From an uncultured Burkholderiales bacterium (GTDB lineage: Bacteria > Pseudomonadota > Gammaproteobacteria > Burkholderiales > Burkholderiaceae_C): a DNA stretch of 64,000 bases. The translations under genes and the position numbers were made by a program. Location: contig CAMFGY010000026.1 in NCBI GenBank assembly GCA_945952065.1, forward strand, positions 1 to 64,000, in the 5' to 3' direction. The notes beneath the pieces were generated by a model, which saw only the letters and a list, made by a program, of their open reading frames with translations, was not told the origin of the DNA and ran no database searches. How positions within the stretch are numbered: the stretch's first letter is position 1; the number at the start of each line of letters is the position of its first letter. Positions 1-64,000 of this stretch are shown piece by piece.

Positions 1-120
1 CCGCCGGGGCGAAAACCGGAGGTTTCGCCGAAGGCAAATCCCGGCATCGTCCCAGGAAAGCCAAAGCCTCGAGTGACGGACCCGGCCAAAGTCCGCTCCG
101 GGCACCAAGCCGCCGCTCTG
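1..120. other. Left edge, no gene recognised
   Basis: No coding frame here looks real. The only visible structure is a hairpin with 7-bp arms, GGCGAAA at 8-14 and TTTCGCC at 23-29. It may belong to an RNA or a gene end that starts outside the window. I could not match it to a riboswitch class. Confidence 0.3.
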
Positions 121-375
121 TCAGGGGCGCCTCAGTCCAGGCTGGGTTTGGGTCAGCCAGTAGTCCAACTCGCCTTGGCCGATGGCCAGGTCTGTCAGTT
201 CGCGGGCGTTGAGGTTTTGCAGCTCGGCGCGCAGTTGGGCTCGGCGGCGGCGCTGCTGCAGGGCGCAGGTGCATGCGCTGAGGCCTCTTGAAAGCAGTTG
301 AAAGAGCTTGGGCTGGGCGCTGTGGCCAGCGTCCAGAGGCTGGGGGGCGAAATGTGCGGGGGTGTGGGTGCTCAT
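121..375 (-). CDS. DUF1127 (YjiS-like) small protein
   Basis: This is an 84-residue basic protein. Its C-terminal half has the DUF1127 pattern: an arginine-rich helix (QQRRRRAQLRAEL) followed by a short LNARELTDLAIGQGELDYWL segment. Small proteins of this family often sit beside LysR regulators, and some of those studied in alphaproteobacteria affect RNA turnover or phosphate and carbon metabolism. I chose the ATG at 375 because GGAG lies about 9 nt upstream of it; an in-frame ATG at 402 lacks such a site. The gene is divergent from the LysR gene at 465, with about 90 bp between them, so the regulator may control it. Confidence 0.6.
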   Translation of the reverse strand: MSTHTPAHFAPQPLDAGHSAQPKLFQLLSRGLSACTCALQQRRRRAQLRAELQNLNARELTDLAIGQGELDYWLTQTQPGLRRP

Positions 376-464
376 GCGGTACTCCAAGGGTGTGGAGCGC
401 ATCTTCTGATCTGGTGTATCGTTTGAAAAGTTGAATCATCTGAATGTTGAATTCAGAAAAGCTG

Positions 465-1382
465 ATGAGATCACTCAATTTGGACCAAGTGCGCACCCTG
501 GTGGCGATTGCCGATCTGGGCACTTTTGCCGCAGCGGCGCAGGCTTTGCACCTGGCTGCGCCAACCGTCAGCCTGCACATCAGCGAGTTGGAGTCGCGGT
601 TGGGGGCGCAATTGCTCTTGCGCGGCAAGCGTGGGGTGGAGTTGACGTCGGCAGGGCAAGCCCTGGTGGGCCGCGGTCGCGCCTTGCTGCGCGATGCGCA
701 GGCCGCCACCGAATTGGTCAGCCGCCATGCCCAGGGCCTGGCAGGCAAAGTGCGGCTGGCGGCCCAGACCGGGGTGCTGGTGTACCTCTTGCCCCAGGTC
801 TTGCAGGGCTTGAAGCAAAGCCATCCGGACATCGAGGTGGAGGTGTCAGTGCTGGGCACCCACCACACCTTGGAGGCCTTGCGCGAGGGGCGGCAAGACC
901 TGGGCGTGGTGACCCTGCCTTTGCCCGCCGAATATGGAGACTTGCACCGCGAAGCCTGGCGCAGTGATCCGGTGCTGGCGTATTTGCCTGCGCATTGGGA
1001 GGCGCCGGAGCAGGTCACGCCCGCATGGCTGGCCGACAAATGCCTGATCATGAACGAGAGCGGCACGCAGATGTACCGCCACACCATGGCCTGGTTCGCC
1101 CAGGCCGGCTTCAGCCCGGTGACCGGCATTGAACTCAATTACACCGAGGCCATGAAGAGCATGGTGGCGGCCGGCTATGGGGCCACCATCATGCCGCAGG
1201 AAAGCGACAGCACGCCGCATGTGCTGAGCCTGCATGAGCGGATCCAGCTGCGGCCGCTGCAGCCGCCGATGACGCGTGAATCGGTGCTGGTGCATGCCCG
1301 CTCCGAACTCTTGCCGCCGGGCGCCTTGCAGGTCTTGGAGGCGCTGCGGGCTGTGGCCCACAGGCCTGCAGCCGCCAGTTAG
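465..1382 (+). CDS. LysR-family transcriptional regulator
   Basis: This 305-residue protein has the standard LysR layout. The N-terminal winged helix covers about residues 3-62 (LDQVRTLVAIADLGTFAAAA, then APTVSLHISELESRLGAQLL). A periplasmic-binding-protein-like effector domain runs from about 85 to the end. The start at 465 is preferred over the in-frame ATG at 444 because the HTH normally begins within a few residues of the start. It is divergent from the DUF1127 gene and ends tail-to-tail, overlapping the histidine kinase gene by 4 bp. The effector is unknown. The nearest target is the divergent promoter it shares with the DUF1127 gene. Confidence 0.85.
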   Translation: MRSLNLDQVRTLVAIADLGTFAAAAQALHLAAPTVSLHISELESRLGAQLLLRGKRGVELTSAGQALVGRGRALLRDAQAATELVSRHAQGLAGKVRLAAQTGVLVYLLPQVLQGLKQSHPDIEVEVSVLGTHHTLEALREGRQDLGVVTLPLPAEYGDLHREAWRSDPVLAYLPAHWEAPEQVTPAWLADKCLIMNESGTQMYRHTMAWFAQAGFSPVTGIELNYTEAMKSMVAAGYGATIMPQESDSTPHVLSLHERIQLRPLQPPMTRESVLVHARSELLPPGALQVLEALRAVAHRPAAAS

Positions 1383-2785
1383 CCTGTGCGTGGGAAGCGC
1401 AGGCTCACCAGCAGGCCGCGGCCGTCTGGCCCTTCGCTCAAGTGCAGCTGCGCGCCGTGTTGAGCCGCGGCGCGCTCGACGATGGCCAGGCCCAGGCCGC
1501 TGCCCGATTGACTTTGATCGGGCAGGCGGAAGAAGCGCTCAAACACTTTTTGCCGGAAGGCCAGGGGAATGCCGGGCCCTTGGTCCAGCACCGCGAGTTC
1601 GATGTCCTGCTCGCCGGGGTTGATGCTCACCTTCACCAGACTGCCGGCGGGCGAGTATTTCACTGCGTTGTCGACCAAGTTGTCGATCAGGGCGCCCAGG
1701 CTCTCGCGGTTCATCAGCAGCGCACAGTGCTCGGGGGCCTCGAGCTCCACCTCGATGCCCCGTTGCAGTGCCAGTTGACTGCGCAGCACGATGCGGTCGC
1801 GCACCAGGGCCACCAGGTCGAGGCAGCGCAAGTCCATGGCCTCATGGTCGGCTCCTGAGCGCGCCAAGGCCAAGAGCTGGTGCACGGTGTGCGTGGCACG
1901 GCGCACGCCTTCGTTCATGCGCAGCAGCGCCTCGCGGCGACGCTCGACTTCATTGGGGCGCGGCGCAGCGTCCTGCTGCAATGATTCGGCGTTGAGTTGT
2001 ATCACCGCCAGCGGCGTTTTCATCTCATGCGCTGCGTCCAGCAAAAACTCGCGCTCGCGTTCCAATCGCTCTTGCAGCCGGGCCATCAGACCGTTGACCG
2101 AGTCCACCACCGGGGCCAGTTCTTTGAAGGGGCTGGGCGGCAACTGTGACAAGTCCTTGGCCGAGCGCTGCGCAATGTCTTGGCCGATGCGCCGCAGCGG
2201 CGCAAAGCCGGCGCGCAGCAGCACCCAGGCCACGACCAGCATGATGGGCAGGCTGTAGAACAGCGGCCTGGCGTAGTAGATCAGGCCTTGGGCGCTGAAG
2301 TGCCAATCGCCCGGCACTTCTTGCCAGCGTCGCACCAGGATGCCGTGTTCGCTGTCGCGGGCCTCCACATAAAGCCAGCTCGCATCGCTTTCGAACTTTT
2401 GCTCATCGGGCAGCAAACGGCTGTCCATCTCGGGCGGGCCCTGGCGGTACAGCAGGCGTTCGCCCTGCCACACCTGCAAGGCGATGATGGGCGGCTCGTA
2501 GCCAATCTCCATCCACTCTTGCTCGCGCAAATGCTCTTGTTGCGCCAAGCCACGTGCCAAGAGCTCGGAGGCCTGCGCCCCATGCGTGGCCCACAGCAAT
2601 GCCTGCTGTTTGGCCTGCTCGGCCCACATCTTGTTGGCGGCTTGCCCGTTGCGGGTGTTGACGACGCTGACCTCGCGGAACTCGCGCACCATCAGCAAGC
2701 ACCAAATCGTGGCCACCACCAGAAAGAAGCTGCCGAAGGTGCGCCCGAACAAAGAGGCGTTGGCCACGCCGGCAGGAGCACTCAT
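1379..2785 (-). CDS. Two-component sensor histidine kinase (OmpR-partner type)
   Basis: This is a 468-residue inner-membrane kinase. TM1 lies at about residues 17-34, followed by a periplasmic sensor loop of about 135 residues and TM2 at about 174-192. A HAMP-like linker leads to HisKA, where H253 in AAHEMKTPLA is the phospho-acceptor. The HATPase_c domain has an N-box (DNLVDNAVKYSP), a G1 box (DQGPGIP) and a G2 box (GSGLGLAIV). The architecture is like QseC or TctE. Its start overlaps the stop of the response regulator gene (TGATG), so the two are translationally coupled. The signal sensed cannot be read from the sequence. Confidence 0.9.
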   Translation of the reverse strand: MSAPAGVANASLFGRTFGSFFLVVATIWCLLMVREFREVSVVNTRNGQAANKMWAEQAKQQALLWATHGAQASELLARGLAQQEHLREQEWMEIGYEPPIIALQVWQGERLLYRQGPPEMDSRLLPDEQKFESDASWLYVEARDSEHGILVRRWQEVPGDWHFSAQGLIYYARPLFYSLPIMLVVAWVLLRAGFAPLRRIGQDIAQRSAKDLSQLPPSPFKELAPVVDSVNGLMARLQERLEREREFLLDAAHEMKTPLAVIQLNAESLQQDAAPRPNEVERRREALLRMNEGVRRATHTVHQLLALARSGADHEAMDLRCLDLVALVRDRIVLRSQLALQRGIEVELEAPEHCALLMNRESLGALIDNLVDNAVKYSPAGSLVKVSINPGEQDIELAVLDQGPGIPLAFRQKVFERFFRLPDQSQSGSGLGLAIVERAAAQHGAQLHLSEGPDGRGLLVSLRFPRTG

Positions 2786-3453
2786 CAGCTGCGCTCGAGC
2801 ACAAAGCCGACGCCGCGCACCGTGCGCACATAGCCGTCACCGATCTTTTTGCGCAGATTGAACATGTGCACGTCCAGGGCATGGCTGTCGGCATTGGGCA
2901 AGGCGCGGGCCTCCAGCTCGCGCCGGGTGACCACGCGATCGGGCAGTTTCAGCAAGGCCAGCAGAATGGCGAACTCGGTTTTGGACAAATTGATGGCGAT
3001 GCCATTTCGGCTCAGCGTCATGCGGCGCTCATCCAGCCGCAAGTCTTTGATCTGCCAGTCTTGCGCATCGGCATCGCTGCCTTGGCCCAGCAGCCCCGAG
3101 CGCCGGGCCACCGCGCGCAAACGCGCCAGCAACTCGGGCCCAGCGAAGGGCTTGACCAGATAGTCATCGGCGCCGCTGTCCAGGCCATGCAAGCGGTCTT
3201 CGATGCCGCTGCGGGCGGTGATCACCAAAATCGGCAGCTGCTTGTTGGCTTGTCGTGCCAAGCGCAGCAGGTCCAGGCCGTTGCCGTCTGGGAGCCCCAA
3301 ATCCAGCACCAAGGCGTCGAAGCCTTTTTGGTCCAGCCAAAAGCGCGCTTCGGTGATGCGCCGCACCCAGACCACCTCATGACCAGCGTCTTGCAGCAGC
3401 GCTTGCAGGCTGTGGCCCAACTCCAGATCATCTTCGACGAGGCATATTCTCAT
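2785..3453 (-). CDS. OmpR/PhoB-family response regulator
   Basis: This 222-residue protein has a receiver domain at residues 1-115, with acidic residues in LVEDD, the phospho-acceptor D51 in LVLDLGLPDG and a lysine in LVKPF. A winged-helix output domain follows at about 130-220 (NLSKTEFAILLALL, VRTVRGVGFVL). It resembles QseB/TctD-type regulators. The start at 3453 (MRICLVEDD) is preferred over an upstream in-frame start at 3516, which would add 21 unrelated residues before the receiver. It is the first gene of the regulator-kinase pair. Its promoter must lie in the 182-bp gap shared with the divergent chitinase gene, which could therefore be a target. Confidence 0.9.
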   Translation of the reverse strand: MRICLVEDDLELGHSLQALLQDAGHEVVWVRRITEARFWLDQKGFDALVLDLGLPDGNGLDLLRLARQANKQLPILVITARSGIEDRLHGLDSGADDYLVKPFAGPELLARLRAVARRSGLLGQGSDADAQDWQIKDLRLDERRMTLSRNGIAINLSKTEFAILLALLKLPDRVVTRRELEARALPNADSHALDVHMFNLRKKIGDGYVRTVRGVGFVLERS

Positions 3454-3635
3454 GGTGGGCGACTCTACCAAGCGCGCTTCATTCGCCCTGGGGCGGGCGG
3501 CGTTGCATTGATGCAATCTTAAGAAAACACTGATGTTGTATTGAGCTTTCTGCGGCGATAGTTGGCGCAGTCCAATTTCGTACCAGTGAACCCAGCTGCC
3601 CCGCGGGGCGTACTTTCAGGCAGAAGGCTGATGCA

Positions 3636-4412
3636 ATGAAATCAGGCGTGATCTCTCGTCCCATGGCCCGAGCGGCGCTGCTGGTGTCGGGGCTGCTGGG
3701 TGCTTTGCAAGCGGGTTTGCTGCTGGGCAGTGCCCACGCCGAGGCACAGATCCAGCGCAAGGAGAGCTTGGCCGAGCGCGCACAGTTTTTGCCCAGCGCC
3801 GCCGAGTTTGAGGCTCTGTTCCCGAATCGCCTGCCCTTTTATACCTACGAGGGCTTTGTGCGGGCGGTGACGGCATTCCCCGCGTTTGCCGCCAGTGGCA
3901 ATGCGACGCTCAGGCGCCAAGAAATGGCGGCTTTTTTGGCCAATATCGCGCATGAGTCCGATGAGCTGAAGGCGGTGCGCGAGTACAACCAGGCCAATTA
4001 CGACAAGTACTGCAGCACCGAAAACGGCTTGCAGTGTGCGCCCGGCCAGCAGTACTACGGGCGCGGGCCCATTCAGCTCTCCTGGAACTATCAATACCTG
4101 GCTGCCGGTCAGGCGATAGGCCTGGATCTGTGGGCCCAGCCCGACTTGGTGGCGCAAGATCCCAAGGTGGCCTGGCAAACCGCCATTTGGTATTGGATGA
4201 GCCAGAACGGCCCCAACACCATGCCGGCCCATCAGGCCATGGTGGAAGGCCACGGCCTGGGCGGCACCATCCGTTCCATCAACGGCGCGTTGGAGTGTGA
4301 CCAGCCGGCCAGCAACCATCATGCGGCCGAGCAAATCGCCCGCCGCGCCATGTTTTACCGACGCGCCGCGCAGCTCTTTGGCGTGCCCCCAGGAGACAAG
4401 CTGGCCTGCTGA
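3636..4412 (+). CDS. Secreted family 19 glycoside hydrolase (chitinase-like)
   Basis: This is a 258-residue protein with an N-terminal signal peptide (hydrophobic core about 12-33, cleavage near AHA-EA). The rest is a GH19 catalytic domain, recognisable from FLANIAHES (acid E107), the nearby E116 in AVREYN, the YYGRGPIQLSWNYQYL motif, AIWYWM and SINGALEC. GH19 enzymes cut chitin by inversion, and some relatives act as lysozymes. There is no carbohydrate-binding module, so this is a minimal secreted enzyme. The downstream TonB-dependent receptor and NagX-like gene support a role in using chitin or N-acetylglucosamine oligomers. A cell-wall lytic role cannot be excluded. Confidence 0.85.
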   Translation: MKSGVISRPMARAALLVSGLLGALQAGLLLGSAHAEAQIQRKESLAERAQFLPSAAEFEALFPNRLPFYTYEGFVRAVTAFPAFAASGNATLRRQEMAAFLANIAHESDELKAVREYNQANYDKYCSTENGLQCAPGQQYYGRGPIQLSWNYQYLAAGQAIGLDLWAQPDLVAQDPKVAWQTAIWYWMSQNGPNTMPAHQAMVEGHGLGGTIRSINGALECDQPASNHHAAEQIARRAMFYRRAAQLFGVPPGDKLAC

Positions 4413-4488
4413 ATGAGGCAGCGCGCAATCGACTTGAGTTTGTAGTTCCCCCCACCATCGATTTCCACAATAAAGAGAGACAAACGAG

Positions 4489-7146
4489 ATGAGGAATACT
4501 TCAAGGACCACACTGTGGATGCCCAGCGCCATTCAGCTGGCTGTGTGTGCCGCGCTGGGCCTGAGCTTGCCCGCCGGGGCTCAGCAAGCCGCGGCAGGCG
4601 CGGACAAGCCCGCAGACAAAAGCGAGTTGCCCACCGTGACGGTGACCGCCACCCGGGTCAACACGAGCTTGCTGAAAACGCCGGTGGCCGTGACCGCGAT
4701 CAAGGGCGACGATTTGGTGCGCGACAACGTCAAAGAACTGCTGGACCTGAGCGGCAGCATCCCGAATGTGCAGTTCGGTTTGTCCAACGGCGACTCGGGC
4801 GTGCAGGTCTCCATCCGCGGCGTGACCTCCACCAACTTCACCGAGATTGGGGACCCGGCTGTCGGCATCCATATCGACGGCATGTATTCGCCCCGTCCGC
4901 AAGGCTCGCTGGCGCTGATGTTCGACCTGGACCAGCTGGAAGTCTTGCGCGGCGCCCAAGGCACGCTGTTCGGCCGCAACTCGACGGCGGGTGTCATCAA
5001 CATCCTGACCGCCAAGCCCGACTTCAAAGACAACTACGGCTGGACCTCGCTGCAGCTGGGCAACTACAACGCCAAGCAGGTACGCAGCGTCTACAACCTG
5101 GCGCTGGGCGAGAACTTCGCCCTGCGTGCGGCGGTGATGGTGGACAAGCGCGATGGCTACATCAAGCAAGACCAAGACCTGACCGACCGGGGCGTCAAAA
5201 AGCCCGACGGGACCTTCTCGCCCGATGGCAAGCCCGATGTGGACCAGCGTTTGAATCGCAAGCTCGACCCCTCGGAGTACTACAGCAACTCCAATCAATG
5301 GGGCGGCCGCCTGACCGCTCGTTGGGCCGCCACCAAGGATCTGGAATGGATCGGCGCTTTTGAACACTACAAAAACAATGGCGCCGGGGACGTGGGTCTG
5401 AAGGACTGCAAGATGGCCGCCGGCACCCGCTTCGCCTGCGGACCTGAAGGCCAGTGGTACGCCAAGATCAATGTGCCGGGCAAGATCGATATGTCGATCG
5501 ACACCTTCCGCAACAGCTTCACCTGGAAGCTCAGCGACAACACCGAGCTCGGCTACAAGGTGGCTTATGCGGTGCAAAAGCGCTATCAGCAGCATGACGA
5601 CGACGGCGGCCAGAACTGGTTGCCCGGCGATGTGGGCAAGATGGAAGAGTGGGGCAACTGGGGCAACCAGCACGCCATCGATTGGGCCAGCTACACGCTC
5701 AGCTCCACCTACAAGTCCTTGGTCAATGAGTTGCAGATCAAGCAGAGCTTCAGCAAGTGGCGCTATGTGGCCGGCTTGTTTGCCCTGGGCGAAAAGAACG
5801 CGATTGACTTCGCCCAAGACAATTTGATCGCCGCGCCCTATGCCATGCCGCAAGGGCAGTACTACAACCAAGGCGACCGACAGGTGGATTCCAAGGCCAT
5901 CTTTGCGCAAGCCGATATTGCCCTGGCCGACAAGCTCACCGCCACCGCCGGCATCCGCTACAGCCGCGACAGCCGCACCGACAACGGCGGCATCTCGGCA
6001 GGCCTGTGGGATGCCAGCACGCCTTGGTATTACAACGGCAAGTTCACCCCCATCACGCCGGGCACCGGCACGCCGCACAACGGCACCGATCTGACCAAGG
6101 AGATGGGCCCCTTTGCTGGTGTCGGGGCCTACCCCGAGCACACGGTCAACTCGCACAGCGCCAACTGGCAAAAAACCACCTATCGCCTGGGCCTGCAGTA
6201 CGACCTCTCACCCACGCAGATGGTGTTTGGATCCTGGGCCACCGGCTATCGCCCCGGCGGTTTTGGCGACAAGTTCGACACCTGCGGCGGCGGCACCTGC
6301 ACCGATGGCAGCACGCAAAAATACAGCTTCCTCGAATACAAGCCCGAGCTGACCAGCAATATCGAGCTGGGCTACAAGGGGCGCCACTTCGGCAACAAGC
6401 TGGAGTTGAGCGCGGTCTACTTCCACACCGACTACAAAGACATGCATGCCACCGGCATGAATGCGGTCGGCCAACGCAAGCTGCGTGCGGGCGAGACCTG
6501 CCCAGATTGGAACCCGGCTTGCGATGTGGTGACGGCTTGGAAGACCGAGAACATCGGCAACTCGGTGATTCAAGGCCTGGAGCTGGAATTCAAGAGCAAG
6601 CCTTGGGCGGGCGGCAATCTGTCGGGTTATTTGTCGGTGCTGGACTCCAAGGTCAAGTCCTATCCGACCTATGACGACAACTGGATCTGCGGCTATCGCG
6701 AAGAGTTCAAGGCCGAGCCTTGCGCGCCCTTGTACCTGGGCGACGACCCCGCCAAGCGTGGTCGCGCCATCCGCGATGTGACCGGCAATCAGCTGCCCAA
6801 TGCGCCCAAGTATTCCTTCGCGCTGAACTACGGCCATGACTTCGACATCGGCGGCGGGCTGCGTCTGTCGCCCTCGGTGGGCATGCGCTACCAGAGCCGC
6901 ATGTACTTCACGGTGCGCAATCTCGACAACCCGCACATCGGCGACTACCAAGAGGCCTACACCAACTGGAATGCCGCGCTCAAATTGGCCGGTGCGAATG
7001 ACAAATGGGATGTGGAGCTCTGGGGCACCAACCTCAGCAACAATGTGGTGAAGAACTGGATGGGCCAGGGCAATGCCGGGGGCTACACCTTCAACAGCTA
7101 CAACCCACCGCGCATGGTGGGGCTGCGCGCCACCTTGAACTATTGA
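4489..7146 (+). CDS. TonB-dependent outer-membrane receptor (probable chito-oligosaccharide importer)
   Basis: This 885-residue protein has a signal peptide (cleavage near AGA-QQ) and a TonB-box-like stretch (PTVTVTATRV) at about residues 49-58. The plug domain covers about 65-180 (PVAVTAIKGDDLV, VSIRGVTSTNFTEIGDPAV, VLRGAQGTLFGRNSTAGVIN). A 22-strand barrel ends in the terminal aromatic residue of ATLNY. The plug belongs to the large group of receptors that import oligosaccharides or other non-siderophore substrates. It lies 76 bp after the chitinase and about 100 bp before the NagX-like gene, so chitin-derived oligosaccharides are the likeliest cargo. That assignment rests on context, not on residues. 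Confidence 0.85.
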   Translation: MRNTSRTTLWMPSAIQLAVCAALGLSLPAGAQQAAAGADKPADKSELPTVTVTATRVNTSLLKTPVAVTAIKGDDLVRDNVKELLDLSGSIPNVQFGLSNGDSGVQVSIRGVTSTNFTEIGDPAVGIHIDGMYSPRPQGSLALMFDLDQLEVLRGAQGTLFGRNSTAGVINILTAKPDFKDNYGWTSLQLGNYNAKQVRSVYNLALGENFALRAAVMVDKRDGYIKQDQDLTDRGVKKPDGTFSPDGKPDVDQRLNRKLDPSEYYSNSNQWGGRLTARWAATKDLEWIGAFEHYKNNGAGDVGLKDCKMAAGTRFACGPEGQWYAKINVPGKIDMSIDTFRNSFTWKLSDNTELGYKVAYAVQKRYQQHDDDGGQNWLPGDVGKMEEWGNWGNQHAIDWASYTLSSTYKSLVNELQIKQSFSKWRYVAGLFALGEKNAIDFAQDNLIAAPYAMPQGQYYNQGDRQVDSKAIFAQADIALADKLTATAGIRYSRDSRTDNGGISAGLWDASTPWYYNGKFTPITPGTGTPHNGTDLTKEMGPFAGVGAYPEHTVNSHSANWQKTTYRLGLQYDLSPTQMVFGSWATGYRPGGFGDKFDTCGGGTCTDGSTQKYSFLEYKPELTSNIELGYKGRHFGNKLELSAVYFHTDYKDMHATGMNAVGQRKLRAGETCPDWNPACDVVTAWKTENIGNSVIQGLELEFKSKPWAGGNLSGYLSVLDSKVKSYPTYDDNWICGYREEFKAEPCAPLYLGDDPAKRGRAIRDVTGNQLPNAPKYSFALNYGHDFDIGGGLRLSPSVGMRYQSRMYFTVRNLDNPHIGDYQEAYTNWNAALKLAGANDKWDVELWGTNLSNNVVKNWMGQGNAGGYTFNSYNPPRMVGLRATLNY

Positions 7147-7243
7147 CAGATCCTTCCCGGATCGAAAGTTTGTCCTCCGTTCGGGTGCTCTGCGGCTTGG
7201 TGCCGCCGGGTGCCCGTTTTTTCTTGCCAGCAGGGTTGCATCT

Positions 7244-8455
7244 GTGTTGAGTCCTTTCGGTCAAAAACTACCGCCCGTGCGCGCCGCGCGCATCTTGTCG
7301 ATTGATGCCTTGCGCGCCTTGACGGTGCTGGTGATGGTGATGGTCAATGAGTGGAGCGGGGTGCCGGGCCTGCCGCAGTGGATGCGGCATATGCCGGCCA
7401 CGGCAGATGCGATGAGCTTTGTCGACGCGGTGTTTCCGTCTTTTCTGTTCATCGTGGGCATGTCCATCCCCTTTGCCTTGCAGCAGCGCTACCGGGCCGG
7501 CGACAGCGTCTGGCAGGTGCAGGGTCAGGTCTTGCTGCGCGGGGCCGGCTTGGTCTTGATTGGCTTTTTCATGGTCAACGCCGAGGACGGCTTCAATGCC
7601 AGCGCCATGCCGGTGTCCATCGCCTTGTGGAAGTTGCTCAGTTATGGCGCGGCCTTTTTGCTCTGGGGCTCGCTCAGCGGCGGCAAAAATTTCGCCTGGC
7701 CCTGGCGCGTGGTGGGTCTGGCCTGCTTTGCGCTCTTGGCCTGGCTGTACCGCGGAGGAGCCGACGGCTCGGGCGGCATGAAGCCGCAGTGGTGGGGCAT
7801 TCTGGGATTGATCGGCTGGGCCTATCTGATCGCCTGCGGGGTTTACCAGGTCGTGCGCGGGCGCGTTCTGGGCCTCATGGCGGGGGTGGCTTTTTGCATT
7901 GCCTACTTCGTGCTGCAGCGCCTGCCTGCCGTGGCCGCCAGCCCTGGCCTGAGCTGGCTGTTCAGCCAAGATGGGCATTTTGTGCATGCGGCCATCGTCT
8001 TGTGCGGCGTCTTGTGCAGCATGATTTTTTTCGATGAAAGCCGGGCGGCCAGTGCCGGTCAGCGCCAAGCCTGGGCCCTGGCTTTGGCCGCGCTGCTGGC
8101 GCTGGCGGCCACTGCGCTGCGGCCGGAGTTCAAGATCTCCAAGATCCACGCCACGCCGAGCTGGGCGCTCTACAGCGCGGCCGCCAGCCTGCTGATCTTC
8201 ACGCTGCTGTATCAATGGATCGATGTCCGGGGGTGCAAGCTCTGGCCGGCGCTGCTGGGGCCGGTCGCGGCGCAGCCCTTGCTGGCCTATTTGCTGCCAT
8301 TTGTGATCGGAGCCGCGATGCAGTGGGCGCAACTCTCGTGGCCTTCTGCCTTGCATGAAGGCGGCGTGGGCATTGCTTTTGCCGTGCTGTATTCGCTGGG
8401 TGTCGCCTGGGGGGTGGGGCTGCTGTGCCGCCGTGGCGTGCGTTTGAGTATTTGA
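7244..8455 (+). CDS. nagX: NagX-like membrane protein (DUF5009, heparan-glucosaminide acetyltransferase-like)
   Basis: This is a 403-residue protein with about 10-11 membrane segments. The N-terminal signature is RILSIDALRALTVLVMVMVN, followed by SFVDAVFPSFLFIVGMSIPFAL, as in the DUF5009/NagX family related to the lysosomal HGSNAT acetyltransferase. In proteobacterial genomes nagX is linked to N-acetylglucosamine and chitin use and is thought to act at the inner membrane. No ATG is available; I used the GTG at 7244, and the TTG next to it is equally possible. It is followed by the lactonase-like gene after 10 bp, so the two are probably co-transcribed. Confidence 0.75.
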   Translation: MLSPFGQKLPPVRAARILSIDALRALTVLVMVMVNEWSGVPGLPQWMRHMPATADAMSFVDAVFPSFLFIVGMSIPFALQQRYRAGDSVWQVQGQVLLRGAGLVLIGFFMVNAEDGFNASAMPVSIALWKLLSYGAAFLLWGSLSGGKNFAWPWRVVGLACFALLAWLYRGGADGSGGMKPQWWGILGLIGWAYLIACGVYQVVRGRVLGLMAGVAFCIAYFVLQRLPAVAASPGLSWLFSQDGHFVHAAIVLCGVLCSMIFFDESRAASAGQRQAWALALAALLALAATALRPEFKISKIHATPSWALYSAAASLLIFTLLYQWIDVRGCKLWPALLGPVAAQPLLAYLLPFVIGAAMQWAQLSWPSALHEGGVGIAFAVLYSLGVAWGVGLLCRRGVRLSI

Positions 8456-8465
8456 GTTGAGTCCG

Positions 8466-9626
8466 ATGAATAAAGACCTCCAAAACACAAGCCTTCCCGG
8501 CGATCAAGCCGATGCAGGGCATCGGCCTGTGCACGCTTATGTCGGCAGTTATGCACCCCATGGCCGGGGCATCTATCGCTATGAGCAAGCGGCGCAAGGC
8601 GGGGGGCTGAACCCGCTCGGCGTGACGGAAGGGGAGCTCAATCCCAGCTGGCTGTGTCTCAGTGCCGACCAGCGCCGGCTGTATGTGGCGCATGAACATG
8701 AGCTGGGGCCGGAGGGGCAAGGGCGCGTGGCCTGCTATGGGCGCGAGCCGATCACCGGCGAGCTGCACGAACTGCAGACCCTGGACAGCGGCGGCGGCCG
8801 GCCGGTCTATCTGAGCTTGGCGCCAGATGAGCGACATTTGTTCGTGGCCAATTACGGTGCCGCCTCGGTGGCCGTGTTTGGCATGGATGCTCAAGGCTTG
8901 TTGCACCCAGCGCCGCAGGTGCAGACCGCCGTTCAGCTGGGCGATATCCAGCCTGGACCCCAGCCCGCCGTGAAGGCACCACCGGGTAGCTTTGCGATCA
9001 GTGACCATGATGGCTCGCATGCGCATATGGCGGCCCTGGACCCCAGTGGCCGCTTCTTGCTGAGCACCGATTTGGGTCTGGATCTGCTGCTGGTCTGGCC
9101 TTTTGATTCGGCCACCGGACGCCTGCAGCCGCCGCTGGCTCAGCGCCTGTCTGCCGGGGCGGGGCCACGCCATTTTGTGTTCCACCCGCAGCTTCCTGAG
9201 CTCTGCTATGTGTTGAATGAAGAGGCGTCCACGCTGGCCAGCTTTCACTTCGATGCGCGGACCGGCCAGCTGCAGGCCCTGGGCGAGATCAGCAGCTTGC
9301 CGCCGGGCTTTGTCGGCACCAGCTTTGCGTCCGGCCTGATGTTCGGGCCCGATGGCCGGCATCTGTACTGCCTGAACCGGCTGTGCGATTCGATCGCGGT
9401 GTTTGAACTCGACGCCGATGGGCTGCCGCAGTGGCGCGGCCAGGAATGGGTGCGCGGTTCATATCCACGCAGCGCGGCCTTCGACCCCAGTGGGCGCTAC
9501 TGCTATGTGTGCAACCAGCGCAGCGATCACATCGCCGTGTTTGCGCGCCGCGAAGACGGCGGTCTGGATTTCACCGGCCAGTGGCTTGCCGTGGGCAGCC
9601 CGGTGGCGATTTGCTTTGCGAGCTGA
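8466..9626 (+). CDS. Lactonase-family seven-bladed beta-propeller (6-phosphogluconolactonase type)
   Basis: This 386-residue protein shows repeated propeller strands with family motifs such as VGSYAPHGRGIYRYE, NPSWLCLSADQRRLYVAHE, DERHLFVANYG, DPSGRFLLSTDLG, GPRHFVFHP and DPSGRYCYVCNQ. It matches the COG2706 lactonase family, which includes cytosolic 6-phosphogluconolactonase (YbhE/Pgl) and cis,cis-muconate-cycloisomerase-like members. There is no signal peptide, so it should be cytoplasmic. I start it at the ATG at 8466, since the TTG at 8457 only adds three residues. Its position directly after nagX suggests sugar-acid or sugar-lactone metabolism in the same operon, but the exact substrate is not shown. 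Confidence 0.8.
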   Translation: MNKDLQNTSLPGDQADAGHRPVHAYVGSYAPHGRGIYRYEQAAQGGGLNPLGVTEGELNPSWLCLSADQRRLYVAHEHELGPEGQGRVACYGREPITGELHELQTLDSGGGRPVYLSLAPDERHLFVANYGAASVAVFGMDAQGLLHPAPQVQTAVQLGDIQPGPQPAVKAPPGSFAISDHDGSHAHMAALDPSGRFLLSTDLGLDLLLVWPFDSATGRLQPPLAQRLSAGAGPRHFVFHPQLPELCYVLNEEASTLASFHFDARTGQLQALGEISSLPPGFVGTSFASGLMFGPDGRHLYCLNRLCDSIAVFELDADGLPQWRGQEWVRGSYPRSAAFDPSGRYCYVCNQRSDHIAVFARREDGGLDFTGQWLAVGSPVAICFAS

Positions 9627-9641
9627 GGGCGAACTGAGGCT

Positions 9642-10481
9642 TCAGCGCTGCGGCGCCGGGCTGGCCTCACCGAGCGGCGCGGGCACCGGCGCGTGCATCA
9701 AGGCAATGCTGAGCCAGACGGCCAGGCTGAAGTAGGCGCTCATCCAGGTCATTTCGCTTTGCCAGTCTTGCAAGCGGTGCGACACCGTCCAACGTCCGGC
9801 CACATCCAACCAGCCTTGTTGCAAGCTCAGATAGGGGCGGCCAGCGGCTTCGTCGGCCAGCCAGCGGGCCCAGTACATGGGCACGTCCACCATGAACATG
9901 AACAGCACATAGGCCACGCCGCAGGCACACCAGGCCGCCAGCATCGGGCGCTGCTTGGGGCTCAAGCGCGGCCAGATGGCAATCAGGCTCGCCACCAAGA
10001 GCGCAGCGCACAAGCCCCACAGCGACTCCTCCACCACATGGCCGATATTGGAGGTGGTCAGCACCGAGTACCAAGAAAAGGTCTCGGCCACGGCAATCAT
10101 CGGCACGATCAGCCAAGCGGCGCGGCGCCCAATCTGGCTGCCGGTGCTGTGTGAGATTTCGCGCAGCATCAGCGCCCATTGGCTGACGAAGCACAGCTCG
10201 GCAAAAGTGGCCACCGAGCGGCCCACCACCACGCTGGACCACCAGCTGTCCAGCAAGACCAAACGCGGCACATCAAACACCGGCAGGGCAGAACGAAACG
10301 CGCAGCCAAACACATAGCCGGCGGACAGCAGCAGTTGCCAGCGCCGCAGCGCAAAGGCTTCGGCCGGCAGCTGCGACTGACGTCGGTACAAGGCGGCCGA
10401 GGACAGCAGCCAGGCGCTGATATTGAACACGGCCACTGCGCACAGCAATGACCACCAAGTGGCAACGCTGAGTGTCATCAT
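9642..10481 (-). CDS. Conserved multi-pass membrane protein, function unknown
   Basis: This is a 279-residue protein with about seven hydrophobic segments, including WWSLLCAVAVFNISAWLL, AAWLIVPMIAVAETF, LWGLCAALLVASLIAIW and CACGVAYVLFMFMVDVPMYW. I recognise no catalytic motif. The frame remains open upstream to 10964, but that extension is antisense to the GntR coding region and has random composition, so I take the MMTL start at 10481 (10478 is equally likely). It is divergent from the GntR gene, with 190 bp between them, and convergent with the lactonase gene. A transport or sensing role is only a guess. Confidence 0.6.
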   Translation of the reverse strand: MMTLSVATWWSLLCAVAVFNISAWLLSSAALYRRQSQLPAEAFALRRWQLLLSAGYVFGCAFRSALPVFDVPRLVLLDSWWSSVVVGRSVATFAELCFVSQWALMLREISHSTGSQIGRRAAWLIVPMIAVAETFSWYSVLTTSNIGHVVEESLWGLCAALLVASLIAIWPRLSPKQRPMLAAWCACGVAYVLFMFMVDVPMYWARWLADEAAGRPYLSLQQGWLDVAGRWTVSHRLQDWQSEMTWMSAYFSLAVWLSIALMHAPVPAPLGEASPAPQR

Positions 10482-10671
10482 GGGGTCATATTCGCATGGC
10501 AATGAGTCATTGCCAAGCGCCTTGGCTTGTGCCGCGGCAGGCAAACAAGCCTTAAGCCAATCTTGCGCAAACCTTAAGCCGCCCCGCGCCATAGTGGAGG
10601 CCTTGCCCTCCCGCGCTTGGCCACGAGTGGCGGGCGATCGATCTCTTTGTGCCCCCAGGGGCCGCTCTTGC

Positions 10672-11397
10672 ATGGACAACTGCGCTCCTCGCGGCGGCAG
10701 CAAACCCGCGCTGCCCTTCGCTTCATCGGCGGATTCGGCCAAAGCGCTGCTCAGCGCAGGGCGGCGTGCTCGCCAGCCGCTGTATATGCACCTTGCCCAG
10801 CAACTGCGTGAGGGCTTGCGCCAGGGGCATTGGTCCGCGCGGCAGGCGCTGCCTTCTGAGCGCGAGTTGGCCGATCTGCTGCGGGTATCGCGGGAAACCG
10901 CACGCAAAGCACTGGATCTGCTGAGCGAGCGCGGCTGGTTGATGCGGGTACCGGGCTCGGGCACCTATGCCGCAACGGTCCCAGTGGACGCCTCGGCGCC
11001 GACCCTGGTGGAACTCGCGCCCACGGCGCAGACTCTTGGCCGCAGACGGCGGCGTGCCGATGCGTTGGAGCAGCGGGTCTTGGGCCTTGCCGAAGGCGGC
11101 GAGGTTTGGCAGTCCCTGAGCTTGGCTTGCTCGCCCACCGGCGCCCCCGAGTTGCGCTGCTGCGTCCAGCCCTGCCAGGCTCACTTGGACCCGTGTTGGG
11201 CGCTGCGCTTGTATCGCATCGAAGCCATGGCCGCCAATGCGCAGCAAGCGCTGTACTTGGGGCTGCATTCCGGCGAGGCGGTGCTGCGCGTCAGCCATTT
11301 GCAGTGCAACCCCCAGGGGCGCGCCATGGCTTTGCTGCACAGCGATTGCAAGGGCGCCGAGGCCAGCTTGCGCCTGCAGACCTCGCTGCGCGACTGA
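10672..11397 (+). CDS. GntR/HutC-family transcriptional regulator
   Basis: This 241-residue protein has a GntR winged helix at about residues 40-110. The residues PLYMHLAQQLREGLRQGHW are followed by ALPSERELADLLRVSRETAR and the wing LMRVPGSGTYAA. A reduced UTRA-like effector domain of about 120 residues follows. HutC/UTRA regulators commonly bind sugar phosphates or amino-acid derivatives; NagR-type members respond to glucosamine-6-phosphate. The nearby chitin genes make a sugar ligand plausible but unproven. I chose the ATG at 10672 because upstream in-frame starts run into the divergent membrane-protein gene. Confidence 0.75.
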   Translation: MDNCAPRGGSKPALPFASSADSAKALLSAGRRARQPLYMHLAQQLREGLRQGHWSARQALPSERELADLLRVSRETARKALDLLSERGWLMRVPGSGTYAATVPVDASAPTLVELAPTAQTLGRRRRRADALEQRVLGLAEGGEVWQSLSLACSPTGAPELRCCVQPCQAHLDPCWALRLYRIEAMAANAQQALYLGLHSGEAVLRVSHLQCNPQGRAMALLHSDCKGAEASLRLQTSLRD

Positions 11398-11482
11398 GCC
11401 CGCGCCCGCAATCAAAGAGGGCTTGACCTTGCTGGGTCAGCAGGCATGATGAGTCACCGCGTTGCTTGACACTTTTGGGGGA

Positions 11483-13180
11483 ATGCCCGCGATGCCCAGC
11501 TCCGAATCCGCCCAGCACCCGCCGCCGGTGGCCAAGGCCGAGGTGCAGGTGCTTCGATTCCACCAGTCGCTGTTGTGGCCGCTGCGCTTGATGCCGGTGG
11601 GTGATGCGCCGGGGGCGCCGAGGCGACCTTGGGAACTCTTGCCCCCGCCTGGCCCTGCCAGCCCCTGGGAGGAGTTGGTGGACGAGTACACCGGCGACGC
11701 GGCGCGATTCCATGAACGGCACTACCAGGAGTTCGTCACCTTTTTGCCCTTTGTGCAGCGGTTTTTGTATGGGGAAGGGCGGCGCTCTGGCGCGGCCGGC
11801 GATGCCAGCAGCGAGTCGGGCATGAAGGTGTTTCGCCGCCATGACCTGCATCAGCTGCGGGTGTGCTGCCGGGCCGGCGAGAGCCCGCTGATTTTGGACG
11901 TCATGCATGTCGATCTGTATTTCTTTTTCGACATCGATGTGGTGCTGCTCAATGTTGAGGTCAGTGCCGAAGGCTTGAGCCTGCGTCAGACCCAAGACCT
12001 GCTGTACCGGCTGGGCCGCGCCTACCCATCAGGCTGGGACGCCGCCGGTCTGCCGCTGCACAGCCTGGCCAGCGCCGAATGGCTGGACGGGCAAGGGCGG
12101 GTGCTGGCCGCCTCAGACTCGCTGGAGCGCGAGCGTTATATCGCCCATGTGCATGAGCACCGTGCGCCGCGCATTGCCGAGCATTGGGCCTTTGTGCTGC
12201 GCCCCTTGGTGGTGGACTATTCCGATGAGGCGGGGCTGTTGCGCTACCGCCAGATCGAGTACTACCGCATGCCGGTGATGGCCTATCTGGCCTTGGATGA
12301 ACCCAAGGCCTTGTCGCGCAGCGACTTTGTGCGCCTGGGGCTGGTGACCGCACCAGCCGGGGTGTCAGACAGCGGCGGTCTGCCCTTTGGCGACCAGCAT
12401 TTGCAGGACTTTGAGGCCAAGTTCTGCTATGACCGCTTCTGGAGCGATGTCGGCCCGGCGCCGAATACGCGCTATTTGTGCAGCGGTCATTCGCTGGTGG
12501 TGGTGGGGCGCGCCGATGCGAGCTACTTCAGCTGCCGCGATCGCGGCGTGCTGGCGCAGTTCCGGCATCAGCATTTTTTGATCTTCTTGATTGCGCATTT
12601 TCAAAAGGCCTCGCTGCTGATGTTTTCAGACCGCTTGGTCGAGGCGCTGCGCCGATTGAATGTGCAAGACGCTGAGAATGTGCGCCGCTTCAAGCGCGCC
12701 ATCCGCGCCAGCTTTGAAGGCTTTTTGCGCTTCTCGCACCGTTACTGGTTCCACGAGGTGGCCGAGCAGGCGCAGTCGCGGGCGCTGTTTCGCATGTGTG
12801 CCAAACACCTGGAACTGGACGTCTTGTACGCCGAGGTCAAAGAGCGCATCAGCGATATGAGCAATTACTTGGAGACCGACAGCATTCGCCGGCAGGCCAA
12901 CACCGTGGTGCGGCTCACGGTGGTGACGATTTTTGGTTTGGTCGGCACCATCACCACCGGCTTTCTGGGCATGAATCTCTTGGCCGAAGCCGAAGCGCCG
13001 CTGAGCGAGCGGCTGCTGTACTTCTTCGCGGTGTTCGCAGTCACGGTGGCTTTGACGGTCTACACCATGGTCAAGTCCAAGCGGCTGTCAGACTTTCTGG
13101 ATGTCTTGTCCGATGAGCGGGTGTCGGGCTGGGCCAAGCTGCGTGCCTTTGCGGCGGTTTGGCGCCATGGGCCGGGCTGA
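11483..13180 (+). CDS. CorA-like membrane protein with large cytoplasmic domain
   Basis: This is a 565-residue protein. The first roughly 480 residues are soluble and contain long helical stretches. The C-terminus has two membrane helices with the CorA-type signature at the end of the first: VVRLTVVTIFGLVGTITTGF followed by GMNLL. This corresponds to the GMN selectivity motif of the CorA magnesium/divalent-cation channels. CorA proteins are usually about 320 residues, so this one is much longer and its N-terminal domain is not typical. Likely role: divalent cation transport at the inner membrane. It stands alone. The starts at 11483 and 11492 cannot be separated. Confidence 0.65.
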   Translation: MPAMPSSESAQHPPPVAKAEVQVLRFHQSLLWPLRLMPVGDAPGAPRRPWELLPPPGPASPWEELVDEYTGDAARFHERHYQEFVTFLPFVQRFLYGEGRRSGAAGDASSESGMKVFRRHDLHQLRVCCRAGESPLILDVMHVDLYFFFDIDVVLLNVEVSAEGLSLRQTQDLLYRLGRAYPSGWDAAGLPLHSLASAEWLDGQGRVLAASDSLERERYIAHVHEHRAPRIAEHWAFVLRPLVVDYSDEAGLLRYRQIEYYRMPVMAYLALDEPKALSRSDFVRLGLVTAPAGVSDSGGLPFGDQHLQDFEAKFCYDRFWSDVGPAPNTRYLCSGHSLVVVGRADASYFSCRDRGVLAQFRHQHFLIFLIAHFQKASLLMFSDRLVEALRRLNVQDAENVRRFKRAIRASFEGFLRFSHRYWFHEVAEQAQSRALFRMCAKHLELDVLYAEVKERISDMSNYLETDSIRRQANTVVRLTVVTIFGLVGTITTGFLGMNLLAEAEAPLSERLLYFFAVFAVTVALTVYTMVKSKRLSDFLDVLSDERVSGWAKLRAFAAVWRHGPG

Positions 13181-13233
13181 AGCTGGGAGGGTGAGAAAAT
13201 CAGGCCTTGCTCATTCCCTTTGTGGCCCGCCCC

Positions 13234-14484
13234 ATGTTCACCGATTTGATCCCCGATGCCGCACCGCCGGTCGCCCAGGCCGATGCCCGCCAGCGCTTCA
13301 TGCGCTTGCTGGAGACGGCCTTGGCCAATGGCAGCTTCAGCCGCTTGCTGCTGAGCAAATACATCGGGCCCGAGGCGCAGCTGGAGCGGCTGACGCTGCG
13401 GGAAGTGAGCTTGCGAGGCGAGCGCCACCTGAGCTTTTTGTGGCGCTACCAAACCCGCGACATCACCAAGAACCATGCGCTGGCCGAAGCGCTGCAGCAG
13501 GTCGGCGAATTGCTGGGCACGCAGTTTCACAGCGCGCATTTGCAAACCCAGCAGGGCGATGAGGTGCAGCTGGTGTTCAGCCGCAAAGGGCGGCCCAGCC
13601 TGCGCATGGGCAAGGCCGCGCCGAGCGCACAGCCGGCCGCCACCGACGCTGGGCATGACAAAGAAAAGCAGCGCTACCTCGACCTGAATCGGCCCTTCTG
13701 GCAAGACCTGGGCCTGACCCATCTGGTGCGCAGTGCCGGTGAGGCGCGGCCGCAGCTGGTGCCGGCCATGTCGCGCAAATGGAAGCAGATCAACAAGTTC
13801 ATCGAGATTTTTGCCGCCGCGATGAAGAGTTCGGGCTTGGTCAACAGCCCCGATGTGCATGTGGCCGACTTTGGCTCCGGCAAAGGCTATCTGACCTTTG
13901 CCATGCATGACTGGTTGCGCAGCCAGGGCAAAGACGCGCAGGTCACCGGCGTGGAGCTGCGCGACGATATGGTCCAGCTCTGCAGCGCCGCTGCGGCCAA
14001 GCATCAGATGAAGGGCTTGCGTTTTGATCAGGGCGATGTGCGTAGCTACACACCGCTGAGGTTGGACGTCATGATTGCGCTGCACGCTTGCGACATCGCC
14101 ACTGACTACGCCATCCACTTCGGCTTGCGTGCCGGGGCCAAGGTCATCATGTGCTCGCCCTGCTGTCACAAGCAGCTGCGCCCGCAGATGCAAACGCCGC
14201 CGCTCTTGCGCCCGCTCTTGCAACACGGCATTCATTTGGGCCAGGAAGCCGAGATGGTCACCGACGGCCTGCGCGCCCTGCTCTTGGAGGTGGAGGGCTA
14301 CGACACTCAGGTCTTCGAGTTTGTGGCCCTGGAACACACCAGCAAGAACAAGATGATTCTGGCCGTCAAGCGCAGCCAGCCCTTGCCTGCGGCGCGCCGG
14401 GCCGAGCTGCTGGCGCAAATCGATGCCATCAAGCGCTTTTACGGCATTCAGGAGCAGGCCCTGCAAGCCTTGCTGGCCGCCTGA
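13234..14484 (+). CDS. SAM-dependent methyltransferase, METTL25/Methyltransf_32-like
   Basis: This 416-residue protein has an N-terminal domain of about 150 residues, then a class I methyltransferase domain. Motif I is VADFGSGKGYLTFAMHDWL, followed by an acidic VTGVELRDDMVQ. A HACDIATDYAI motif precedes CSPCCHKQL, the Cys-Cys-His-Lys signature of the METTL25/Methyltransf_32 family. The CCHK group suggests a bound metal or a structural role. The substrate is unknown; related eukaryotic proteins modify ribosomal proteins or RNA. The ATG at 13234 is preferred over a TTG at 13207. It stands alone between the CorA-like gene and the TonB-like gene. Confidence 0.75.
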   Translation: MFTDLIPDAAPPVAQADARQRFMRLLETALANGSFSRLLLSKYIGPEAQLERLTLREVSLRGERHLSFLWRYQTRDITKNHALAEALQQVGELLGTQFHSAHLQTQQGDEVQLVFSRKGRPSLRMGKAAPSAQPAATDAGHDKEKQRYLDLNRPFWQDLGLTHLVRSAGEARPQLVPAMSRKWKQINKFIEIFAAAMKSSGLVNSPDVHVADFGSGKGYLTFAMHDWLRSQGKDAQVTGVELRDDMVQLCSAAAAKHQMKGLRFDQGDVRSYTPLRLDVMIALHACDIATDYAIHFGLRAGAKVIMCSPCCHKQLRPQMQTPPLLRPLLQHGIHLGQEAEMVTDGLRALLLEVEGYDTQVFEFVALEHTSKNKMILAVKRSQPLPAARRAELLAQIDAIKRFYGIQEQALQALLAA

Positions 14485-14573
14485 GGGGCGCAGCAAGGCA
14501 CAATGCGGCGCATTCGATAAGCAGCCGGCGCATCAGCGCGCCGAGCCGCCCCCAAGCCCTCTTTCTTTATTGC

Positions 14574-14675
14574 ATGCCTGCGATCGACCTGATGGATGGA
14601 CCCGCGCTTGAAGCGCGCTTGCGATTGCCGCTTTCGCCAGGCGTGCCCGGGCTGTTGCCGGGCCATCGCCGCTGA
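14574..14675 (+). CDS. Possible 33-residue leader ORF overlapping the tonB-like gene
   Basis: A short ATG-started ORF of 33 codons begins MPAIDLMDGPALEARLRLPL. Its stop overlaps the next start as ATGA at 14674-14677. The tight overlap is what one expects for translational coupling. There is no homology I recognise, so it may be only a chance frame. Confidence 0.25.
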   Translation: MPAIDLMDGPALEARLRLPLSPGVPGLLPGHRR

Positions 14676-16435
14676 TGCAAGCCGGGGCGATTGAAGGGCG
14701 GCTCGACACCGGGCTGCCGGGGCAAAAGCGGCGAGTCAGTGCGGCGCTGACGCTGTCCGTGCTCGCCCATGCCCTGCTCCTGAGCCTGAGCTTGGGCGGC
14801 CAGGGGCCGGGCCTGCCGGGCCTGGAATTGCCTTGGCAAAAGCGCCGCCTCGCGGCCGATGACATCCAGGTGCGCTTGCAGCCCGCAGCGCCCAAAGCCG
14901 ATGAAGAGCCCGCGCAAGCCCCGCCACCCGCGCCCGAGCGAGAAGCGCCCTCCATGCCCGAGCCGGCGGCCTCGGCCGTGGCGGAGTTTCAGCTGCTCGA
15001 GCAGCCCGCTGCTCAGGCACTCGCGCCGCGCTCAAGGCTTCTTGCTCAGGCCCTGCCTGGCACGGCCTCGGCCCAGGCGGAGCCGGCGCCCGCTGTGGCC
15101 GAGGCCGCGCCCCAGCCTGTGCCCCAGCCTGTGCCCGAAATCAGTGCCGAGCCCGTGGCCCCGGCCGTGCTGGCTTTGCAACAGCCCGATCCCAAGCTCT
15201 GGCGGGTGCCCAGCTCGCCCGTGGCGGCTGTTGCGCCGCTGGCGGCGGTCGCCAGCAGCCCCAGCGCCTCTATGCCCGACCTCAGCGCCGCCTATGCCCA
15301 GGTACTGATCAAGGCGGAAAAAGAGGCCCAGCAACGGGCGCTGGAACAGGCCCAAAAGCTGGCGCGAGAACAAGCCGAGCGCCTGGAACTGCAGCTCAAA
15401 CTTGAGCGAGCCGCCGCTGAAAAACTCGAACTGGCCCGCCAGGAAGCGGCACGGCAAGAGGCCGCTCGCCTGGAGGCAGCGCGTTTGGAAGCGGCGCGTT
15501 TGGAGGCGGCGCGTTTGGAGGCGGCCCGTTTGGAGGCGGCCCGTTTAGAAGCCGCTCGTTTGGAGGCTGCACGCTTGGACGAAGCTCGCGCGCAGGCCGA
15601 GCGACTGGCCTTGGCGCGGCAGGCAGCGGCTGCCAAGCAGGAACTGGAGCGCGCCGAGGCCGCGCGTCAGGAGGCCGCCCGTCTGGCGGCAGCGCGGCAA
15701 GAGGCGGCGCGTGTGGAAGCGGCACGCGCCGAAGCCGCGCGACAAGAGGCCTTGAAGGCCGAGGCCGCACGCCAGGAAGCGGCGCGGCAAGAAGCCGCGC
15801 GGCAGGAGGCTGCTCGCCAGGAAATCGCCCGTCAGGAGGCCGCGCGCCAAGAGGCCGCGCGGCAAGAAAAGGCCCGGCAGGAGGCGGCTCGGGCGCAGCT
15901 GGAGGCCGAGCGGGCCGAACAAGACGCCCGGCGCGAAGCGGCGCGACGCGCCATGGGCCGGCAGCTCGACGAAGAAGCGGCGCGGCGTGATGCGGCGGCT
16001 GCGGCCGCAGCTCAACAGTCGCCCACACGGCCGTTGGCCTCAGCGAACACGCCCCCTGGCCCGAACTTGCCTTCGGCCAGCAGCTTGCGGCGTGCGCGCT
16101 TGTTTGGCCGCAGCGACCCCAATGCCGAGCTGATTCAGTATGCCGAGCTCTGGAGCCGCAAGATCCAGCTGAACCAGACCTTTGACATGGTGCGTGAGGC
16201 GGCCAAAAAACCGCACCGCACACCCTTGGTGACGGTGGCGGTGCGCAGCGATGGCTCGGTGGAGTCGGTGAGCTTTGTCTTGTCCAGCGGGGTGCCGGAA
16301 CTCGATGAGGCGATTCGCCGCATCATTCAAAGCCAAGCGCCGTTCCCGCCCTTTTCACCCGCCCTGGCGCGGGAATTCGACGTGGTCGAAATTCGCCGCA
16401 GCTGGGGTTTTGATACGGCGATACGGCTGTACTGA
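14675..16435 (+). CDS. TonB-like energy transducer with long Ala/Arg/Glu repeat
   Basis: This 586-residue protein has one N-terminal membrane anchor (about 22-41, ALTLSVLAHALLLSLSLGG) and a Pro/Ala-rich segment to about residue 200. A coiled-coil-prone Ala-Arg-Glu/Leu/Gln repeat covers about 210-440. The C-terminal domain of about 90 residues matches TonB_C (PLVTVAVRSDGSVESVSF, GVPELDEAIRRII, FPPFSP). The repeat resembles TolA domain II, so the protein combines a TolA-like helical spacer with a TonB-type end. It would span the periplasm and deliver proton-motive energy to outer-membrane receptors. No exbBD lies beside it. The three TonB-dependent receptors in this window are candidate clients. 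Confidence 0.75.
   Translation: MQAGAIEGRLDTGLPGQKRRVSAALTLSVLAHALLLSLSLGGQGPGLPGLELPWQKRRLAADDIQVRLQPAAPKADEEPAQAPPPAPEREAPSMPEPAASAVAEFQLLEQPAAQALAPRSRLLAQALPGTASAQAEPAPAVAEAAPQPVPQPVPEISAEPVAPAVLALQQPDPKLWRVPSSPVAAVAPLAAVASSPSASMPDLSAAYAQVLIKAEKEAQQRALEQAQKLAREQAERLELQLKLERAAAEKLELARQEAARQEAARLEAARLEAARLEAARLEAARLEAARLEAARLEAARLDEARAQAERLALARQAAAAKQELERAEAARQEAARLAAARQEAARVEAARAEAARQEALKAEAARQEAARQEAARQEAARQEIARQEAARQEAARQEKARQEAARAQLEAERAEQDARREAARRAMGRQLDEEAARRDAAAAAAAQQSPTRPLASANTPPGPNLPSASSLRRARLFGRSDPNAELIQYAELWSRKIQLNQTFDMVREAAKKPHRTPLVTVAVRSDGSVESVSFVLSSGVPELDEAIRRIIQSQAPFPPFSPALAREFDVVEIRRSWGFDTAIRLY
15464..15583 (+). repeat. Tandem 15-bp coding repeat, 8 units (ARLEA)
   Basis: Eight adjacent 15-bp units run in frame. 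They read A-R-L-E-A seven times and A-R-L-D-E in the last. The commonest unit is GCGCGTTTGGAGGCG, and several neighbouring copies differ by only one or two bases, which points to recent slippage or unequal crossing-over. The repeat lies inside the coiled-coil spacer of the TonB-like protein, so a change in copy number keeps the reading frame. Confidence 0.9.
15767..15886 (+). repeat. Second imperfect 15-bp coding repeat (ARQEA)
   Basis: Eight in-frame 15-bp units encode A-R-Q-E-A or close variants (one ends in I, one in K). The DNA of the units is more diverged than in the upstream array, which suggests an older expansion of the same spacer. Confidence 0.75.
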
Positions 16436-16444
16436 GCCGGGAGA

Positions 16445-17467
16445 TCAGCGGCCGCCGGGGCTGTAGATCTGGTCGAAAAAGCCGCCGTCGGCGAAGTGGG
16501 TCTTCTGCGCATTGCGCCAGCCGCCAAACACCTCGTCCACGGTGATCAGCTTGGTTTGGGTGAATTGCTTGGCGTATTTGGCGGCAATCTTGGGGTCACG
16601 CGGGCGGTAGTAATGCTTGGCCGCAATCTCTTGACCTTGCGGCGTGTAGAGGTACTCCAGATAAGCCTGGGCTTGCTTGCGGGTGCCGCGCTTGTCCACC
16701 ACCTTGTCCACCACCGCCACGGGCGGCTCGGCCAAGATGGAGAGCGTGGGCGTGACGATTTCGAATTTGTCCGCGCCCAACTCCTTGACGGCCAGATAGG
16801 CTTCGTTCTCCCAAGAGATCAAAACATCGCCGATGCCGCGCTCGGTGAAGGTGGTCAGCGAGCCGCGTGCGCCCGAGTCCAGCACTTTGGTGTTGGCATA
16901 GATGCGCTTCACGAAGGCCTTGGCGCTTTCGGCATTGGCGCCGGGTTGTTGCAAGGCATAGCCCCAGGCCGCCAGATAGTTCCAACGTGCGCCGCCCGAG
17001 GTCTTGGGGTTGGGGGTGATCACATCGATGCCCGAGCGGGCCAGATCGGGCCAGTTGCTGATCTTTTTAGGATTGCCCTTGCGCACCAAGAAGACGATGG
17101 TCGAGGTGTACGGCGAGGCATTGTTGGGCAGGCGTTTTTGCCAGTCTGCCGGGATCAGCTTGCCGTTGTCGTGCAGTGCGTCCACGTCATAGGCCAAGGC
17201 CAGGGTGACCACATCGGCCTCCAAGCCGTCGATCACCGAGCGCGCTTGCTTGCCCGAGCCGCCATGCGATTGCTTGACCGTCAAGACCTCGCCGGTCTTT
17301 TCTTTCCAGTGTTTGGCAAAGGCAGCATTGAAGTCTTGGTACAGCTCCCGCGTCGGGTCGTAAGAGACATTGAGCAAAGTGACCCGGGCCTGAGCCGAGC
17401 TCAAACCAGCGGCGCTCAGCAGCACGGCCGCGCTCGCGAGGGTGAAGGTGCGTCGAATAGCGTTCAT
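16445..17467 (-). CDS. sbp: Periplasmic sulfate-binding protein (Sbp/CysP type)
   Basis: This is a 340-residue protein with a signal peptide (cleavage near AQA-RV). Sbp motifs include [72 protein letters not shown] and [16 protein letters not shown]. These line the sulfate pocket in Salmonella Sbp. It delivers sulfate or thiosulfate to the CysTWA importer. No cysTWA genes are in the window, so the permease must be elsewhere. CysB is encoded upstream on the same strand with a 208-bp gap, which probably holds the CysB-controlled promoter. Confidence 0.93.
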
Positions 17468-17675
17468 GAAATTCAGGGGTATCCGTTGGAGAGCGGTCTA
17501 AGAGCTCAAGTCGCGGTTGGTGCCCCGGGTTGCCTTGCTGTTTTGCAGGCATTGGGCTTTGGGCGTCTTGAGCCCTGAACTCTAGGGATGGCCCTGATTC
17601 AGATGAAGCAAGGAATTCGTATTTGCTTGGTCGAAAAACGAGTTTAGCGGTGCGCGGATGTACCTGCGGCCGAGT

Positions 17676-18620
17676 TCAATCCGGGCAGTTGCCGCCGCGG
17701 GCCTCGTCCACCGCGGTGCGCGTCAAAGGCGCCGCAAAGGTGGTGATGAAGGCATAAACATAATCGCGCAAATAAGCGTCTTTACGTACCGCCAGCCGGG
17801 TCATATTGTCGGCAAACAAATGCCGTGCATCGATGGCCGAAAGGTGCCGGTCGCGCTCTTCGTCATAGGCGATGGAGGCCACGATGCCCACGCCCAAGCC
17901 CAGGTCCACATAGGTCTTGATCACGTCGGCATCCATGGCGGCCAGCACGACGTTGAGGCCCAGACCGGCTTCCCGGAAGGCATCATCGATGTGCGAGCGA
18001 CCGGTGTAGCCCAGCTCGTAGGTGATGATGGGGAACTCGGCCAGGCGCTCCAGCGTCAAGACCTGACCCTCGGCGGCCTCGCGCGCCAGCGGATGATCGC
18101 GCGGCGTGATCACCGAGTGGGTCCAGCGGTAGCAGGGCAGGGCGATCAGCTCGGGGTATTGGGCCAGGGCCTCAGTGGCGATGCCCACATCGGCTTCACC
18201 GTCCAGCAGCAGCCGGGCCACTTGCTGGGGCGAGCCTTGGTGCAGATTCAAGGCCACATCGGGGTGGCTGTTGCGGAAGTCGCGCACCACCGGCGGCAGC
18301 GCATAGCGCGCCTGGCTGTGGGTGGCGGCAATGCGCAGGCTGCCCGAGCCGGTTTGCGCAAAGTCTGCGCCGGCGCGGCGCAGGTTCTCGGCCTCGTTGA
18401 GCAGCTTTTCGATGATGGGCATCACATGGGCGCCGGGCTGGGTCAGGCCAGTCAGGCGCTTGCCGGCGCGCATGAAGATCTCGATGCCCAGCTCGTCTTC
18501 CAGCTCGCGAATCTGCCGGCTCACGCCCGGCTGAGAGGTGTGCAGGGCGGCGGCTACTTCGGTCAGATTGAAGCCGCGACGCTGGGCCTCACGGATGGAT
18601 CGGAGTTGTTGGAAATTCAT
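17676..18620 (-). CDS. cysB: CysB-type LysR regulator of sulfur assimilation
   Basis: This 314-residue protein begins MNFQQLRSIREAQRRGFNLT and continues TEVAAALHTSQPGVSRQIRE, the CysB/Cbl winged helix. The effector domain has THSQARYALPPVV, LHQGSPQQVARLL, ITPRDHPLA and YVDLGLGVGIVASIAYD, all typical of CysB. CysB activates sulfate uptake and reduction genes in response to N-acetylserine. The start at 18620 is used because the 25 residues encoded upstream are not part of the family. It lies directly upstream of sbp, which is the expected target. Confidence 0.92.
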   Translation of the reverse strand: MNFQQLRSIREAQRRGFNLTEVAAALHTSQPGVSRQIRELEDELGIEIFMRAGKRLTGLTQPGAHVMPIIEKLLNEAENLRRAGADFAQTGSGSLRIAATHSQARYALPPVVRDFRNSHPDVALNLHQGSPQQVARLLLDGEADVGIATEALAQYPELIALPCYRWTHSVITPRDHPLAREAAEGQVLTLERLAEFPIITYELGYTGRSHIDDAFREAGLGLNVVLAAMDADVIKTYVDLGLGVGIVASIAYDEERDRHLSAIDARHLFADNMTRLAVRKDAYLRDYVYAFITTFAAPLTRTAVDEARGGNCPD

Positions 18621-19440
18621 GGAAATGGGAGCGGCGAGGCAGGTCTCGCTTCGATCGCGCGCATTGTCCCGAGGGCGGCTCGATTCGTCCTCCAATAAAA
18701 AGCGATATCGATATACCGTGTTGAAGCAAGGGCCGCTTCAAGACCTTAAGCAGGGGACGGTGGCCTCAGTGGGTAGGCCAGACTTGCTGGCTGAAGGCGA
18801 TGGACTCCAGCCTTGGCGATACGAAAAAAGCCCCCGGCACAACGCAGTGGGCCGGGGGCTGTGAAAAGCGCATGACGCTGCCCGGAGGACATGGCCAGCT
18901 CGATGCACGAGGATCAGGGCTGACTTGTGGGGCCGCAGCGTGGAAGACTGAAAAACTGGCTTGCGCTGGCAGCGCGTGGCGGGGCTTGCCGGGGAGGGCA
19001 GGCAGCCTGGGCGCTGTAAAACCTGGGTTGAGAAGAAGAGAGAAAAAACGGCCCGCTGACCGACAGAAATAGCAGAAAACAGGAAGTCGGTGTGGCGGGG
19101 CGGTGATGGGGCTCAGCCCGCCGCTGCGGATAAGCCCTGACAAGGCATTCGCGCTTGCGCCAGTCGGGCGGGGTGGCAATCGGGGGAGGTCTGAGGCCGG
19201 GAGTTCATGTTTCACATCTTCGCAGCCCGGCCGGCTTCAAATTCCCCAAGAACCGGGGGCAAATCGCGCCTGATTGTTGGCCGGATTTCGCCGCCTTTTC
19301 TGCGCCTTGCCTCAGGCCACCAAACGCATGGCGAGTTGCGCCAGGCGCTTGCGACTGGCCCTCAGCTAGAACGCGCGGCCCCACTCAACACACCCGTGCC
19401 GGTCGGTTGTCTTGCTCAATTTGTGTAGCTGCAACTAAGC
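18621..19440. other. 820-bp region without a convincing protein gene
   Basis: Open frames here have random, proline- or arginine-rich composition and no family motif. On the minus strand there is a strong intrinsic terminator (18824-18860) and a weaker one (stem 19049-19062 followed by a T run). This suggests a non-coding minus-strand transcript. The right end should hold the brnT promoter. I found no match to RNase P RNA, 4.5S RNA or tmRNA. Confidence 0.5.
18824..18860 (-). terminator. Strong intrinsic terminator, minus strand
   Basis: A perfect 10-bp stem (AGCCCCCGGC at 18829-18838 pairing with GCCGGGGGCT at 18851-18860) is followed, in the minus-strand direction, by a run of six T. It lies about 200 bp upstream of cysB, so it would end a transcript that comes from the gene-free region to the right. 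Confidence 0.8.
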
Positions 19441-19677
19441 ATGCGGATTGAGTCTGACCCAGCCAAAGATGCGTCCAATCTAGAGAAGCGCGGTCTATCA
19501 CTGGCGCTGGCCTCAGCGCTCGATTGGGATGAGGCGCTGGTCTGGGTTGATGATCGGCGCGACTACGGTGAGTTGCGGATGATCGCGCTCGCGCCGCAGA
19601 CCGGGATTCTCTACTACGTGGCGTTTGTGGATCGCGATGACATCCGTCGGAACATCAGTTTGCGCAAGGCCAATTGA
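19441..19677 (+). CDS. brnT: BrnT-family toxin (ribonuclease)
   Basis: This 78-residue protein matches BrnT/DUF497. It has an N-terminal DPAKDASNLEKRGLSLALA segment, a central DDRRDYGELRMIALA strand pair and a C-terminal IRRNISLRKAN, the family's RxxSxRKA-like end. BrnT folds like RelE and is an mRNA-cleaving toxin held inactive by BrnA. The toxin gene comes first, as is usual for brnTA, and the antitoxin gene begins 16 bp after its stop. A near-palindrome (TAGCTGCAACTA) just upstream of the start could be the BrnA operator. Confidence 0.88.
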   Translation: MRIESDPAKDASNLEKRGLSLALASALDWDEALVWVDDRRDYGELRMIALAPQTGILYYVAFVDRDDIRRNISLRKAN

Positions 19678-19693
19678 CGCGAGGTGAAGCACT

Positions 19694-19993
19694 ATGTCCA
19701 AAGCGACTAAGCGGCCATCGCTTGTCATGCCGACCGTGGCCGAAGACAAAGCCATCACGGCAGCGGCTAAGGCCGATCCTGATGCGCAGCCACTGACGCC
19801 CAAGCAATTGCAGGCCATGGTTCCGCTCAAGGCGGTGCGCGGGCGACCCAAGTCTGAAAGCAAGAAGTTGCTTGTGTCTGTCCGCTACAGCCCTGAGGTG
19901 GTGGCGTACTTCAAATCCACAGGAGAGGGCTGGCAGTCGCGGATGGATGGGGTGTTGCAACAGTACGTCGCCCGTCATTCGCGCAAAGCGTGA
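19694..19993 (+). CDS. brnA: BrnA-family antitoxin
   Basis: This 99-residue protein has the BrnA pattern: an N-terminal EDKAITAAAKADPDAQPLT toxin-binding segment, RGRPKSESKK, then a ribbon-helix-helix type DNA-binding end (VSVRYSPEVVAYFKSTGEGW, SRMDGVLQQYV). BrnA neutralises BrnT and represses the operon as a complex. The pair appears complete, with both reading frames intact. Confidence 0.88.
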   Translation: MSKATKRPSLVMPTVAEDKAITAAAKADPDAQPLTPKQLQAMVPLKAVRGRPKSESKKLLVSVRYSPEVVAYFKSTGEGWQSRMDGVLQQYVARHSRKA

Positions 19994-20104
19994 GGCCGAA
20001 CCTGTCGTTCATTCGAATCGACGGCCCTCGGCAAGCCTTCGTCTTCGGCTTGACTCCAAGGTTGAGCTTCGCCGTGACCCCTAAGACCTCGGCCACCGCG
20101 CCCC

Positions 20105-20659
20105 TCAAGGCGCTTTGCCGCCCAGCCAGTCGCGCAGCTCGGCGGCTTGCGGCGGGCCGAGGACGAAGCGCGGGGTTGCGCCGGGGCGCAGCAGGGCGAT
20201 GTAGGGGCTCATGCCGCGCCACTGGGGGTTGACCGCGTAGCGCAGTGCCGCGGATTGGCCCTCAAACGCCATCAGCCGGTCGGCTTTGCGGTAATGCGGG
20301 TGGGCCAGCAGCGCGGCGTCATCGCTGCCTGGCTCTTGGTCTGTCACCACCGCGATCACCGGAACCTTCAAGCGCTGTCTTTGCCGGTTGGCAGCCAGCG
20401 CCTCCAGCACCGCCGGGCAATGGCTGCAGTCGGTGCTGGAGAACACGACGATGGCGGGCTGCTTCAGCTGGGTTTGCAATTGCTGCCAGTCCTCGCCCCG
20501 AAATGCCTCCACCTGCTTGGGCGCAGCAAGGGCTTGTTGGCTGAGCAGGCTGAACAGGCCGAGCAGGCTGGCGGTCATCACCAGCGCGAGGCGCCGCGTC
20601 CATGCGGGAATGCGCAGGGCGCGGGCTTGGGCTTCAGGGTTGTGGCAAGGCGATGACAT
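20105..20659 (-). CDS. Periplasmic thioredoxin-like protein of the copper operon
   Basis: This is a 184-residue protein with one N-terminal hydrophobic anchor or signal (about 24-46). A thioredoxin-like domain has a CSHC active-site motif (C78, C81) in VVFSSTDCSHCPAVLEAL. It is the last gene of the minus-strand copper operon and overlaps the 3' end of the Asp-box gene by 26 bp. Thioredoxin-like partners often reduce or load copper sites in the periplasm (Sco or TlpA type), which fits the context. Start at 20659 (MSSPCHNPE); the frame is open further upstream, but that part lies in the coding region of the preceding gene. Confidence 0.7.
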   Translation of the reverse strand: MSSPCHNPEAQARALRIPAWTRRLALVMTASLLGLFSLLSQQALAAPKQVEAFRGEDWQQLQTQLKQPAIVVFSSTDCSHCPAVLEALAANRQRQRLKVPVIAVVTDQEPGSDDAALLAHPHYRKADRLMAFEGQSAALRYAVNPQWRGMSPYIALLRPGATPRFVLGPPQAAELRDWLGGKAP

Positions 20660-21875
20660 GGGTGGTCTCCGTGCTGCGCCACAGCGCATAGATCTGGGTG
20701 GCACTGCTGGTATGGCGCAGCAGCAGGCGTGGGTGGTCGTTCTCTGCGCTGCTTTGGGCCAGCTCTTTCAGCTCAAAGCTCTGGCCGCCATCGTTGGAGA
20801 GCCAGGCGCGCAAGCGATAGGCCTGGCCATCAAAGCTGCGCCAGACGATGGCCACCTGCCGGCCATGCGCGGCTAGGTCGGCATGCTCGGCGGCCGGGTC
20901 GGGCAGGGCCTGCACCGGCCCCTCGGGGCGACCCAAGGGGTCCAGTCGACCATAACGCACCGCGCCCACGCCATCGCGCAGGCCGAACCACACCGCGTGG
21001 TAGCCGCCGGTGTTGGCGTCCGGCACCAGGCTGGGCCCGTGGTGAGGGCAGCCATCCACCGCCCAGCGGTCAAGGCTGGCGCGTTGCAGCAGCGGTGTTT
21101 CGCCTTGCAGCATGGCAAAGGCGTGGTCGCGTTGGTTGGGCTCGAAGACATGCCGCCACATCGCCGCCATGCCGCCTTGCGGCGTGGGGCTGAGGGCGAT
21201 GCGGCAGCACTCGCAGCTGTGATCGGCCAGCTTGAGGTCGGGCCCGAAAGTGGCGCCGCCGTCCAGGGACTCATTGCGGTAGATCGCGGCGCCCCGGTAG
21301 GCCGGGCGGCGGCCCTTGCTGGCTTCCAGATCGCGCTTGTCGATCCAGACTGTGTGCAGCCGCCCGCTGGCGTCAAAGGCGATGCTTTCGAAACGATGCG
21401 TGATCAGCTGCCGGTCGGCATGCACCGTCACCGGCGCGGCGAAGCTTTGCCCGCCGTCTTCGGAGCGCAGCAAGCGGATCTCGCCGGTATAGGGCTTGCT
21501 GAGCGGCTGGGTATAGCTGATCACGGCCCAGCGCTTGGGCCCATGAAAAGCCAGCTTGGGGCGGTTTTCTCCGTCCGCTGACACCGTGTCGCTGCCAATG
21601 TCCAAGCGCTGGGGCGGGCGCCAGCTTTGCCCCAGGTCCGGGCTGCTTTGCACAAACAAGCGGCCCTGGGCATCCAGGCCGGTGATCCACAAATCGCCAT
21701 TGGGCGCGAAGGCCGCGCCGGTGCCCAGGCCGACCTTTTTGGCCTTGGGCGCCGCTGCTTTTTCAAGCGGCGGCGCGGGGTTGGCGTGCTGCTCGTGCTG
21801 GGCCTGAGCGTCGCTCAGGCCCAAGCCCAGCAGTGCCGCGCTCATGAAGATTCGGAGCCGTGCAAAGTGGCGCAT
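20634..21875 (-). CDS. Periplasmic Asp-box (BNR) beta-propeller protein, likely copper-linked
   Basis: This 413-residue protein has a signal peptide (cleavage near AQA-QH) and at least four Asp-box motifs: SSPDLGQSW, SEDGGQSF, SLDGGATF and SNDGGQSF. Database names for such proteins often say exo-alpha-sialidase, but I see no sialidase catalytic arginine triad. Two possible metal sites stand out: a His-rich mature N-terminus (QHEQHANP) and a CECC cluster in ADHSCECCRIAL. It follows the TonB-dependent receptor by 16 bp. A role in accepting or handling copper behind the receptor is an inference from these residues and the operon. Confidence 0.7.
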   Translation of the reverse strand: MRHFARLRIFMSAALLGLGLSDAQAQHEQHANPAPPLEKAAAPKAKKVGLGTGAAFAPNGDLWITGLDAQGRLFVQSSPDLGQSWRPPQRLDIGSDTVSADGENRPKLAFHGPKRWAVISYTQPLSKPYTGEIRLLRSEDGGQSFAAPVTVHADRQLITHRFESIAFDASGRLHTVWIDKRDLEASKGRRPAYRGAAIYRNESLDGGATFGPDLKLADHSCECCRIALSPTPQGGMAAMWRHVFEPNQRDHAFAMLQGETPLLQRASLDRWAVDGCPHHGPSLVPDANTGGYHAVWFGLRDGVGAVRYGRLDPLGRPEGPVQALPDPAAEHADLAAHGRQVAIVWRSFDGQAYRLRAWLSNDGGQSFELKELAQSSAENDHPRLLLRHTSSATQIYALWRSTETTHVIALPQP

Positions 21876-21891
21876 GCTTGGGGCCTTTCGC

Positions 21892-24306
21892 TCAGTAGCT
21901 GGCGCGCAATTCGGTGAACACCGTGCGGCCAGGGTAGGGGTGGGCTTGGTAGCCACGGTGATCCAAGGCGTTGTCCAAACCCAGCGCCAACTCGAGCTTG
22001 GGGCTGAACTTGTAGCTGCCGCGCAGGTCCACAAAGGTGAAGGAGGACACGCCCCCATAGACATTGGGGTTCACGTCTTGGTTGTACACATCGTTGTAGG
22101 CGCGGCCGGAGTAGCGCAGCCCCAAGCTGCCCATCCAATGGCCATCGGGCCGGTAGGCCGCCAGCAGATTGGCGCGCACCTTGGGCACGCGCAGCCACCA
22201 TTGGCCCACGCTCTGCGGGTCGCGGGCATTGGCCACAACCTTGGCATGGGCGAAGGCGGCGTTGGCATCCAGGCTCAGTCCCTTGAGGAACAGGTCTTGC
22301 GTTTGCCAGACCAACTCCACGCCGTAGGTGCGCACCCGATCGACGTTGGACACCCGGGTCACATTGGGCAGCACCGAGACATCGGTCTGGCGCAAGATGC
22401 TGTCGCTGACTTCGTCATGGAAGAGCGACACGCGCAGGCGCTGCAAGTCCCAGTCTTGCTCCAGGCTGAACTCCAAAGCGTCGGAGCGCTCGGGCTTCAA
22501 GTTGGGGTCGCTCTGGGTTTGCGCGGTGGCGGTGACGGTGCCGTTGTACAGCTCCTCCACATTGGGGAAGCGCACGCCCCGGCCATAGCTGGCCTTCAGC
22601 AGCGTGTCGGGCAGGGCTTGCCAGGCCAGCGAGGCCTTGGGCGAGCTGCCGCTGAGGCTGCGGCGCTCGTAGGCGACGATTTTGTTGAAGCTGCCATCGC
22701 CGGTGGCCTCGCAGCTGAAGCCGGCGGCCGGCTTGCAGGCGCTCACGCGCAGCAGCTGCTCGCCGTCTTGGCTGCGGAACTGTTCTTGGCGCAGGCCCAG
22801 GGTCAGGGTCAGCGTGTCTTGCAGCTTCCAGGCGTCTTGCACATAGGCGGCCCACACCTCGGTGTTGCCGCGATAACGCTGAGACAAGACGGTCTCGGTG
22901 TTGCGCCAGTCGCTGGCCAGGGTGGTCGGGCTGATCAGCTGGTAGCTGTTGTGATGCAGGCCCAGCACCAGGCTGTGGCGACCCTGGCCCCAGTCGCCGG
23001 CCACGGGGCTGTAAGCGGCCTGCACTTCAAAGGTGTCCCAGCCGGTGCCATCGCGGCGCGTCCAACTGCCGGCGCCGCCGTCCTGAGCCTGGGGCTCGGG
23101 CAGATTGGCTTGGCGGGCCAGGTCTTTGAGGATGCGGTAGTTGGAGTAAACGACGGAGGCGTTCCAGCCCGTGGGGCGCTTGCTCTTCAGCGTCAAGCCG
23201 CCGTGGCGGTGCAGTTCCTCCCGGTTGGACGGCGCAAAAGCACTGTCCGGGATGACAAAGCGGTTGATGCCATCGCTGACCGTGCCGGACCACACGGTGT
23301 TGCCCGCGCTGTCGCGCAAGAAGGGGCGGTTGCTGTTTTTGGTGTCATTGGTCCAATAGCCCAGCATGGCGCTGCCCAGCAATTCGGGCGTGAAGACATA
23401 GCCGGCCTTGAGCTTGACCGTGTCTTGCACGGTGTGATCGATGGCACCGCCGCTGGCGCCAAAAATGGCGCGAGGCTGGCCCTTGGGGTCGAGGTCGTAC
23501 TGAATGCCGCTGACGCGTTTGTCGCCTGGCTTTGCGGGGTCAAAGCCGCCGGTCTTGGCATTCACCCCGGCGGTGTAGTAATTCATCGGCTGCGAGGTCG
23601 AGTCTTGATGGTTCAGCGTGGCGCTGAACCACAGGCCCGAATCCAGTCGGTTGCCCACATAGGCCGAGGCCTGGCCGCCCGAGTAGCGCTCCGACAAGCC
23701 GTATTGCGAGAAGCCCTGGCTGTAGCCGGTCAAGCGCGCCGAGGCTTCCAACTTGCGGGGCTCGCGCTCGGTGGTGACCACGGTGCTGCCGATGGAGTTG
23801 CCCGGATAGATGGCGGAGAAGGGGCCGTAGAGCATGTCCACCCGCGCGATCGCTTCGGGCGTGATCATGTTCCAGCGTGGGCCGTCAAAGCGGCCGAGGA
23901 AGTTGCTGATCAAGTAGCCGTCCACATAGGCCAGGCCGCGGCCCGGCTGCAGGGTGCCGAAGCTGCGCCCGCCCATCATCGAATTGCGGTCGCCGATATA
24001 GCGCTTGCGGATGCTGGTGTTGGGCAGGTACTTCAGCGCGTCTTCGGGGTTGAAGAGGTTTTGATCACGCAGGTCCTCAGCGGTTTTGCTGACGCTGTTG
24101 CTGGGCAGGTTGGCGGCCAAGCCCGAGCGCACGGCCGTGCCCAGCACCAGCACCGGGGCGAGTTGGCTTTCGGTGGCCACACCTTGGGCCAGGCTGGGCG
24201 TAGCCAGGAGGCTGGCCCCACAAAGGGCGCAGAACGTGAGGGCGGCCCGGCGCAGCGGCTGGAGGCGCGCGCGAGGCAGGAGGAATTGAGGAGACAGGGT
24301 CGACAT
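21892..24306 (-). CDS. TonB-dependent receptor, probable copper or copper-complex importer (BfrG-like)
   Basis: This is an 804-residue outer-membrane receptor. It has a signal peptide (cleavage near SLA-QG), a plug at about residues 40-170 (NSVSKTAEDLRDQNLFNPED, DRNSMMGGRSFGTLQPGRG, MLYGPFSAIYPGNSIGSTV) and a barrel ending TELRASY. The Met pair and the operon context (DUF2946 leader, PCuAC, Cys/His-rich periplasmic proteins) point to copper. This is the arrangement known for Bordetella BfrG. I start it at ATG 24306; the frame extends further but runs into the leader gene. A siderophore substrate cannot be ruled out from sequence alone. Confidence 0.75.
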   Translation of the reverse strand: MSTLSPQFLLPRARLQPLRRAALTFCALCGASLLATPSLAQGVATESQLAPVLVLGTAVRSGLAANLPSNSVSKTAEDLRDQNLFNPEDALKYLPNTSIRKRYIGDRNSMMGGRSFGTLQPGRGLAYVDGYLISNFLGRFDGPRWNMITPEAIARVDMLYGPFSAIYPGNSIGSTVVTTEREPRKLEASARLTGYSQGFSQYGLSERYSGGQASAYVGNRLDSGLWFSATLNHQDSTSQPMNYYTAGVNAKTGGFDPAKPGDKRVSGIQYDLDPKGQPRAIFGASGGAIDHTVQDTVKLKAGYVFTPELLGSAMLGYWTNDTKNSNRPFLRDSAGNTVWSGTVSDGINRFVIPDSAFAPSNREELHRHGGLTLKSKRPTGWNASVVYSNYRILKDLARQANLPEPQAQDGGAGSWTRRDGTGWDTFEVQAAYSPVAGDWGQGRHSLVLGLHHNSYQLISPTTLASDWRNTETVLSQRYRGNTEVWAAYVQDAWKLQDTLTLTLGLRQEQFRSQDGEQLLRVSACKPAAGFSCEATGDGSFNKIVAYERRSLSGSSPKASLAWQALPDTLLKASYGRGVRFPNVEELYNGTVTATAQTQSDPNLKPERSDALEFSLEQDWDLQRLRVSLFHDEVSDSILRQTDVSVLPNVTRVSNVDRVRTYGVELVWQTQDLFLKGLSLDANAAFAHAKVVANARDPQSVGQWWLRVPKVRANLLAAYRPDGHWMGSLGLRYSGRAYNDVYNQDVNPNVYGGVSSFTFVDLRGSYKFSPKLELALGLDNALDHRGYQAHPYPGRTVFTELRASY

Positions 24307-24339
24307 GGTCGTACAAGCAGTGCAGCGGCCACCCTCGAC

Positions 24340-24357
24340 GCCTGCCAATGGGCAGGC
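24340..24357 (-). promoter_or_regulatory. Hairpin between DUF2946 leader and receptor gene
   Basis: A 7-bp stem with a 4-nt loop (GCCTGCC/GGCAGGC) lies in the 118-bp gap after the leader stop, about 35 nt upstream of the receptor start. The same gap carries a C-rich, G-poor run on the transcript (CGCCCCTCCCTTTTTATCGCC area, about 24372-24390), which could serve Rho loading. Both would fit termination between the first and second genes, as reported for Bordetella cruR. Confidence 0.45.
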
Positions 24358-24424
24358 ATTGCGAAGGGCTCGGCGATAAAAAGGGAGGGGCGGCGCGCCA
24401 AGAGGCGTCGCCCGGGCGGGCTTG

Positions 24425-24850
24425 TCAGACCGTGTGAGGCGGGGCGCGCGATTGCGCGGGGGCCCAAGCATGGCTGGGGCGCGGCGCGCTGTAAAAGCGC
24501 TCCGGCATGGCAAAGCGCAAGTCCTTCAGCAAGAAGCCCGCGCTGAGCTGCGCCGGCGGCGGTGGGGCGATGTCTTGCGCATGCAGGGCGCAATAAGGGC
24601 AGCTGGCAAACAAACCGTGGATCGCGGCGTCCGAGTCTTGCTCAGACGCCTGCGCGGCCAGCAAAGACTGCGCCGCCCGGGGCGACACCACACTGCTGCG
24701 GCACACCTGGCTCCAGGCCACCACCTCGCCCCGCGCATGGGCCAGCGCCTGCGACAAAGCAGGGGCGAGCGCCGCCAGCAAGAAGGTCAACAGGACCAGC
24801 CAGCGGCTTGCGACTCGAGGACGAGAGAGGGGACGGGAATTGCCTTGCAC
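24425..24850 (-). CDS. cruR: DUF2946 copper-sensing leader protein (CruR-like uORF)
   Basis: This 141-residue protein has an N-terminal membrane or signal segment (LVLLTFLLAALAPALSQALA). It has a CPYC motif encoded at 24590-24601 and a RAPP motif at 24437-24448, only three codons before the stop. In Bordetella pertussis the DUF2946 protein BP2923 (CruR) senses copper with CXXC while being translated, and its C-terminal RAPP arrests translation, which controls Rho-dependent termination before the receptor gene bfrG. The same two motifs and the same position before a TonB-dependent receptor are seen here. The gene symbol is by analogy. Confidence 0.8.
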   Translation of the reverse strand: MQGNSRPLSRPRVASRWLVLLTFLLAALAPALSQALAHARGEVVAWSQVCRSSVVSPRAAQSLLAAQASEQDSDAAIHGLFASCPYCALHAQDIAPPPPAQLSAGFLLKDLRFAMPERFYSAPRPSHAWAPAQSRAPPHTV

Positions 24851-24914
24851 GGCCGCGATTCTAAAGAGGCGCAGGGTCAGCGCCCTTGATCTGCCTTAAT
24901 TTGAGTCGGCGCAA

Positions 24915-25382
24915 TCAGTGCTGGTGTGCGCCGGGCGCCGCGGCCCCCATCGGGCGCGCTTCGGCCTGCACTTCGACGTCGGGCAGCTTCTTGCCGGACT
25001 TGTCTTCAAACACCAGGGTCAGGGGCACTTTGTCGCCAGCCTTGATGGGCGCCTTCAAGTCCATCAACATCAGGTGCAAGCCGCCCGGCTTGAGCTCCAC
25101 GATTTGGCCTGCGGGCAGCTCCAAACGGGCAATGGCGCGCATCTTCATCACCGAGCCGTCCATGGCCATCTCATGCATCTCGCTGATGCCGGCCACCTGG
25201 CTGCGCACCTCCACCAAGCGGGCATCGCTTTTGGACTTGAGCTGCAAAAAGGCGCCGGTGGCTTTTTGCTGCGCGACGGTGGCGCGCACCCAGGCTTGCG
25301 AGACTTCCACTTGGGCCTGGGCCTGGGCCTGGACGTGAAGGGCGGCGAACAGCAGTGCGCTGCAAAGAATGGTTTTGGTCAT
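24915..25382 (-). CDS. pcuC: Periplasmic copper chaperone PCuAC
   Basis: This 155-residue protein has a signal peptide (cleavage near AQA-QV) and a cupredoxin-like PCuAC/DUF461 domain. Its copper ligands match the family pattern: EMHEMAMDGSVMKM, then about 20 residues later LKPGGLHLMLMDL. The C-terminus ends AHQH, a possible extra site. PCuAC delivers Cu(I) to cytochrome oxidase CuA/CuB centres with Sco. It is the first gene of the minus-strand operon, 64 bp ahead of the DUF2946 leader, so copper capture and delivery are encoded together. Confidence 0.9.
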   Translation of the reverse strand: MTKTILCSALLFAALHVQAQAQAQVEVSQAWVRATVAQQKATGAFLQLKSKSDARLVEVRSQVAGISEMHEMAMDGSVMKMRAIARLELPAGQIVELKPGGLHLMLMDLKAPIKAGDKVPLTLVFEDKSGKKLPDVEVQAEARPMGAAAPGAHQH

Positions 25383-25497
25383 GGTTCTCTCGAGAGCGGC
25401 GGCCCGCCGGTTTGAAATGCGCCGGGTCAGGGCAGGGACCGGGGCAGGGGTCGGGTCGGATTCTAGGGCTGCGCTGTAAAGCCGCTCCGTTTCATAC

Positions 25498-26355
25498 TCA
25501 GCCCCACGTGGGGGTGTGGGCCTCGCTGTGTTTTTTCAAGGCCAGGGTTTGCAGGCCATAGCGGCTCAATGCCAGCTGCCAGCCAGGGTCACTGGGCATG
25601 TCCAAGGCGGCTTGCAAGAGAAACTCCCGCCAGGGCTTGGGCAGCCGCGGGGCCAGGAGCATCCGGCGCTGAAAGCTGTTGCGGGGCTGCTCGGCAATGA
25701 ACACCAGCTGATCAAATGCTTCAATTTGGCGCCGCCACCAGGGCAAGCCGCTGCGCGGCAGAAACACCACATCGACCCGGCCGCGCAACAGCTTTTGCAA
25801 ATTGCTGCCGGTGTTGGGCGCGTCCTCCCGCTGCAGCAGGCCCGCGGCCACCAGGGCATCGATTTCGGCATACACATGGCCCGCCACGCCGCCCAAGGTC
25901 AGGCCATAGAGCGACTCCGGGTTTTGATAATGCACCGGCTGACTGCGCCGGGACAGCACCACATCGCCATCCTCCATGACGGGTGCCGACCAAACATAAC
26001 GTTGCATCGCAGCGTCAGAGAAAAACTGCGGGCTGACCCAAGGCACCACGCCCATCCAGTCGGCCTGGCTCATGGCCAGATCCAGTCGCTTGCGGGGCAG
26101 CATTTGCATTTGTAGTGGCTCCCAGTCCGCAGGCAGACGCTCATTCACCCACTGCAGCCAGTCCAGGGTCAAGCCCTGCTTGGGCGTGGTGGCAAAGGGT
26201 GGGTAGTCGTAGTGGCTGAGCAGCTGCGGCGAAGCTTTGGGCTTGATGCCGTCCTGCGAGGCGCCGGGCTGGGCGAGTGCCGCCGCTTCAGCGCTGGCGC
26301 CCAAGCGGCACAGGCCCAGAACCATCGCCCCGGTGAAGCTTCGTCGGCTGCTCAT
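25498..26355 (-). CDS. Periplasmic substrate-binding protein, family 3 type
   Basis: This 285-residue protein begins MSSRRSFTGAMVLGL, which looks like a Tat-type twin-arginine signal. The mature part has the family 3 solute-binding pattern (SHYDYPPFATTPKQGLTLDW, VNERLP, LAMSQADWMGVVPWV, NPESLYGLTLGGVAGHVYAE, LLRGRVDVVFLPRSG). There is no permease gene beside it, so it may be an orphan or a signalling-type binding domain. The ligand is unknown. It ends 115 bp before the PCuAC start and does not clearly belong to the copper operon. The ATG at 26355 is used; a GTG two codons upstream is possible. Confidence 0.7.
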   Translation of the reverse strand: MSSRRSFTGAMVLGLCRLGASAEAAALAQPGASQDGIKPKASPQLLSHYDYPPFATTPKQGLTLDWLQWVNERLPADWEPLQMQMLPRKRLDLAMSQADWMGVVPWVSPQFFSDAAMQRYVWSAPVMEDGDVVLSRRSQPVHYQNPESLYGLTLGGVAGHVYAEIDALVAAGLLQREDAPNTGSNLQKLLRGRVDVVFLPRSGLPWWRRQIEAFDQLVFIAEQPRNSFQRRMLLAPRLPKPWREFLLQAALDMPSDPGWQLALSRYGLQTLALKKHSEAHTPTWG

Positions 26356-26383
26356 CGCCACAGCGTTCTTTCTTACGCAGGCC

Positions 26384-27628
26384 TCAGGCCTTCAAGAGCT
26401 CGAACAATGTGCGCGCCACCACCTTGGTGGCGCCGCGCAGATCGGCCAGGTTCACATGCTCGTCGGCGCGCTTGGCATTGCTTTCCAGCACCGTGCGCGG
26501 CCCCGCGCCATAGATGGCGGCCGGGATGCCGTGCTCGCCGTACAGGCGCACATCGGTGTAGAGCGGCGTGCCCGAGGTCGGGATGGGCTGGCCGAACACC
26601 GCTTCGCCATGGCGCTGCAAGGCCTGCACCAGCGCTTGGTTGCCGGGCAGGGGCTGCAGCGCGTGGGCCAGCAGCAAGCGCTTGATGTCCACGCTCAGGC
26701 CGGGGATCTGGGCGGCGGTATCGCGGATCAGCTTGCGCAGATTGGCCTCCACCGCCACCGGGTCTTCCTCGGGGATCATGCGGCGGTCCAGCTTGAAGCT
26801 GACTTTGCCCGGCACCACATTGGTGTTGCTGCCGCCTTCGATGCGCCCCACGTTCAGGTACGGGTGGTTGATGCCCTCGACCTGCGAGCTGACCTTTTTG
26901 TACAGCGCGTTTTGCGCATACAGCGCGTTCAGTATCGCCACCGCGCCTTGCAAAGCGTCCACGCCGGTGTCGGGAATGGCCGCATGGGCGGCGCGGCCAT
27001 GCACCGTCACCTCCATTTGCAAGCAGCCGTTGTGGGCGGTCACCACCTGGTAGCTGAAGCCCGCTGCAATCAAAAGATCGGGCCGGGTCAGCCCTTGCTT
27101 GAGCAACCAGCCGGGGCCCAGCTCGCCGCCAAACTCTTCGTCGTAGGTGAAGTGCAGCTCCACGCCGCCGCGCAGCGGCAGGCCCAGGGCCTCCAGGGCG
27201 CGCAGGGCAAAGGTGTAACTGGCGAAATCGCTCTTGCTGACGGCGGCGGCGCGGCCATAGAGCTTGCCGCTTTGCAGATCGCCTTCGACATGGCCGCTGT
27301 AAGGCCCGTGGGTCCAGCCCTCGCCGGGCGGCACCACATCGCCATGGGCGTTCAGCGCAATCACCGGCCCGGTGTCGGTGTAGTGGCGCCGCACGATCAG
27401 ATTGGTGATGGAGCTCAGGCCATGGGCATGGACCAAGTCCGCCGGCACGGGGTGGCGCTCCACGGCTAAGCCCATGGCGGCCAAGAGCTCGGCGGTGCGC
27501 TCGGCATGCGGCGCGTTATTGCCGGGCGGGGTGTCGGTGGGCACCTGCACCAGGGCCTGCAAATAGCGCACCTCGTCTTCAAAGTGCGTGTCGATCCAGG
27601 CGTCGAGTTGATGGAAAGCGTCACTCAT
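26384..27628 (-). CDS. M20-family hydrolase with altered metal-site motif
   Basis: This is a 414-residue protein of the M20/ArgE-DapE fold. It has the first histidine region (ALNAHGDVVPPGEGWTHGPY), the catalytic glutamates (HFTYDEEFGGELGPGW), the dimer domain and a late DEHVNL histidine. Where family members have a GRGxxDxKG motif with the metal-bridging Asp, this protein reads GRAAAVSKSD, so that Asp is not in its usual place. Its start overlaps the end of the UraD-AllC gene by ATGA, so it is the last gene of that operon. A role at the ureidoglycolate end of purine breakdown is plausible, but the substrate is not shown. Confidence 0.75.
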   Translation of the reverse strand: MSDAFHQLDAWIDTHFEDEVRYLQALVQVPTDTPPGNNAPHAERTAELLAAMGLAVERHPVPADLVHAHGLSSITNLIVRRHYTDTGPVIALNAHGDVVPPGEGWTHGPYSGHVEGDLQSGKLYGRAAAVSKSDFASYTFALRALEALGLPLRGGVELHFTYDEEFGGELGPGWLLKQGLTRPDLLIAAGFSYQVVTAHNGCLQMEVTVHGRAAHAAIPDTGVDALQGAVAILNALYAQNALYKKVSSQVEGINHPYLNVGRIEGGSNTNVVPGKVSFKLDRRMIPEEDPVAVEANLRKLIRDTAAQIPGLSVDIKRLLLAHALQPLPGNQALVQALQRHGEAVFGQPIPTSGTPLYTDVRLYGEHGIPAAIYGAGPRTVLESNAKRADEHVNLADLRGATKVVARTLFELLKA

Positions 27629-29445
27629 GCGTTTGCCTCCTCGGCCACTTGCTGCAACAGCGCTTGAAAGGCGCGCACGCACAGCTCGGCATCGTCGTTG
27701 CTGATGGTTTCTAGGGGGTTGTGGCTGATGCCGCCGTTGCCACCGCGCACGAACAACATGGCTTGAGGCATCAGTTCATGCAGCTTCATTGCATCATGGC
27801 CCGCCCCGGAGGGCATGCGGTGCAGCGGCAGGCCCAAGCTCGCCACCGCCGCTTCCCAACGCGCTTGCCAGCGGGCATCGCTGGGGGCGGCGTTGGCGGC
27901 CAAAGTGGGGGTGAGTTGCCAGCGCAAGCCGCGGCGCTGGCAGATGCGGGCCAGCTCGGCGCGCACATCGGCGCCCAGCGCGTCGCGGGCGGTGTTGCTG
28001 CTGGCGCGCAGGTCCAGGCTGAACTGGCAGCGGCCCGGGATCACATTGATGGAGCCCTGCGGCACTTGCAACTGGCCCACCGTGCCCACGGTCACCGCGC
28101 CGTCACGATCAGGCTCGCTGGCGCGCCGCTCCACATACAGCAGCAACTCGGCCACGGCCGCGGCCGCATCCTGGCGCTGGCCCATGGGCGTGGTGCCGGC
28201 ATGGGCGGCCTGGCCGATCACCTCGCCCAAATAGCGCAGGCTGCCATTGATGGACGTGACGATGCCCAGCGGCAGGTCCAAGGCCTGCAACACCGGGCCC
28301 TGCTCGATATGCACTTCCACAAAGCCGAGGTAGCGCGCGGGGTCGCGGGCCAGCGCCTGGATGGCGGCCATCTCGCCCGGCAGGCCGGCGCGCTGCATGG
28401 CCTCGCGCATGGCCATGCCTTGTTCATCCACCTCGTCCAGCCAAGCCGGGTCGAAGTGGCCGGTCAGCGCACTGGAGCCCAAGAAGGTGGCCTTGTAGCG
28501 CTGGCCTTCTTCTTCGGCAAAGGCCACGACCTCGAGCGCAAAAGGCAGGCGTTGCCCGGCGGCGCTGAGCGCGCGCACGCAGGCCATGGGCACCAGCACG
28601 CCCAGGCGGCCGTCATACTTGCCAGCGCGGCGCACGGTGTCGTAGTGCGAGCCGGTCAGCAAGATCGGCGCATCGGGCTGGGTGCCGTGGTAGCGCCCCA
28701 CCACATTGCCCACCGCATCGAGGCTCACCTCGTCAAAGCCACAGTCTTGGCGCATCCAGGCTTGCAGTTGCGCGGCGCAGGCCTGGTGGGCCGCCGTCAG
28801 GTAGGTGACGGTCAGTTCGCCCGGTTCTTGAAAGCCAGGGTCGGAATGCTGGGCCAGGGCTTCGGCCCAGTCCCAGACCTGATTGCCCAGTTCGGGCGAG
28901 ACGCCAAACTTGTCATTCAAGCGGATCTCGGCAATGCGGTGGATCTGGCGCAGGCACTCACTCAGCTCTTGTTCCGGGCTGTCTTGCAAGCGGCGCGCAA
29001 AGGCCGCGATGATCTGGCTGCGGCTCAGCCCCAAGCCGCGCGGGCCGCGCACCGCCAGGATGAAGGGCCAGCCGAAACGTGCGCGGTAGTCCGCATTGAG
29101 CTGCTGCAGCCGCGCGAACTCTTCGGGGCTGCAGTGGGTCAGCCCGGCGCGGCTTTGCTCGTCGCTGGATTCCGTGGTCAGCGTTTGCGCCACCATGGCC
29201 TTGCCCGCCAGTTCCGGATGGGCGCGTATCAATTGCAGCTGCTGCTCGCGGCCGGCCTCGCGCACCACCTGCGCCAAGCCATGCTTGAGCTGGGCCAGGC
29301 TGTGAAAGGGCCGCGCCGCAGCGGCGCGTTCGGCGATCCAGGGGGAATGCTCATAAGTGCCATCCAGCAGCGCGGTGAACTCCGCCACCGTGGCCGTATT
29401 CAAGGCGCTCAAACTCAAGGTGCTCGCACTCATGCTCAGGCTCAT
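27625..29445 (-). CDS. Natural fusion: OHCU decarboxylase (UraD) + allantoate amidohydrolase (AllC)
   Basis: This is a 606-residue bifunctional protein. Residues 1 to about 170 are UraD, with LIRAHPELAGK (catalytic His), SSDEQSRAGL and FGWPFILAVRG. It converts OHCU to S-allantoin. Residues from about 175 on are an M20 amidohydrolase with AllC motifs TGSHYDTVRRAGKYDG, AFAEEEGQRY, HIEQGPVL and GAGHDAMKL. This half hydrolyses allantoate to ureidoglycolate and ammonia. The two steps are separated by allantoinase, which is PuuE, encoded just upstream with an ATGA overlap. Start at ATG 29445; a TTG at 29451 would add only two residues. Family members are normally separate proteins of about 165 and 410 residues. 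Confidence 0.92.
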   Translation of the reverse strand: MSLSMSASTLSLSALNTATVAEFTALLDGTYEHSPWIAERAAAARPFHSLAQLKHGLAQVVREAGREQQLQLIRAHPELAGKAMVAQTLTTESSDEQSRAGLTHCSPEEFARLQQLNADYRARFGWPFILAVRGPRGLGLSRSQIIAAFARRLQDSPEQELSECLRQIHRIAEIRLNDKFGVSPELGNQVWDWAEALAQHSDPGFQEPGELTVTYLTAAHQACAAQLQAWMRQDCGFDEVSLDAVGNVVGRYHGTQPDAPILLTGSHYDTVRRAGKYDGRLGVLVPMACVRALSAAGQRLPFALEVVAFAEEEGQRYKATFLGSSALTGHFDPAWLDEVDEQGMAMREAMQRAGLPGEMAAIQALARDPARYLGFVEVHIEQGPVLQALDLPLGIVTSINGSLRYLGEVIGQAAHAGTTPMGQRQDAAAAVAELLLYVERRASEPDRDGAVTVGTVGQLQVPQGSINVIPGRCQFSLDLRASSNTARDALGADVRAELARICQRRGLRWQLTPTLAANAAPSDARWQARWEAAVASLGLPLHRMPSGAGHDAMKLHELMPQAMLFVRGGNGGISHNPLETISNDDAELCVRAFQALLQQVAEEANA

Positions 29446-30401
29446 TCCCAAATGAAGGCGCGGCTGGCGTCAAAGGGATGAACGCTGCGCCAATGGCGCG
29501 CAATGTCCACCCGGCGGCAGATCCAGACGCGCTCGTGTTTTTCGACATGGTCTAAGAAACGCTGCAGCGCGCGCATGCGCGCCGGGCGACCCAGCAGGCG
29601 GCAGTGCATGCCCACGCTCATCATTTTGGGCGCTTCCTCGCCTTCTTTGTAGAGCACATCAAAGCTGTCGCGCAGGTATTCGAAAAACTCATCGCCGTGC
29701 GAGAAGCCTTGCGGCAGGGCAAAGCGCATGTCGTTGCAGTCCAGCGTATAGGGCACCACCAGATGCGGGCTGAGTGCGCCATCGCTTTTGCGCACTTGCA
29801 GCCAGAAGGGCAGGTCGTCGCCGTAGTAGTCGCTGTCGTACTCAAAACCGCCGTAGTCCGCCACCAGGCGGCGGGTGTGGGGGCTGTCGCGCCCGGTGTA
29901 CCAGCCCGAGGGGCGTTCACCGATCATGCGCTGCAAGACGTCCATGCCCTCGTTCATATGCTGGCGTTCGGTGGCCTCGTCCACGCCTTGATAGCTGATC
30001 CAACGCCAACCGTGGCAGGCGATCTCATGGTTCATCTGCACCAAGGCCTGGCAAAGCTCCGGGTGGCGTTGCAAGGCCATGGCCACGGCAAACACGGTGA
30101 GCGGCAGACCACGCCCTTCGAACTCGCGCAACAAGCGCCAGACCCCTGCGCGCGAGCCGTACTCGTAAATGCTTTCCATGCTCAGGTGCCGCTCGGCAAA
30201 TGCCGGGGGATTGGCCATCTCCGAGAGGAACTGCTCCGAGCCCGCATCCCCGTGCAGCACCGAGTTCTCGCCGCCTTCTTCATAGTTCAGCACAAACTGC
30301 AGCGCAATGCGGGCTTGGCCCGGCCATTGCGCATGGGGCGGGTTTTCCCCATAGCCGAACAGATCGCGCGGGTAGCGGTGAGGGGTCGGGCGGTGTCGCA
30401 T
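29442..30401 (-). CDS. puuE: Allantoinase PuuE (polysaccharide-deacetylase fold)
   Basis: This 319-residue cytosolic protein begins MRHRPTPHRYPRDLFGYGEN, typical of PuuE. Family motifs include LNYEEGGENSVLHGD, MESIYEYGSRAGVWRLLREF, NHEIACHGWRW and RPSGWYTGRDSPHTRRL. PuuE hydrolyses allantoin to allantoate without a binuclear metal amidohydrolase centre. It is the first gene of the minus-strand operon puuE - uraD/allC - M20. The start at 30401 is used because the frame upstream runs past the divergent uraH start. It shares an 85-bp divergent promoter region with uraH. Confidence 0.93.
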   Translation of the reverse strand: MRHRPTPHRYPRDLFGYGENPPHAQWPGQARIALQFVLNYEEGGENSVLHGDAGSEQFLSEMANPPAFAERHLSMESIYEYGSRAGVWRLLREFEGRGLPLTVFAVAMALQRHPELCQALVQMNHEIACHGWRWISYQGVDEATERQHMNEGMDVLQRMIGERPSGWYTGRDSPHTRRLVADYGGFEYDSDYYGDDLPFWLQVRKSDGALSPHLVVPYTLDCNDMRFALPQGFSHGDEFFEYLRDSFDVLYKEGEEAPKMMSVGMHCRLLGRPARMRALQRFLDHVEKHERVWICRRVDIARHWRSVHPFDASRAFIWE

Positions 30402-30435
30402 CGCGGGTCGGCCACAGGGGCGAGAGTTTTCTTGC

Positions 30436-30447
30436 CTACACTTTGCC
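30436..30447 (+). promoter_or_regulatory. Shared 12-mer in the uraH promoter region (CTACACTTTGCC)
   Basis: The 12-mer CTACACTTTGCC lies 39 bp before the uraH start. An identical copy lies upstream of puuD (40980-40991). TACACT could be a -10 box. Because both genes act on urate and its product, the match could be a common promoter element or binding site. Confidence 0.4.
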
Positions 30448-30486
30448 TCAATTCCTGAACAACTCCGACTCGAAAGCGAGCATTCC

Positions 30487-30882
30487 ATGAGCACAGCAGC
30501 AAGCGCCGGTTCGGCCAGCGCACAAGGTTGGCTCAGCACCCATGTGCTGGACACCATGCGGGGCCAGCCTGCCGCCGGCATGACCGTGCGCCTGTATCGG
30601 CTGGAAGCCGGGGGTCAGGTCTTGCTCATCAAGGGCTTGGTGCTGAACGCCGATGGCCGCGCTGATGCGCCCTTGCTGGCGGGCGAGGCGTTTTTGCCCG
30701 GCCGCTACCGGCTGGTGTTTGCCGTGGCCGAATACTTCCGTCAACAAGCCGGAGTGACTTTGCCCGAGCCGGCCTTTTTGGACGAGGTGCCGCTGGACTT
30801 TGGCATTGCCGATGCGGCTGCGCATTACCACGTGCCGCTGCTGACCAGCCCCTGGAGCTACTCGACCTACCGTGGCAGTTGA
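30487..30882 (+). CDS. uraH: 5-hydroxyisourate hydrolase (transthyretin-like)
   Basis: This 131-residue protein has the N-terminal LSTHVLDTMRGQPAAGM motif (catalytic His) and the C-terminal signature YSTYRGS of transthyretin-like HIU hydrolases. It turns 5-hydroxyisourate, the product of PuuD, into OHCU, the substrate of UraD. There is no signal peptide, so it acts in the cytoplasm. Its 3' end overlaps the GTG start of xdhC by 11 bp, so the two are co-translated. It is divergent from puuE. Confidence 0.95.
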   Translation: MSTAASAGSASAQGWLSTHVLDTMRGQPAAGMTVRLYRLEAGGQVLLIKGLVLNADGRADAPLLAGEAFLPGRYRLVFAVAEYFRQQAGVTLPEPAFLDEVPLDFGIADAAAHYHVPLLTSPWSYSTYRGS

Positions 30883-31795
30883 TCGGCGCGTGGGCGCAGT
30901 GGCCAGCAGCCACGGCAGTTTTTGGCAGGGGCACAGCGATCTGGCACGGCTGCAGGCGGCCTTGCCGAGCCAGTGCTATGTGTTGGTGACGGTGGTGCAG
31001 ACCCAGGGCAGCGTGCCGCGCGGCCCGGGCACCTGGATGGCGGTTGGCGCGGTGCATGCGCCGCTGCCGCTGATTGGCACCATCGGCGGCGGTCAGCTGG
31101 AGTTCGAGGCCATGGCCCAGGCCCGCCAACTGCTTGCTGCTGAGGATTGGCCCCAGCCACTGCTGACCGAGCATGCCTTGGGCCCCAGCCTCGGTCAATG
31201 CTGCGGTGGCGCTGTGGCTTTGCGTTATGAAAAACTGCGGCCCGAAGACGGCCTCGGCTTGGCCGCTCGCTTGCAAGCCGCAGAGCCGCCGGCCATGCCC
31301 GTGGCCTTGTTTGGCGGCGGCCATGTGGGCCTGGCGCTGGCACGGGTCTTGGCGCGCTTGCCGATGCGGCTGCACTGGATCGACAGTCGCGACGAAGTCT
31401 TCCCCAGCGAGCTGCCCGCGTCCATCCAGGCCGAGCATTCCGATCCCGTCGAGGCGGCGGTGCGTGATCTGTGCCCGGACTCGCGGGTCTTGATCATGAG
31501 CTTCAGCCATGCGGAAGACCTGGCCATCGTGCGCGCTTGCTTGGAGCGGCGCCGTGAGCGCGACGACCTGCCTTTCATCGGCCTGATCGGCAGCAAGAGC
31601 AAATGGGCCCGCTTTCGCGCCCGGCTGCGTGAGCGTGGCTTCAGCGAGCCCGAGTTGGACGGCGTGTGCTGCCCCATTGGCTTGCCCGGCATTGCCGGCA
31701 AGCAGCCGGAGGTGATTGCCGTGGCCGTGGCGGCGCAATTGCTGCTGCATGCCGCACCCCCCGGGAATGGGGGTGAGCGCGCCCGGAGTCTGTAG
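30872..31795 (+). CDS. xdhC: Xanthine dehydrogenase accessory protein XdhC
   Basis: This 307-residue protein has the XdhC motifs VTVVQTQGSVPRGPGTWM, TIGGGQLEFEAM and LGQCCGGAVAL in the N-terminal half. A Rossmann-type C-terminal half has VALFGGGHVGLALARVL and GLIGSKSKWARFRARL. XdhC binds molybdenum cofactor, helps exchange oxygen for sulfur and inserts it into XdhB. It starts with GTG at 30872 inside the end of uraH. The XdhAB structural genes are 21 kb away, which is an unusual separation. Confidence 0.93.
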   Translation: MAVDRRVGAVASSHGSFWQGHSDLARLQAALPSQCYVLVTVVQTQGSVPRGPGTWMAVGAVHAPLPLIGTIGGGQLEFEAMAQARQLLAAEDWPQPLLTEHALGPSLGQCCGGAVALRYEKLRPEDGLGLAARLQAAEPPAMPVALFGGGHVGLALARVLARLPMRLHWIDSRDEVFPSELPASIQAEHSDPVEAAVRDLCPDSRVLIMSFSHAEDLAIVRACLERRRERDDLPFIGLIGSKSKWARFRARLRERGFSEPELDGVCCPIGLPGIAGKQPEVIAVAVAAQLLLHAAPPGNGGERARSL

Positions 31796-31808
31796 TCCAT
31801 TCGGACTA
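31793..31808. promoter_or_regulatory. Perfect inverted repeat upstream of the glycerophosphodiesterase gene
   Basis: TAGTCC and GGACTA flank a 4-nt spacer (ATTC), starting in the xdhC stop codon and lying 62 bp before the next start. It is a possible operator. There is no T run, so it is not an intrinsic terminator. The binding protein is unknown. Confidence 0.35.
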
Positions 31809-31869
31809 TGTTTGCCGCAAATCTTTCATCCGGGCTCGTCAAGATGCCAGCATCTTCAAGGAGCCCGAG

Positions 31870-33108
31870 ATGCAGCCTAAATTCGTACTTTCTTCCCTCG
31901 CCGCCGCTCTGGTGCTGGCGGCCGCCCCGGCCATGGCCTGGAACACGCTGGACGGCAATGCGCCGTTGGTGATCGCGCACCGTGGCGCCTCCGGCTATAT
32001 GCCCGAGCACACCATCGAGGGCTACACCAAGGCCATCGAGCTGGGCGCCAACTACATCGAGCCCGATCTGGTCATGACCAAGGACGGCGTGCTGGTGGCG
32101 CGCCACGAGCCGGTGATTGGTGACTCCACCAATGTGCGTCAGCTGGCCCAGTTCGCCAATCGCATGACCACCAAGACCATCGACGGCGTGACCTACAAAG
32201 ACCAGTTCTTTGTTGAAGACTTCACCCTGGCCGAACTGAAGACCCTGGGTGCGATGCAGACCCGCGCCGGCCGCCCGACCACTTATGACGGCCAGTTCAA
32301 GGTGCCCACGCTGGACGAAGTGATCGCCCTGGCCAAGGCCAAGAGCATCGAGACCGGCCGCACCATCGGCATCTATCCCGAGCTCAAGCATTCCACCTAT
32401 ATGCAAGGCGTGTCGCTGGCCCAGGGTCGCGCCAAGACCTATTTCGAAGACAAGCTGGTGTCCACCCTGCATGCTGCCTACGGCAATGTGGCGAATGCGC
32501 CGGTGTTCATCCAGAGCTTTGAAGTCTCGAACCTGCAATACCTGAACACCAAGACCGACATCAAGCTGGTGCAGCTGGTGGATGCCGATGACGTCAATGC
32601 CGACGGTTCCATGTCCCTGGTGGCGCCTTATGACAAGCCCTTCGACGTGGCGAACCGCGGCGGCAAGCTGACTTTTGCTGACCTGGTGAGCTCGGTCGGT
32701 TTGTCCTTTGTGGCCACCTATGCCGACGGCATTGGCCCCTGGAAGCCCTATCTGCTGAAGACCGTGGCCGACGGCGTGGACCGTGACGGCGACGGCAAGC
32801 TGACCGGCAAAGACCGCCGCGTTGACGGCTCCACCGGCGTGATCGAAAACGCCCACGCCAATGGCTTGTTCGTGCACACCTGGACCTTCCGCAACGATGC
32901 CTCGATGCTGGGCTTTGCCGATCCGCAAAAGGAAATGGAAGCCTATTTGAAGATGGGCGTGGACGGCATCTTCACCGACTTCACCGACACCGGCGTTGCT
33001 GCCGTGAACGCGGTGGCGGCCTCGGCCGTGCCCGAGCCCGAAAGCTACGCCCTGCTGTTGGCCGGCCTGGGTGGCCTGGCGATGCTGCGCCGTCGCAAGC
33101 AGGCCTGA
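31870..33108 (+). CDS. Exported glycerophosphodiester phosphodiesterase with PEP-CTERM anchor
   Basis: This 412-residue protein has a signal peptide (cleavage near AMA-WN) and a GDPD domain. The active-site motif is IAHRGASGYMPEHTIEGYTK, with metal ligands in ANYIEPDLVMTKDGVLVARH. It cuts glycerophosphodiesters to glycerol-3-phosphate and alcohol, releasing carbon and phosphate from phospholipid head groups. The last 25 residues are a PEP-CTERM sorting signal: AVPEPES, a hydrophobic helix and RRRKQA. That predicts processing by an exosortase and surface or matrix placement, which is unusual for this enzyme. A clear terminator follows. Confidence 0.92.
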   Translation: MQPKFVLSSLAAALVLAAAPAMAWNTLDGNAPLVIAHRGASGYMPEHTIEGYTKAIELGANYIEPDLVMTKDGVLVARHEPVIGDSTNVRQLAQFANRMTTKTIDGVTYKDQFFVEDFTLAELKTLGAMQTRAGRPTTYDGQFKVPTLDEVIALAKAKSIETGRTIGIYPELKHSTYMQGVSLAQGRAKTYFEDKLVSTLHAAYGNVANAPVFIQSFEVSNLQYLNTKTDIKLVQLVDADDVNADGSMSLVAPYDKPFDVANRGGKLTFADLVSSVGLSFVATYADGIGPWKPYLLKTVADGVDRDGDGKLTGKDRRVDGSTGVIENAHANGLFVHTWTFRNDASMLGFADPQKEMEAYLKMGVDGIFTDFTDTGVAAVNAVAASAVPEPESYALLLAGLGGLAMLRRRKQA

Positions 33109-33126
33109 TCGGTCGCTGTTCTGAAG

Positions 33127-33152
33127 AAAGCCGGCCTCGCGCCGGCTTTTTT
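33127..33152 (+). terminator. Intrinsic terminator after the glycerophosphodiesterase gene
   Basis: The stem GCCGGC/GCCGGC with a 5-nt loop (CTCGC) is preceded by AAA and followed by six T, 19 bp after the stop codon. The flanking A and T runs can extend the stem. Confidence 0.88.
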
Positions 33153-33196
33153 CTTGCTTTCGTTTTTTTCTTGATGGGGCGAAGCGGGTGCTGCGC

Positions 33197-33790
33197 TCAG
33201 TCGCCAAACACCTGGGCCTCCTGCCAACCCAGCGCGGCAAAGTCGGCGGCCCGCAGCGCGGCCTCGCCCGCGCAGAAAAACTCATCGAGCTGAGGCGGCG
33301 CCACCGTGGTCCCCGCCAGCATCGCGTGCACCTGGCCGCGGTGGTGGATCTGGTGTTGGAGCAAATGCGCCAGCAAGCGGCTGCGCGTGTCGATTTGTGG
33401 GCGTCCGGGCCGGGCGATGGTGACGGGGCGCTCCAGCGCTGCATCGTCGTGCTGGGCTTCGCAATAGCGGATCAGGCGCTGGTCCACGCGCTGCTGCTCG
33501 GCGCGCAAATCGGCGCAGTCGGCAAAGGGCTCATCTTTGGCGAAAAAGACATGGCAGTCGGGGTGCGGCGGCAGGCCTTGCAGCTCGCGCTCCAAGGCGT
33601 CGAGATAAAACCAGTCCACGCACAGATTGTGGTTCAAGGTCGCCTGGATGGAGGGGAAAAAGCTGCAGCGCCGGGCTGCAAAGTCAGCCGCGCTGAGTTG
33701 CATGCAAGCGCCCAAGAGGCGATGGTTGGCCCAGGCATTGTTGTAGGCCATGCGCCGCAGGTGCCGCGCCAAAGGGGGGAAGGCATGCAT
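33197..33790 (-). CDS. DinB-family protein
   Basis: This is a 197-residue four-helix protein of the DinB/YfiT superfamily. It begins MHAFPPLARHLRRMAYNNAW and has metal-ligand histidines in TLNHNLCVDWFYLDAL and LLQHQIHHRGQVHAML. Some members are metal-dependent thiol transferases; others have no known function. It is convergent with the glycerophosphodiesterase gene and divergent from the caspase-like gene, with 181 bp between starts. The ATG at 33790 is used; a GTG at 33799 is possible. No functional link to its neighbours is visible. Confidence 0.8.
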   Translation of the reverse strand: MHAFPPLARHLRRMAYNNAWANHRLLGACMQLSAADFAARRCSFFPSIQATLNHNLCVDWFYLDALERELQGLPPHPDCHVFFAKDEPFADCADLRAEQQRVDQRLIRYCEAQHDDAALERPVTIARPGRPQIDTRSRLLAHLLQHQIHHRGQVHAMLAGTTVAPPQLDEFFCAGEAALRAADFAALGWQEAQVFGD

Positions 33791-33971
33791 GTCAAGCACT
33801 CCGCAATGTCGTCATGAGGGGGATCGAACTTAGGGGTTTCGCATTCCCGGGCCTGCACCCAAGATGCGGGATGGCCGTCCCTGTGGCGGCTCTTGTTTAT
33901 CGACGGTTGTACTTTTCAATTCAGACCAACAAGCCGAAGGCCTTGGGCGATTCGGCCAGGAGACCCGCATC

Positions 33972-34946
33972 ATGGCAAGCAAAGTCAGCGCCGCCAGTCC
34001 GGCCAAACCCGCAGCCAAGGCTGCGGCTCCCAAAGCGGCCTCCACAGCGGCCACCAAGCTCAGCAAGGCCAAGGCGCTGTCGCTGCACATCGGCTTGAAT
34101 GCAGTCAACCCGGCTGCTTATGGCGGCTGGGACGGCCCGCTTGCCGCTTGCGAGTTCGACGCGCAAGACATGGCGGCCTTGGCCAAATCGCAAGGCATGA
34201 AGCCCACCGTCTTGCTCACCAAAAAAGGCACGCGAGCGGCCACCCTGGCGGCGCTGCGCAGCGCCGCCAAGCAATTGAAGGCGGGCGACTTGTTCTTCAT
34301 GAGCTACTCCGGTCATGGGGGACAAGTGGGCGATGTGAATGGCGACGAGGCCGACCGCAAGGACGAAACCCTGTGTCTGTACGACGGCCAGCTGATCGAC
34401 GACGAGTTGTATTTCGAGCTCAGCAAATTTGCCGCCGGGGTGCGGATTCTGGTCTTGTCGGACAGCTGCCACAGCGGCACCGTCACGCGCGACTTCCCGC
34501 CGCCACCACCGCCCCCGGGCCAGCGCGCCCGCTTGATGCCGGCCGAAGTGGCGCGGCGCGTGTACCAAAGCCATCAAAAGTTCTATGACGATTTGCAGCG
34601 CAAGGTCTTGGCCGAGGCCGGCAAAACGACGGTGGACCCCGATGCCGCCCTGGCCTTGCTGGGCCCGGCCGCGCAGGCCACGGCCCTGGTGGGCGCCTTC
34701 AAGCCCTCGGTGATTCTGATCTCGGGCTGCCAAGACAACCAAACCTCCATGGACGGCGAACACAACGGCGCCTTCACCGGTCAGTTGCTGAAGATCTGGA
34801 ACGGCGGTGCCTTCAGTGGCAGCTACAGCAGCTTCCACGCCCGCATCCGCGCCGGTATGCCGCCCACCCAGTCGCCCAATCTGTTCACCTTGGGGGCCGG
34901 GGCCGAGCTGGCCGCCTTCTTGAAGCAAAAGCCCTTCACGGTCTGA
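33972..34946 (+). CDS. Caspase-family (C14, metacaspase-like) cysteine protease
   Basis: This 324-residue protein has a lysine/alanine/proline-rich N-terminus (about 1-33), then a caspase-like p20 domain. The catalytic histidine is H115 in MSYSGHGGQ and the nucleophile is C166 in [21 protein letters not shown] begins the fold. Acidic residues between the dyad and in [10 protein letters not shown] may bind calcium, as in metacaspases. A Pro-rich linker ([10 protein letters not shown]) follows the Cys and could be a processing loop. There is no signal peptide or transmembrane segment. Start at ATG 33972 with AGGAG about 10 nt upstream. The gene is followed after 39 bp by the giant CHAT gene and probably shares its transcript. 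Confidence 0.9.
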
Positions 34947-34985
34947 GCCGCATTTGCAACACCGGCTGCGCTTGGGAGCCCTTTG

Positions 34986-37900
34986 ATGCCTGACAAACAC
35001 ATCACCCTCCAGCTGAACGGGCGGCCCGCGGATCGCTTGCAGCTGCCGGCTTTGCTGAGCTCGGCGGCCCGTGCCGCTGGATTCAGCGAAGAGCAGTTTT
35101 TGCCGCCCGGCTATTTGCAGCCGCTGAGCGTGTTTGATTTGAGTCCGGCGGCCCGCAGTGGGACCGGCGAGGCCTTGGATCAGCGCCACAGGGCCGCGCC
35201 CGACGAGGTGCTGGTGCTGGAGCTGGCCGATGGCAGCAGCTTGATCACCAGCGCGGCGCGTTTGCAGGCCAGTTTGCAGCGCGCCCACCCGGAGCTGCTA
35301 GGCGCTGACGGTGAAGTCTTGCTGGAAGCCTTGCGCGCGCAAGGAGCGGCGCCCGGGCGCGGCTTGGGCGAGGCCTTGGGCGGGCTGATCAGCAAGGTCT
35401 TCAGCCTTGCAGTAGGCGCAGCGCCGGATGCCATCATCGACGCGGCTTGCAGCCAGCTGAAGAACAAGGCCGAGTTGGGTGTCAGCTGGGCCGGCACCAA
35501 GGCCTTGATGTGGGCGATTGAGAAGCAGCTCTCGCAAGCGCCGGGCCTGTACCGCTGGGTCTCGGCCAGCGGCAAGCCGCAAGACCTGGAGCCCTGTGAC
35601 TTTGCGGCCCACCCGCCCACGGGGCCCCTGCTGGTGTTTGTGCATGGCACCGGCTCCAGCACGCTGGGCAGCTTTGGCGAGTTGCGCAGCGGCGACCGCG
35701 AACTCTGGAGCGCGCTGCAGGCCCGCTTCAGCGGAGGCATCTACGGTTTCGAGCATCGCACGCTCTCGCAAAGCCCGATAGAGAACGCCATCGACCTGCT
35801 GCGCGCTTTGCCCGTGGGCGCGCAGATTTGTTTGGTCTCGCATTCGCGCGGCGGCTTGGTGGCGGATTTGCTGTGTCTGGATGATTTTGACGCTTTGATT
35901 GAGCGTTATGCCTACAGCTTCGAGGGCACGGGCGATGCCGACCCCGAGGAGGCGAGCCGCGTCATCCAAGAGCTGGAGACCGCCCACGCTGAGCAGCGTG
36001 AGCAATTGCGCTGTTTGGCCGCCTTGCTGCGCGAACGCCGCATCAGCGTGCAGCGCTATGTGCGCGCCGCATCCCCGGCCAGCGGCACCAAGCTGGCCAG
36101 TGGCAATTTCGATGTGTTTCTGTCGGGCATCTTGAACTTGATCGGGGCCGTGCCCTTTTTCTTCGGCAGCCCTTGGTATGCGGCCTTCAAGCGAGTGGTA
36201 CTCGAGATTGCCAAACATCGAACCAATGCCCATTTGGTGCCCGGCATCGAGGCCATGCTGCCCGATTCACCGATGGCCCGCCTGCTGCGCGATGCGCCAG
36301 TGCGCCCGGCGCTGAGCATGGCGGTGATTGCGGGCGATATCCAGGGTGGCCCGCTGCTGCGCCGACTCGGCGTGATGCTCACCGACTTTTTGCTCTTCGA
36401 CAACGATGACAACGACTTGGTGGTCAACACCACTGCGATGCTGGCCGGCATTGCGCCCAAGGCGGCGGCCCGGGTCTTGTTTGACCGCGGCGCCGATGTT
36501 TCGCATTTCCGCTACTTCCTCAATGCTGACAGCCGGGCCGCTTTGCGCGATTGGTTGGTGGCAGAGCGGCCGCTGAGCTTGAGCAGCTTTCGGCCCTTGC
36601 CCGAGCCGGCCGAATACGAGGCCGCACTCGCCGCGGCAGGGGCCAGCCGCGCGCTGGGTGCGGCGGAGCGGCCAGTGGTGGTGGTCTTGCCCGGCATCAT
36701 GGGCTCGCATTTGCGCGTCGGCGCGAAAGACCGGGTCTGGTTTGACCCGGGCGATATCGCCACCGGCGGGCTGGCTAAGATTGCATGGGCGCAAGCCACG
36801 GTGGAGGCCGACGAGCTGTTCGCCATGTTTTATGGCCGCGTCTGCGAACACCTGGCCGCCAGCCACCGGGTCGAACCTTTTCCTTATGACTGGCGCCAGC
36901 CGCTCGACGTTTTGGCCGAGCGCCTGGGGGCGTTTCTTGAACGCTTGATGCAGAAGACCCAGCAGCCGATTCGCCTGCTGGCGCACAGCATGGGCGGCCT
37001 GGTGGTGCGAGCCTGCATTCACAAGCGCCGTGCGGTGATGGACCAGTTGATGGCCCGTGAGGGCGCGCGCTTGATCATGCTGGGCACGCCGCATCAGGGC
37101 GCCCATTCCATGGTGGAGAACCTGATCGGCAAGGGCTCGACCCTGCGCACCCTGGTGCGCTTGGACCTGAGCCACGATATGCAGCAGGTGCTGGACATCA
37201 TTGCGGAGTTCCGCGGGGCTTTGCAGCTGCTGCCCAAGCCGGGCTTTCAAGACCAGTTTCAAGGCCAGCCCGGTGGCGGCGCGAACTACGCTTACCAGCA
37301 TGCGCCGACTTGGCGGGCGTTGAAAGAAAAGGTCAGTGATTTTTGGTTCGGGGACCGGCGCGCTGGCACGCCCTCGCAAGCGGTGCTGGACGCCGCGAGC
37401 TGGCTGTGGGCCCAGGACGGCCCGGGCTCGCCGGCCCTGCCTTCGGCCTATGCGAGCCGAAGCATTTACATCTTTGGGCAAGCCCCCAACACGCCCTGCG
37501 GTCTGCGCGAGGAGGGCGGGCGCTTGAAGATGGTCGGCACGGCCCAAGGCGACGGCACGGTGACCTGGGCCTCGGGTCGCATCGGCGGCATCGGTAGTCA
37601 GTACTACATGCCGGCGGCCCATGGCGATTTGTTGTCCACCAGCGCGTACTTCCCGGCCCTCACCGAGTTGCTGAACTCGGGGGCCAGCGCGGGGCTGAGC
37701 GCGCAGCCCCCAAGCAGCCGCGCCATCGAGCAGGCCCAGCCCCTGGTCTACGACGCCGGCCCTCCCAATGCCGACGACCCCGATGCCTTGTTGCGCGGCC
37801 TGATGGGCAGCTCGCCGCGCAACCGGGTGCCGCCGCGCACGCAGCGCAGGCTGGCGGTGTCGGTGCACGCCATGGACTTGCGCTTCGTCAGCGACCCCAT

Positions 37901-40900
37901 TCTGGTGGGGCATTACGAGCGCGACCCCATTGCCGGCGCCGAAGCCTTGGTCGACCGCGAGCTGTTGAACCGCGCGCTGAGCGAGCGTTACAGCCTCGGC
38001 CTGTATGCCGGTGCGCGCGGCAGCGCCACCGTGGTGCTGCGGGTGCGTGGCGACTTCGAGCGCAAGATGGGCGCCCTGAGCGGGGCCGTGGTCACCGGAC
38101 TGGGGTCTTATGACCGCGCCCTGAGTCCGGCCGACCTGACGGAGGCGGTGCGCACCGGCGCTTTGCGCTATTTGCTGCAAGTGATCGATGTGCTGGGCAA
38201 GGCCGAGCGCGAGGTGCCGCTGGCGAGCTTGTTGATTGGCTATAACTCCTCGGCCAATCTGACCGTGGCGGCCTCGGTCGAGGCCTTGGTGCGCGGCGTG
38301 ATGGAGGCGAATGCGCGCTTTTATGCGGTCACCCGCTTGAACATCCGCATCGCACGGCTGCACATCGTCGAGCTCTATCTGGACACCGCCATCAGCGCCA
38401 CCTATGCCCTGCGTGCCCTGAGTGGGCCTCTGGCCGCGCAGGCCGAGAAACAGGGCACGGCCCTGATTTGCCACAACGAGCTGCAGCAAGGCGAGGGCAT
38501 GCGGCAGCGCCTCTTTGACGATGGCAATTCCAGCTATTGGCCGCGGCTCATCATCACCGACGCTGAGCGCGGCGAAGGGGCCGGCAGCGCTGCGGCGGCT
38601 GCAGCGGGCGCGGCGCCGCTGGCCGAGAAGCTGCGCTTTGTGTTCGTGGGCCAGCGTGCGCGGGCCGAGTCGGTGGGCTTGCAACGCCAGCCCGGTTTGA
38701 TCGAGCAAATGGTGGCGCAGCAGATCGGCAACCCCATCTGGAACGAAGACTTTGGCCGCATGTTGTTCCAGCTGATGGTGCCGCATGACTTCAAAGACGC
38801 GGCGCGCCAGCTCGACCGGGTGGTGTTGGTGGTGGATGCCTACAGCGCCAACCTGCCCTGGGAGTTGATGCTGGCCGATGATCCCGACCAGCCCAGCGAT
38901 GACAAGCAGCCCCTGGCCTTGCGCACGGCGGTGGTGCGCCAACTGGCGGCCCAGACCTTTCGGGCCTCGGTGCATCAAAGCGTGCTGCGCCAGGCCTTGG
39001 TGATCGCCAACCCTTCGGTGGCGGGCTTTGCCAAAGGCTTCCCGGTGCTGCAGGGGCAAGCCAGCCAAGACCCGCCGGATCTGCCCGGCGCGCAGGCCGA
39101 GGGGGAGGCCTGTCAAGAGCTGTTGAGCAAGCTGGGCTATCAGGTCGAGGCGCTGATGGGCCCCGCGGCCAAGGCCAGCGATGTCTTGGCCAAGCTCTAC
39201 GCCAAGCCCTGGCGCATCTTGCACATCTCGGCGCATGGCGTGTTTGATCTGCCGCATGCCGACGGGCGGCGCCGCAGCGGCGTGCTCTTGTCCGATGGCT
39301 TGCTGATCACCGCCGCTGAGATCATGGCCATGGAGACCGTGCCCGAGCTGGTGTTTTTGAACTGCTGCCATCTCGGCCAGGTGGACGTTGGCACGCAAGG
39401 CCCGGGCAGCAACAAGCTGGCCGCCAGCGTGGCGCGCGAGTTGATCGCCATCGGGGTGCGCTGCGTGGTGGTGGCGGGCTGGGCGGTCAATGATGAGTCG
39501 GCCCGGCTCTTTGGTGAAACCTTCTATGCCCAACTCTTGCTGCGACGCCAGAGCTTTGGCGATGCGGTGTTCAGCGCCCGGCAAGCGGTGTGGAAGTCTT
39601 ATCCGCAAGACATCACCTGGGGCGCTTTTCAAGCCTATGGCGACCCGATTTGGTTGGCAGAGCCGGCGGCGGAGCCCGGTGCCGCCAGCGATATGGGCGG
39701 GCGTTTTGTGTCGCCGGATGAGATGCTGGATGAACTGGCACGGCTGCGCTCGGAGCTCGCACGCCGCGGCGATGAGCTTGACTCAACCGCCCTGCAAGCG
39801 CAGGTCGACCGGGTGGCCGAGGCGCTGGCGCGGCGCTGCCCGGCGGGCTGGCAGCAATACCCGCAGCTGCAATACGCCCTGGGCAAAACCTGGTTCGATC
39901 TGGGGCAGTGGGAACGTGCGCGCGCCGCTTTGCTGAGCGCCGCGCAGGCGGTGGACCGCATCGGGGGCGTGCCCATCGCCGATATTGAAAAGCTGGTCGA
40001 TGTGGAGTCGCGCTGGGGCGAGGCGCGGGCCTTGGCGGCCTTGGACGCCGCCCTGGCTGGCGAGCCGCAGGCGCACCAAGCGCTGCAGGCGGGTGAGGCC
40101 ATGATCGAACTGGCCCTGCGCCGTTTGGATGGGCTGGATGCCTTGGTGCTGGATGGCGAGGCGGCGGCCGAGTCGGCCACGCCCAAGCCCCAGGCCGCGG
40201 TGCACAGTGAACGCACCGCCCTGCGCGGCGCGGCGTGGCAGCGCAAAGCCCATTTGCAGGCGCGACGTTTGCTGAGTGGCGCTTTGGGGCAGGAGGCCCA
40301 AGACCAGGCCGCCCAAGCCTTGTCGATGTGTTTGCAAGCCAGCGTGGCCGCCTACCGCGCTGGGGAGGGGCAGCCCGGCTCCGAGGCTTTCAGCCCCAGC
40401 CACGCTTTGCTGCGTTTAGCGTTGGACGCGCTGACCGACTGGCCCAGCCCGGCGGACAAAGACGCGGCCCTTGCGCTGGCGCAGCAATGCCGCCAGGCCG
40501 CCCTGCAGAACTTGGCCCAGCAGCCCAGCCCCGCCGACTTGCTGATCGCGCCGGAGGCGCTGCTGGTCGAGTATCTGATCAGCGGGCAGTTGGGCCGGGC
40601 CGACGAAGCCGGGCAGCGCTGCTTTGACTCGGTGCGGGTCGCCTATGCCGAAGCGCTGGGCTGCGTGACGCTGCGGCCCCAGCAATTGCGGGCTCTGGTG
40701 GAGCGGCTGGAGGGGCTGTCGCGCTTTGTCGATGCCCTGGCCAGGGTCCAATATGCGGACGCTGCGTTGAACCGCACAGCCGAACGCTTGATCGCGCTGG
40801 CCCAGAGCTTGATGCCCGGCCGTGCGGCCCGCAGCGACCGGCCCGCCACGCCGCTGCCGCCGGCCTCGGCCCCGGCCCGAGCCCCATCGGCGCCGACCAA

Positions 40901-40928
40901 GAAAGGGCGCAAAGCTGCCAAGCGTTGA
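34986..40928 (+). CDS. Giant CHAT protease fused to two lipase-like alpha/beta-hydrolase domains
   Basis: This is a 1980-residue cytosolic protein. Residues about 215-520 form an alpha/beta-hydrolase with H220-GTGS, nucleophile S287 in SHSRGG, and a likely D477 and H507. Residues about 565-900 are LCAT/lipase-like: PGIMGSH, YDWRQPL, S668 in AHSMGG, LGTPHQG, D856 in GDGTV and H879 in AHGDL. Residues about 950-1200 are a mixed domain I do not recognise. Residues about 1215-1560 are a CHAT caspase-like domain with PWELM, H1417 in ISAHG and C1461 in NCCHLG. The C-terminal 400 residues are helical and TPR-like, ending in a basic Pro/Ala tail. All three centres keep their key residues. It lies 39 bp behind the caspase-like gene. 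Function is unknown; it is probably a protease-regulated lipase effector. Confidence 0.85.
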   Translation: MPDKHITLQLNGRPADRLQLPALLSSAARAAGFSEEQFLPPGYLQPLSVFDLSPAARSGTGEALDQRHRAAPDEVLVLELADGSSLITSAARLQASLQRAHPELLGADGEVLLEALRAQGAAPGRGLGEALGGLISKVFSLAVGAAPDAIIDAACSQLKNKAELGVSWAGTKALMWAIEKQLSQAPGLYRWVSASGKPQDLEPCDFAAHPPTGPLLVFVHGTGSSTLGSFGELRSGDRELWSALQARFSGGIYGFEHRTLSQSPIENAIDLLRALPVGAQICLVSHSRGGLVADLLCLDDFDALIERYAYSFEGTGDADPEEASRVIQELETAHAEQREQLRCLAALLRERRISVQRYVRAASPASGTKLASGNFDVFLSGILNLIGAVPFFFGSPWYAAFKRVVLEIAKHRTNAHLVPGIEAMLPDSPMARLLRDAPVRPALSMAVIAGDIQGGPLLRRLGVMLTDFLLFDNDDNDLVVNTTAMLAGIAPKAAARVLFDRGADVSHFRYFLNADSRAALRDWLVAERPLSLSSFRPLPEPAEYEAALAAAGASRALGAAERPVVVVLPGIMGSHLRVGAKDRVWFDPGDIATGGLAKIAWAQATVEADELFAMFYGRVCEHLAASHRVEPFPYDWRQPLDVLAERLGAFLERLMQKTQQPIRLLAHSMGGLVVRACIHKRRAVMDQLMAREGARLIMLGTPHQGAHSMVENLIGKGSTLRTLVRLDLSHDMQQVLDIIAEFRGALQLLPKPGFQDQFQGQPGGGANYAYQHAPTWRALKEKVSDFWFGDRRAGTPSQAVLDAASWLWAQDGPGSPALPSAYASRSIYIFGQAPNTPCGLREEGGRLKMVGTAQGDGTVTWASGRIGGIGSQYYMPAAHGDLLSTSAYFPALTELLNSGASAGLSAQPPSSRAIEQAQPLVYDAGPPNADDPDALLRGLMGSSPRNRVPPRTQRRLAVSVHAMDLRFVSDPILVGHYERDPIAGAEALVDRELLNRALSERYSLGLYAGARGSATVVLRVRGDFERKMGALSGAVVTGLGSYDRALSPADLTEAVRTGALRYLLQVIDVLGKAEREVPLASLLIGYNSSANLTVAASVEALVRGVMEANARFYAVTRLNIRIARLHIVELYLDTAISATYALRALSGPLAAQAEKQGTALICHNELQQGEGMRQRLFDDGNSSYWPRLIITDAERGEGAGSAAAAAAGAAPLAEKLRFVFVGQRARAESVGLQRQPGLIEQMVAQQIGNPIWNEDFGRMLFQLMVPHDFKDAARQLDRVVLVVDAYSANLPWELMLADDPDQPSDDKQPLALRTAVVRQLAAQTFRASVHQSVLRQALVIANPSVAGFAKGFPVLQGQASQDPPDLPGAQAEGEACQELLSKLGYQVEALMGPAAKASDVLAKLYAKPWRILHISAHGVFDLPHADGRRRSGVLLSDGLLITAAEIMAMETVPELVFLNCCHLGQVDVGTQGPGSNKLAASVARELIAIGVRCVVVAGWAVNDESARLFGETFYAQLLLRRQSFGDAVFSARQAVWKSYPQDITWGAFQAYGDPIWLAEPAAEPGAASDMGGRFVSPDEMLDELARLRSELARRGDELDSTALQAQVDRVAEALARRCPAGWQQYPQLQYALGKTWFDLGQWERARAALLSAAQAVDRIGGVPIADIEKLVDVESRWGEARALAALDAALAGEPQAHQALQAGEAMIELALRRLDGLDALVLDGEAAAESATPKPQAAVHSERTALRGAAWQRKAHLQARRLLSGALGQEAQDQAAQALSMCLQASVAAYRAGEGQPGSEAFSPSHALLRLALDALTDWPSPADKDAALALAQQCRQAALQNLAQQPSPADLLIAPEALLVEYLISGQLGRADEAGQRCFDSVRVAYAEALGCVTLRPQQLRALVERLEGLSRFVDALARVQYADAALNRTAERLIALAQSLMPGRAARSDRPATPLPPASAPARAPSAPTKKGRKAAKR

Positions 40929-40979
40929 AGCTGTCAAAGCCGCCGCGGCCGCAAGCGGCAAAGCCCGGCCCGAAGCTCG

Positions 40980-40991
40980 CTACACTTTGCC
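40980..40991 (+). promoter_or_regulatory. Second copy of the CTACACTTTGCC element, upstream of puuD
   Basis: The same 12-mer as at 30436 occurs here, 91 bp before the puuD start and beyond the CHAT gene stop. TACACT may be a -10 box. It gives puuD its own promoter, independent of the caspase-CHAT genes. Confidence 0.4.
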
Positions 40992-41082
40992 GCACAAAAG
41001 GAATGGTGTCGCAGCGGCTTTGAGTGACGCGACCTAATGCAGCTCACAGCGCCCGCCTGTGGTGAGCCGCTTCGGGGTTTGA

Positions 41083-42294
41083 ATGAACATCAGCGCCTAT
41101 CTGCTTGATTGGGCCGGCCTGTTGCTGCGCTGGCTGCATGTGATTGTGGGCATCGCCTGGATCGGTGCCTCGTTTTACTTTGTCTGGTTGGACAACCATT
41201 TGCGCAAGCCCAGCGCTGAAGATCTGCGCGCCAAGGGCGTGGACGGCGAGTTGTGGGCCGTGCATGGCGGCGGCTTTTACAACCCGCAAAAGTACCTGGT
41301 GGCGCCGCCGAATCTGCCCGAGCATCTGCACTGGTTTTACTGGGAAAGCTACTGGACCTGGATCAGCGGCTTTGCGCTTTTTGTGACCCTGTATCTGGTC
41401 AATGCCGAGAGCTATTTGATCGATCGGCGCCTGCTGGACTGGAGCGTGCCGGCGGCCATCAGCGCGGCGCTGGGCTTTTTGGTGGTGGGCTGGGGGGTGT
41501 ATGACCAGATCTGCCGCCGCCTGGGCCACACCGCCGATGGCAGCATCGGCCATGACGGCCGGGTGTTGGGCCTGATCGGCCTCTTCATCGCCGCCGCCAC
41601 CTGGCTGGCCTGCCAGCTGTTTGCCGGCCGGGCCGCGTTTTTGCTGATCGGCGCCATGATGGCCACCATGATGAGCGCCAATGTGCTGTTTTGGATCATC
41701 CCGGGCCAGAAGCAGGTGATCGCCGATATGCGCGCCGGTCGGCCGGTGAACCCTGTGTTTGGCCAGCGTGGCAAGCAGCGCAGCGTGCACAACACCTACT
41801 TCACCCTGCCGGTGCTGGTGGCCATGCTCAGCAACCATTACGGCATGCTTTACAGCCATGCGCAGAACTGGCTGCTGCTGATCGTTTTGATGACGGTGGG
41901 CGTGCTGGTGCGCAGCTATTTCGTGAAGCGCCACAAAGGCGTCAACGCCTGGGGCTTGGTGCTGGCGGCGCTGGTCTTGCTGGCGGCTTTGATTGTGGGT
42001 CTCGCACCCCGAGCCCCGGCTCCCGCCGCAGGGCCAAGCGCCCCGGCCGTTCCCACCATGGCCGAGGTGCAGGCGGTGGTGAACCAGCGCTGCGTGCTCT
42101 GCCACAACGCCGAGTTGGCACAAAAAGGCCTGCAACTGCACAGCGCCGAGCTGATCGAGAAAAACGCACAAGCGCTCTATCAGCAAGCGGTGCTGCAAAA
42201 AACCATGCCGCTGAACAATGCCACTGGCATCAGCGAGGAGGAACGCCAACTCCTGGGGCGTTGGTTTCAGGGGCGCGGGCGCGCCTTGCCCTGA
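41083..42294 (+). CDS. puuD: Membrane urate hydroxylase PuuD with cytochrome c domain
   Basis: This 403-residue protein has about eight membrane helices in the first roughly 310 residues (LLLRWLHVIVGIAWIGASFY, HWFYWESYWTWISGFALFV). A Pro/Ala linker leads to a C-terminal cytochrome c domain with the haem site CVLCH and an axial Met in TMPLNNATGIS. PuuD oxidises urate to 5-hydroxyisourate and passes electrons to the respiratory chain instead of making peroxide. It fits exactly before UraH. The caspase-CHAT genes and two others separate it from uraH-xdhC, so the pathway cluster is interrupted. Confidence 0.95.
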   Translation: MNISAYLLDWAGLLLRWLHVIVGIAWIGASFYFVWLDNHLRKPSAEDLRAKGVDGELWAVHGGGFYNPQKYLVAPPNLPEHLHWFYWESYWTWISGFALFVTLYLVNAESYLIDRRLLDWSVPAAISAALGFLVVGWGVYDQICRRLGHTADGSIGHDGRVLGLIGLFIAAATWLACQLFAGRAAFLLIGAMMATMMSANVLFWIIPGQKQVIADMRAGRPVNPVFGQRGKQRSVHNTYFTLPVLVAMLSNHYGMLYSHAQNWLLLIVLMTVGVLVRSYFVKRHKGVNAWGLVLAALVLLAALIVGLAPRAPAPAAGPSAPAVPTMAEVQAVVNQRCVLCHNAELAQKGLQLHSAELIEKNAQALYQQAVLQKTMPLNNATGISEEERQLLGRWFQGRGRALP

Positions 42295-42460
42295 GGCCGC
42301 GCAAGCCCGCTGGCCCTGTGCGGCCGGCACGTCTTGATCTATGTCATATGGGTTTTGCAGTTAGGGATTGAAGCGGGCTGGCACAGCTTGGACCATGCGC
42401 TGGCGTCGACTGGCGGCCTTGTTCTGGGCGTTGAGGGCGGCGCCTAACCAAGGAAGCACC

Positions 42461-43225
42461 ATGACGCTCTTCTCTTGCAAATGGGCCCTGCGATTGCAGG
42501 CCCTGCTGGCTGCCAGCACGCTAGGCTTGTTGACCCCGCCAGCCCAGGCTCAAGCGGCCTGGAGTTCGCTGACGCTCAGCTTTGTGCAGCCGACCGGAAC
42601 GGTGGGCCCGACCGATGCCATCCCGGTGGTTCTGCGCCTGGAGAACAAGGACGCGAGCCTGCCCTTTGTGGTGGACAACAGCTTGCCCTTTGGCGGCTTG
42701 AATCCGGCGGACTTGCCCTCGCAGGCCTATGCCGGCCTGGACCCGGACGGCAACCCTCTTTATCTTCCATTCGCCAGCTACACCGGCTTCAATCTGGGCA
42801 TGGGCTTTGGTTGCAGTGGCAGCTTCAACGCGCCCGGCCAGTGCACCCAGGGCCCGCCCTATACCTTCACGTTCGCCAACAACCCCTTTGAACTGCCCTA
42901 TCGATTGAACGCGGGGGCGCAGCACGAGTATTTGTTCGGCACCTTCACGCCCAGCGCCGGCCCGGTTGCGCCTGGGGACTACTACTTCTATCGCAGCGTG
43001 CTGTGGCTGGATGTTCAGGGGCTGAGTGCAGACGGCACGGTGTTGAATGCAGTGGCATTCCCGGCTACCACTTGCAATGGCAATAGCCTGGACGAGTGCG
43101 CGGGCCAGAGCTATTTCACCCGCACGGTGTCGGCCGTGCCCGAGGTCCAGACCTGGTACTTGCTTTCGCTCGGCTTGGCAGGCTTGGCGTTCTGGTCAAA
43201 CCGGCGCCGGGCGGGGGCGGTGTAA
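42461..43225 (+). CDS. Exported PEP-CTERM-like protein, function unknown
   Basis: This 254-residue protein has a signal peptide (cleavage near AQA-AW) and a beta-rich body with many Pro, Phe and Tyr residues. There are four cysteines after the signal peptide (GFGCSGSFNAPGQC, TTCNGNSLDEC) that could form disulfides. The C-terminus has the three-part sorting signal SAVPEVQTW, a hydrophobic helix and NRRRAG. The usual Pro-Glu-Pro is Pro-Glu-Val here. It is likely a surface or matrix protein sorted by an exosortase. It has no catalytic motif and no clear tie to purine use. Confidence 0.75.
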   Translation: MTLFSCKWALRLQALLAASTLGLLTPPAQAQAAWSSLTLSFVQPTGTVGPTDAIPVVLRLENKDASLPFVVDNSLPFGGLNPADLPSQAYAGLDPDGNPLYLPFASYTGFNLGMGFGCSGSFNAPGQCTQGPPYTFTFANNPFELPYRLNAGAQHEYLFGTFTPSAGPVAPGDYYFYRSVLWLDVQGLSADGTVLNAVAFPATTCNGNSLDECAGQSYFTRTVSAVPEVQTWYLLSLGLAGLAFWSNRRRAGAV

Positions 43226-43288
43226 GCCCGCCGTCGCAAGCACAGGCGCGGGCACGGGTGGGCCTTTGCCCCTGGTGATAATGAGGCG

Positions 43289-44653
43289 ATGAATTTTGCG
43301 ACGCCTCCCACGCCGGCCCAAGCCCGCGACTTGCTGCTGCATTTGCTGACGACTGCCGTGCGTCGGGCGCAACCCGAGGCCTGGCTGCAGGCCCATCTGC
43401 CCGACCTGCTGCGCCTGGCGCCCAAGCCGGGGCGGGGGCGTACCCTGGTCTTGGGGGCGGGCAAGGCGGGCGGCTCGATGGCGCAGGCGCTGGAGGCGCT
43501 GTGGCCCAAAGAGTTGCCACTGTCCGGCTTGGTGATCACGCCCTATGGCCATTGCCCGCCGGGCTACAAGCCCCAGCGCCTGAGCCTGGTCGAGGCCGAG
43601 CATCCGGTGCCCGATGACGCCGGTTTGGCTGCCTCGGCGCGGCTGCTGCAAATGGCGCAAGGCGCCAGTGCCGAGGATCTGGTGATTTGCTTGATTTCCG
43701 GTGGCGGCTCCGCGCTGCTGTGCCTGCCCGCGCCCGGCCTGAGTCTGGCCGACAAGCAGTCGGTCAACCGCGCCTTGCTGCGCAGCGGCGCGGCGATCGA
43801 TGAGATGAACTGCGTGCGCAAGCATCTCTCGGCCATCAAGGGCGGGCGCTTGGCGGCGGCCTGCGCGCCGGCGCAAGTCCTGACCCTTTTGATCAGCGAT
43901 GTGCCGGGCGATGACCCGGCCATCATCGCCTCAGGCCCGACGGTGGGCGACCCCAGCACTTGCGCCGAGGCGCTGGCCATTTGCGAGCGTTACCGCATTC
44001 ATCTGCCCGAGGCCGCGCGAGCCGGGCTGCGCTCGGGGGCATTCGAGACGCCCAAGCCCGAAGACCCCGCCTTTGCATCGCAGGCCTTGCACTTCATGGC
44101 CACGCCGCAGCAAAGCTTGCAAGCCGCGGCCGAGGCGGCGCGCGCCCTCGGCCTGGGCGCCCATGTGCTCAGCGATGCGATGGAGGGCGAGGCCCGCGAG
44201 CTGGGCCGCATGCAGGCGGCGCTGGCGCGAGAAGTGGCGCGCCGGGGCCAGCCTTTCGCCAAGCCCTGTGTGATTCTGTCGGGGGGCGAGACCACCGTCA
44301 GTCTGGCGGCCCATCCGGCGGCCCATCCGGCAGTGCAGGGCGGGCAAGGCGGGCCGGGCGGGCAGGGCGGACGCGCCACCGAATTCTTGCTGGGCTGTGC
44401 CCTGGCTTTGGACGGCGAGCCCGGCGTGTATGCCTTGTCCGCAGACACCGATGGCATCGACGGCGTCTGTGATAACGCCGGCGCTCTGCTGACCCCCAGC
44501 AGCCTGGCCAGAGCGCGGGCGCTGGGCCTGGATGCACGCGCCGAACTCGATGCGCACAATGCCCGGGGGTTTTTTGCACCGCTGGGCGATTTGGTCAGCA
44601 CCGGCCCCACCTTCACCAATGTGAACGACTTCCGCGCTTTGCTGGTGCTTTGA
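43289..44653 (+). CDS. Glycerate 2-kinase (DUF4147/MOFRL type)
   Basis: This 454-residue protein has TLVLGAGKAGGSMAQALEAL, LISGGGSALLCLPAPGLSL, NCVRKHLSAIKGGRLA, DVPGDDPAIIASGP and the C-terminal MOFRL domain (CVILSGGETTVSL, ALSADTDGIDG). It phosphorylates D-glycerate to 2-phosphoglycerate. Glyoxylate released from ureidoglycolate can be turned to tartronate semialdehyde and glycerate, so this enzyme is the expected exit to central metabolism. Gcl and the reductase are not in the window. A glycine-rich QGGQGGPGGQGG-like loop near residue 355 is unusual and probably disordered. Confidence 0.92.
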   Translation: MNFATPPTPAQARDLLLHLLTTAVRRAQPEAWLQAHLPDLLRLAPKPGRGRTLVLGAGKAGGSMAQALEALWPKELPLSGLVITPYGHCPPGYKPQRLSLVEAEHPVPDDAGLAASARLLQMAQGASAEDLVICLISGGGSALLCLPAPGLSLADKQSVNRALLRSGAAIDEMNCVRKHLSAIKGGRLAAACAPAQVLTLLISDVPGDDPAIIASGPTVGDPSTCAEALAICERYRIHLPEAARAGLRSGAFETPKPEDPAFASQALHFMATPQQSLQAAAEAARALGLGAHVLSDAMEGEARELGRMQAALAREVARRGQPFAKPCVILSGGETTVSLAAHPAAHPAVQGGQGGPGGQGGRATEFLLGCALALDGEPGVYALSADTDGIDGVCDNAGALLTPSSLARARALGLDARAELDAHNARGFFAPLGDLVSTGPTFTNVNDFRALLVL

Positions 44654-44849
44654 GGTTTGGTGCGGCAGGGTCGAGGTCCAACCCGGCTGGGGCCGCCCCC
44701 TTGGCTTGGGCAAGCCTGGCCTGGGGAGGGCGGTCCGGGTGGGCGCCCTCAGACTGTGATGCAATCGCTTTTTCGCCATCGCTGCAGTGGGCCGGCGGCA
44801 TTCGCTGAGCCGGCGTATCGCAACTTCAACTTTTGATCTCCCGAAACCC

Positions 44850-45206
44850 GTGGCCAAGAATTTGCGTCCCGAAGTGATTCGACCCCGCGTGCGCCTTGGT
44901 GAGCGCGTGCTGATCGGCCCTGGCAAGGTCGAGCTCTTGCGCGCCGTGGCCGAACAAGGCTCGATCTCCCGGGCGGCGCGTTCATTGGGCATGGGCTACA
45001 AACGTGCTTGGTCTTTGTTGGATGAATTGCAACAGGCCAGCAGCAAGCCGCTGATTGAGACCAGCGCGGGGGGTGTTGGGGGCGGGGGGGCCAAGGTGAG
45101 TCCGGCCGGCTTGGCCTTGATTGCTGAGTACGACGCCTTGGAGCGCGCTTGTCGCGATGCGGCGGCGCCCGCCTTGGCCAAGCTGTCGCGAATGCTGCGC
45201 AAATAG
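44850..45206 (+). CDS. ModE-like winged-helix regulator lacking the molybdate domain
   Basis: This 118-residue protein matches the N-terminal domain of ModE: VRLGERVLIGPGKVELLRAV, AEQGSISRAARSLGMGYKRA and WSLLDELQQASSKPLIETSA, then a glycine-rich loop and SPAGLALIAEYDALE. Full ModE has two C-terminal TOBE (MOP) domains that bind molybdate, and these are absent. Such short forms are common in proteobacteria, and their signal is less clear. I use the GTG at 44850 because the upstream extension is not family-like. A perfect Mo-box-like palindrome follows its stop, and a transporter gene comes next. Confidence 0.8.
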   Translation: MAKNLRPEVIRPRVRLGERVLIGPGKVELLRAVAEQGSISRAARSLGMGYKRAWSLLDELQQASSKPLIETSAGGVGGGGAKVSPAGLALIAEYDALERACRDAAAPALAKLSRMLRK

Positions 45207-45213
45207 CGGCCTG

Positions 45214-45237
45214 CGCTATGTCAGAATTGACATAGCG
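45214..45237. promoter_or_regulatory. Mo-box-like perfect palindrome
   Basis: Two perfect 10-bp arms, CGCTATGTCA and TGACATAGCG, surround GAAT. The outer CGCTATGT...ACATAGCG closely resembles the CGCTATAT half-sites of the E. coli ModE operator. It lies 8 bp after the ModE-like gene and 57 bp before the TSUP transporter gene. There is no T run, so an operator is likelier than a terminator. Confidence 0.65.
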
Positions 45238-45294
45238 GGCTTCATCTTTGCGACTTTGAGGCCGAATCGTTTTGCCACCGGTCGACCCACTTCT

Positions 45295-46029
45295 ATGTCC
45301 ATTGAGCTCCTGTCTGTGATGACGGCCGCCGTCTTGGTGGTGGCCCTGCTGTACTCCTCGGTGGGGCATGCCGGGGCTTCCGGCTATATCGCCGTCATGT
45401 CGCTGTTCAGCTTGGCGCCTACCGAGATCAGACCCAGCGCTTTGCTCTTGAACATCTTGGTGGCGAGTATCACGAGCTGGCAGTTTTGGCGGGCAGGCCA
45501 CTTTCGGTGGGCTTTGTTCTGGCCTTTTGCGCTCCCGGCGGTGCCGATGGCGTTTGTGGGGGGCTATATCAGCCTGCCAACCCATGTTTTTCAAAACGCG
45601 GTGGGTGTGATCTTGTTGTTATCGGCCTTGCAGCTGATCGTTCGGCCAGCGCAAGAAGGCGAACCTCGTGCGCCCAGCAAAGCCGTTGCCCTGGGCACGG
45701 GGGCTGGGCTCGGTCTGTTGGCGGGCCTCACCGGCACCGGCGGCGGCATTTTCTTAACGCCCCTGTTGATCTTTACGCGATGGGCAAAAACGGCCAGCGC
45801 TTCGGCCGTGTCGGCCCCCTTCATACTCTTGAACTCCATTGCGGCCTTGAGCGGCAATGTGGCCGCCACCAAGTATTTGCCGAGCTTTGCCTTGCCCTTG
45901 TTGGTGGCGGCTGTGATCGGCGGCACGATAGGGTCACATTTCGGCAGTCGACGCTTGTCGCCCTGGGTCGTCAAACGACTCTTGGGTTTGGTCTTGGCCA
46001 TCGCTGGCGCCAAGCTCTTGTTGACCTGA
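45295..46029 (+). CDS. TSUP (TauE/SafE) family membrane transporter
   Basis: This 244-residue protein has about eight helices and the duplicated TSUP pattern. The first half has LLYSSVGHAGASGYIAVMSL, PSALLLNILVASITSWQFWR; the second has GLLAGLTGTGGGIFLTPLLI and IGGTIGSHFGSRRLSPWVVK. Family members move small anions or organosulfonates such as sulfite, sulfoacetate and oxyanions. Its place directly behind a ModE-like regulator and a Mo-box-like palindrome suggests molybdate or a competing oxyanion as substrate. That is inference from position. Confidence 0.82.
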   Translation: MSIELLSVMTAAVLVVALLYSSVGHAGASGYIAVMSLFSLAPTEIRPSALLLNILVASITSWQFWRAGHFRWALFWPFALPAVPMAFVGGYISLPTHVFQNAVGVILLLSALQLIVRPAQEGEPRAPSKAVALGTGAGLGLLAGLTGTGGGIFLTPLLIFTRWAKTASASAVSAPFILLNSIAALSGNVAATKYLPSFALPLLVAAVIGGTIGSHFGSRRLSPWVVKRLLGLVLAIAGAKLLLT

Positions 46030-46259
46030 GTGGGGTGCCGCGGCGTTCAGGGCTGGGCGCCCGCCGCTCTGTCTTGGATCAAACAGGCTGAACATGCCCG
46101 CTTGCTTCGACGGCGAGTCTTGATGTGGCGCAAAGACAGGCTGGCGCGCTTGAAGGACATTGCCGCTCAAGCACCGGCGCATTTCTGACGGCTTGTTCTC
46201 TTCAGGTCAGCCTTCATGCCGGGCCTCGCCAACCCTGCTTTGAATGGACCCCCGCCATC

Positions 46260-46994
46260 GTGGACACCGCCAGCGTCAAATCGATCGCCCGCAGCAGTGG
46301 CGCCTCCAACAGCCACCGCGCGCTTGAAGTCTGGATGCCCGGCTGGGATGCCGTGTTCGGCCCCCCGCGACTCAGCGAGGCCGAGCGTCAGGCGCTGGGT
46401 CCGCTGCTGCGCACGCGGCGGCTCATGGTGGGCGAGGCGGTGTTTCAGCGCGGGCAAAGTGCCAGCCATTTGGTGGCGGTGGTGGAAGGCGCTGTGGGTT
46501 TGGGCGTGGCGACTGAAGGCCCAGCCTTTCAATTGGAGCGCAATGTCCACGGCCCGGCATGGCTGGACATCAGCAGCGCATGGCTGGGCAGTGGTCATGT
46601 GCAGGACGCCCGGGTCTTGCATGCCGCCACCCTGCTGGAGTTGCCGGTGGACGGCCTGCGCCCGCTGCTCGGGCGCTTCCCCGATTTGCGTGAACGCATG
46701 ATGTTGGCCATGGCCCGTGCGGTGCAAAACCTCACCGGCACCACCCATGACCTGATGGCCAAAGACGCGCAAAAGCGCCTGGCCAGTTGGTTGCTGACCC
46801 ATCGCTCGCCCAGCGCAGGCCATGATGTGGCCCTGAAAGAGCGCAAACGTGAGGTGGCGGCCCAGCTGGCCATCACGCCCGAGACCCTGTCGCGTTTGCT
46901 GCGGCAGTTGATGAGCGCCGGGCTCATCGAGGTCAAGGGCTACACCATCCGCTTGCTCAATCTGGGCGCCTTGCAAACCTTGGCGCACGACTGA
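46260..46994 (+). CDS. Crp/Fnr-family transcriptional regulator
   Basis: This 244-residue protein has a cyclic-nucleotide-binding-like beta-roll at about 20-125 and a dimer helix (FPDLRERMMLAMARAVQNLT). The C-terminal winged helix reads KREVAAQLAITPETLSRLLR, then QLMSAGLIEVKGYTIRLLNL. I see no cysteine cluster for an Fe-S centre near the N-terminus, so it is not an oxygen-sensing FNR proper. The ligand is unknown. I chose the GTG at 46260; the frame is open to 46125, but those residues do not look like the family. A partial TTGAT-type half-site (46120-46133) lies upstream and could be an autoregulatory site. Confidence 0.8.
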   Translation: MDTASVKSIARSSGASNSHRALEVWMPGWDAVFGPPRLSEAERQALGPLLRTRRLMVGEAVFQRGQSASHLVAVVEGAVGLGVATEGPAFQLERNVHGPAWLDISSAWLGSGHVQDARVLHAATLLELPVDGLRPLLGRFPDLRERMMLAMARAVQNLTGTTHDLMAKDAQKRLASWLLTHRSPSAGHDVALKERKREVAAQLAITPETLSRLLRQLMSAGLIEVKGYTIRLLNLGALQTLAHD

Positions 46995-47179
46995 TCGGCG
47001 GCTTCAGCAGGGCGACCGAATGCGCCCGCTTTTTGCGGCGAAGTGCGCAGAAATCTGCTGTTTTTCCGCGCTTTCTTGCTGGCGCAGTCGGGCTTGGGGC
47101 CCTTAGACTGCAAGCGAAGGCCTCGCAGGTGCGAGCCTTTTCTACCGCTCGTGATGAGCCAGAGCCAGAGGAGACCGAT

Positions 47180-48010
47180 GTGAGCGCAGCCGCTGAGAAG
47201 TTCTTCCAAAACAACCACGCCTTGCCCACCATGCCTGAGGTGGCCAATCGCCTGATGCGCAGCTTTGATGACGACAACATCAGCCTGGGCGCGATTGCCG
47301 ATCTGATCGGCAAAGACGCCAGTCTTGCGGCCAAGGTGCTGCGCTTGGCCAATTCGGCGCGCTACAGCCCCTCGCATCAAATCGCCAGCCTGAGCGACGC
47401 GGCCGCTGCCCTGGGCATGGAGACGCTGCGCAATCTGTCCTTGGCGGCCTGTTTGTCGGGCGCGTTTCCGGTGGTCAAGGGCCTGGACCGCACGCTCTTT
47501 TGGCGCCACAGTGTCAGCACCGCTGCTTATGCCCGCATCCTCAGCAAGATGCTGCGCTTGGATGCGGAGACCGCCTATCTGGCGGGCCTGATGCTGCGCA
47601 CCGGCCAGATCATGATGGCCATGAGCGAACCCGATCTGGTGGCCGATGTCGAGGCCCATGCCGCCGAACCCGGCAGCCGCTTCTCGCTGGAAGAACACCG
47701 CTTTGGCTGCACCCATGCCGATGTGACCGCCTCCCTGGCCTCGCACTGGCATTTTCCTGCCGAGATGGTGGAGGCCTTCAAAGACGCCAACACCCCGATG
47801 GAGATTCGCCCCTTCTCGCTGATGGCGGCGGTGCTGCATCTGGCCGAGGTTTTGGCCGATGCCGCTGAACACCACGACAACCCCAGCCATGCCCTGCAAG
47901 TGGCGGTGCCCGAATTGGTCGAGCACCTGCATCTGGACCTCGACTATCTGGCCGCCAAGATCGAAGCCGCAGGCGATGTGGCCAGCGATGTGGAGCAGCT
48001 GCTGCATTGA
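47180..48010 (+). CDS. HDOD-domain signalling protein
   Basis: This 276-residue protein has an HDOD domain: LPTMPEVANRLMRSFDDDNI, IADLIGKDASLAAKVLRLAN, SARYSPSHQIASLSDAAAAL and FWRHSVSTAAYARILSKML. HDOD proteins are related to HD phosphohydrolases and take part in regulation of motility, stress or c-di-GMP-linked responses, often without catalysis. I start it at the GTG at 47180 because AGAGGAGA lies at ideal spacing just before it. An imperfect hairpin with a T run (about 47118-47145) precedes the gene and may end the Crp/Fnr transcript. Confidence 0.88.
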   Translation: MSAAAEKFFQNNHALPTMPEVANRLMRSFDDDNISLGAIADLIGKDASLAAKVLRLANSARYSPSHQIASLSDAAAALGMETLRNLSLAACLSGAFPVVKGLDRTLFWRHSVSTAAYARILSKMLRLDAETAYLAGLMLRTGQIMMAMSEPDLVADVEAHAAEPGSRFSLEEHRFGCTHADVTASLASHWHFPAEMVEAFKDANTPMEIRPFSLMAAVLHLAEVLADAAEHHDNPSHALQVAVPELVEHLHLDLDYLAAKIEAAGDVASDVEQLLH

Positions 48011-48032
48011 GGCATCAGCGCCCTAGGCCGAT

Positions 48033-49316
48033 TCAGGGCCCCACATAGCGCGCCCGCACCCAAAGCCTTTGGCCGCTGCGCTTTTGCTCCAGGATATGGG
48101 CCAGCACGCCGATGCTGCGTCCGCCCATCAGCAGGCTCAGGGCCGCGTGTTCGGGGGCGCCCAGCGTGCGCCGCAGGGCGACCAGGCCGAAGTCCAGCGA
48201 AGGCTTCCAGCCGGTCAGCCGGGCCACGCAGGGCACCACCTTTTGGGCCAGTAGCTGCGCCGCGCAGGGGGCGAGCGCCGCGCATTCCTCCAGCAGACGG
48301 CGGGCCCGAGGGTCGCCCGCCGGGTAAGACAAATGGTTGAAGCCAGGCAATCCTTCGCCCCGATCCAAGCGCCGGCGCAGGGCCGCTTCAAGATCGCTGC
48401 TGGCGGCCAACTCGTCCCAGAGTGCCTCCACCTGCGCGCAAGCGCCGCCGTTGAAGGTGGCCGTTAGATTGCACATCGCCGCCAGCAAGGCGGCGCCGAT
48501 GCTGGCTTCGACCGAGGCCAGGCAGCGGGCGGTGAAGCCCACCATATTCATCTCATGGTCGGCCACCAAGACCAGGGCGCGGCGCAGCGCTGCATCGCTG
48601 GTGGCTGGCAGCCGCCAGGCCCGCCGGAACTGTTGATGCAGGGGCTCTTGGCTGGGCGGTCGGTTCAAAAAGCTGGCGATCAGCGCGCGCAGATGCTCGG
48701 CGCAGGCCCGCGCCAGCGCTTCGCCGTCGGGCAGCCAGGCTGGGCCATGCAGATCGTTCAAAGCCGTGGCGAACAAGGCCAGGGGTCGGCTGCTGGGGCC
48801 GAGCGGCAGTTGCTCACGCAAGAGTTGCCAGCTCTTGCCCAAGACCGGCGCCGGGCTGGCAAAGGGGTCGATCTCTGGGCTGAATTGCCAGAGCTGGCGC
48901 GCCACATCTTCTGCGCTGCAGCCCGCGTCGACCCAGTCCAGCACGGAGCGGCCACGATACATGGGCTCTCCCTCACGCACGCAAGACAGGGCCGTGTCCA
49001 GCACCGGCAGGCCTTCGTTCAGGGCAGCGCGCGCCTGCTGCTCGCGTTGCCGCCCGCCTTGCTTGCGCCGCAGCAACAACTCAACTTCAAAGCTGGAATA
49101 GCGGCGCAGCCGCGGATCGCTGGGGTCACTGGCGGCTTTCAAGAGGCCACGGCTGACATAGGCATAGAGCGTGGCCTTGCTGATGCCCAGGCGTGCCGCG
49201 GCCTCGCCGGAATCCAATAAGGTGTATGTGCCGGAGGCCGGCAGGCTTAGGCCGGGGGCGCTGGGCGTGGCGGTTTTTTGGGCCGGGCGGCGCCGCTTGG
49301 GCTGTTGTGAATTCAT
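48033..49316 (-). CDS. Citrate-synthase-like protein with N-terminal HTH, probably a regulator
   Basis: This 427-residue protein has a MerR/excisionase-type helix-turn-helix at about residues 30-82 (YTLLDSGEAAARLGISKATL, YAYVSRGLLK) and a citrate-synthase domain from about 110. The CS motif VADHEMN (H254) and a C-terminal SLDFG aspartate are present. The second catalytic histidine, normally in a GPxHGGAN motif, is replaced: the sequence reads ATFNGGA (N289). Known CS enzymes need that His for oxaloacetate binding, so activity is doubtful. A role as a metabolite-sensing DNA-binding protein is more likely. It is divergent from the TonB-dependent receptor gene, with repeats in the shared gap. 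Confidence 0.82.
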   Translation of the reverse strand: MNSQQPKRRRPAQKTATPSAPGLSLPASGTYTLLDSGEAAARLGISKATLYAYVSRGLLKAASDPSDPRLRRYSSFEVELLLRRKQGGRQREQQARAALNEGLPVLDTALSCVREGEPMYRGRSVLDWVDAGCSAEDVARQLWQFSPEIDPFASPAPVLGKSWQLLREQLPLGPSSRPLALFATALNDLHGPAWLPDGEALARACAEHLRALIASFLNRPPSQEPLHQQFRRAWRLPATSDAALRRALVLVADHEMNMVGFTARCLASVEASIGAALLAAMCNLTATFNGGACAQVEALWDELAASSDLEAALRRRLDRGEGLPGFNHLSYPAGDPRARRLLEECAALAPCAAQLLAQKVVPCVARLTGWKPSLDFGLVALRRTLGAPEHAALSLLMGGRSIGVLAHILEQKRSGQRLWVRARYVGP

Positions 49317-49319
49317 ATA

Positions 49320-49352
49320 TTGATGAACTTGATCAAGATTGATGAATTGATC
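49320..49352. promoter_or_regulatory. Repeat-rich operator candidate in the divergent promoter
   Basis: Two direct TTGATGAA repeats (49320-49327 and 49339-49346) flank a perfect 10-bp palindrome, CTTGATCAAG (49328-49337). A further TTGATC follows at 49347. The block lies 3 bp upstream of the citrate-synthase-like start and about 45 bp from the receptor start. It is AT-rich compared with its surroundings, as expected for a promoter with binding sites. Confidence 0.6.
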
Positions 49353-49395
49353 GCCGGCCAGTCTAATCCCGGCCTGTTGAGAGAAAGGTGTTTTT

Positions 49396-51588
49396 GTGAA
49401 TCGAGATGAGGGGGTCTGGGGGCTGGTGCTGTGCTGCTGCTTGCCGAGCTTGGCCTTGGCGCAGGCGGCGGAGCCGGCGGCTCAGTTGCAAAGGGTGGAG
49501 GTGCAAGCGCAAGGGGCGGCTCAGGCCTTGAACGCCAGGCGTGCGTCGGTGGGGGCTTTGACGGTGCTCAGCCGCGAGGAGTTGCTGCGCCAGGGCGACA
49601 GCCGGTTGAGCGACGCCTTGCGGCGCGTGCCCGGCCTCAGTGTCGTGGAGCAAGGGCCGCGGGGCGCGGAAATCCGCATGTCGGGCTTGGGCCATGGCTA
49701 CACGCAGATCCTGCTCAATGGCGAGCCGGTGCCGCCGGGCTTTTCCTTGGAGAGCTTGTCGCCGGAATTGATTGAGCGCATCGAAATCTCTCGCAGTGCC
49801 AGCGTGGAGCAAAGCGCGCAGGCGATTGCCGGCAGCATCAATCTGGTGATGCGGCGCAGCCCTGGGGCCACGCACCAGGCCCAGCGCGATGTGAAGCTGG
49901 GCCTGAGCACGCTGTTGCAGCGCCCCAGCGCCACGCTGGACCTGAATTTGGGGCAGCGTGAAGGCGCGGTGTCTTGGGGCTTGGGACTGGGGCTGAGCGA
50001 GGAGCGGCAGCGCTGGCCGATGGCGCTGGAGCAACAAGCCTTCAATGCCCAGGGGCAGGTGCAGCAGGCCTATCGCACTGACAAAGAGGAGTTTGATCAC
50101 AGCCAGCGCTTGGTGCTGAGCCCGCGGGCCAGCTGGGTGATTTCAGAGCAGCAAACGCTCAGCACCGATCATTTGCTGCGGTTCAGCCGCTCGCGCGGCG
50201 GCGCGCTCGATACACGGCAGAGCTTGGTGGGCGCCGCGCCCGAGCAGGCGCACAACGACTTGGAGCTCGACATTCGCGCCCTGCAATTGCGCAGCCGACT
50301 GAACTGGACTTACGCCGACAAAGAGGGCCGCAAGTCCGAACTCAAGCTGGGCTACACCCGCTTGCGCCGCGACTCGGAGGCCCAGTACGCCGGCTATGAC
50401 TTTTCGGGCCGCTGGATTCGTGATGCGCAGGTGGACTCGCTGGCCCTGGATCAGGGCTGGAGCTTGGCCGCTCGGCATCGCCGCGCCCTGGGTGAGGCCC
50501 AAACCTTGAGCACCGGCTTTGACTATGAGGAAAACCGCCGCAGCGAAGACCGTGTGCAGCGCGAGCAGCCGCTGCCGGGCGGCTTGCCGGTGGAGAACCT
50601 GGATGAGGTCTATGACGCGCGGGTGCGCCGCCTGGCGTTTTTTGTGCAGGACGAGGTCGATCTGAGCGCGTCTTGGCAGGCCACCTTGGGGCTGCGCTGG
50701 GAGGGCTTGCACACGCTCAGCAGCGGCAATGTGTTTGACAGCGTGAGCCGGCGCTCAGGGGTGTTCAGCCCCGTCTTGCAGGTCTTGTGGCGCGTGCCGG
50801 GCAGCAAGGACCAGCTGCGTTTGGGCCTGGCGCGCAGCTACAAAGCGCCCAACCCCCGGGAACTGACGCCCCGTCGCTATGTGGCCAACAACAACAGCCC
50901 GACCACGCCTGACTTGCAAGGCAACCCCGAGTTGCTGCCCGAGCTGGCCTGGGGTTTTGATAGCAGCTGGACGCATCCCCTGAGCAAGAGCAGCCTGCTG
51001 AGCGCCAGTGTCTATGTGAAGCGTATCGAGCAGGTCGTCGTCAGCGAGCTGTTCTTGCAAAACAAGCATTGGGTGGAACGCCGCAGCAACCAAGGCACGG
51101 CCTGGGTGCAAGGGCTGGAGCTGGAGGCGCGCCTGAGCTTGCCAGAGCTCTTGGCGGCCGACGCACCGGCCTTGGACTTGCGGGCCAGCCTGGGGCTGCA
51201 TCACTCGCGCCTGCAGGCGGTGCCGGGGCCGGATAACCGTCTGGCTCAGCAGATTCCCGCCGTGCTGAACCTGGGCTTGGATCACCGGCTGGGCGCATCG
51301 CCGCTGGGCGGCAGCCTCAGCTGGGGCGGCAATCTGAATCTGAGCCAAGGCGCATCGCAGCGCCAGGCCGTCGACCGCTGGGCGGGCTTCTCCTCCAAAG
51401 CGGCCCTGGATTTCTACGCCTTGTGGAACCAGGACAAAAGCAGCAGCTGGCGACTCAGCCTGAGCAATGTCTTGCAGCAAGATCAAATCAGCCGCCGCCG
51501 CGTGTTGGCCGAGGGCTTGGATCACCAACTGCAAGAGCGGCTGCAGACCGGACTGAATGCACGGCTGCTTTGGGAGCGCAGCTTGTAG
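49396..51588 (+). CDS. TonB-dependent outer-membrane receptor, substrate unknown
   Basis: This 730-residue protein has a GTG start, a short signal peptide (cleavage near ALA-QA), a TonB box (QRVEVQA), a plug at about residues 45-155 (LSREELLRQGDSRLSDALRR, IRMSGLGHGYTQILLNGEPV, IERIEISRSASVEQSAQAIA) and a barrel ending in a terminal hydrophobic WERSL instead of the usual Phe. The plug resembles siderophore-type receptors (FepA/CirA group). The divergent citrate-synthase-like regulator suggests control by a tricarboxylate-like ligand, so a citrate-type chelate is one possibility. This is speculative. Confidence 0.8.
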   Translation: MNRDEGVWGLVLCCCLPSLALAQAAEPAAQLQRVEVQAQGAAQALNARRASVGALTVLSREELLRQGDSRLSDALRRVPGLSVVEQGPRGAEIRMSGLGHGYTQILLNGEPVPPGFSLESLSPELIERIEISRSASVEQSAQAIAGSINLVMRRSPGATHQAQRDVKLGLSTLLQRPSATLDLNLGQREGAVSWGLGLGLSEERQRWPMALEQQAFNAQGQVQQAYRTDKEEFDHSQRLVLSPRASWVISEQQTLSTDHLLRFSRSRGGALDTRQSLVGAAPEQAHNDLELDIRALQLRSRLNWTYADKEGRKSELKLGYTRLRRDSEAQYAGYDFSGRWIRDAQVDSLALDQGWSLAARHRRALGEAQTLSTGFDYEENRRSEDRVQREQPLPGGLPVENLDEVYDARVRRLAFFVQDEVDLSASWQATLGLRWEGLHTLSSGNVFDSVSRRSGVFSPVLQVLWRVPGSKDQLRLGLARSYKAPNPRELTPRRYVANNNSPTTPDLQGNPELLPELAWGFDSSWTHPLSKSSLLSASVYVKRIEQVVVSELFLQNKHWVERRSNQGTAWVQGLELEARLSLPELLAADAPALDLRASLGLHHSRLQAVPGPDNRLAQQIPAVLNLGLDHRLGASPLGGSLSWGGNLNLSQGASQRQAVDRWAGFSSKAALDFYALWNQDKSSSWRLSLSNVLQQDQISRRRVLAEGLDHQLQERLQTGLNARLLWERSL

Positions 51589-51679
51589 ACACAGGAGGCG
51601 CGCGTGGCTTAGCCCCGCGGAATCGGCGTGCAAGAACTCGCCCTAAGATACCGACCCCGATGCAATTTTGAGCCCGAGC

Positions 51680-52111
51680 ATGCGCCCCTTCTCCATTCAA
51701 AGACTTGACCATTTGGTCTTGCGCGTCAGCAGCCTGCCGCGCGCGATTGCCTTTTACGAGCAAGTGCTGGGCTGCGAGGTGGTACGTCGCCGCGAGGACT
51801 TGGGCCTGGTGCATTTGCGCGCCGGAGCCTCGATGATTGACCTGGTCAGTGTCGATGGGGTGATCGGTCGACGCGGCGGGGCTGCGGCGTCCGTGCCCAA
51901 TGTGGATCATTTCTGTCTGCGCATCGAGCCTTTTGATGAGGCCCTTTTGCAGCGCCATTTGGCCGCGCACGGCCATGCGGCGCTGGGGCCGGCCGACGAG
52001 AACTTTGGTGCCGAAGGCGATGGCTTGTCTTTGTACTTGCGCGATCCGGATGGCAATCTCGTCGAGCTCAAAGGCCCCGCCTTTGACGTTCAAGCCGGAG
52101 TGCCGGCATGA
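51680..52111 (+). CDS. VOC-family (glyoxalase/bleomycin-resistance fold) protein
   Basis: This 143-residue protein has two babab modules. Motifs are LDHLVLRVSSLPRAIAFYEQ, VLGCEVVRR, VDHFCLRIEPFDE and LSLYLRDPDGNLVELKGP. The metal ligands would be H in LDHL, H in VDHF and E in LVELKG. Substrates in this family vary too much to guess. The ATG at 51680 is preferred to a TTG at 51668. Its stop overlaps the next gene start as ATGA. Confidence 0.85.
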   Translation: MRPFSIQRLDHLVLRVSSLPRAIAFYEQVLGCEVVRRREDLGLVHLRAGASMIDLVSVDGVIGRRGGAAASVPNVDHFCLRIEPFDEALLQRHLAAHGHAALGPADENFGAEGDGLSLYLRDPDGNLVELKGPAFDVQAGVPA

Positions 52112-52656
52112 GCGTCGATCAAGCGCTGAACCAGTCCCACAGCGACTATCCCATTCCAGCGCTGCAAACCGAGCGCCTCAATCTTTTGCCGCCGGGGCGC
52201 TTTTGCGAGGCCGCCTACCGCGCCTTTTATACCGATGCCGAAGCCTCCAAAGCCTATGGCGGCCCATTGACGGCCGCGGCCGCCTGGACGCGTTTGGCCT
52301 CAGACATTGGCAGCTGGCATTTGCAAGGCTTTGGTGTCTGGGCCTTGCAGCGACGCGAGCAGGGCGATGTGGTGGGCGTGTGTGGCTTTTGGCAAGGCCT
52401 GGGCTGGCCCCGTGAGTTGACCTGGTGGCTCTTGCCCGAGGTGCGTGGCCAAGGCCTGGCGGTGGAGGCCTCGCGGGCCGCTCTGCGCCACGCCTATCGC
52501 GAATTCGGCTGGCCGCAAGTGCAGACCTATATGGCCGACGACAACCAGGCGGCGCGCGCGCTGGTGCTGCGCTTGGGCGGCCAGAAGTTGGAGCGGCGCG
52601 CGTTCCCCGATGGCGATCAGCGCGACTTGTTCCTCCTGCCCGAGCCGCCGGGCTAG
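52108..52656 (+). CDS. GNAT-family N-acetyltransferase (RimJ/RimL type)
   Basis: This 182-residue protein has TERLNLLPPGRFCEAAYRAF, VVGVCGFWQGLGWPRELTWW, LLPEVRGQGLAVEASRAALR (the acetyl-CoA pyrophosphate loop, Q/RxxGxG/A) and ADDNQAARALVLRLGGQKLE. It is most like the RimJ/RimL subgroup that acetylates protein N-termini or small amines. It is translationally coupled to the VOC gene by an ATGA overlap. Confidence 0.87.
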   Translation: MSVDQALNQSHSDYPIPALQTERLNLLPPGRFCEAAYRAFYTDAEASKAYGGPLTAAAAWTRLASDIGSWHLQGFGVWALQRREQGDVVGVCGFWQGLGWPRELTWWLLPEVRGQGLAVEASRAALRHAYREFGWPQVQTYMADDNQAARALVLRLGGQKLERRAFPDGDQRDLFLLPEPPG

Positions 52657-52661
52657 GCTTT

Positions 52662-53025
52662 TTACAGCGGCGCGCTCAGCAACTCTTGGATGGCCTGAGC
52701 CACGGCCTCGGGCTTGGCTTTTTGAATCTGGTGGTCCGAGTCCAGCACCACGGTTTTGGCGCCGGGGTAGAGCGCATCCACCAGCAACAAGCCCTTCACG
52801 TCCTTGGGGTACTGGCGGGCAAACAGCTGCATATACAGCCCGCCCAAGGAGTGGCCAAGCAGCACATAGGGCGGCTTGTGCCCCTGTTGCTGCAAGAGCT
52901 GGTGAAGATCGGCCACGATTTGCTGGCCGTCGCGCGGCCGCTCGGTGGCCTCGCTGCGGCCCATGCCGGGGCGATGGTAGGCCAACAAGTTCCAGTGCTT
53001 GCTTGCGGCCTGCCTCAGCGCCTGT
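52662..53025 (-). pseudogene. Truncated alpha/beta-hydrolase remnant
   Basis: Just downstream of the xdhB stop a minus-strand frame reads NLLAYHRPGMGRSEATERPR and then PYVLLGHSLGGLYMQLFARQ, the middle of an alpha/beta-hydrolase including the nucleophile motif GHSLGG. The N-terminal strands with the oxyanion motif and the C-terminal Asp/His part (about 100 residues) are both missing. No good start codon lies before the conserved part. It looks like a fragment left after a rearrangement next to xdhB, or less likely a very short active gene. Confidence 0.6.
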
Positions 53026-55355
53026 TCAGGGCATGCCTGGGCCCTGCAGGGCTTGCAGCGCGCGCATGACGGCCTCGGCCGTGGCGGGCGCGCGCAGATC
53101 GGGGTCGCAGCCGGGCGGGCCGCAGGCCGCGATGGCATCTTTGATCGCCAACAGCACCGAGATCGGCAGCAGCAAGGGCGGCTCCCCCACGGCCTTGGAG
53201 CGGTGGATGCTGTCGGCGGCGTTCGGCTGGTCGAACAAGGCCACCCGGAAGTCCGGCGGGCTGTCGTTCGCGGTGGGGATTTTGTAGGTGCTGGGCGCGT
53301 GGGTGAGCAGGGCGCCGCTGCTGGGGTGCCAGACCAGCTCTTCCATCGTCAACCAGCCCATGCCCTGTACAAACGCGCCCTCGATCTGGCCGATGTCCAG
53401 CGCCGGGTTCAGCGAGCGGCCCACATCGTGCAAGACATCGGCGCGCAGCACGCGGCTTTCGCCGGTGAGGGTGTCGACCAAGACTTCAGACACGGCCGCC
53501 CCATAGGCGAAGTAGTAAAAAGGCTTGCCTTGCAGCTGGCTGCGGTCCCAGTGCAGGCCGGGCGTGGCGTAAAAGCCCTCGCTCCAGAGCTGCACCCGCT
53601 GCAGATAAGCTTTGTGCACCAGCTCGGCAAAAGGCATGGCCTGCTCGCCAGCGCTGACCCGGTCGTTGGCAAAGCTGATCTCCTCCGCCGAGCATTGCCA
53701 CAGCTTCGCGGCCAGGGCTGCAAGCCGGCTCTTGATGCGGGCGGCGGCGTCTTGTGCGGCCTTGCCGTTCAGGTCGCTGCCGGTGGAGGCCGCGGTGGCC
53801 GAGGTGTTGGCGATTTTTTGGGTGTCGGTGGCGCTGCAGCGCACCCGCGCCAGGCTCAGGCCCAGCTCATGCGCCACCACCTGCGCCACCTTGGTGTTCA
53901 GGCCCTGGCCCATTTCGGTGCCGCCATGGTTCACCAGCACCGAGCCATCGGTGTAGACATGCACCAAGGCGCCGGCCTGGTTCAGGTGCACCACATTGAA
54001 GCTGATTCCAAATTTCAGCGGCGTCAGCGCCAGGCCTTTTTTCAGCACCGGGCTGCGGGCGTTGAAGTCGGCGGCGGCTTGGCGGCGCTGGGCATAGTCG
54101 CTGCTGGCCAACAGGCGCTCGATCAGCGGGGCCAGGATGTTGTCTTCGACCTGTTGGCCGTAGGGCGTGAGCTTGCGGCCGCCGGCATCGGCGTACAGAT
54201 TGTTCAGCCGCACTTGCAGCGGGTCGATCTGCAGGCGGCGCGCCACCGCGTCCAGAATCATCTCGATGGCCAGCGCGCCTTGCGGCCCGCCAAAGCCGCG
54301 AAAGGCGGTGTTGCTCTGGGTGTGGGTGCGCGCGCAAAAACCGTGCAGGGCCACATGGGGCAGGAAGTAGGCGTTGTCGAAGTGGCAGAGCGCCCGCGCC
54401 ATCACCGGCGCCGACAAATCGGCCGAATGCCCGCAGTTGGAAATCAACTCCACCTCGGCGCCGAGGATGCGCCCCTGCGCGTCAAAGCCCACCTCCCAGC
54501 GGTAGTCAAAGCCGTGGCGGCGGCCGGTGATCATGAAGTCGTCATCGCGGTCCAAGCGCAGCTTGACCGGGCGGCCCAGCTGGTTGGCAGCAATGGCGGC
54601 CACGCAGGCAAACAGCGCCGACTGCGACTCCTTGCCGCCAAAGCCGCCGCCCATGCGACGGCATTGCACCTGCACCTGATGCGAGGCCCAGCCCAGCGCA
54701 TGGGCCAGCAGCTGCTGCATCTCGCTGGGGTGTTGGGTGGAGCAGTGCACCAAGAGCCCCTGCTGCTCTTGCGGGATGGCGTAGCTGATCTGCCCTTCCA
54801 GATAGAACTGCTCCTGCCCGCCCACCGACCACTCGCCGCTCAGCCGCATGGGCGCTGCCGCCAGCGCCGCCGCTGCGTCGCCCCGGCTCAAATGCATGGG
54901 CGGCAGCACATAGTGGCCCTGGGCATGGGCTTCTTTGGCCGTCAGCACCGCGGGCAGGGCTTCGATGCGCAGGGCCGTTTTGGCCAGGGCAGCGGCGCGG
55001 CGCGCCAGCTCGCGGCTGCGAGCGATCACCGCGAAGACCGGCTGGCCCAGATAACTCAAAGTCTCGGCGGCAAGAATCGGGTCGTCATGTACCAAGGGGC
55101 CGCAGTTGTTCTCGCCCGGGATGTCGGCCGCCGTCAGCACCGCCACCACGCCCGGCTGGGCGCGCAGCAGGGCCAGATCGGTGGACAGCAAGCGCCCATG
55201 CGCCACCGGTGACAGGCCCAGGGCCGCATGCAGCGTGCCTTGCAGCTCGGGGATGTCGTCGGTGTAGCTTGCTTCGCCGCTGACGTGCAGTGCAGCCGAC
55301 TCATGCGGCGGGCTGTGGCCGACGCGCGCGCCCGTGCTTGGGATGTGGGGGGCCT

Positions 55356-55359
<4 letters not shown>
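53026..55359 (-). CDS. xdhB: Xanthine dehydrogenase, molybdenum-binding subunit XdhB
   Basis: This 777-residue protein has the motifs of the Mo-binding subunit. YTDDIPELQGTLHAALGLSP begins the first domain. RMGGGFGGKESQ, THTQSNTAFRGFGGPQGALA and GGTEMGQGLNTKVAQV surround the cofactor. Near the end VGEPPLLLPISVL carries the catalytic glutamate. It oxidises hypoxanthine to xanthine and xanthine to urate. It starts at 55359, overlapping the xdhA stop by ATGA. XdhC, needed for cofactor sulfuration, is encoded 21 kb away. Confidence 0.95.
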
Positions 55360-56909
<1,550 letters not shown>

Positions 56910-56983
56910 CGAAACGGAACTCACCAAGCTGCTGGGCCCCTGACGATATACGATCCTGCCCCAGCTCTTTTGAAAACACTGCC

Positions 56984-58294
56984 TTGTCCACATCCACGCC
57001 ACAGAAAATCGCCCTGCGCGGCGACCTGCTCGACTTCACCGCCAGCCCCGCCTGGGGCGATTTAGAGGCCGAGGGCGCACTGCGCTTCCAGCCCGACCAT
57101 TGGCTGCTGATCGATGAGCAGGGGCGCATCGCGGGCACGCAGGCCGAAGAGCCTGGGCCGCAGTGGCAACAAATCGATCACCAGGGCCGGCTGATCCTGC
57201 CTGGATTCATCGACACCCATGTGCATTGCCCGCAGCTCGATGTGATTGCCTCCTATGGCGCCGAGTTGCTGGACTGGCTCAACACCTACACCTTCCCGGC
57301 CGAATGCCGCTACGCCGACCCGGCGGTGGCACGGGCCGGCGCGGCGCGTTTTCTGGAGGCTTTGCTGGCCCATGGCACAACGGCGGCGGTGGTCTTCCCG
57401 ACGGTGCACAAGGTCTCGGCCGAGGCTTTGTTCGAGGCTGCCCAGCAACGCGGCATGCGCCTCATCACCGGCAAGGTGCTGATGGATCGCCACGCGCCGG
57501 CCGAGTTGCTGGACACCAGCGTGGCCCAGGCCGAACGGGATTGCGTGGACTTGATCTCGCGCTGGCATGGCGTGGGGCGGCTCAGTTACGCGGTAACCCC
57601 GCGCTTTGCGCCCACCAGCACGCCGGCCCAGCTGGCCATGGCAGGCGCGCTCTGCCGTGCCGATGCCTCGCTCTATATGCAAACCCATGTGGCCGAAAAC
57701 CGCGAGGAGGTGCGCTGGGTGAGCGAGCTGTTCCCGCAGGCGCGCAGCTATCTGGATGTGTATGCCCGCGAGGGCTTGCTGCACCCACGCGCGGTGCTGG
57801 CCCACGGTATTTGGCTCGATGCGGAAGACCGGCGCATGCTGGCCGCCACGGGTGCGCAAGTGGCGTTCAGCCCTTCGTCCAACCTCTTTTTGGGCAGCGG
57901 GCTGTTCGACTGGCCGGCCGCGCGCGCCGGGCAGGTGCAGGTGTCGGTGGCCAGCGATGTGGGCGGCGGCACCAGTTTGTCGACGCAGCGCACCCTGCTG
58001 GATGGCTACAAGGTGCAGGCCCTGGCCGGTCATCGGCTGACCGCCTGGGCGGGCCTGCATGCGGCCACCCGGGGCGCCGCCGAGGCCCTGGGCCTGGGCG
58101 CGGAAATCGGTCACTTTGGTGCAGGCACTCTGGCCGATGTGTGCGTTTGGGACTGGGCGCGCGGCCCGGTGGCCGAGGCTCGCGACGCCGTGGTGCGCAG
58201 CCTGCATGAGCGGGTGTTCGCCTGGATGAGTTTGGCCGACGACCGCAATCTGCGCGCCGCCTATGTGGCTGGGCGTTGCCGATACGCGGCCTGA
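56984..58294 (+). CDS. guaD: Guanine deaminase GuaD
   Basis: This 436-residue amidohydrolase has LPGFIDTHVHCPQLDVIASY (metal HxH), TFPAECRYAD, LLAHGTTAAVVFPTVH, LYMQTHVAENREEVRWV (HxxE), AVLAHGIWL and SVASDVGGGTSLSTQRT (metal Asp). It converts guanine to xanthine and ammonia, feeding XdhAB, whose genes are divergent. The start is a TTG at 56984. No ATG occurs at a suitable place, and the length matches the family. Confidence 0.94.
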   Translation: MSTSTPQKIALRGDLLDFTASPAWGDLEAEGALRFQPDHWLLIDEQGRIAGTQAEEPGPQWQQIDHQGRLILPGFIDTHVHCPQLDVIASYGAELLDWLNTYTFPAECRYADPAVARAGAARFLEALLAHGTTAAVVFPTVHKVSAEALFEAAQQRGMRLITGKVLMDRHAPAELLDTSVAQAERDCVDLISRWHGVGRLSYAVTPRFAPTSTPAQLAMAGALCRADASLYMQTHVAENREEVRWVSELFPQARSYLDVYAREGLLHPRAVLAHGIWLDAEDRRMLAATGAQVAFSPSSNLFLGSGLFDWPAARAGQVQVSVASDVGGGTSLSTQRTLLDGYKVQALAGHRLTAWAGLHAATRGAAEALGLGAEIGHFGAGTLADVCVWDWARGPVAEARDAVVRSLHERVFAWMSLADDRNLRAAYVAGRCRYAA

Positions 58295-58406
58295 TGGATT
58301 CGACTCGGGTTTGTCCTGCCTTGGCATCCAGCCTTGGCGCTAGGGCCTGCGCCGATTTGCCCGGATACTTGCGTTTGACTTCTCGCCCGCCCACCTCACC
58401 ATCTTC

Positions 58407-59975
58407 ATGAGTCCAGCCCGCCTGCAACTGTTCGGCATCAGCAAGCAATACCCCGCGGTGCGGGCCAATGACGCCATCGATTTGACGGTGGCCCCGGGGC
58501 AAATCCATGCGGTGCTGGGGGAAAACGGCGCCGGCAAGTCCACGCTGATGAAGATCATTTACGGCGCGGTGCAGCCCGATGCGGGGCAGATGCACTGGAA
58601 GGGCCAGCCGGTCACCATCAAATCGCCAGCCCAGGCGCGCGCCCTGGGCATCAGCATGGTCTACCAGCATTTCTCGCTGTTTGACACGCTGACGGCAGCC
58701 GAGAACGTCTGGCTGGGACTGGACAAAAGCATGGCCCTGGCCGAAGTGACCCGCCGCATTGAAGCGCTCGCACAAAGCTATGGGCTGGAGGTGGACCCGC
58801 AGCGGCCGGTGCACAGCCTCTCGGTGGGGGAGCGCCAGCGGGTGGAGATTCTGCGGGCGCTGATGACCGAGCCCAAGCTCTTGATCCTGGACGAGCCCAC
58901 CTCGGTGCTGACCCCGCGCGCGGTGGACAAACTCTTTGTCACGCTGCGCCAGTTGGCGGCACAGGGCTGCTCGATTTTGTATATCAGCCACAAGCTCGAT
59001 GAGATCCGTGCGCTCTGCGATCACTGCACCGTCTTGCGCGCGGGGCGCGTCAGCGGCGAAGTGGACCCGCGCACCCAAAGCAGTGCGGAGCTCTCGCGTC
59101 TGATGATTGGCGCCGAGCCACCGGCGGTGCAACGCCAGCCGCGCCGCCCCGGCCCGCTGGCGCTGAGCCTGCGTCGACTCAGCTTGGCCAAGGCCCAGCC
59201 TTTTGGCACCACCTTGGTCGACATCGATCTGGATTTGCACGGCGGCGAGATCGTCGGCGTGGCCGGGGTCTCCGGCAATGGCCAACAAGAATTGCTGGCG
59301 GCGCTCAGCGGCGAAGACCGGCGCGCCCAGGCCGGCGCGGTGCAGCTGTTCGGCCAAGACATTGCCCGCAGCGGCCCGAGCCGGCGCCGCAAACTGGGCC
59401 TGCACTTTGTGCCGGAAGAGCGCCTGGGGCGTGGCGCGGTGCCCAGCTTGTCGCTGGCGCAAAACACCTTGCTGACCCGCACCGAGCGCGGCCCGCAGGG
59501 CTCGCTGGGGCCCTTCGGTTGGCTGCATCAGCGCCGGGTGCAGCATCTGGCCGAACGTTTGATCGCACGCTTTCAGGTGCGCGCTGGCGGCGCAGGGGCG
59601 GCGGCGCGCAGCCTCTCGGGCGGCAATTTGCAGAAGTTCATCGTCGGCCGCGAGATCGACGCCGGCCCCAAGGTGCTGATCATTGCCCAGCCGACCTGGG
59701 GCGTCGATGTGGGCGCGGCCGCGCAGATCCGCGCCGAGTTGTTGCAGCTCAGCGCCGCCGGTTGTGCGGTGCTGGTGCTGAGTGAGGAGTTGGACGAATT
59801 GTTTGAGATCAGTGATCGACTGGTGGTGATGGCGCAAGGCCGCCTGTCGCCCTCGGTGTCGGTGAGCGAGGCCAGCCGGGCCTTGATCGGTGAGTGGATG
59901 AGTGGCTTGTGGCAGACCCCGGCTGCCTCGGCCGCCGTGCACAGCGCGTCAGGAGCCGCCGATGTTCAAGCTTGA
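58407..59975 (+). CDS. Nucleoside-type ABC importer, double ATPase subunit
   Basis: This 522-residue protein has two ABC domains. The first has Walker A GENGAGKSTLMK, signature LSVGERQRVEIL and Walker B LLILDEPTSVLTP. The second has a degenerate Walker A (GVSGNGQQELLAAL) and signature LSGGNLQKFIVGREI, as usual in the ribose/nucleoside (NupA/YufO) group. It powers uptake of purine nucleosides or bases through the two permeases that follow. It overlaps the first permease gene by 14 bp. The neighbouring guaD and adenine deaminase genes support purine cargo. Confidence 0.92.
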   Translation: MSPARLQLFGISKQYPAVRANDAIDLTVAPGQIHAVLGENGAGKSTLMKIIYGAVQPDAGQMHWKGQPVTIKSPAQARALGISMVYQHFSLFDTLTAAENVWLGLDKSMALAEVTRRIEALAQSYGLEVDPQRPVHSLSVGERQRVEILRALMTEPKLLILDEPTSVLTPRAVDKLFVTLRQLAAQGCSILYISHKLDEIRALCDHCTVLRAGRVSGEVDPRTQSSAELSRLMIGAEPPAVQRQPRRPGPLALSLRRLSLAKAQPFGTTLVDIDLDLHGGEIVGVAGVSGNGQQELLAALSGEDRRAQAGAVQLFGQDIARSGPSRRRKLGLHFVPEERLGRGAVPSLSLAQNTLLTRTERGPQGSLGPFGWLHQRRVQHLAERLIARFQVRAGGAGAAARSLSGGNLQKFIVGREIDAGPKVLIIAQPTWGVDVGAAAQIRAELLQLSAAGCAVLVLSEELDELFEISDRLVVMAQGRLSPSVSVSEASRALIGEWMSGLWQTPAASAAVHSASGAADVQA

Positions 59976-61047
59976 GCCGCGCCCGCAACCTTCGCAGCTG
60001 ATGGGCTTGGCCTCGCCGCTGTTGGCGCTGGGCCTGACGGTGTTGCTGGGCCTGGGCCTGTTTTTGCTGTTGGGCAAAGATCCGCTGCGCGGCCTGCAGA
60101 TGTTTTTCTGGGAGCCGCTCAGCAGCCTGCGCGGCTGGAGCGAGCTGGGCCTGAAGGCCACGCCGCTGCTCTTGATTGCGCTGGGTTTGGCGGTTTGCTT
60201 TCGCGCCAATGTCTGGAATATCGGCGCGGAGGGGCAGTTCATCGTTGGCGCGCTGGCGGGCGGCTGGGTGGCGATGCAGGCCGATGCCTCCAGCTCGGCC
60301 GCCGTGATGGTGCCAGCGATTTTGGCCGCTGGCGTGCTGGGCGGCATGGCCTGGGCCGGCATCACCGCGCTGCTGCGCGCGCGCTTCAATGCCAATGAGA
60401 TTTTGGTCAGCCTGATGCTGGTCTATGTGGCCGATCTGCTGCTGGCCTATCTGGTTTACGGCCCTTGGAAAGACCCGGCGGGCTTCAACTTCCCGCAAAG
60501 CATCAGCTTTTTGCCGGTCACCAAGATCCCGCGCTTGTTCGAGGGCTCGCGCCTGAACATCGGCGTGCTGATCGCGCTGGCGTCGGCCCTGGCCTGCTGG
60601 GTGCTGCTGTTTCGCTCTTACTTGGGCTTTTCGCTGCAGGTGGGCGGGCTGGCACCGGCGGCGGCGCGCTATGCTGGCTTTTCTTCGACACGGGCCTTGT
60701 GGACGGCGCTGCTGCTCTCGGGCGCCATGGCCGGGTTGGCCGGCGCGCTGGAGGTGGCCGGGCCCCTGGGCCAGCTCACACCCTATGTGCCGGCCGGCTA
60801 TGGCTTTGCGGCCATCATCGTGGCCTTTGTCGGGCGGCTGCATCCGCTGGGCATCGTCTTGTCGTCGATCCTGATGAGCATGTTCTACATCGGCGGTGAG
60901 TTGGCGCAATCGCGCTTGGGCCTGCCCAAATCCATCACCGGCGTGTTCCAGGGCTTGTTGCTGTTTTCGCTCTTGGCCTGCGACACTTTGATTCACTACC
61001 GCTTGCGCCGCCATGCAGCGCCGGCGCCTGCATCCCACAAGGCCTGA
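59962..61047 (+). CDS. ABC importer permease 1 (nucleoside/ribose type)
   Basis: This 361-residue protein has about 9-10 membrane helices. The motif GLAVCFRANVWNIGAEGQFI is the BPD_transp_2 signature of branched-chain, ribose and nucleoside permeases, with LRARFNANEILVSLMLVYVA following. It is the YufP/NupB-type partner. The start ATG at 59962 lies within the end of the ATPase gene; GGAG lies 6-9 nt before it. It ends 3 bp before the second permease. Confidence 0.92.
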   Translation: MFKLEPRPQPSQLMGLASPLLALGLTVLLGLGLFLLLGKDPLRGLQMFFWEPLSSLRGWSELGLKATPLLLIALGLAVCFRANVWNIGAEGQFIVGALAGGWVAMQADASSSAAVMVPAILAAGVLGGMAWAGITALLRARFNANEILVSLMLVYVADLLLAYLVYGPWKDPAGFNFPQSISFLPVTKIPRLFEGSRLNIGVLIALASALACWVLLFRSYLGFSLQVGGLAPAAARYAGFSSTRALWTALLLSGAMAGLAGALEVAGPLGQLTPYVPAGYGFAAIIVAFVGRLHPLGIVLSSILMSMFYIGGELAQSRLGLPKSITGVFQGLLLFSLLACDTLIHYRLRRHAAPAPASHKA

Positions 61048-61050
61048 TTG

Positions 61051-61977
61051 ATGCCCATGGACAGCATTGCACCGCTGATTGCGGCCTCGATGAACGCCGG
61101 CACCTTGCTGGCGCTGGCGGCCTTGGGGCTCTTGATCAATGAGCGCGCCGGCATTGTCAATTTGGGCGCCGAAGGGCTGATGCTGGTGGCGGCGGTGGCG
61201 GGCTTTGCCACGGCGGTGCACACCGGCAGCGACACCCTGGCCTTCCTGGCCGGCATGGGAGCGGGCGCGCTTTTGTCGGCCTTGTTCGGCCTGCTGGTGA
61301 TTTGGCTCAACACCAATCAATACGCAGCGGGGCTGGCGCTGAGCTTGTTTGGCGCGGGCTTTTCGGCCTTTGTCGGCATCCGCTACACCCAAGAGAAGCT
61401 GAGCCCGCGCAGCAGCTATGAGCTGCCCGGGCTGGCCGACCTGCCTTTTGTGGGGACGGCCTTCTTCAAACACCACCCGCTGGTCTATGGCGCGATTGCT
61501 TTGACGGCACTGCTGGCCTGGTTGTTGTACCGCTCACGCCCCGGCCTGGTGCTGCGGGCGGTGGGCGAGTCGCCCGAGTCCGCCCATGCGCTGGGCTATC
61601 CGGTGCGCAAAATTCGCCTCGCCGCCGTGGTGGCGGGAGGGGCTTTGTGCGGCTTGGCCGGGGCCTATGTGTCGGTGATCTACACGCCCTTGTGGGTGGA
61701 GGGCATGATTGCCGGCAAGGGCTGGATCGCGCTGGCGCTGACCACCTTTGCCACCTGGCGGCCGGCGCGCATCTTGCTCGGTGCTTATCTCTTTGGCTTT
61801 GTCACCATGCTGCAGTTCCATCTGCAAGGGCAGGGCGTGCAGATCCCCAGTCAGTTCCTCAGCATGCTGCCCTATCTGGCCACCATCGTGGTCTTGGTGC
61901 TGATCTCCAGCAAGGCGGCTTTCATTCGCGCCAATATGCCGGCCTCGCTGGGCAAACCCTTCTTCCCTGGCTCATGA
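61051..61977 (+). CDS. ABC importer permease 2 (nucleoside/ribose type)
   Basis: This 308-residue protein has about eight to nine helices and the signature NERAGIVNLGAEGLMLVAAV, as in YufQ/NupC. Other motifs are LNTNQYAAGLALSLFGAGFS and VGESPESAHALGYPVRKIRL, the cytoplasmic coupling loop. It forms a heterodimer with permease 1. The ATG at 61051 is used. The binding-protein gene follows after 22 bp. Confidence 0.92.
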   Translation: MPMDSIAPLIAASMNAGTLLALAALGLLINERAGIVNLGAEGLMLVAAVAGFATAVHTGSDTLAFLAGMGAGALLSALFGLLVIWLNTNQYAAGLALSLFGAGFSAFVGIRYTQEKLSPRSSYELPGLADLPFVGTAFFKHHPLVYGAIALTALLAWLLYRSRPGLVLRAVGESPESAHALGYPVRKIRLAAVVAGGALCGLAGAYVSVIYTPLWVEGMIAGKGWIALALTTFATWRPARILLGAYLFGFVTMLQFHLQGQGVQIPSQFLSMLPYLATIVVLVLISSKAAFIRANMPASLGKPFFPGS

Positions 61978-61999
61978 TTCTTGATTGGAGAGAACCTCG

Positions 62000-63148
62000 A
62001 TGAACAAGCGACATCTTCTGTTGAAACTGGCGTCCCTGACCGCGGTGGCCGCCGCAGCGGGCTTGGTGGGCTGCGGCAAAAAGACCGAGGAAGCCGCGGC
62101 CCCTGCGGCCAGCAGCGCGGCCGCCAAGGCCGAGCCGCTGAAGATTGCCTTTGCCTACGTCGGCCCGGTGGGCGATGGCGGCTGGACCTTCGCCCATGAC
62201 AATGCCCGCAAGGCGGTGGAAAAGGAATTTGGCGACAAGGTCGTCACCAGCTTTGTCGAGAAAGTGCCCGAGGCCGCCGACGCTGAGCGGGTCTTCCGCG
62301 ACATGGTCAGCACCGGCAACAAGCTGATTTTTGGCACCACTTTTGGCTATGGCGAGTCCATGCTCAAGGTAGCGGCCGACCATGCCGATGTGAAGTTCGA
62401 GCACGCCACCGGCTACAAGCAGGCGGCCAATCAGCGCACCTACGATTCGCGCACCTACGAGGGCGCCTATATGGCCGGGGTGATCGCCGGCAAGATGAGC
62501 AAGAGCGGCACGCTGGGCGTGGTGGGCTCCATCCCAATCCCCGAGGTGATCCGCAATATCAACAGCTTCACTCTCGGCGCGCAAAGCATCAACCCCAAGG
62601 TGGTGGTCAAGGTGGTGTGGGTGAACAAATGGTTCGATCCCCCACAAGAAACCGAAGCCGCGCAAACGCTGATCAACGGCGGCGCCGATGTCTTGATGCA
62701 AAACACCGACTCCAGCGCGGTGCTGCAAACCGCCGAGAAGAACGGCAAGTACGCCTTCGGTTGGGACTCCGACATGACCGCCTACGGCCCCAAAGCCCAC
62801 CTGGGTTCGGCCGTGATCAACTGGGCGCCTTACTACATCGCTTCGGTGCGTGAAGCGCTGGACGGCAAGTGGACAGCGGGCGCCGGCAAGCATGCCTGGT
62901 GGGGCGTGAAGGAAGGCGCTATTGACATGGTGTCGGTGTCCGAGGCGGTGCCCGCCGAAACCCGCGCCCAGGTCGACAAGATCAAGGCCGGGCTGAAGGA
63001 CGGCAGCTTCAACATCTGGAAAGGCCCCATCATTGGCCAAGACGGCAAAGAGCTGCTGAAGAAGGACGAGGTGGCGGACGATAAATTCCTCTCCGGCATC
63101 AACTTCTACATCAAGGGCGTGGAAAGCCAGTTGCCCAATTCCAAGTGA
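62000..63148 (+). CDS. BMP-family nucleoside-binding lipoprotein
   Basis: This is a 382-residue lipoprotein. The lipobox LVGC follows a hydrophobic signal at residues 8-25. The BMP (PnrA-like) domain has IAFAYVGPVGDGGWTFAHDN, FGTTFGYGESMLKVA, YEGAYMAGVIAGKMSKSGTL and GADVLMQNTDSSAVLQTAEK. PnrA-like proteins bind purine nucleosides, with aromatic residues stacking on the base. It is the substrate-binding part of the preceding ABC importer. The start at 62000 is preferred to 61985 because it gives a standard signal length and GAGAG lies upstream. Confidence 0.93.
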   Translation: MNKRHLLLKLASLTAVAAAAGLVGCGKKTEEAAAPAASSAAAKAEPLKIAFAYVGPVGDGGWTFAHDNARKAVEKEFGDKVVTSFVEKVPEAADAERVFRDMVSTGNKLIFGTTFGYGESMLKVAADHADVKFEHATGYKQAANQRTYDSRTYEGAYMAGVIAGKMSKSGTLGVVGSIPIPEVIRNINSFTLGAQSINPKVVVKVVWVNKWFDPPQETEAAQTLINGGADVLMQNTDSSAVLQTAEKNGKYAFGWDSDMTAYGPKAHLGSAVINWAPYYIASVREALDGKWTAGAGKHAWWGVKEGAIDMVSVSEAVPAETRAQVDKIKAGLKDGSFNIWKGPIIGQDGKELLKKDEVADDKFLSGINFYIKGVESQLPNSK

Positions 63149-63206
63149 CGCAAACTGACGCGACGTGATGTGAACTAGCGCCAAGGCGCAGCTCGGCAAG
63201 ACCTGA

Positions 63207-64000
<794 letters not shown>

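Follow-up and report, generated by a model that had tools for sequence, protein, structure and literature searches.

A caspase-like protease paired with a giant hydrolase–CHAT protein: a candidate protease-gated lipase module in bacteria

Craspase, the TPR-CHAT protein of type III-E CRISPR, combines a CHAT protease with helical repeats and is turned on by a sensed signal. In TIR-to-caspase Thoeris, caspase immunity is reportedly tied to TIR signalling, and in TPR-S conflict systems the TPR-S domain is predicted to sense NAD+-derived signals. The locus considered here lies in a window of 64,000 nucleotides (the whole stretch of DNA that was analysed) from an uncultured Burkholderiales bacterium, and it pairs a caspase-like protease with a giant protein that contains two putative serine hydrolases and a CHAT protease. 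As in Craspase, CHAT is joined to probable helical repeats, but the tail of the giant family probably relates to TPR-S and its predicted lipases are part of the same polypeptide. A caspase is common to Thoeris and this locus, and a ThsB-like TIR gene (E 2.2e-48) directly follows the pair in one relative, L126, whereas a local TIR model finds no TIR gene among the 52 genes called in the window and the giant effector carries its own lipase-like domains and CHAT. The domain for which the TPR-S conflict systems are named is matched in most relatives of the giant, the window copy being undetected.

In Canu (caspase-nuclease) loci such as KaeCanABC, a caspase activates a pro-nuclease in phage defence, and Canu-related nucleases pair with several protease families and TPR domains occur (PMC12799240). 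The window pair likewise has a caspase gene and a downstream hydrolytic effector, with gating that is predicted; the Canu effector, however, is an MBL-fold nuclease, whereas the giant has two serine hydrolases and CHAT, and neither nuclease nor Ig-like families are among its Pfam hits. Kaur et al. 2020 (PMC7159879) state that in VMAP/MoxR-vWA ternary conflict systems a caspase-bearing VMAP is always accompanied by a neighbouring alpha/beta-hydrolase with which it acts. Those systems have three conserved core genes (VMAP, MoxR and vWA) in contrast to the two-gene unit of the window. The VMAP/MoxR/vWA order was not encountered when the genes around the window pair were read through. In the 79 loci (best 80 of 578 relatives), the caspase alone keeps a fixed place beside the giant from genus to genus. 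Components and logic are already known, but their assembly in the caspase/giant pair looks like a variant not described before; the architecture is described in none of the literature matches listed, which came from a library with few subscription papers.

The initial annotation had proposed a 324-residue caspase 39 bp ahead of a 1980-residue protein with a CHAT and two lipase-like centres, and Pfam matches and conserved residues bear out this layout (Table 1). The ORF list also permits a 360-residue caspase read from 33864, and in seven of 11 aligned orthologues the sequence begins at or runs through the MASK start of the 324-residue form. For the giant, the list places a TTG start one codon before 34986. 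In neither protein does hydrophobicity peak at the N-terminus; the strongest segments are internal.

Table 1. Positions of the caspase, the giant and their predicted functional parts in the window
Feature	Position	Strand	Basis
Caspase-like (metacaspase-type) protease, 324 aa	33972..34946	+	Pfam PF00656; 3bij profile match
Caspase catalytic His115	34314..34316	+	kept in 43/43
Caspase catalytic Cys166, in DSCHSG with Asp164	34467..34469	+	C166 and D164 in 43/43
Giant protein of 1980 aa with two hydrolase domains, an M17_N/macro-like domain, CHAT and a C-terminal region	34986..40928	+	
Alpha/beta-hydrolase 1 (DUF7379), residues ~212-525, putative triad S287/D477/H507	35619..36560	+	Pfam; boundaries by eye
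Alpha/beta-hydrolase 2 (LCAT/phospholipase A2 XV-like), residues ~562-905, putative triad S668/D856/H879	36669..37700	+	Pfam LCAT; boundaries by eye
Basic linker, residues 942-961, predicted (inferred) cleavage site	37809..37868	+	K/R content; half-length homologue starts
Middle domain, M17_N/macro-like, within residues 945-1155	37818..38450	+	hhalign
CHAT protease domain, residues 1256-1553, dyad H1417/C1461	38751..39644	+	Pfam; 71/71
Helical C-terminal region; most of family with TPR-S, window copy alone undetectable	39651..40925	+	

The caspase is a member of Peptidase_C14 (E 6.8e-22, 78.7 bits against a cut-off of 21.4), and among solved structures its profile best matches 3bij (GSU0716; E 5.7e-101), with metacaspases next. 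Against the model of EACC1-associated caspases (NCBIfam NF047832) it scores 28.3 bits, below the cut-off of 140. The PADLOC 'caspase' model matches it weakly (2.2e-9), and no PADLOC model matches the giant. Pfam places DUF7379 in the giant from residue 216 (E 3.4e-31), LCAT at residues 629–714 (E 1.9e-7, 31.1 bits against a cut-off of 21) and CHAT at E 4.3e-33 (115.4 bits against 24). Solved structures matched by the profile of the second hydrolase include a putative lipase at 4e-7 and, at 6.7e-6, group XV phospholipase A2. By profile and complete triad, this second hydrolase is LCAT/phospholipase-like, and activity on lipids is predicted.

Free variation of the catalytic residues among homologues, which the initial annotation had held to count against its proposal, is not what is seen. 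We compared 71 giants of at least 1650 residues (the window copy plus those of 70 among the 79 loci, which represent the best 80 of 578 relatives; contig ends truncate a few), assigning triad roles by motif and order rather than by structure. Each hydrolase serine, S287 and S668, is kept in 69 of the 71, and D477, H507, D856, H879 and both members of the CHAT dyad are kept in all; the caspase residues were scored in the window copy and 42 partner caspases (n = 43). This conservation is far beyond chance.

Domain assignments in the rest of the giant, beyond its N-terminal 200 residues, come from profile comparison. The middle domain matches M17_N/macro-like domains with hhalign probabilities of 80–85 (controls below 1). 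Single sequences match PF02789 (M17_N) in two of 59 members, the window copy not being one of them, and a protein related to the giant scores above the cut-off. The middle and CHAT half alone gives weak matches to solved structures (E 0.23 or worse). TPR-S (PF20308) is found in 50/67 C-termini of the giant family at E up to 0.1, without the window copy, and the C-terminal family profile matches free TPR-S with a probability of 93, compared with 4.2 for a profile of the window subset. In three relatives, L136, L140 and (by the local model) L146, a TIR domain is fused to the giant. The earlier statement that no sensor adjoins the pair holds insofar as local models find no TIR or free TPR-S gene among the 52 window genes, and the surroundings are metabolic, but a sensor is probably built into the giant itself as the TPR-S tail of most relatives, the M17_N/macro-like domain and, in the three relatives named, the fused TIR. 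The linker has a mean K/R fraction of 0.291 compared with 0.112 (71 giants), and K/R content in the 20 residues preceding that domain is above expectation in 65 of the 71. We predict that the linker is the cut site; an internal segment at 338–357 is almost as basic (0.281).

Pairing of the caspase with the giant is found in several bacterial phyla. Twelve of the 79 loci have a giant that begins at a contig end with no upstream gene called. In 43 of the other 67 a caspase lies at −1 on the same strand, and in 24 it does not; because the best 80 of 578 relatives were kept, this rate applies to the closer relatives of the window. The gap has a median of 59 bp in relatives, and the next commonest neighbour families reach 11/79 loci (best 80 of 578), at varying places. 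One truncated caspase at a contig end (L084) is counted among the 43. Outside the 43 are L119, whose caspase is at +2, and L120, in which a TIR gene stands between the giant and the caspase at −2; L085, a miscalled, frame-broken assembly, is scored as a miss.

The two genes also co-occur across genomes, contrary to an outcome that had been named as refuting the proposal. Among 150 genomes of the host family, the giant is present in 14 of the 15 that have the caspase, one of these (G464) having the CHAT half only, and in 10 of the 135 that lack it (p 1.5e-12, kinship uncorrected). Within the genus the counts are 14/14 and 0/4 (p 3.3e-4, kinship uncorrected), with the division into carriers and non-carriers set after the scores were known. 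The four members scored as lacking both have short hydrolase matches, and G013, G016 and G017 have caspase matches at E 1e-12 to 1e-15. Both genes are present but unlinked in G009, G501, G533 and G545. In four Paucibacter genomes no giant was detected beside the caspase, and all four have a distant giant elsewhere; in G004 the contig stops 12 bases past the caspase, so an adjacent giant could lie beyond it. Further afield, giants are patchy (five of 396 other genomes in the phylum sample), and two of these five have a caspase within the upstream 1.5 kb, with an intervening gene in G092. In the plasmid collection 36 records match the giant, none across more than 80% of its length, and window-type caspases occur on plasmids with other neighbours. 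No record in the phage collection carries the giant.

Some relatives lie beside immune-type genes. A TIR gene overlaps the giant in G092, the gene order is caspase-TIR-giant in L120, and in G567 a TIR gene is nearby and caspase and giant are separated by an AAA gene that matches MoxR below threshold; SIR2 neighbours are found beside shorter homologues. TIR or free TPR-S genes are near 20 of the 79 loci (best 80 of 578), counted with models partly seeded with these neighbours. TIR genes (local model) make up 13/398 genes at positions 1–3, 6/331 at 4–6 and 2/295 at 7–12, and free TPR-S genes 10/398, 2/331 and 1/295. The near-to-far enrichment (p 0.03 for each, 8.8e-4 combined, middle band left out) lends weak support because some of the near neighbours had gone into the models as seeds. 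By these TIR and TPR-S models, defence islands, suggested for checking at the outset, are not supported as the general setting; the 20 loci beside such genes are a minority. The window pair itself lies between xdhC and puuD, in a purine catabolism cluster of the genus. The initial annotation had suggested insertion into a metabolic cluster, and the pair is optional there: in three relatives that lack it, hiuH is directly followed by puuD.

Since pairing spans phyla and is sometimes found beside immune-type genes, the pair may be a suicide-type defence. We favor, at a probability of about 0.55, a module of two genes in which proteases gate lipases and the cell dies in defence; the signal, the order of steps, the cut, its lipid target, the death of the cell and phage as the trigger are inferred. 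The giant would be kept inactive in the resting cell. The macro-like domain, the TPR-S tail or both would read a signal, which is most likely a nucleotide that a TIR-type enzyme makes from NAD+, and CHAT would be turned on. The caspase, whose metacaspase-type pocket is expected to prefer Arg or Lys, would cleave the basic linker and release the N-terminal two-hydrolase half to attack membrane lipids of its own cell; CHAT may cleave at another place or initiate the cascade. A bolder and doubtful extension is that the pair is an enzymatic counterpart of pyroptosis, in which one polypeptide holds signal-reading domains (macro-like and TPR-S), a protease and two different lipases, an exchangeable caspase cuts a basic hinge that joins the lipase half to the half with sensor and protease, and the membrane is destroyed by enzymes, not by a pore.

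The same machine could instead respond to stress or starvation, causing cell death or membrane remodelling with no part in phage defence. We consider this unlikely, if the most serious of the alternatives. In those genus members that were examined the window module is embedded in purine catabolism, many neighbours elsewhere look housekeeping by eye (best 80 of 578 relatives) and the giant is missing from the phage collection, but patchy presence and plasmid copies fit conflict systems better, as do TIR, nSTAND1 and SIR2 neighbours (SIR2 beside shorter homologues). Less probable still is that caspase and giant are independent enzymes on a shared promoter, the caspase acting on other proteins. 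The Paucibacter caspases that lack a detected adjacent giant and the plasmid-borne caspases with other neighbours are what such independence would give; the distant giants in the same Paucibacter genomes, the co-occurrence in the host family (kinship uncorrected) and the different caspase family found upstream of the same giant lineage all argue otherwise.

Two further readings carry very little weight. The lipase-like domains and an astacin-like gene near one homologue would suit a secreted or injected lipase effector processed by the caspase, a very improbable reading given internal hydrophobic segments, sensor-type domains of intracellular kinds and no secretion genes noticed by eye among the recurrent neighbour clusters listed. 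The position flanked by xdhC and puuD raises the least probable reading, a regulator or lipid-turnover enzyme of purine catabolism. We reject this role because G013, G016 and G017 have the cluster but not the pair, and puuD follows the giant in 7/79 loci (best 80 of 578), all of them kin of the window.

If the protease-gated lipase reading is true, a caspase-controlled lipase executioner would join gasdermins and caspase-activated nucleases in bacterial immunity, two genes and a set of named residues would allow a direct test of protease gating in membrane killing, and TPR-S and the M17_N/macro-like domain would gain a concrete effector, assayable for candidate nucleotide signals. It would also mean that the controlling protease is exchanged while the executioner stays. 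The partner caspases form two families separated with 100/100 support, and eight of the nine giants with a window-type caspase form one group nested inside giants with the other type, indicating that the giant was retained through at least one swap of its partner for a caspase of a distant family. The giant could in turn derive from stacking of DUF7379+CHAT and LCAT+M17_N+CHAT units, both still extant alone; LCAT+trypsin proteins are found separately as well. Two half-length relatives begin near the linker: a CHAT protein that accompanies a caspase and aligns from residue 960 of the giant, and a CHAT/TPR-S protein that aligns from residue 950 and lies between two nSTAND1-TIR proteins.

The initial annotation described a caspase-like gene just ahead of a giant gene encoding a CHAT centre and two lipase-like centres, and both coordinates and Pfam agree with this arrangement. 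In the giant, Pfam recognizes CHAT at residues 1256–1553, DUF7379 from residue 216, and an LCAT/PGAP1-type hydrolase at about 629–720. Across an alignment of the 71 giants of at least 1650 residues, the catalytic residues are all but invariant rather than drifting: S287 (69/71), D477, and H507 (71/71 each) in the first triad, S668 (69/71), D856, and H879 (71/71 each) in the second, and H1417 and C1461 (71/71 each) in the CHAT dyad. The caspase dyad and Asp164, just before the catalytic cysteine, are kept in 43/43 aligned caspases. By profile, the second hydrolase is similar to a putative lipase (4e-7) and to group XV phospholipase A2 (6.7e-6). The giant's most hydrophobic stretch lies within the first hydrolase region and could serve as a membrane-contacting lid. 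In a profile search, the solved structure that best matches the caspase is 3bij (GSU0716, E 5.7e-101), with metacaspases next; from this kinship and its acidic residues, we infer a preference for Arg or Lys. Both proteins also carry terminal tails (see the table).

Positions of the features discussed (in the window unless a contig or locus is named)
Feature	Position	Strand	Details
Caspase-like gene	33972-34946		324 aa; Pfam Peptidase_C14
Caspase N-terminal tail	33972-34070		Ala/Lys-rich
Giant gene	34986-40928	same as caspase	1980 aa; 39 bp downstream of caspase
Most hydrophobic stretch of giant	36108-36170		residues 375-395
Giant C-terminal tail	40860-40925		Lys/Arg-rich
Purine-degradation cluster	29442-31795, 41083-42294, 53026-58294		encloses the pair; labels by reading
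Two proteins with PEP-CTERM-like tails	31870-33108, 42461-43225		flank the pair
Host TPR-S domain	G000:C45:19448-19828	-	E 6.3e-15; in 687-aa open frame; other contig; one in host genome
Amidase_2 gene	L191 9414-10355	-	between caspase and giant (G092)
Protein without Pfam match	L232 9122-12868	+	1248 aa; between AAA gene and giant
LCAT-like lipase fused to trypsin-like protease	L233 5839-8361	+	Qingshengfaniella plasmid

The pair recurs well beyond the host. The best 80 of 578 relatives from a scan of named genomes gave 79 loci spanning Pseudomonadota, Cyanobacteriota, Nitrospirota, Thermodesulfobacteriota, and Bacteroidota; among these, a same-strand caspase lies directly upstream of the giant in 43 of the 67 loci having a called upstream gene, at a gap of 3–159 bp (median 59). 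Burkholderiales, Rhodocyclales, Pseudomonas, Cyanobium, Nitrospira, and a Desulfobacterales genome are all represented among the paired loci. The remaining neighbour families occur in at most 11/79 loci, at varying places, or hold a fixed place within one genus only, as do puuD, which follows the giant in 7 loci (the window's kin), and a 910-aa gene found at 5 Zoogloea loci. In an even set of 150 host-family genomes from 141 genera, a window-type caspase (E 1e-60) was found in 15, the giant in 24, and both in 14 (p 1.5e-12, kinship ignored), so that the proposed co-occurrence holds in 14 of the 15 caspase carriers, one of which (G464) has a half-length giant only. Three of the ten giants lacking a window-type caspase have the other caspase type in flanking sequence; for the remaining seven, one of which lies at a contig edge, roughly 1.5 kb of flank contains no caspase. 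The giant is patchy at phylum level (5/396 other genomes at E 1e-100).

An orthologous caspase and a giant are present in 14 of the 18 genomes sampled from the host genus (Paucibacter, inferred; loci L069, L073, L074, and L082 are so named), and neither is present at that strength in the other four (Fisher p 3.3e-4). The two are adjacent in 10 carriers. In the four remaining carriers, G004 (where the sequence stops at a contig edge beside the caspase), G007, G009, and G015, no adjacent giant was found, and the genome instead has a distant giant (31–35%) elsewhere. Three genus members that lack the pair (G013, G016, and G017) have puuD directly after hiuH, and the pair is therefore an optional element at a single position in the purine cluster, in keeping with the insertion suggested earlier. 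As read, this cluster comprises an allantoinase-type deacetylase, hiuH, xdhC, urate hydroxylase puuD, xanthine dehydrogenase, and guanine deaminase. One of the PEP-CTERM-like flanking proteins reads like a glycerophosphodiester phosphodiesterase.

The caspases split into two families at 100/100 support: the window type, plasmid relatives included, and a second type 31–39% identical to the window caspase. Eight of the nine giants with a window-type caspase form one group nested, via several starred branches, inside the giants with second-type caspases, and the ninth (L075) lies apart. The giant tree, a quick LG+G4 tree that is rough by its own warnings, requires at least two changes of caspase type. 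The giant lineage retained a caspase upstream while the caspase family changed, a pattern that we read as selection to have a caspase as partner.

That no sensor lies next to the pair holds for the window, whose surroundings are metabolic and whose 52 called genes include no TIR or TPR-S gene by local models, but sensor-type domains occur inside the giant family itself. Pfam TPR-S matches the C-terminal region in 50/67 giants (E up to 0.1; best 1.1e-14), and in the same scan the window giant's C terminus has no such match. Against free-standing TPR-S, the whole-family C-terminal profile reaches a probability of 93 versus 4.2 for the window-type subset and 0.1 for reversed controls. TPR-S is labelled a sensor by Pfam and was reportedly predicted by Burroughs and Aravind in 2020 to read NAD+-derived signals. 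The middle domain (945–1155) matches M17 aminopeptidase N-terminal domains in profile-profile comparison (probability 80–85; reversed and unrelated controls <1); PF02789 matches 2/59 members singly, and a related Rhizobium protein reaches it at 29.8 bits (cut-off 23.4). We take this M17_N family to share the macro fold.

The reading we favor, at a probability of roughly 0.55, is that the giant would be a signal-controlled, protease-gated lipase executioner with the caspase as its exchangeable activator. Its weak points are that TPR-S is undetected in the window copy, that the caspase is unlinked or missing in some genomes, and that the setting here is metabolic. Caspase activation of a gated effector has a tested precedent in the Canu loci (PMC12799240). 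Like this module, caspase-bearing VMAP proteins have an alpha/beta-hydrolase neighbour, always so according to Kaur et al. 2020 (PMC7159879). The giant is not covered by any PADLOC model, and a literature search returned no description of its architecture among the matches listed. The control logic itself is already known.

Half-length relatives, which match the CHAT half only, show the point at which the giant divides. In G464, the gene for a 711-aa CHAT protein, whose alignment to the giant begins at residue 960, shares 4 bp with that for a window-type caspase, and a 936-aa CHAT/TPR-S protein on a Rhizobium plasmid aligns from residue 950. This start point coincides with a basic stretch, 942–961, the family's most K/R-rich 20-residue window (0.291 versus a mean of 0.112) among windows filled in nearly all rows; the 20 residues preceding the middle domain are K/R-enriched in 65/71 giants. 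At this linker, a metacaspase-type enzyme could cut the half with the lipases away from the half with the sensor and protease domains. A second basic segment, 338–357, inside the first hydrolase region, has a K/R fraction of 0.281, near the linker's value.

Conflict-system genes accompany other members of the family. A TIR or free TPR-S gene flanks 20/79 loci, and three giants carry a C-terminal TIR fusion, recognized by Pfam in L136 and L140 and by a local model in L146. At L126 a TIR gene that hits a ThsB model at 2.2e-48 comes after the pair; the order at L120 is caspase, TIR, giant; and at L141 a giant without a caspase at −1 has an nSTAND1 gene behind it. The Rhizobium CHAT/TPR-S gene has an nSTAND1-TIR-WD40 gene on either side, with short hypothetical genes interspersed, and an Azotobacter plasmid giant, without an annotated caspase nearby, adjoins restriction-type genes and a recombinase. 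Among other proteins, one that combines LCAT, M17_N, and CHAT has SIR2-pYEATS and endonuclease genes in its vicinity, and one that combines DUF7379 and CHAT adjoins an AAA/SIR2 gene. The G567 series runs caspase, a gene with weak nucleosidase/deoxyribosyltransferase matches, an unassigned gene, TIR, an AAA gene (sub-threshold MoxR match), an unassigned gene, and giant. The G092 series consists of kinase, caspase, amidase, giant, and an overlapping TIR gene; its amidase might add a cell-wall-cutting effector. The LCAT-trypsin fusion at L233 is a possible one-protein protease-lipase unit.
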